Shown one piece after another: positions 1 through 23,403 of a stretch of 23,403 bases of DNA. How positions within the stretch are numbered: the first letter of the stretch is position 1; each line of letters opens with the position of its first letter. The notes under the pieces are model-generated. The model was not told the DNA's origin and did not search any database. It worked only from the letters and a program-made list of their open reading frames with translations. Position numbers and translations under genes: made by a program. This DNA is from a virus: positions 1 to 23,403 of IMG/VR virus record IMGVR_UViG_3300008217_000101. One strand, written 5' to 3'.

Positions 1-426
1 AATTGTAGGTATTGTGGGTGTAGTTGGAGTCGTAGCAGTTGTAGCGGTCGTAGCAGTTGTTGCAGTCGTAGCAGTCGTAGCAGTCGTAGCAGTTGTTGCA
101 GTTGTTGCAGTTGTAGCGGTCGTAGCAGTTGTTGCAGTCGTAGCAGTTGTTGCAGTCGTAGCAGTAGTTTCAGTAGTAGCAGTAGTAGTGGTTGGGGTAG
201 TAGGAGTAGTAGCAGTAGTAGTGGTTGGGGTAGTAGGAGTAGTAGGAGTAGTACTAGTGGTTTCACTACTTTCACTAGTGGAAATGCTCCAAGTAGTCTC
301 CCAATCAGGCTTCCCAGGACCACCATTTCCAGGACTACCTGTATCACCCCCATCGGGAGGATCTACAGGAGGAGGAGGAGGGGGAAAGACAAAGCAGAGC
401 TTATCGTCATACGCAGGATTTGCCAT
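1..426 (-). CDS. Thr/Pro-rich fibre-like protein, N-terminal part (runs off window)
   Basis: The frame is open from an ATG at 426-424 to the window edge (142 codons, no stop), six bases after the preceding gene's TAA. The product starts MANPAYDDKLCFVFPPPPP and continues with a Pro/Gly/Asp-rich stretch to about residue 40. A short Ser/Thr segment, Pro-Thr-Thr blocks and then 15 uninterrupted Ala-Thr-Thr triplets follow, and (Pro-Thr-Thr)-like residues resume at the edge. Such low-complexity Thr/Pro/Ala tracts act as extended, mucin-like stalks or linkers; here it probably separates a virion-attached head from a distal domain outside the window. No function can be assigned to the visible part. 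I favour this strand because the start is tightly coupled to the fibre operon and the opposite reading is an implausible poly-Val protein. No clear Shine-Dalgarno precedes it, so translation may be coupled to the upstream gene. Structural role is inferred from position and composition only. Confidence 0.75.
   Translation of the reverse strand, partial: MANPAYDDKLCFVFPPPPPPVDPPDGGDTGSPGNGGPGKPDWETTWSISTSESSETTSTTPTTPTTPTTTTATTPTTPTTTTATTETTATTATTATTATTATTATTATTATTATTATTATTATTATTATTATTPTTPTIPTI
31..165 (-). repeat. 9-bp tandem repeat encoding (Ala-Thr-Thr)15
   Basis: Fifteen successive 9-bp units, each encoding Ala-Thr-Thr on the minus strand. Ala codons fall at exact 9-base intervals from 34 to 160; one further unit at 166-180 has Glu in place of the first Ala spacing. 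Units differ only at wobble bases (GCT/GCA for Ala, ACT/ACA/ACG/ACC for Thr), so the amino-acid pattern is kept while the DNA has drifted. This suggests selection on the protein repeat rather than very recent slippage. Confidence 0.9.
178..243 (-). repeat. 33-bp perfect direct repeat, two copies
   Basis: Positions 178-210 are repeated exactly at 211-243. Each copy encodes 11 residues of Thr/Pro/Ala. Identity at every wobble base contrasts with the neighbouring drifted 9-bp units and indicates a recent tandem duplication in the stalk region. Confidence 0.85.
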
Positions 427-432
427 TTGAGT

Positions 433-2874
433 TTACTTTAGTACCAGAGTAGTCGTTCCATCATGGGGCATATTTGAATTGTATAGTAAGAACCCATCGT
501 TTTCCCAACCAGAAGGGAATGCTGTAACTTCAAAAACGACAGTAGGATAGGTACACACACCTACTTGATCACACTTAGTTGTTGTGGCACTATCAAGAGC
601 GGGAACAAATCCTGTAGCAGCAGTTCCATCAGAGTCATTAGTATTATTACCAGCAGCAACAGTTGTAGCAGGAAGCCCCGTATGTAAAGCTGCCCAAGAT
701 CTGAACTTACTAGAATCTCTATTAGAGGAGGGGAAAGAGCAAGCTTTAACTGAATCTGAATTCCAACCAGCCCATTGTTCACCTTGCTCTTGGTAGGGGT
801 CTGGGCCAACCCAACCCACATTAATTTCAAACCATCCTGCCCCTTTTGTTATCCAAATCCCGTCCGTACCACCTGATTCAAAGTCCCTGGTTGAGTTTCT
901 ACCAAAGCCTCCTTGTGACAACGCAACGCAATTAGATAAAGCAGCTTTCACACAATAGTTAGAATATCCAGTAGGAAGGGAGAAACTAAATCTCTTCTTC
1001 ACCCAGTACATCATTAGAGGAGATGGATCACCATCAGCACCTCCAGTAGAGCCTTTTCCAATACCAGTTCCAAAGGAATTAGTAAAGATAGCTTCATCTA
1101 AAGAAGCCCCAGCCTCTTGAAAGTCTAGTGTACTATCCGTAGACATATTTCGGTTAATAGTATACTTAAAGTTCATCCAATCATTTTTATGCAGACCAGC
1201 CACGTCTTCGGTGCCGTCTAAATACTGTGACCATGTAGACCAATCCCACTCCGGATTCGCTGGTACATTGGCGTATGACATCCCAACGATACCATTTCCT
1301 AACCAATCACTATCACCTGAATAGGCTGCGGTAATAGCTCCTTCTGGTCCCCACTTTGTTCCACCCCAGATGTAACCACCCCCTACAGGTCTGGGCACTA
1401 AGGGAGGTGCAGGAGGATCTCCTGTGCCCCCTCCTGTCCCCAGAGCAGCGGTGATGGCACCGTGGATGTGATCGTCCAACTCTCTCTTGCCCACCGCAGG
1501 GTTAGCGAGAGACAGCCCAGGGAGAGCAGCAGCAATCCCCGCTCTCTCATCATAGGTTAGCTCAGTAGTTCTAAAGAAAGGTCTAATATCCACTAAATGA
1601 GATGAGGGAATAGTTCCTGCTTGAGCAGCAGTAACGACCACATAAGCTAACGGGAGAACGGTCTGCCCCACTAACCTAAAATCATTCGTCGCCAGATCAT
1701 TAGCAAGAAGAGGAGCTAAGTTAAGAATATCATCTGGGGCAGGGAAAGAACCTGTTATTGTAGTACCATCTTTCAGTAATACCCCACCCTCATTACTAGC
1801 AATATCAGCTTTGGATGGAAGCATATAAGCGTCCGCAGTTGTGGGAGAGACATTATTCTTAACTATCGTAGCATACTCTCCCGTAGTGTTTGTATTAAAG
1901 TTTAATCCCAGCCCCGCTCCTACGAGGATTCCAAGTTTAGCAGTAGTAGTGGTAGCCACCCCACCATTACTAATAATTTTAGAACTTCCTTGGTCTATAG
2001 GTTTTGTATACAAGAAAATGAGGTCAATTCTCTGGGAAGTACCTCCGATTAATTGTGTAGCACCATTTCCATCAACATAGAAAAAGTCCTCGTCGCTGAA
2101 GTCTGGAACCGTTAGCTCCAAAGCTTCTGGAACATCCACTACAGCAGTCCTAGCTACACCCCTCCACCTCTTCGTAAATTCGGTAGCCAAAGGTTGATCA
2201 TATGCAGTATTATTTAATGTAAAAGTAAATATATTATTAAGAGCATCGTATACCTTCTCATGATCTACTAAAGGAAATCCAGTATAACTTAAATTATCAT
2301 TAAGGTTTGTTGAGGTAACAGTAGAACCAGTATTGACATACTGCCCTAAGCCCACCTTATACACAGCATAATCAGAGAATTGTTCAAACAAACCATTAAG
2401 GTGTAATGCGTTTGCACCCGCTGTAGAAAATATTTTATCTACCGCACTCCGTACCGCAGCAGGATTCCGCATAATCCAAGTAGTCCCCTCACCTTGGTAG
2501 TTGACACCAGCATTCAAAGCGGGTTGGCTAAGTGGTTCTGTTAGTGTAGCAGCATCGTTAATCCTTGCTGTAAACCTACCTGGGTTGACCGTTATTTTAG
2601 ACCCCGCAACACTAGGTTTTAAATCACTAAAGTTGGCTCTAGTAACATTAGCAAAGCTAGTGCCTTCCGAACCAGCACCTTGTCCACCACCACCACCCAT
2701 CATACTCTCTGATCCACCACCTGTAGCTAGATTTTCTACCTGATCTTTTAACCATAGGCAGTTCTCCTCCAGTTGTTGTACAGGAATATTATCAACTTCC
2801 CAGTAGTAAGGGTCATTAGCCTTATACTTCCTAACGGGAGCCGTAAAAATAAAGTTGCTATCGAAGAATGTCAT
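433..2874 (-). CDS. Fibre/virion structural protein with W-E-x-D-N-I-P anchor
   Basis: An 813-residue protein. Its ATG overlaps the previous gene's stop (TAATG). Residues 13-48 contain an anchor-like motif (YYWEVDNIPVQQLEEN) that closely matches residues 24-57 of the preceding beta-helix protein. I take this as a common baseplate or fibre attachment peptide; similar D-N-[IL]-P motifs recur in marine T4-like phage structural proteins. A Gly-rich linker (about 52-70) follows, then a long beta-rich region. Near residue 460 there is an E-L-D-D-H-I-H-G motif and a Pro/Gly linker containing GDPPAPP. The Trp- and Gly-rich C-terminal ~300 residues begin around GGGYIWGG and have scattered Cys. No catalytic signature was recognised. 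The C-terminal part may be a receptor-binding head, but that is inference from domain order. Confidence 0.8.
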   Translation of the reverse strand: MTFFDSNFIFTAPVRKYKANDPYYWEVDNIPVQQLEENCLWLKDQVENLATGGGSESMMGGGGGQGAGSEGTSFANVTRANFSDLKPSVAGSKITVNPGRFTARINDAATLTEPLSQPALNAGVNYQGEGTTWIMRNPAAVRSAVDKIFSTAGANALHLNGLFEQFSDYAVYKVGLGQYVNTGSTVTSTNLNDNLSYTGFPLVDHEKVYDALNNIFTFTLNNTAYDQPLATEFTKRWRGVARTAVVDVPEALELTVPDFSDEDFFYVDGNGATQLIGGTSQRIDLIFLYTKPIDQGSSKIISNGGVATTTTAKLGILVGAGLGLNFNTNTTGEYATIVKNNVSPTTADAYMLPSKADIASNEGGVLLKDGTTITGSFPAPDDILNLAPLLANDLATNDFRLVGQTVLPLAYVVVTAAQAGTIPSSHLVDIRPFFRTTELTYDERAGIAAALPGLSLANPAVGKRELDDHIHGAITAALGTGGGTGDPPAPPLVPRPVGGGYIWGGTKWGPEGAITAAYSGDSDWLGNGIVGMSYANVPANPEWDWSTWSQYLDGTEDVAGLHKNDWMNFKYTINRNMSTDSTLDFQEAGASLDEAIFTNSFGTGIGKGSTGGADGDPSPLMMYWVKKRFSFSLPTGYSNYCVKAALSNCVALSQGGFGRNSTRDFESGGTDGIWITKGAGWFEINVGWVGPDPYQEQGEQWAGWNSDSVKACSFPSSNRDSSKFRSWAALHTGLPATTVAAGNNTNDSDGTAATGFVPALDSATTTKCDQVGVCTYPTVVFEVTAFPSGWENDGFLLYNSNMPHDGTTTLVLK

Positions 2875-5800
2875 TAGTCTAGTTTATTCAAATCAAATTC
2901 GCTTGCTGACAGGAATCCTTTTCCTGCTAAATCAGTCTCCGACTGTGCCCCTTCTCCAGCGAAAGAGGTAGTTGAAGTTTTCATGGTAACTAATTTGGGC
3001 CTACCAGCAGTACCTAGTGTAGCATTTTTAGCGTTAGCAAAAACAGCTATAGCGGACTCATCTAGTATAACCCTACTGTCGTAATCTTGAGGAAGGAGAT
3101 CCTTGGCATAGAAGAAGTTAGACTCTTTCCAATGTTTAAAGTACGGTTTGAAATATCCAATGTCATCACATCCGTCTCTTTCTGGGATATCATCATCAGT
3201 AGCCTTTCCTAGTGCCGCACCTCTACCACAATCTTTATCACCTAAAGGTATTGCTGTAAATGCCACAGCCGCAGTATAATTTCGCCAATCCTTAGCTTCA
3301 CCATATGCAGAATCACCGAAGTAAGCTGATGCCGTCAGAGAAGAAAGACTAATAGCACCCTGAATACCGCTCGGAGAAGTAGGTCCTGCCCCATAAACAC
3401 TATAAATATCTGGACCACTTGAGGTAGTTAGGAAGATGGAAGAACACGAACCCGACATATTATACCCTTGAGCTATAGTTTGGTAGATAATCCCCGTTTC
3501 TCCACTTGGCTGATTATTATAAACCAAATACTTAGCGAATTGTTTAGGAGCGAAGTAGAGCCTAAAGGCTCCAAAGTTCTGTCCATCTGAGTGAGTATTT
3601 CCTGGCGTACCAGAAGAACCAAAGGAGTCCAGAACACTCAGAGTACTTGTAAAGAGAGTGCTATCAGGAACACCAGCCGAAGTACATCCTTTTCCATCGT
3701 TGGGACCCCCATCTACCACATACACAGCCGAGGGACCATTATATCCCACCAACGGAGGGAAGTAACCACTCACAGAACCATAACTCATGTCAAGCTTAGA
3801 AGTAGAATCAATATTCCAAATTCTTAACTGTTCACATCCTTGGGGGTCCCCCGTGGAATCCTGATAATTGTAATACAAGGCAGAAGTATTATTCCAACCA
3901 GCGGGGAAGTTAACATTCCTAACATTAACCCTACTTCCTTTCATAGAGCGCACACACATACCCCCCTTAGAGAGAGTTGCTATATCAGTAGCCTCGACTG
4001 CTAAGGGAAAAGTTTGATCGTCTGTCGCTTTTCTTGCCGCTACAACGGAGCCAACCATATCATAGGGAACCTCTCCAGGACCCCCTGCTGCCGCAGTTTG
4101 TAGTTGGGGGTTGGGGTAGAACTGAATGGATCCATATGTATGCCATGCAGAGGTTTCATAGGTGGAGTAGTTTGCACTTAAAACTAAACCAGAGGCAACC
4201 CAAGCGTCCGCATCTCCAGTCACAACTTCATCGGCAGCGGACTTGGCCCATTGTCCATTAAAATCTCCACAGTCCTCCATGTTGATAACAGAGTTATTGT
4301 TAGCGACCAAGCAAGCCCTACTTGATTGTAAGTCTACCTTAGTTTGGTTCTGCTGAACCGTAAGATCCCATTGTTCATTATCAATAAATCCATATTCGTC
4401 TTTAGGAGGACAAATATCCAAAACTGAATCATTATCAACTAAGACATTCACACCAGCCCTACTAATCAGAGTAGGTCCGTGTACTTTTAAATTGGACCCA
4501 TTATTAACATAGGCATTAGCAGTATAGATTTGGTCTGGGTAATCATCAGGACCATCTAACCAAGTGAACTTTTCATCTCCACCTACGAGCCTACAGGTAG
4601 AATTATCCTTAACAAGAAGACTAGCTCCATAGTTAGCATTAGAGGTTCCTCCTCTCCCCTTGGTTCCATCAGTAGGTATCGCTCCATTATTTCCACCAGC
4701 ACCAAAACTAGTACCAGTTTGGGCCTGAATTCTAGCATAGGTTAAATGCGCCAAAGAATTATTCTCTAAAATAATGGCAGGAATAGATAAGAGAGTATCA
4801 GTTTGTGCTGGAGAAGCTCCACGGTTTCTCTTATACTTACATCGAGATAGTCCCGCAGCATCAACAAGTCTAGGGTGCGTGTACTTAGAGTTATTTAATG
4901 CAAGGTGCTGTCCATTAGTATCCATCATCACCATTCCTGGAGCATCCTCCCACTCGTAGTACTCCCCTGTATTATTCTGGGGGCTGTTGGCGTTTCCTCT
5001 TTGCTCCGCAGGTACTAAAGTTTTCTCTACAATATTAGGAGAGTTTTTTGCATAAACTAGGTGGGAGTTTTTTAGATCAACCCCTAATGTTTGAGTGTGG
5101 TCTACATATAACTCATCTATTAAAATATCAGAGTTAGTAGCCTCTAACCCGACAGGATGTAACCAAATATCCATAGCTCCATCTAAATCCAATTTAGAGC
5201 TATTCATTAACAAGCCTCTATTTGAATTTTCAAATAGCTGTAGAGAGGTCATTGATTGTGAGTCCGTCCCTGTAAGCCGCTTGTCTCCTCCTGTAAGGAT
5301 GGAGTTATACATCACCATTCCTCTGTCGTTTCTAGTGGATGCGAAGGCTGCATTAGCACCACTAGCTGCGTACTCTCCAACAGAACTCAGGACTACATTG
5401 GAATTGAATAAGTTGAATCCGACTCCCTTAATAGTAGTATCCCTATCATATCCATACCCTAAATTAGAGCTTAGTGCATAATTTCTGTATGCCCAAGCAC
5501 CTCTACTTAAGATGACATTACTATTTACTAGATTAAATCCTGTTTCATAACACCGCATCGCAGCACAATGCTCTAAGACTACCTCAGAGTTATTAATATT
5601 AATACCGTGTCTAGTGGTGTACTTAGTTGGAACAGAAACACCCAAAGCACCATCTACAGCAAAGTTTCTGATATAGATTGGACCCCCACAGTTATTAACC
5701 TCAATTTTACTTAACCTATTACCATAAAACTCTCCAACTAAACCTACTCCTTCATCAGTACCATACGAACCTACTTTATCTCCGTCATAATCACGCCTCT

Positions 5801-6671
5801 TCGTAGGGTTATCCTCAGTTATTTCATTTGTAACAGATGAGATATCAAAAGCACTAATACTTAAATCATTATCGGCCCCATAATTAAGTAGTGGGAAAAC
5901 CTCCCCGACTCCTGTTACCGCATCTGAGTGATATAAACTTGCGGTCATTTTAGCTGTTTTAATCCACTCATCGAAGGCTCTAACCTCATGGACCATCTGC
6001 CCTAAGATGATAGTATTATCCTCCCATCGTGGATCGTCAGGGGTTGCTGCGATAGCAGTACTGATGCCTAAGCAGGAGGTATCAGTAAGAGTATTCCTTA
6101 AATCGGCAGAAGATACTTCAGTTATATATACATCGGTGTTAGTTCCCGCTGTATATCCAGCAGCAGCCCCCTCACCAACGGTACGAGCCATCGAGGATAG
6201 AGCCATATCCTCACTCTCCAATCCTTGACCTGAATTAATGTGAGCATAGTTCCTATTCACAATCTCTAATGCACCACTCCCCGTAAAGTGAACATTATTT
6301 AGAACTAATTCTCCCAAATCTCCATAGCTTCCTACCTCAATTCTAACAGGATACCTAATGATATCAGGAAGAGCGTCTAACGCCCCACTTAAATTAAGGA
6401 AAATGTTGGGATTATCAACATAAGCTTGGGTTCCTAGAGCATCAGCCGAGACAGAGAAGACTACACCACTTACTTGAGGACTTCCTGAAGTAGGCCAGCC
6501 AGCCTTCTCCCATAAGTAATAGGTTCTTTCCTCTAAATCGTAGAGGGGAATATTATCTTGCTCCCAGTTATAGAAGGAACTAGTGTCAAACTTTTCTACC
6601 CCTGGAGTCCAACTATGAAGAATCTTATTATCTCCACCCTCTACATAAATATCATTTTTATTGAATCCCAT
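2874..6671 (-). CDS. Large beta-helix tail fibre/spike protein
   Basis: A 1265-residue protein beginning one base after the previous stop. The N-terminus carries the same anchor as the next gene (YNWEQDNIPLYDLEERT at about residues 34-50). From roughly residue 310 to 560 there are repeated short turns such as GFNLVNSNVILSRG, with regular N-N-S/N-S-N ladders and hydrophobic triplets, typical of a right-handed parallel beta-helix. Phage proteins of this fold are trimeric tailspikes or depolymerases, but pectate-lyase, endosialidase or endorhamnosidase active-site motifs cannot be identified by eye. The Asn/Ser-rich, beta-rich character continues past residue 800. The C-terminal third is less repetitive and includes a Cys/Asp-rich stretch near residue 1170. 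Likely role: adhesin or polysaccharide-binding spike on the baseplate rim. Enzymatic activity is possible but unsupported. Confidence 0.82.
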   Translation of the reverse strand: MGFNKNDIYVEGGDNKILHSWTPGVEKFDTSSFYNWEQDNIPLYDLEERTYYLWEKAGWPTSGSPQVSGVVFSVSADALGTQAYVDNPNIFLNLSGALDALPDIIRYPVRIEVGSYGDLGELVLNNVHFTGSGALEIVNRNYAHINSGQGLESEDMALSSMARTVGEGAAAGYTAGTNTDVYITEVSSADLRNTLTDTSCLGISTAIAATPDDPRWEDNTIILGQMVHEVRAFDEWIKTAKMTASLYHSDAVTGVGEVFPLLNYGADNDLSISAFDISSVTNEITEDNPTKRRDYDGDKVGSYGTDEGVGLVGEFYGNRLSKIEVNNCGGPIYIRNFAVDGALGVSVPTKYTTRHGININNSEVVLEHCAAMRCYETGFNLVNSNVILSRGAWAYRNYALSSNLGYGYDRDTTIKGVGFNLFNSNVVLSSVGEYAASGANAAFASTRNDRGMVMYNSILTGGDKRLTGTDSQSMTSLQLFENSNRGLLMNSSKLDLDGAMDIWLHPVGLEATNSDILIDELYVDHTQTLGVDLKNSHLVYAKNSPNIVEKTLVPAEQRGNANSPQNNTGEYYEWEDAPGMVMMDTNGQHLALNNSKYTHPRLVDAAGLSRCKYKRNRGASPAQTDTLLSIPAIILENNSLAHLTYARIQAQTGTSFGAGGNNGAIPTDGTKGRGGTSNANYGASLLVKDNSTCRLVGGDEKFTWLDGPDDYPDQIYTANAYVNNGSNLKVHGPTLISRAGVNVLVDNDSVLDICPPKDEYGFIDNEQWDLTVQQNQTKVDLQSSRACLVANNNSVINMEDCGDFNGQWAKSAADEVVTGDADAWVASGLVLSANYSTYETSAWHTYGSIQFYPNPQLQTAAAGGPGEVPYDMVGSVVAARKATDDQTFPLAVEATDIATLSKGGMCVRSMKGSRVNVRNVNFPAGWNNTSALYYNYQDSTGDPQGCEQLRIWNIDSTSKLDMSYGSVSGYFPPLVGYNGPSAVYVVDGGPNDGKGCTSAGVPDSTLFTSTLSVLDSFGSSGTPGNTHSDGQNFGAFRLYFAPKQFAKYLVYNNQPSGETGIIYQTIAQGYNMSGSCSSIFLTTSSGPDIYSVYGAGPTSPSGIQGAISLSSLTASAYFGDSAYGEAKDWRNYTAAVAFTAIPLGDKDCGRGAALGKATDDDIPERDGCDDIGYFKPYFKHWKESNFFYAKDLLPQDYDSRVILDESAIAVFANAKNATLGTAGRPKLVTMKTSTTSFAGEGAQSETDLAGKGFLSASEFDLNKLD

Positions 6672-6672
6672 A

Positions 6673-7248
6673 TTAAAAACTTAGCGTCCACTTAAATATT
6701 AGAGAAAATTCCTCTTTTTTAGTTATTTCATTAAATACCCTGTATGCAACTAACATTGGCCTAGGATCTCCATCATACCCTGTTGGATTTTTCATCAAGA
6801 GCCCAATTTCATTTAGAGTCATTTCATTGGTACTATTAGTATCTAGGGTTATAATATATTGAACCGAATTTGGCGCAGTCCTTCGAATCATCTCTTGAGG
6901 CATCACTATCATATCTTCTGGGACTAAGACTCCGTTCTTTATTTGATCGTGCGACTCTATCCTCATAGAAGAAGTTCCATATTGCAGTTCAGTTAATTCA
7001 GTTACAAGAGTATAGGAAGAGACATTCACAGCCTCAGCTAACCCATCCATTCCTAATTGGGCATATTTTATCTGATAATCTAAGATAGAGTTAGAACCAA
7101 TACCTCCAAAGAGCAACGCTAAACCTACACCCATTCCAGAGACAATCATATTGTTGTCTGCGAAATGGAGTTCTTCCGTTCCATCTGCGTATTTTTTCCA
7201 AACCTCTAGGTATCCTACGGGGCTCAGTTCTCCTAGTACATTACTCAT
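6673..7248 (-). CDS. Stand-alone copy of the shared baseplate-proximal fibre domain
   Basis: A 191-residue protein that is almost entirely one domain, recurring at the N-terminus of the sulfatase-bearing gene upstream and in split form in the 392-residue gene before it. Shared landmarks: an opening beta segment with an N-x-I/V-V motif (YLEVWKKYADGTEEL, then NNMIVSG), an I-K-Y-A-Q-L-G segment, a mid-domain strand (QYIITLD), the motif NEIGLL, a D-x-x-P-R-P-M-L-V-A-Y-R strand and the C-terminal FKWTLSF. I do not recognise a named family with certainty. Arrangement and sharing suggest an attachment or adaptor domain that docks fibres to the baseplate; this copy may occupy an equivalent site or cap without a distal enzyme. 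It has a good ribosome site (AAAGGA overlapping the preceding TAA, 11 bases before ATG). Confidence 0.8.
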   Translation of the reverse strand: MSNVLGELSPVGYLEVWKKYADGTEELHFADNNMIVSGMGVGLALLFGGIGSNSILDYQIKYAQLGMDGLAEAVNVSSYTLVTELTELQYGTSSMRIESHDQIKNGVLVPEDMIVMPQEMIRRTAPNSVQYIITLDTNSTNEMTLNEIGLLMKNPTGYDGDPRPMLVAYRVFNEITKKEEFSLIFKWTLSF

Positions 7249-7259
7249 ATTAGTATATA

Positions 7260-7265
7260 TCCTTT
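7260..7265 (-). promoter_or_regulatory. Ribosome binding site of the 191-residue adaptor gene
   Basis: AAAGGA on the minus strand overlaps the TAA stop of the sulfatase gene and lies 11 bases before the ATG at 7248. It is one of the clearer Shine-Dalgarno sites in the block and sits in one of the few non-overlapping junctions. Confidence 0.6.
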
Positions 7266-10200
7266 ATACCTGTCCATTAGTTATAGTTGTTGGTGGATCT
7301 GTTCTATAAGTTAGGTATTGCTGCAAACTAGCGTTTACTGCGCTCCATATCCTACATAGTCTCCACCAATGATTATCGTTATCTATGTGAACCCCTACTC
7401 CCTGCTCCGCTATGGCTAAGGCAATCATTTGCTCAAGCAAATCATCTCCTCCCCCACCAGCAGTATCTTGCATAGAACCTAGGAAGATGCTACTCAATTC
7501 ATAAGGGTCTACTGGAGTATTATCATACTCTTTCAGATGGTACAACTCTGAATAGTCCGATCCACTTGTAGAACGGAGAACTTTCCAGGTCCCCGCACTA
7601 GCGTCTGGGATAGTACCGTAGGATACACCCCCAACTATCTCACTAGCCCCTGGAACCACATAGTTTCCAAATAATTCTCCTGTAGATCGGACTACCATAC
7701 CTCTTCTTCTTACAGTAGGAAAGTGGGCAACCCCACTTATAGAATTTGTTGGAGATGCGGGGCTATAATCAGACCACGGTTGGCTATCTGGTTCATCTGT
7801 ATCATAAACAAGTCCGCTTCCACTATGGGATCCCCTGTAGGTCCAACTAATATTCCCCTGACTTCCACCCAAAGGAGTGTAATACTCAAAGAAAGAATAC
7901 TCTTTAGAGTGTGAAAGAGAGCCACTCAGAACAGGAAGAAAGGAGCTTCCCTCGTATTTTGTGTAGTCTCCTGGGCGTATCTCTAAAGCATCTTTGTTTA
8001 CACGGGCAATATCGGCTATAGTAGCATAGATATCTATAGCATCTACCATAGCACTAGTCGCATTACCAACCCCCTTGGCAGACTCTGGGATAAAGGAAGC
8101 ACTTGCAAACATAGGAACTCTAACCCCTCTTTCGTAGGTTGTTCCCTTCATGCCCCCTCCTGGTCTGTCATTATACTCATTTCCTCCACCCCGTCTATAC
8201 TGTAGTTGTCCGTAGGCAGGGTCAGTAGCCTTCCTCCATCTTGAATAAATCTCTCCAATCCCACTAACTGCACCCAGTCCTCCATAGGTGCCAGCAGGGG
8301 AGACTGCTGCCTGTGCATAGTCCATATAATCGTTCCAAACACCATTATCAGTTCCGTTATCACCCATCCATATAAACAGGGTTCTATTTTTTCTAGTTGC
8401 ATCTAGGCTGCTTAGGAAGCCACTCATGCAATAATCCATGCTCTCTATCATCGCATTTTGGTTAACCCATACTGCGCTTGCTGCATCAGTATAAGACATA
8501 TCCACACCTCCGTCTGCTGGGAGGTTCATCAACATTTGGATATGATTCTCATTATACTTATCAGTATAAACTGTACTACTTGGGGGGTAGGTGTAGGGAG
8601 TATGAGCGGTATTTAAGGGAAGATACATAAAGAAAGGTTGGGGAGCAGAGTTGAACACCGCACTAGCTTCCGCAAAAGTTTTAACTGTAGCATACGAAGA
8701 CACATCTCCCTGAACATAGGGTATAGCGTTGCCGTGGCCTCCGATACCATTTGATTCAGGAAATGTGGTATACCCTGAGTCAGAAACCGTTACAATATCC
8801 CCATTGATATTCATAAAGTAATTGATATATCCCATATTAGAATCATTAATAGGGAAATCATCATCCCAGTTATCTACACTAGAGGCTACACTAGGTCTTT
8901 CATTTTTGTGTCCTGGAATTGGAGGATTGTTTAGATTCTGGAACATAGCTCGGTAATCATCCCACTTCCCTACAGCAGAAACATGTGCCCAACCAGTACC
9001 AGAGAAAGAAGTAAACTCACCCTCAGCCTCTGCTGATTCTTTTTCATAATAAGTAGAGAATTGGTTCCACTCACACAGATGCCACTTACCTATCATCGAA
9101 CTGTAGTAACCATGCTCTCTCAGTAGTTGAGGAAGAATCTTGAAGTTATTAACTCCCCAAGTTGAGATTCCTCCAGTCTGAGACAGAATGATATTAGAGA
9201 GGTTTTTAAGAACACCAGGACCTGCGGGATTATCTGGATCAGTAGTCCATATATCATGCTCGACTCCTAATGCTTCTAAACCTCCCCTCAACCTTAGTGC
9301 TTTATTTGTAGCTACGGTGGCAACTCCATGACCCCAATATCCTGTACTTCCTGCTTTCCCTCCATCAAAGTTATCAAACTTTTTACTAGAGAAGGCATTC
9401 TTTCCTGTTAGGATATTAGCTCTTGTAGGGCTGCACATAGTATTAACCCTAGCATCGGTAAACATAATTCCCCCCTCCATCATCGCACTCAATTGAGGGG
9501 TATTGGGATACAGCGGACCATGCTGATTCGGAGCCCACATATCTATCTCAGTAGGGTTCCCAGAGGTAATATTATCTTTATCATACATTCCTAGCTGATC
9601 AATGCCTATATCATCAGCCATGATAAATACCACATTAAAACCCTGACCTGTAGCGTAGTCTACAATATGCGTCTCTGAGTTCTGTGGTCCTAAGAATTGC
9701 TGATACCAACTATCCTTCTCAATTATCACCTGTAGTGCCCAATTTACTCTGTCTCTATCGCAACGAGCTACATCTTGGAGATCCCAATCAAGGTAGTGGC
9801 TTACCGCTCCTGATACAAATTCACTAGCAACTGTTTTATTTTTACTAGGAGAGTAGTTATTAACAAAGGATGATGTAGTAGCGCACACAGCTAGAACATT
9901 CTTTAGAGTATGTCCTTGCATTATATCAAACATATCATTTGATAGTTGAGATGGTGTTCTATATTCGGCCCCGTTTCCTGCTGATACAGATGAGATATCA
10001 TAACCTGATAGGTCTAGGTTTACTGCTGGCTCTTCAATATTAGGTATCTCTGTATAGGTATTATCCCCTACATTATATAATTTAAAGAAGGGGACATAAT
10101 CTGTACTAGTAGAAGAGGTGGAAGATCCAACATAACTCATGTGAGAGAACACAGAGGAGTTATCGAGATGCCCCCAATATACTCCAGGCATATTTGTAGC

Positions 10201-11793
10201 ATCACCTATAGAACTTGTAGAGGACGCTTGGAATGTGGGGGACCACCACCGTTTTGCATACAAAGGAACCTCTCTCCATTGGTATAGCTCCTTTAGAGAA
10301 GGTATCCCTGACCAGTAAATTCCTCCAGTCCCCGTAACTACATCGGCTTTAACTAACAATAGCGAACTTAAAGCTCCCATCCCACTAAGACTACTACTGA
10401 TAAAAGCGGAAGTATCGTAGTAGTCTGTACTGGAGGACATTAGAGGTGCGCCATCATCCACAGAAGAGAGAACACTTCCAAACATACCCACCTGTTTAGG
10501 AATTCCAGCAAGTTTAAAATCGAAAGTACTTAGAGTATATGGATACCAACTTTCCCAATCCATAATCCCTTCTCGATTAGCTACAGCGATAGCTCTAGTG
10601 GAGCAAGCCTCATAGGAAGCAGAAGCCATAGCCACTCCTCCAACCGCAGACCCCTCTGGTCCATAAGCTAAATAGCCAGCTAGTGTACTCCCAAACCCAT
10701 TCCCCGCTACAATAACATTACTGGCATTAAGGTTCCAATTTGCTGTTACTAACTCCCCTCTCTCCTTTGCGAATTGAATAGAACTCACAGCGTCTGTAAA
10801 GCTATTTGTTAATCCATTAGGAAGTCTTAAGGGACCAGTAGAGGAAGGAACTAGCCCTGCACTACTATCAAAAGAAGAAGTGAATAGAGGGGTAGACGAG
10901 GTAGCTGTAGGATAATCATAATCAAACGCTACGACTGAAAAGCCGTTCTGTAGGAGGCGTATAAGATAGGAATTTTCAACATTTTGTCTAAGGTTGTCAG
11001 GGATGGTGCTTGTTTTGGTGATTGGCTTATTACTACTTGTTACATTAGGGAAATAGCACACCCAAGCATTCCCGTTAGGATTTTCAAAGGGACTTTTATA
11101 GAAGTTATAGGTATCTCCTATCTCGGTAGGAGTAAGGTTAACTTGATTTGCAATATTGATCGCTAATACCCACTCAATTTGAAGTAGGAAATCACTATTC
11201 TTTGCAAGAGGAGTAGAAATACCCATACCATCTTCAAACCCAAACGACTTATAGGCACCTAACTGTAACTTTCGTGGTGTTAGGGGGTCTTTACTTAGGT
11301 TGTAAAATAATCCAGCCTCACTTATATTGTGACCATTAAGTGTATTTTCATCAATAATCACAGTAAAGCAAACCGTGCTATCACTCATTTTGGTAACATG
11401 AGCATTATCGGGTTTCCTTAAATCAATGAAAGCGTTCTCTTTACTACTCACACCTATTTGATTAATAGGATCCTTGTAAATAAGCTGATCAAATTCTTCT
11501 AAGTGTAAGTTTGTGTGGTCCCCATAGTCTGGGATAGTGGCAGGAGAAGACAACTCGTACAAGTACTTTGTTGCCCAATTATCTTGGGCACTAGTTCCTA
11601 GCTGGAGCCACCCTAGGGTTATATCCTCTGGGGTGTAGGAGGGATCATACACTCCCTCCATTATATCAGCAAGAAGAGTTGCAAACCCTATGGTAATGAT
11701 ATTATCGTCATCTACTACCACCTCATCAGGTCTGTTATCAACAAACTTCTTGGTAATAGTTACATGCCCACTAATTTTAGGCTTGATATTCAT
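7264..11793 (-). CDS. Tail fibre protein with complete type I sulfatase domain and esterase-like domain
   Basis: I choose the ATG at 11793, overlapping the previous TGA (ATGA), giving 1509 residues; an upstream in-frame TTG at 11811 lies inside the previous gene and has no own ribosome site. Residues 1-213 are the adaptor domain shared with the two flanking genes. Residues ~240-640 resemble an alpha/beta hydrolase: strand FSVVAFDYDYP, helix DAVSSIQFAK, then NVIVAGNGFGSTLAGYLAY, but the G-x-S-x-G nucleophile is G-N-G-F-G with Gly366. Residues ~715-1440 are a full sulfatase: metal-site DD at 727-728 (MADDIG), C-S-P-T-R with Cys787 as formylglycine precursor and Arg791, GKWHL with Lys903 and His905, His1064 (AHTPY), Asp1145-Asn1146 (GDNG), Lys1216 (KGTTYERGVRVP), and the C-terminal ELYHL...P-x-x-P-Y-E-L. 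Known chemistry: sulfate ester hydrolysis with Ca2+. Inferred role: desulfating a host surface glycan during adsorption. Confidence 0.92.
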   Translation of the reverse strand: MNIKPKISGHVTITKKFVDNRPDEVVVDDDNIITIGFATLLADIMEGVYDPSYTPEDITLGWLQLGTSAQDNWATKYLYELSSPATIPDYGDHTNLHLEEFDQLIYKDPINQIGVSSKENAFIDLRKPDNAHVTKMSDSTVCFTVIIDENTLNGHNISEAGLFYNLSKDPLTPRKLQLGAYKSFGFEDGMGISTPLAKNSDFLLQIEWVLAINIANQVNLTPTEIGDTYNFYKSPFENPNGNAWVCYFPNVTSSNKPITKTSTIPDNLRQNVENSYLIRLLQNGFSVVAFDYDYPTATSSTPLFTSSFDSSAGLVPSSTGPLRLPNGLTNSFTDAVSSIQFAKERGELVTANWNLNASNVIVAGNGFGSTLAGYLAYGPEGSAVGGVAMASASYEACSTRAIAVANREGIMDWESWYPYTLSTFDFKLAGIPKQVGMFGSVLSSVDDGAPLMSSSTDYYDTSAFISSSLSGMGALSSLLLVKADVVTGTGGIYWSGIPSLKELYQWREVPLYAKRWWSPTFQASSTSSIGDATNMPGVYWGHLDNSSVFSHMSYVGSSTSSTSTDYVPFFKLYNVGDNTYTEIPNIEEPAVNLDLSGYDISSVSAGNGAEYRTPSQLSNDMFDIMQGHTLKNVLAVCATTSSFVNNYSPSKNKTVASEFVSGAVSHYLDWDLQDVARCDRDRVNWALQVIIEKDSWYQQFLGPQNSETHIVDYATGQGFNVVFIMADDIGIDQLGMYDKDNITSGNPTEIDMWAPNQHGPLYPNTPQLSAMMEGGIMFTDARVNTMCSPTRANILTGKNAFSSKKFDNFDGGKAGSTGYWGHGVATVATNKALRLRGGLEALGVEHDIWTTDPDNPAGPGVLKNLSNIILSQTGGISTWGVNNFKILPQLLREHGYYSSMIGKWHLCEWNQFSTYYEKESAEAEGEFTSFSGTGWAHVSAVGKWDDYRAMFQNLNNPPIPGHKNERPSVASSVDNWDDDFPINDSNMGYINYFMNINGDIVTVSDSGYTTFPESNGIGGHGNAIPYVQGDVSSYATVKTFAEASAVFNSAPQPFFMYLPLNTAHTPYTYPPSSTVYTDKYNENHIQMLMNLPADGGVDMSYTDAASAVWVNQNAMIESMDYCMSGFLSSLDATRKNRTLFIWMGDNGTDNGVWNDYMDYAQAAVSPAGTYGGLGAVSGIGEIYSRWRKATDPAYGQLQYRRGGGNEYNDRPGGGMKGTTYERGVRVPMFASASFIPESAKGVGNATSAMVDAIDIYATIADIARVNKDALEIRPGDYTKYEGSSFLPVLSGSLSHSKEYSFFEYYTPLGGSQGNISWTYRGSHSGSGLVYDTDEPDSQPWSDYSPASPTNSISGVAHFPTVRRRGMVVRSTGELFGNYVVPGASEIVGGVSYGTIPDASAGTWKVLRSTSGSDYSELYHLKEYDNTPVDPYELSSIFLGSMQDTAGGGGDDLLEQMIALAIAEQGVGVHIDNDNHWWRLCRIWSAVNASLQQYLTYRTDPPTTITNGQV

Positions 11794-12968
11794 ACGAAAT
11801 ATAATCTCCAAATTAGAGTAAGATCCCCAGGACGGTTACACCCTGGTCCCCCCACAGGAGGATCTCCTGGCCTATCGCCAGTAGTACAAATATTATCTAG
11901 TAAACTCTTTTTAGAAAACAACTTATACCTTTTCTCATTTGTTATAGGCTCAAATTCGAAGGGTGGATTATTATATTTCTGAGCTTTACATAGGTCCATA
12001 GCCCACAATCCTATATTGTAAATTCCTCCATATAGATTACAAGCACCTACATCCCCACTCCCAATTATAACCTTGTATGCTATTTCTCCTGTATTAGAAG
12101 CATGGAGAGCATGATTTATAGCTGTATTTGCAGATACGGTTAACCCAGACCACCCTGCGGCAAGGGCTGTGTCAGTTGTAGACGATCCTACAAAGTTTAC
12201 AAATCCACTAGTATCCATAGAGCTTACTTGATTAAATAAACTATTGTAACTTGAAGCATAGATTACATCTGAAAATCCTGCTGCTCCAATCTGAACACCA
12301 GCATCACTACTAACGGCCCAAAAAGGTGTGCCTCCCGTCCCACTCCCTGCGGGATAACATCCTAGAAGTTGAGACATTCCAGGAACTAATATAGCAGAAG
12401 TAGAGGATAGATCAGACGCATAGGCTAGGGTATTCAAATTATGCCCTATATCTGAAATACCTGAACAAAGACCACTTATAGAGGAAGGGGGGTCAAACGA
12501 AGCCTCATTTGGATGTGTAACTTCCCCAGACACAAGAGCGTTCAACTCTAGTTGCGTCTGCCTGGGAGTAACAAAGGAGGGAAGAAGATTTCCCGCATCT
12601 GTGGGCATATAAGAAGACACCTCGGGGTCCCCTGGCGCAGGTGGACCCCCACTCTGAATGACAACAACTCTTACTAAAGGATCATTATTGTCAACACTAT
12701 TAAAAGCTCCATACCCTTTTCTGGCTGTAAGCTCATGAGCATGACGCTGATATCCTTTACTATCCTTCCCAAAAGAAATAGCTTGGATAGTATAATTAGA
12801 AGTATCTAAAATGGAGGACAGGTCAGGAATACCAGAAAGACTAGAGTGTGCAGTCATGATGTCTACTAACACCTCTCCCGCACCATCTACAACCGTATTC
12901 TGGCCTTCTATTAAAAGCTCCTCGTCCGAAGTTCCATAGCACTTATATACTTCTAGCTTACCTCTCAT
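11790..12968 (-). CDS. Fibre protein: shared adaptor domain split by a ~200-residue insert
   Basis: A 392-residue protein whose ATG overlaps the previous TGA (ATGA) behind an AGAGGG ribosome site. The N-terminal ~105 residues (KLEVYKCYGTSDEEL, then NTVVDGAGEVLVDIM) match the start of the adaptor domain in the next two genes. The C-terminal ~95 residues carry the rest: AYKVIIG, YNIGLW, a K-L-F-S strand and the terminal LTLIWRLYF. About 200 Ser/Gly/Ala-rich residues with Pro/Gly linkers (GGPPAPGDPE near 107; GDPPVGGPGC near 368) sit between. The insert includes VPGMSQLLGCYPAGSG and GVQIGAAGFSDVIYASS, which look alpha/beta-like, but I cannot assign a fold or enzyme. Likely role: receptor-binding or accessory tail protein displayed from a loop of the adaptor. 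Ten Cys residues, clustered towards the C-terminus, are unusual for such a protein. Confidence 0.75.
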   Translation of the reverse strand: MRGKLEVYKCYGTSDEELLIEGQNTVVDGAGEVLVDIMTAHSSLSGIPDLSSILDTSNYTIQAISFGKDSKGYQRHAHELTARKGYGAFNSVDNNDPLVRVVVIQSGGPPAPGDPEVSSYMPTDAGNLLPSFVTPRQTQLELNALVSGEVTHPNEASFDPPSSISGLCSGISDIGHNLNTLAYASDLSSTSAILVPGMSQLLGCYPAGSGTGGTPFWAVSSDAGVQIGAAGFSDVIYASSYNSLFNQVSSMDTSGFVNFVGSSTTDTALAAGWSGLTVSANTAINHALHASNTGEIAYKVIIGSGDVGACNLYGGIYNIGLWAMDLCKAQKYNNPPFEFEPITNEKRYKLFSKKSLLDNICTTGDRPGDPPVGGPGCNRPGDLTLIWRLYFV

Positions 12969-15900
12969 GGTGATCCCTCTTTAAAATCTACTAGGTTATA
13001 AATCCCTACTGGGCTACCGTCATTTCCTAGGTAACTAGCTCTGGTATCAGGATCCCATCTTGGGTGATAACGATAGTTCAATCTACTTCCTCCACTTGCT
13101 TCAAATATTCCTGAACTATCAGCGGCTATTCGCGTAGCAAAGCCTCGACCTAAACTACTTGCTGCTAATGAATTCATATATTTGAAGATCCCCCTGTAGT
13201 CATCTAACCCAGTTCTAGTTATATCCTTAGAGTGGAGATTTCCTACATCATCCGTGTAGGATATCGTAAACTCATCTAAAGCAGTTTGGGCTAGAGTTTG
13301 ATCTATTATAGTAACCTCTGGAATAATATACTTACTATCTCCTGCATAAGGTGCTTCAAACAAAACCTCTACCACATAATGCTGATTAGTCCTATGGAGA
13401 AATGCTGGCGTATATTCTTTAGGGTAAGATTTAAAATTGCTAGATAACCTAGTCTGTTTATTATGAGTATTAAACTTAAGGGCAATAGTTTGAAAGTCTG
13501 TCTCGGCTAAGTTGGCTATTAATGTAGGAGAAGCTTTGGGTACTTCAAATACAGTAGACATGGCTTCTACATTATCATAAGCCTCCGCTATAGGGGAGAG
13601 TAATACTGAACTTACAGGATAAGCTACCCACTCCCCATTATGATACTTGTTATCATAATTCCAGGTATTCTTAAGCTCCCAGGACCAGAAGTACCCGTCT
13701 TCTGGAATCGTATGTATCCATACCCACACTTTATTTTGATAGGTGGTTTGCCCATTCATTCTAGCTATCTTCATTTTAAAATCGAAGTCGTGATCAGGAA
13801 GGAGCAAGTTAGCTGACACAGAACTGTTTCCATATCCCGATAAATCGAACCTAATCCTGGGGACTATATCAGGTTCATAGTTGGTGGCATCCACCTCTAG
13901 AGTTGCTTCTTTGGCTAGGGTTGAAATTAGCCCTGGAGTCTCGTCCAAATATTTTACTGATGGTCTATAAACTTTAAAGGAAGGTCTTGGGCTAGGAAGA
14001 TCCTGTGGTACTTCCGTTCTATAACAAAACTCTACACCACTCAAAGCAAAGGGATATCTGTATTCTCCTCCATCCGTTGCTCGGACTCCAATGACCAAAC
14101 TACTAGCCTCATCTTGAACTGAACTAGCACCCGAATCATACAGAACGGATGATGTTACCCCTCCGAACGAGGGCTGAACAAAGGAGGAAGCAACCATTGT
14201 ACTAGAAACACCGTTCTTCGTGAAATTACCATTGTACAATAATGGTCCGTAAATATGGGAGAAGACTGTCCTGCCCCCGTGATCATAGCCTCCGCTTACT
14301 AAGTGAGGGGCTGTACCATGTCTTCCAAATTCTCTAGCGTACCGATTATATACCTCCTGTACCCCAGAGCCAAACGAATAGTCAGAATATGTATCCCAAC
14401 TACTTACTCCATTGAATGCACTATTCGCTAGAGATTGGATGGGGTCTAACCAAGTAGTTGAAGCTTGCCAGTCTCCAGAGACATCTTTATAATGATTATA
14501 CGCATCTCGCAACGCATCCTTTTCCTTGGTTTGGTGCATAATCCTTATTATTTCAGGACATTCTTCTCTTCTGATATATAAAAGACACTTACCATCTTGT
14601 AATTGATCGTTAACATTTTTTAGACCTCTCCAATGAAAAGTATTAGAAGTATCTACTCCAAAAAACTGTCTCTCAGAGGCACTAGTTTCACAATAGGACC
14701 AGACAGGATGTAAGGCACTTACCCCTGACGGAAATGGAGTTTGAAACTCACACCCAGAATAGTTATAACCCAGAAGTAAGGCTCCTGCACTAACAGCAGG
14801 ATTTAAATCAGGGGTGGAAGGTTCATAGCTATTAGGCATATCAAATCCAGTTCTAGAATAATACCCGTTTCTAGGAAGAGACATGTGAAATGTTCTTCTT
14901 CGGAGATTATTTCTAGGAGCAGAGTTCACTTTAGGAATACCTCCTGCCCATGCTGGGGCACCATTTCCATCCATTATCTCGTCTGCAACCGTGTCCACAT
15001 ACTGACGAGAAATATTAGTAGAAGATAATCCATGACCCAACCCTACCTGCTCTCCCCAGTAGGTCATGTTTACTCCTGAAAGATCCCAAGCATTTACCAC
15101 AGTACTTGATGTGAATACATCAAGGGGAGTATACATAGGAATGGGGCATGCAAATAAGGTAGCCTGAAGGTACTCAAAAGCCTCTAAAAACATCTTAACC
15201 CTGGGGATGGCGTGGGCTGGGATAGTTTTATTTAATGCCTTAAGGGCTAGTACAATCCCTAAAGCAGTATCGGGGTTTGCGGATTTCGTGGTCTGAGTGT
15301 AGCTGTTAGAGCTTAAATGAAGATCAAAATGGGAAGATTTTGCATTCCACAAAGGCAGAACACTAGTTCTTTTATTTGATATATCATCTAATATTTCTGT
15401 AAAGTTAACGGGAAGTTCAAAACCAGAAGTGAAAAGGACAAATCGGTTTCCTAGGCTAATGTCATCTGTGCTAGAAACGGAGATAGACTTAATATAATTT
15501 AGTGTAGAGGTTGTTAAATCACTATCTACACTAAAAAGCTGTAGTTGTTCTTCAAGCGTCCTTAATAGTGGCTGACTTACTTGTACTTTCTCATAATACC
15601 TAATCTCCTCATAAGGAGGAATGGGGTAAGCTCTTCCTCTATAATTAAAAGTAAACTCTGGGTCTGACCCTGGAGTAGGAAATAGTTTGTCACCTAAGAG
15701 GAAGTCGGTGGGGTGTTCCTGCCATAAGACTTTTAGTATTTTATCCACACACCGTCTTATATTAGAATCAGCATCAGTCGTAGATCGGTCTGCAAGAGTA
15801 GTCCCAGGAAGCGTAACTCCATACTCTAAAGCAAGCTCTTCTGTCCAAAGGTCAAAGGGGTTGTCCTTATACCCCACTTGATTAAAGTAAGAAGTTCCAG

Positions 15901-17140
15901 TACTGAGTAAGTAGTAAATTAAATTAGGAAGATACGATTCATATAACTCATACATTACTCCTGATAAATTGAAGTCGTTACTCTCTCCAAATAATGAATT
16001 TAAAAGAAGTTGGGTAGCCCACTTTGTCCCCTTAGATTTATAAATTCTAACTGCGTTTCTTATTTGGGATCGCCACCTTGCGGGGTCTGCCCCAAGTAAT
16101 TCCCATCCAATCAAATCAGCTAAGTGGGGGAGATACTCTTGAGGGCAGTTATCTATGTCGTATAAAGACTCCAGCTTATCAATAGGAGAGTTTACATCTT
16201 GGTATGCATACCCAAGAACTCGTAATAATTTACTAAATGGACCCGCAGCAACCTCTTGAGGAGTAAAGGTATCATATACTACATAATCTTCAAATGCATC
16301 CTTTACCTTAAAGTCTGTAGCGTCTGCATATAGAGGAGAATATAGAACTTCTACAAGTGTCTTGAGTCTGTCTAGATTCTGTGTACCACTCGTATAGGTG
16401 CTAGAGGATACTCCTGATACAAAATCAGTAGGAACTACTTCTGCTCTCTGAAAAGCAGGTAGGTCTAAATAGTTTTTCCATAGGTACTCTTCAAAACCTT
16501 TGATTCCTTCGGTTATATACAGACTACTGCCTATAAATAAGTCCGTTAAGCTATCTGAAACAAACGAAGAAGGGTCATAAGTGCCTCCTGTGGGGGCACT
16601 AGTATTTAAGAAATAGAACCACCCCAGAGAGTTGATTAAATACTCATGGAGTCCCGAAGCTCCTACCACCCCATAAGCAGTATACAAATTAGAACTAGCC
16701 CCCGCTGGAGTTGTGACACTTGACACTTCCCCATTAAGAGTTAGAGCAGGAAGTAAGTGAGTGTCTAAATATGTTTTCCACTCTGCACTTGTATTAAATG
16801 CTTCAAGTTGAAATTCTAAAGGATCTAGAATATCTCTTTCAAAATAGAATGGTGTAATCCTGGTGTTTTCGTTCTGTTTTATAAAGAATGGTGCGATCCC
16901 AGAAAGGGTATTTATGGCAGAGAAGTTAGGGGTGGCTGAGATGGGGAGAATTGTGGAGAGGTTATTAGCCGCTTGAAGGTGCGTCTTCAACAGAAGATCC
17001 AACGGATCTAACTCCATTCCACTAAGATCAAAATCTTTAATGGAATAGACAGTAGGTACTATTTTTTCTAGGGCATCTCCATAATTTCTTTTGAAGTATG
17101 TCTTAGTAGTTGGATCAAAAGCTTTGAAGTTAACTCCCAT
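12965..17140 (-). CDS. Baseplate wedge protein, tail protein I / gp7-like, very long
   Basis: A 1391-residue protein starting at an ATG that overlaps the gp6-like gene's TAA (TAATG), preceded by a strong AAAGGAG. At about residues 320-385 there is a P2 tail-protein-I-type signature: CPQEYLPHLADLIGWELL, then a W-R-x-x-I-R-x-A-V-R-I-Y helix and K-S-K-G-T leading to LLLNSLFG. This domain sits in wedge proteins linking gp6/J to the fibres. Around 735-780 there is an Arg-rich stretch and RNGYYSRTGFDMPNSY, which resembles conserved segments of marine myovirus wedge proteins. The last ~400 residues are beta-rich with many Trp and Tyr and may be fibre-docking or carbohydrate-contacting. It is far longer than P2 gpI and exceeds T4 gp7. 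Position directly after gp6/J and before the fibres fits a wedge role; the C-terminal function is unknown. Confidence 0.82.
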   Translation of the reverse strand: MGVNFKAFDPTTKTYFKRNYGDALEKIVPTVYSIKDFDLSGMELDPLDLLLKTHLQAANNLSTILPISATPNFSAINTLSGIAPFFIKQNENTRITPFYFERDILDPLEFQLEAFNTSAEWKTYLDTHLLPALTLNGEVSSVTTPAGASSNLYTAYGVVGASGLHEYLINSLGWFYFLNTSAPTGGTYDPSSFVSDSLTDLFIGSSLYITEGIKGFEEYLWKNYLDLPAFQRAEVVPTDFVSGVSSSTYTSGTQNLDRLKTLVEVLYSPLYADATDFKVKDAFEDYVVYDTFTPQEVAAGPFSKLLRVLGYAYQDVNSPIDKLESLYDIDNCPQEYLPHLADLIGWELLGADPARWRSQIRNAVRIYKSKGTKWATQLLLNSLFGESNDFNLSGVMYELYESYLPNLIYYLLSTGTSYFNQVGYKDNPFDLWTEELALEYGVTLPGTTLADRSTTDADSNIRRCVDKILKVLWQEHPTDFLLGDKLFPTPGSDPEFTFNYRGRAYPIPPYEEIRYYEKVQVSQPLLRTLEEQLQLFSVDSDLTTSTLNYIKSISVSSTDDISLGNRFVLFTSGFELPVNFTEILDDISNKRTSVLPLWNAKSSHFDLHLSSNSYTQTTKSANPDTALGIVLALKALNKTIPAHAIPRVKMFLEAFEYLQATLFACPIPMYTPLDVFTSSTVVNAWDLSGVNMTYWGEQVGLGHGLSSTNISRQYVDTVADEIMDGNGAPAWAGGIPKVNSAPRNNLRRRTFHMSLPRNGYYSRTGFDMPNSYEPSTPDLNPAVSAGALLLGYNYSGCEFQTPFPSGVSALHPVWSYCETSASERQFFGVDTSNTFHWRGLKNVNDQLQDGKCLLYIRREECPEIIRIMHQTKEKDALRDAYNHYKDVSGDWQASTTWLDPIQSLANSAFNGVSSWDTYSDYSFGSGVQEVYNRYAREFGRHGTAPHLVSGGYDHGGRTVFSHIYGPLLYNGNFTKNGVSSTMVASSFVQPSFGGVTSSVLYDSGASSVQDEASSLVIGVRATDGGEYRYPFALSGVEFCYRTEVPQDLPSPRPSFKVYRPSVKYLDETPGLISTLAKEATLEVDATNYEPDIVPRIRFDLSGYGNSSVSANLLLPDHDFDFKMKIARMNGQTTYQNKVWVWIHTIPEDGYFWSWELKNTWNYDNKYHNGEWVAYPVSSVLLSPIAEAYDNVEAMSTVFEVPKASPTLIANLAETDFQTIALKFNTHNKQTRLSSNFKSYPKEYTPAFLHRTNQHYVVEVLFEAPYAGDSKYIIPEVTIIDQTLAQTALDEFTISYTDDVGNLHSKDITRTGLDDYRGIFKYMNSLAASSLGRGFATRIAADSSGIFEASGGSRLNYRYHPRWDPDTRASYLGNDGSPVGIYNLVDFKEGSP

Positions 17141-18762
17141 TAGACTCCTTTAATATTTATAATAACATTGTTCAACTGAATAACTTCATTAAATTCTACA
17201 TGAACATCCGAAGATAGGTTGTCTACTTCCGCAAATCTTACACTTGGCACATCTTCAAATACTGACCTTGTAAAATCTGTTAAAATAAATGGATCTCCAA
17301 AATCAATATTATCATTATTGAAATATTTTAGGATTGATCCTCTAGTAGAAGCTTTAATCTCTTCCTCTCTGGGAAGTAAGTTTCTGTCTACTGAAATAGT
17401 CGTAACTAGATCCAAAGTTCTTACAATACCATCTACAATTATAATTTCATCAGTAAGCATCTTCTTCTCATTCAAGAACTCTAGCATCTCCATCTTAAAC
17501 GAGGTGCTGGCTTGCTGTAGTTGAACATTACTTGCTTTTTCCAAAACATAAACATCAATAATATTTGCCGAACTATAAGCTTTTCTAACGACAGCAGTAA
17601 CCTTCCCTACAGTACCGTAGCTAGAAATAAATTTAGCGGCTCTTGCCACATAATCTTCTAGGGTTACAAGCCTGTCCTGGGACTTGAACCAAAGAGGTGC
17701 ATATTTCTTAGCGTGTGCTACACTCTCTGCGTCCGCTCCTCCTGTAGCTAAAGAAGTATTCTCTACTGTAGCTTCCATTGTATTCGCTGGATCTCCTTGA
17801 ATCTCGACGGTGGTTACAGCATTAATATAACTCTTTTGAATATTACCTCTAGTCCCTCCTCCGATTCTATAAGTAACTTCATAACCAGCACCGATGGGAG
17901 GGGAAATTCCAGCAACATTATCGCCAAATACGATAGTTCCTCCAAATGCGTCATTCAGATTAACCTGAAAAATCTTGTCAGTAGCTCCCGAAGCAAAATA
18001 AATACTCTCAACCTGGGTGAAAGCACCCGAAGCATTAGGAACACCAGGAGCGTCTACATACACAGAGACGCTGCCCTCAATGATAGGACTCTGAGTTAAG
18101 CTGATAGTCTTAATGCTGTCATATGTATTAAAAGTTCCTCTATCCACCACTAAAGATCCCTCTAATAAAGCTACATTAGTCCAAACCTTTCCAGCCGCTA
18201 AGTTAGACTCTTCAATATTTAAGTAAAAGGAGGAATCAGCAGTCGCGTCTGCTATCCGTCCCGCAACCACCTTATACATTGTGTATGTAACTAAGCCCCC
18301 ATCTTCAGGAGAAGTTACTGTAACCACCCTCTTCTGAGGAGATAAGGCTACCGTAGTCTCTGAAGGGGCTCCTGCGAGAGCGTTTGCTGTTTCTATTGTA
18401 CAATTTGCAGCAGCAGCCAAAGGACCTCTCATTCTTACTCCCACTAACTCAAGCAGCTTCTTTACATTTGTTCTATTTCGTGCTGTAGATATAAAACTTT
18501 CGTTAGCCAACATGTCAGCCTTCAATGATAAAACTGATCCCATATAAGCTATCACTTCAACAAGCATGATACCTAAGTCCGACTCCGAGAAGTTTTGATA
18601 ATCTAGTGGATAAACAGCTTTTACATACTCAATTATTGTACCTCTTAATGTTAGAAATTCCGTTGCTGAATAATCAATAAGGTTGCCTTTCCTAGCATCA
18701 GGAACAATGACATCCTTCATAAAATCTGTTTTTACTTCTCCCGTGAAATTTGATAAACTCAT
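17140..18762 (-). CDS. 6: Baseplate wedge protein gp6 / baseplate J-like
   Basis: A 540-residue protein whose ATG overlaps the gp25-like gene's TGA (ATGA), with GGAG ten bases upstream. Residues ~51-112 hold the conserved N-terminal signature of the gp6/J family: Q-N-F-S-E-S-D-L-G-I-M-L-V-E-V, then ADMLANESFISTARNRTNV and KKLLELVGV. The middle region (~180-330) is beta-rich with VFGDNVAG and a G-G-G-T-R-G-N-I motif, typical of the baseplate J core. The later region (YAPLWFKSQDRLVTLEDYVA, near 350) and the C-terminal TDEIIIVDGIVRTLDLVTTI complete the family layout. In T4 and P2 relatives this protein dimerises around the hub, forms the inner ring of the baseplate, and rearranges on contraction. 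Length and neighbours (gp25/W before, tail protein I after) fit. I see no damage. Confidence 0.92.
   Translation of the reverse strand: MSLSNFTGEVKTDFMKDVIVPDARKGNLIDYSATEFLTLRGTIIEYVKAVYPLDYQNFSESDLGIMLVEVIAYMGSVLSLKADMLANESFISTARNRTNVKKLLELVGVRMRGPLAAAANCTIETANALAGAPSETTVALSPQKRVVTVTSPEDGGLVTYTMYKVVAGRIADATADSSFYLNIEESNLAAGKVWTNVALLEGSLVVDRGTFNTYDSIKTISLTQSPIIEGSVSVYVDAPGVPNASGAFTQVESIYFASGATDKIFQVNLNDAFGGTIVFGDNVAGISPPIGAGYEVTYRIGGGTRGNIQKSYINAVTTVEIQGDPANTMEATVENTSLATGGADAESVAHAKKYAPLWFKSQDRLVTLEDYVARAAKFISSYGTVGKVTAVVRKAYSSANIIDVYVLEKASNVQLQQASTSFKMEMLEFLNEKKMLTDEIIIVDGIVRTLDLVTTISVDRNLLPREEEIKASTRGSILKYFNNDNIDFGDPFILTDFTRSVFEDVPSVRFAEVDNLSSDVHVEFNEVIQLNNVIINIKGV
17145..17151 (-). promoter_or_regulatory. 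Ribosome binding site of the gp7/I-like gene
   Basis: AAAGGAG on the minus strand, four bases before the ATG at 17140. It lies within the last codons of the gp6-like gene and is the strongest Shine-Dalgarno match among the visible starts, supporting high translation of the long wedge protein. Confidence 0.65.
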
Positions 18763-19223
18763 GATATTCTTACTCCTACTTCAAAAATAGTATTATTTAA
18801 CTCTGTAGCGACTACGGATAGATTTATTACTAAACCCATCCCACCCTCTACATTAATCGTGTCTGACTCTACGATCCGTAATTTTTTTACTGCCACATCG
18901 GGCATAAATCTTGACAAAGAAGTTAGGATCTCATGTCTAATATTTATAAATAACTCTTCTGTTAACGGCTGAAATAAGAATCTCTTAAGGCTCATTCCAT
19001 ACTGAGGCATCATTACCCTCTCCCCTTTTTCTGTTTGGATTAGCTGCTCCAAATTATTTCTTAATAATGTTACACCACTTTCTCGGTTATAATCCCCAGC
19101 CCCCTTAGATTTGCCTAGAGGAAAGGCGAAGCCATATGTTTTCTTACTCCTAGCCGTTACCTCCAGCTTACGCTGACGATTAGGCGCAGTACCATGAATA
19201 TTAACAGTATTACTTAGTGACAT
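18759..19223 (-). CDS. 25: Baseplate wedge protein gp25-like (GPW/gp25 family)
   Basis: A 154-residue protein. The family signature at about residues 61-90 is clear: LIQTEKGERVMMPQYGMSL, then K-R-F-L-F-Q-P-L. The rest (INIRHEILTSLSRFMPDVAV and a final beta hairpin) matches the usual small gp25/W fold. In contractile tails it joins the central hub to gp6/J and is the sheath-initiation contact of the wedge. The ~30-residue basic N-terminal extension before YGFAFPLG is typical of T4-like relatives. Its ATG overlaps the TAA of the LamG reading frame, so the LamG segment is translationally linked to it; no strong ribosome site is visible, suggesting coupled initiation. A stop in the upstream LamG gene could therefore affect gp25 output. 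Confidence 0.94.
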   Translation of the reverse strand: MSLSNTVNIHGTAPNRQRKLEVTARSKKTYGFAFPLGKSKGAGDYNRESGVTLLRNNLEQLIQTEKGERVMMPQYGMSLKRFLFQPLTEELFINIRHEILTSLSRFMPDVAVKKLRIVESDTINVEGGMGLVINLSVVATELNNTIFEVGVRIS

Positions 19224-19948
19224 TATAAATCAATATTTTTAAAGTATGGTTCTTGAGCATTATAATTTTTTTGAATCTCTTTTAGACTCAATGCCTTAGA
19301 GTAGAATTTGGTACTCCCCAAATATCCATATAGTCCACTTACCTTACCGTGATATTTACTCATGAACCCGTCCATGTCTGGAAGTTCGGTAGGATGTCCC
19401 GTCCATTTCAAGAACCCGTCCGTATAACCTCCACCTAACACCCAAGGGGTTGTATTAGTATTTAGCTTTGGACCATAATTAAAGTCTGTAGTTTGGTTTG
19501 TAGAAGTAAGATTATACTCAAAGGACTTCTTCTCTATAGAACCGTCCAAATCTTCTCCATAGTACCAAGTAGGCAACGCTAAGAAGCTGTGACTGGTTGG
19601 AAGCCCAAAAGCGGCACCAATTCCAGAGGAAGCCATCTCAACTCCATCCAGATAGAAGGACATTTTATTAGCAGAGGGATCTACTGTATAAACTACATGC
19701 ATGAACTGTCCTGAAACATCCCCAAAATTTCTACCATGTGATCCACTAACATCTAAATCCACCTTGAACTTGTACATATTATTTTGATCAGTACAAAGAG
19801 CTTCGTCAGTAGCAATAAATCCAATTCCTGAAGTGTTGTATGAAATTGTAGGCGCAGCAAAGAAGCACATCCTTTCTGTGGGGTTATCGTCTGGTGTGTT
19901 ATTAGGGGCGAGGTCCGAAGTTACCTGCCTATCTCTACTAAATCCCAT
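19223..19948 (-). CDS. C-terminal LamG/concanavalin-like segment, downstream of in-frame TAG
   Basis: A 241-codon frame from ATG 19948 to TAA, in the same frame as the 742-residue gene upstream. The open frame extends back to the amber codon with no other stop, so the segment after TAG is 273 residues. It holds the second half of a LamG/concanavalin-like jelly roll: GQFMHVVYTVDPSANKMSF, then Y-L-D-G-V-E, equivalent to the W-H-V-A...Y-V-D-G core of the family, and a closing strand GYLGSTKFYSKALSLKEIQ, the usual last strand and helix. The first half of the fold (TIETWVYVPG) is encoded before the TAG. Alone, this ORF would be a partial jelly roll and probably would not fold. An AAAGGG six bases before the ATG could allow independent initiation. 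Most likely the C-terminal part of one 1016-residue protein made by readthrough or recoding, or the remnant of a nonsense-mutated gene. Confidence 0.72.
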   Translation of the reverse strand: MGFSRDRQVTSDLAPNNTPDDNPTERMCFFAAPTISYNTSGIGFIATDEALCTDQNNMYKFKVDLDVSGSHGRNFGDVSGQFMHVVYTVDPSANKMSFYLDGVEMASSGIGAAFGLPTSHSFLALPTWYYGEDLDGSIEKKSFEYNLTSTNQTTDFNYGPKLNTNTTPWVLGGGYTDGFLKWTGHPTELPDMDGFMSKYHGKVSGLYGYLGSTKFYSKALSLKEIQKNYNAQEPYFKNIDL

Positions 19949-19999
19949 AACAAACCCTTTAACATGCTCACTACCGAAAGTGTTAGGAGGTTCATCCGT

Positions 20000-20018
20000 A
20001 GTTAATTTTTCATCAACT
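20000..20018 (-). other. Hairpin downstream of the amber codon
   Basis: On the minus strand, AGTTGAT and ATTAACT form a 7-bp stem (one G-U) around a five-base GAAAA loop, 26 bases after the TAG. An outer GGAGG (20023-20019) can pair with CCTCC (19990-19986) across a one-sided bulge. Its location inside coding sequence after an in-frame stop makes it a candidate recoding element, but the energy is modest and chance is possible. Confidence 0.35.
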
Positions 20019-20044
20019 CCTCCATTATTTTCACACCCAATAAT

Positions 20045-20047
20045 CTA
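20045..20047 (-). other. In-frame amber (TAG) codon inside the LamG domain
   Basis: The reading frame passes ...PYNYNR-TAG-IIGCENNGG... with the open frame continuing for 273 codons to a TAA. The residues on both sides form a continuous LamG strand pattern, so this stop interrupts rather than ends the domain. All ten other gene ends in the window use TAA or TGA. Confidence 0.85.
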
Positions 20048-22273
20048 CCGATTATAATTATAAGGTCCCCATTGTCCCGCAGGGGAGTTATACCGACTAG
20101 ACGAAGAGGTTTCAATCCCTGGAACATACACCCAAGTCTCTATTGTTGCTCCACTTGAATTATAGAAGAAGTTGTTGAACTCGTAGGACTCTGGAAGTCT
20201 TACCGCATTACCTAGTTCGGGAGTATTCCCTAATGAATCATACTGCACTAACCCCGTTAACCTTGGTATAGATAAGCCATTAGTAAAAATAGTATCAACA
20301 TCTTTCGATAAGAGCTTTGCATTGTTATAGATAATAGGGTTTAGAGGGTCTACAGTTTGCTGAACACCAGAGGCTGCACAATTAAGTACTCCCCACTTAG
20401 ATAGAGAATCATAAGGGCTTTCCGTAGGAGTTTCTGTAGTAGCTTCTAAAAAGTTATATACTGCGAACAGCTTATCAACTGTGATTTCATCAGTAAGATT
20501 TAGTAGGGATACTTCCCTAGCTCCAGTAGTACTAGAATCATAAATGATTCCAGCCTTCCCTATTGCAGGAAGCATTAAGTGATCCGAACCGAAACCCGCC
20601 TCAGTCCCAGAAGCAGCGACAAATAACGGGTGAAGGGGAAGAACTACCCCAGACACCTCAGCCTGGGAGAAGGTTAAACCTTTTTGTAACTCTAAAGATA
20701 CTCTAACATTGTAGTCCTTTAAGTAAGTAAAATCATTAATAGGAATATGTCCAACTTGTGGAACAGTAGCTTCCGATCCAAAAGTGCCAGGGGTAACGAC
20801 TGCTAGTTCTATTTGTTTCTTTCGTTTATCTATACGAGAATCATGTTTAGCAGTATTAGACATTAGTGCTTGGCGCATATTGTACACTACGGAAGTTCCT
20901 GACCCAGCAGCGGTGGCATTGTTTATCTGAGTTGTAAGGTCATTAAGATGCTTACTCTTTTCAGATATCAACTGTTGAAGTAAATGATCTCCATCATAAT
21001 ACTTATGCAGTAATGGATCATCGGATATTAAATTAGGATCAAACAAAGTATCTATAAAGATATCAAGTTGATCAAGCCCAATGGGAGTACCCTTACCTCC
21101 TAAGTTGGGAGAATACTTATTAAGATACCTCTCACCAGCAGGGGGTAAGGAAACTGTCGGTACATCTGGGACTCCTCCTGATTGAGAATCATAGTAGAGT
21201 CCATCAATAGTTAATATGAACTGTCCCTGTTTCGCTTTAGGAGGACCGTACTCTAGTCTGAAAATTTTCACAGCTTGATCTACGAGTTCCCCGTCTAAAC
21301 CTACCTCGACATCTCCAGCCAGTAGTCTAGTCCAATCCTCTGCTGTAGTTCTTCTTATATTAGTCCCTGCTAAAATAGCTTCAGGTATCCCATCTCCCCC
21401 CACTCTTAGTACAGGTTCTGCTGTTGGATCGTTAACTCTCTTATCGAAAATGCCACCAATAACTTTTAATTGAGCGTTACATTTATCAGAAAAATCTATA
21501 GCTTCCTGCATTTCGCCCCTAGCAATCGCAAACTGCGTCTCTGGATCGGGTCCCTGTGGACCGAACGCTCCAATGCCCCCAGGAGGCTCCACAATGCCCC
21601 CAGGAAGCCAAGTGCCTCCATTGTCCAGACAGGTCTGTTCATCATCCCCCTCGGCTCCGTGGCAAGTCCCAGGAGGCGCATCGGGGATCCAGGTTCCTCC
21701 GTTCGCTTGACACTCCAAGGCAGTCGATCCTGTCCCTCCATCGCAGACCCCTGGAAGGCCCAACCCAAAACTAGAGGCTAAAGCCCCGCCTCCCTTGTTG
21801 GCTGCTAAAATCTTCCCAAACTTATCTAAACATGCCTGAACATCTGCAATTTGGTCTAATCCCGTCTGTATGTTATTATACAAAGTAGCTCCATAAGTAG
21901 CTGCATAGCCCAAGGCTCCTAAAAACCCTCCCAAGCCAGCTAAAGCATCTCCTTGATCTCCATCTGATCCATATTTAGAAGAGTCTCCTACAAACTTCCA
22001 CTTGCCTGTATCTGTATCAAATTCAATAATCCCACTATCTAAAAATAGTTTTTTAGTAATTAGTGCCGTAGCATTATTCGCAGAATCTCTAGCGTCTTTT
22101 AAGGTGTCACCCATCCCCCCCAACATCTCAGAGGGAAGTAAACTCAAAAGATCTTCGGTCATATTCAAAATACATTGAGGAGCCCCATACCCCATACCTA
22201 TTGCGTCTAATAGGCTAGGGTCTGAGCTACTGCCCAGGACCTTTGCTGCTTTTTCTAGATCAAAAACTCCCAT
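20045..22273 (-). CDS. Large baseplate/tail structural protein with Cys-rich repeats, up to in-frame TAG
   Basis: 742 codons from an ATG one base after the spike gene's TAA to the TAG; reading through gives 1016 residues. The N-terminal ~170 residues contain a helical start, a small hydrophobic Gly/Ala region (about 110-135) and a Cys. Residues 177-230 are two Cys-rich units, C-x10-C-x3-G-G-T-W. A Pro/Gly linker (VEPPGGIGAFGPQGPDPE) follows, then a mixed alpha/beta region with helices around QLISEKSKHLNDLTTQI. From ~675 the sequence enters a LamG-like domain (RLPESYEF, then TIETWVYVPG) that is cut at NYNR by the TAG. Placement between spike (V) and gp25 (W) suggests a hub- or wedge-associated decoration. 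LamG domains bind glycans in other proteins, so the complete product may be an adhesin. I do not recognise the N-terminal family. Confidence 0.78.
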   Translation of the reverse strand: MGVFDLEKAAKVLGSSSDPSLLDAIGMGYGAPQCILNMTEDLLSLLPSEMLGGMGDTLKDARDSANNATALITKKLFLDSGIIEFDTDTGKWKFVGDSSKYGSDGDQGDALAGLGGFLGALGYAATYGATLYNNIQTGLDQIADVQACLDKFGKILAANKGGGALASSFGLGLPGVCDGGTGSTALECQANGGTWIPDAPPGTCHGAEGDDEQTCLDNGGTWLPGGIVEPPGGIGAFGPQGPDPETQFAIARGEMQEAIDFSDKCNAQLKVIGGIFDKRVNDPTAEPVLRVGGDGIPEAILAGTNIRRTTAEDWTRLLAGDVEVGLDGELVDQAVKIFRLEYGPPKAKQGQFILTIDGLYYDSQSGGVPDVPTVSLPPAGERYLNKYSPNLGGKGTPIGLDQLDIFIDTLFDPNLISDDPLLHKYYDGDHLLQQLISEKSKHLNDLTTQINNATAAGSGTSVVYNMRQALMSNTAKHDSRIDKRKKQIELAVVTPGTFGSEATVPQVGHIPINDFTYLKDYNVRVSLELQKGLTFSQAEVSGVVLPLHPLFVAASGTEAGFGSDHLMLPAIGKAGIIYDSSTTGAREVSLLNLTDEITVDKLFAVYNFLEATTETPTESPYDSLSKWGVLNCAASGVQQTVDPLNPIIYNNAKLLSKDVDTIFTNGLSIPRLTGLVQYDSLGNTPELGNAVRLPESYEFNNFFYNSSGATIETWVYVPGIETSSSSRYNSPAGQWGPYNYNR
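21584..21745 (-). repeat. Tandem Cys-rich C-x10-C-x3-GGTW repeat
   Basis: Two 27-residue units in the large structural protein: Cys177/Cys188 followed by NGGTWIP, and Cys204/Cys215 followed by NGGTWLP. Spacing between equivalent Cys is exactly 27 residues in both pairs. The DNA is more GC-rich than its surroundings. Each unit could form one disulfide-bonded or metal-stabilised loop. Confidence 0.85.
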
Positions 22274-22274
22274 G

Positions 22275-23378
22275 TTAATTTAAGTTGATTACTCCGTTAG
22301 GTGTAGAAATGTTGATGTTTCCATTATTAGAGGTCATATTGATATCTGCCTCTGCCTCTATATCTATCCCCTGAGTCTCAGATGTTATCTTTATCTGTTT
22401 ATTAATCTGAACTACATGTGTTCCCCTAGAATCAATACGGATTACAGAGTCTTTTCCGTTAGTAGTAATGAACATAGATGGTACATCTTTCATAGGTGTA
22501 CCCTTCCCCTCATTACAAGTTAAGGTCATATCATTATTTTGTGCTAAGAGGTTTACCGTTCCCCAACTCTTCACCTTATCTGGATTAGGGGCATTTTTTC
22601 CCGTAGAGGTGTTTACTATATTTAAATTCCAACCATCCACCACCCTAACATCAAACTCACTCTGATGAGTGGTATAAGATTGTGGACCCATACTCCAGCA
22701 CTCCACCTCCCTCGCTGCTTGATGAGGAGAAACTCCGTCTGTAGAGATCTTAAAGTGATCTCCATGCTCATTTTGAATCAAGATACAAGACTTATCAGGG
22801 GAATCGTCACAAACTATTTTCTTATCTAAATGGCTCTTCATCTCAATTCTAGTATTAAAGAAACTAGGATCATAACAATCAGACATTGTGAAAGAGTGCC
22901 CCTTTGGTGATTTCCACACATACTTCATTGGTCTTGCTCTGGCTTTATAGATGTCTTTGTCTGGTAAAATACCTCCTGTTTGATAAGGACCTGTCATATT
23001 ACTGCCTGGAACTTGATAAGGAACATCGGGATTCGGAATAGACCCTAAGTAAACATATTTCTTTTTAGTTGTGGTAGACGGGTTTCCGTCAGGAATATGT
23101 GCTACCATAACAATAGTATCCTTCTCGGGGACTGCCCAGAAGCCTCCTCCTCCTTTTCCATGATAGGGGGTACTATAGGTGACAGCGACAGGGGTTCCTA
23201 AATGAGGGAGCGTTACCTCAATACCTCCTGCTTGGAAGGGGTCAACCTCACTTTTTACCTTTCCTATATAGATCATTGGAAATTTACTGAAATGAGAAGG
23301 AGTCTCTGGACTGCCTATGAGTCCATACTTCTGTAAAACAGCTACTATAGTCTTTCGTATTATGTTTAAACCTATCAT
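22275..23378 (-). CDS. Central spike protein, gp5/gpV/VgrG-like without lysozyme
   Basis: A 367-residue protein starting at ATG 23378, the first gene fully inside the window. Residues ~33-113 form an OB-fold-like domain typical of gp5/gpV spikes (MIYIGKVKSEVDPFQAGGIE, then GGGGFWAVPEKDTIVMVA). From ~155 the sequence becomes a repetitive needle with KSPKGHSFTMSD, CILIQNEHGDHFKIST, VIRIDSRGTHVVQI and finally IDIEAEADINMTSNNGNIN. Short alternating strands of this type build the trimeric beta-helix of contractile-tail spikes. In T4 gp5 a lysozyme domain lies between OB-fold and needle; here the two are joined directly by about 40 residues with no lysozyme signature, as in P2 gpV. Its function is to puncture the outer envelope at the tail tip. 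A separate tip protein is not in the window. The 25 bases beyond its start are the end of an unseen gene or leader. Confidence 0.9.
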   Translation of the reverse strand: MIGLNIIRKTIVAVLQKYGLIGSPETPSHFSKFPMIYIGKVKSEVDPFQAGGIEVTLPHLGTPVAVTYSTPYHGKGGGGFWAVPEKDTIVMVAHIPDGNPSTTTKKKYVYLGSIPNPDVPYQVPGSNMTGPYQTGGILPDKDIYKARARPMKYVWKSPKGHSFTMSDCYDPSFFNTRIEMKSHLDKKIVCDDSPDKSCILIQNEHGDHFKISTDGVSPHQAAREVECWSMGPQSYTTHQSEFDVRVVDGWNLNIVNTSTGKNAPNPDKVKSWGTVNLLAQNNDMTLTCNEGKGTPMKDVPSMFITTNGKDSVIRIDSRGTHVVQINKQIKITSETQGIDIEAEADINMTSNNGNINISTPNGVINLN

Positions 23379-23403
23379 ATTTAATTTCCGTTAATCATGG
23401 ATC

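Follow-up and report, generated by a model that had tools for sequence, protein, structure and literature searches.

The C-terminal ~790 residues of a large baseplate fusion protein are confirmed here, by sequence comparison and structural modelling, as a predicted type I sulfatase domain with a full active site. The gene is likewise confirmed, from the predicted functions of its neighbors, to be part of a baseplate operon from a contractile-tailed phage. It lies on a 23,403-bp virus record from IMG/VR, itself a fragment, and we refer to this whole record as the window. The protein is probably a baseplate component of a T4-like phage that carries a formylglycine-dependent sulfatase at its C-terminus and desulfates a glycan on the host surface or in its surroundings. 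Sulfatases of this family and virion tail enzymes are each known; a combination of the two appears to be unreported.

The fusion gene is read from the minus strand and encodes three domains (within the sulfatase, domain numbering plus 715 gives the residue numbering from the ATG):

7264..11793, minus strand: sulfatase fusion gene (adaptor, middle domain, type I sulfatase), 1,509 aa from the ATG
11110..11793, minus strand: N-terminal "adaptor" domain, by homology to the adjoining 191-aa protein and its orthologues
9649..11109, minus strand: middle domain, 487 aa, with no family match
7267..9648, minus strand: type I sulfatase domain, 794 aa, by Pfam, alignment and AlphaFold/Foldseek

An alternative TTG start at 11811 would lengthen the product to 1,515 aa (ORF 7264-11811, minus strand). 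The adaptor domain comprises the N-terminal ~228 residues and matches the adaptor proteins of two related contigs, L004 and L094 (3e-15 to 5e-7), and, weakly, phrog_5417. The first-pass annotation of this DNA had already recognized an N-terminal adaptor; the homology to the neighboring 191-aa protein makes the name a reasonable one, the role being read from position. The 487-aa domain between adaptor and sulfatase was absent from that annotation. It finds no family in Pfam, NCBIfam, PHROGs, PDB sequences or the viral scan, and is present in the window and one relative (L003) only. Its start resembles an alpha/beta-hydrolase, but the elbow reads G-N-G-F-G without a serine, and a hydrolase assignment is unsupported. 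The dN/dS values between the window and L003, 0.11 for the adaptor, 0.13 for the middle domain and 0.29 for the sulfatase (0.24 in its core), indicate purifying selection on the whole fusion, whose frame has been kept, with the sulfatase evolving faster than the remainder of the protein. Because the sulfatase follows structural domains in the same polypeptide, a signal peptide is not expected on it.

Pfam finds one good family in the fusion protein, Sulfatase (PF00884; 5.3e-29, 101.9 bits against a curated cut-off of 25), and the sulfatases of the relatives score 87-107 bits against the same model. The PHROG match, phrog_19870 (2.7e-7, function unknown), is aligned over the C-x-P-x-R region. 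The motifs of the domain are located as follows, all but the last assigned by motif and alignment:

9610..9615, minus strand: Asp-Asp (D727, D728), predicted calcium ligands
9421..9435, minus strand: C-S-P-T-R, predicted formylglycine site (C787, R791)
9079..9090, minus strand: G-K-W-H (G902, K903, H905)
8596..8604, minus strand: H-T-P (H1064)
8353..8364, minus strand: G-D-N-G (G1144, D1145, N1146), with D1145 and N1146 predicted calcium ligands
8113..8148, minus strand: K-G-T-T-Y-E-R-G-V-R-V-P (K1216)
7699..7710, minus strand: R-R-R-G, present in all 5 aligned phage sulfatases; 62 of the 63 bacterial sequences have a gap there

The active-site groups had all been placed in a single frame by the first-pass annotation, and every residue number it gave is exact when counted from the ATG at 11793. 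In the same numbering, ELYHL stands at residue 1416. The formylglycine motif, CSPTR in the window, is either CSPTR or CTPTR among the relatives and reads C-T-P-T-R in L003, L004, L093 and L094. Conservation was assessed in an alignment of 68 sulfatases, five from phages (the window and four relatives) and 63 from bacteria in the genome collection. In domain numbering, D12, D13, P74, R76, K188, H190, H349, D430 and N431 are invariant throughout, and C72 and K501 are each found in 67 of the 68. The R-R-R-G motif of the phage sulfatases might bind an anionic polymer.

A structure prediction had been proposed as a check on the sulfatase assignment, and the fold is not lacking. AlphaFold, run on the sulfatase domain with the 68-sequence alignment, returned a pTM of 0.77 with a confident core; confidence is limited to that core, as 318 of the 794 residues, mostly in phage-specific insertions, have a pLDDT below 50. 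Foldseek gave 169 PDB matches under 1e-3 for the model, and the best 50 of the 169 are all sulfatases. The top match is a Pseudomonas arylsulfatase (4cyr, a mutant entry; 2.5e-16), and gut mucin, carrageenan and human sulfatases are also among these 50; the TM scores of the best matches, normalized to the PDB targets, are 0.51-0.67. Family search, alignment and fold thus agree with the original claim of a type I sulfatase. The extent first given to it was 7474-9651; the conserved domain runs on past 7474 to the stop codon and occupies about 7267-9648.

The genes around the fusion gene are arranged as follows:

2874..6671, minus strand: conserved fiber-like protein, 1,265 aa, its role taken from position
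6673..7248, minus strand: stand-alone adaptor relative, 191 aa (phrog_5417), kept in all relatives whose contig reaches it
11790..12968, minus strand: conserved protein, 392 aa, a weak relative of the adaptor family (0.004 against the 191-aa protein)
12965..17140, minus strand: Tail_P2_I-like baseplate protein, 1,391 aa
17140..18762, minus strand: baseplate wedge protein, gp6/J-like
18759..19223, minus strand: gp25 baseplate wedge
19223..19948, minus strand: LamG (concanavalin-like) protein, which stops exactly where relatives run on into the sulfatase
20045..22273, minus strand: gp10-like wedge protein, one ORF with LamG in L003 and cut by an in-frame TAG in the window
22275..23378, minus strand: baseplate spike/hub-like protein, with a weak Phage_base_V match

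The gp25, gp6/J-like wedge, Tail_P2_I and spike-like genes, together with a gene order shared by the relatives, bear out the baseplate-fiber operon that had been claimed for this region. The TAG of the window, at 20045-20047 on the minus strand, interrupts the gp10-like/LamG gene, leaving parts of 742 and 241 aa, and L003 has TTG (Leu) in its place. As the genes of some relatives end normally with TAG, the codon is taken to be a nonsense mutation or a sequence error, not a change of code. The type of phage can be read from a 63.7-kb relative, L104, which encodes a large terminase (TerL), a T4-type major head protein, a head maturation protease, a tail sheath and a tail tube, and is, judged by these genes, a T4-like contractile-tailed phage. 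Its TerL and head protein share only ~30-35% identity with those of known phages, among them phages of Flavobacterium and cyanobacteria. For the wedge protein of the window, the nearest match is in a 595-kb uncultured phage (27.6%), followed by those of cyanophages.

Scans of the viral collection found the same sulfatase clade, in homologous baseplate operons, in 11 further IMG/VR contigs, which need not be eleven phages: L094 and L095 are identical in the overlap of their fusion proteins, and the sulfatases of L102 and L103 were treated as identical by the tree. Two carriers are used. Fusion to the adaptor, which the first-pass annotation had suggested looking for in other phages, recurs in L003, L094 and L095. 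The protein of L003 is 80% identical to that of the window, with the same fusion and the same gene order; the fusions of L094 and L095 lack the middle domain, with the sulfatase directly following the adaptor. The other contigs carry the sulfatase on a gp10-like/LamG protein directly upstream of gp25 (L004, L093, L102, L103, L106, L108 and L109, and L104 in split form). The window and L003 have the gp10/LamG gene in its usual place, but without a sulfatase, and the LamG protein of the window ends "...YFKNIDL" exactly where that of L109 continues "...YFKNIDTELHEFNYDSGEGFN" into the sulfatase. The exactness of this junction and the existence of two carriers imply that the domain moved, or was lost and regained, as a unit between two parts of one baseplate operon. 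The split in L104 is due to a frameshift inside the sulfatase (10384-10387 of that contig), likely a sequence error because that contig's gene for the major head protein seems to be split as well.

In a tree of the 68 sulfatases, the five phage sequences form one clade with a support of 100 and a long stem, with no near relative among the sampled bacteria; the bacterial set was drawn from at most 80 loci matching the window domain, and a closer family may exist outside it. The phage domain is 20-27% identical to the aligned bacterial ones. Trees of the sulfatase and of the wedge protein recover the same three groups (the window with L003, L094, and the LamG type), a pattern more in keeping with long vertical inheritance than with recent capture. 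Four tblastn queries against 50,697 GenBank phage records, namely the sulfatase and N-terminal halves of the protein, its middle domain and the sulfatase of L094, gave no match. A generic bacterial sulfatase gave 33 hits in phage records; the three regions examined (A11a, MT835490 and MT835586) hold bacterial chromosomal genes and were treated as contamination. The first of these (L098; MG065691.1, Campylobacter phage A11a, marked UNVERIFIED) holds what is apparently enterobacterial chromosomal DNA with a sulfatase and genes for sugar transport and metabolism. Another candidate tail sulfatase, at 9701-11548 of contig L096, was rejected: it is an unfused arylsulfatase of bacterial type that lies next to a prophage and has a start resembling a signal peptide. 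It directly follows the tail/lysis module of the prophage, and may be host flank or a gene for lysogenic conversion.

A mechanism can be proposed from this organization. The N-terminal adaptor would anchor the fusion protein in the baseplate, as the stand-alone 191-aa neighbor presumably does. In the infected cell, before assembly, Cys787 would be converted to formylglycine by a formylglycine-generating enzyme (FGE) or anSME of the host. FGE (PF03781) was found neither on the 13 virus contigs, all of them fragments, nor on the 595-kb phage, and maturation would therefore depend on a host enzyme. On contact, the tail-borne enzyme may hydrolyze sulfate esters of the host capsule or exopolysaccharide, or of a surrounding sulfated polysaccharide. 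Desulfation could make the coat looser or unmask it, giving the tail access to its receptor, or allow the virion to move along sulfated slime. On balance, we favor the existence of a class of virion sulfatases in T4-like phages, conserved and largely vertical in descent, borne on either of two baseplate carriers and switched on by the host FGE, to which a sulfated glycan would present a barrier or a receptor.

The main rival to an active sulfatase is that the fold only binds a sulfated glycan, as a lectin-like receptor-binding domain whose Cys stays unmatured or which is otherwise inactive in the virion. Tail proteins often bind without cleaving, and the contigs without FGE and the phage-specific insertions of the domain both speak for such a role. 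A pure binder would, however, be expected to lose some catalytic residues, and the deeply diverged phage sulfatases, 40-44% identical to that of the window, keep every one of them, including the Lys and His that are dispensable for binding; we consider simple binding unlikely. The same residues bear on whether an active enzyme might attack another ester, a phosphonate or phosphodiester such as that of a phosphorylated surface polymer, in place of sulfate. Members of the superfamily are promiscuous, and the substrate cannot be read from the sequence. The residue set is nonetheless that of a sulfatase (Lys in GKWH, Asp-Asn in GDNG, Lys in KGTxYE), where phosphonate monoester hydrolases have Thr and Asp-His, and the nearest folds by Foldseek are aryl- and carbohydrate sulfatases, making a different ester an improbable target.

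Sulfatase is named among viral auxiliary genes in a review (PMC10029852), and the domain might accordingly scavenge sulfate in the infected cell, or be a host gene caught by chance, rather than form part of the virion. Auxiliary metabolic genes are taken to be stand-alone and close to cellular homologues; in the window and the 11 other contigs, the sulfatase forms in-frame fusions with baseplate proteins of two kinds, encoded in tail operons, and it belongs to a phage-only clade set apart from the sampled bacterial sulfatases by a long stem, so that a metabolic role is very improbable. An assembly artifact joining a bacterial sulfatase to a phage contig could be suspected, since bacterial contamination appears to account for some sulfatase matches among deposited phage records. 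It is already refuted, with almost no probability left to it: the same fusion occurs in contigs from several samples, at identities from near-complete down to about 40%, and the genome scan found no close bacterial sulfatase (best 25-38%, over local stretches).

An active virion sulfatase would share features with several known systems. With type I sulfatases (PF00884; for example, Pseudomonas arylsulfatase 1hdh and mucin O-glycan sulfatase 7an1) the phage domain has in common the fold and the C-x-P-x-R, DD/DN, GKWH, HxP and KGxxYE motifs; it differs in its length, ~790 aa against ~500, its specific insertions and R-R-R-G motif, and its location C-terminal to phage structural domains. Virion tail enzymes (tailspike depolymerases, lyases and deacetylases) have the structural domain first and the catalytic domain last, are encoded in tail operons and are exchangeable modules, all of which holds for the phage sulfatase. 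Unlike the beta-helix depolymerases, however, it is a predicted sulfate-ester hydrolase with an alkaline phosphatase fold and a need for formylglycine maturation. Predicted viral structures matching the model below 1e-3 are giant-virus proteins only, and the sulfatases of Yasminevirus, Tetraselmis virus 1 and Satyrvirus are the only sulfatase-annotated viral proteins among these matches; they belong to eukaryotic viruses, are about 10-13% identical and are not known as tail proteins. The "FGE-sulfatase" tail proteins of diversity-generating retroelements resemble the phage protein in their tail setting and in the word sulfatase, but are not sulfatases; they use the fold of the sulfatase-modifying enzyme as a variable lectin (PMC12724379; PMC11318856). 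The window contig has no PF03781 match, which speaks against placing the fusion protein among these FGE/DGR lectin tail proteins.

In the open-licence literature, we found no type I sulfatase described from a phage tail; the phage papers examined there that mention sulfatase deal with FGE-fold proteins, with host genes or with lists of auxiliary genes. The tail enzymes known from phages cleave or deacetylate sugar chains, and removal of sulfate would, if true, add a new chemistry to the virion tip. Sulfated polysaccharides are common marine polymers, and no report of phages dealing with them was found in the same literature. Phage entry would also be tied to formylglycine modification by the host (FGE or anSME), a dependence testable through one host gene, and sulfatases acting on intact polymers would be useful tools. 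More than one origin of virion sulfatases is possible, judging by an unrelated phage, L111, with a Terminase_3-like terminase. It encodes a separate, strongly diverged sulfatase (551-2842; 763 aa, Pfam 2.6e-8, with no visible signal peptide) among structural-looking genes, with LamG and beta-helix-like neighbors.
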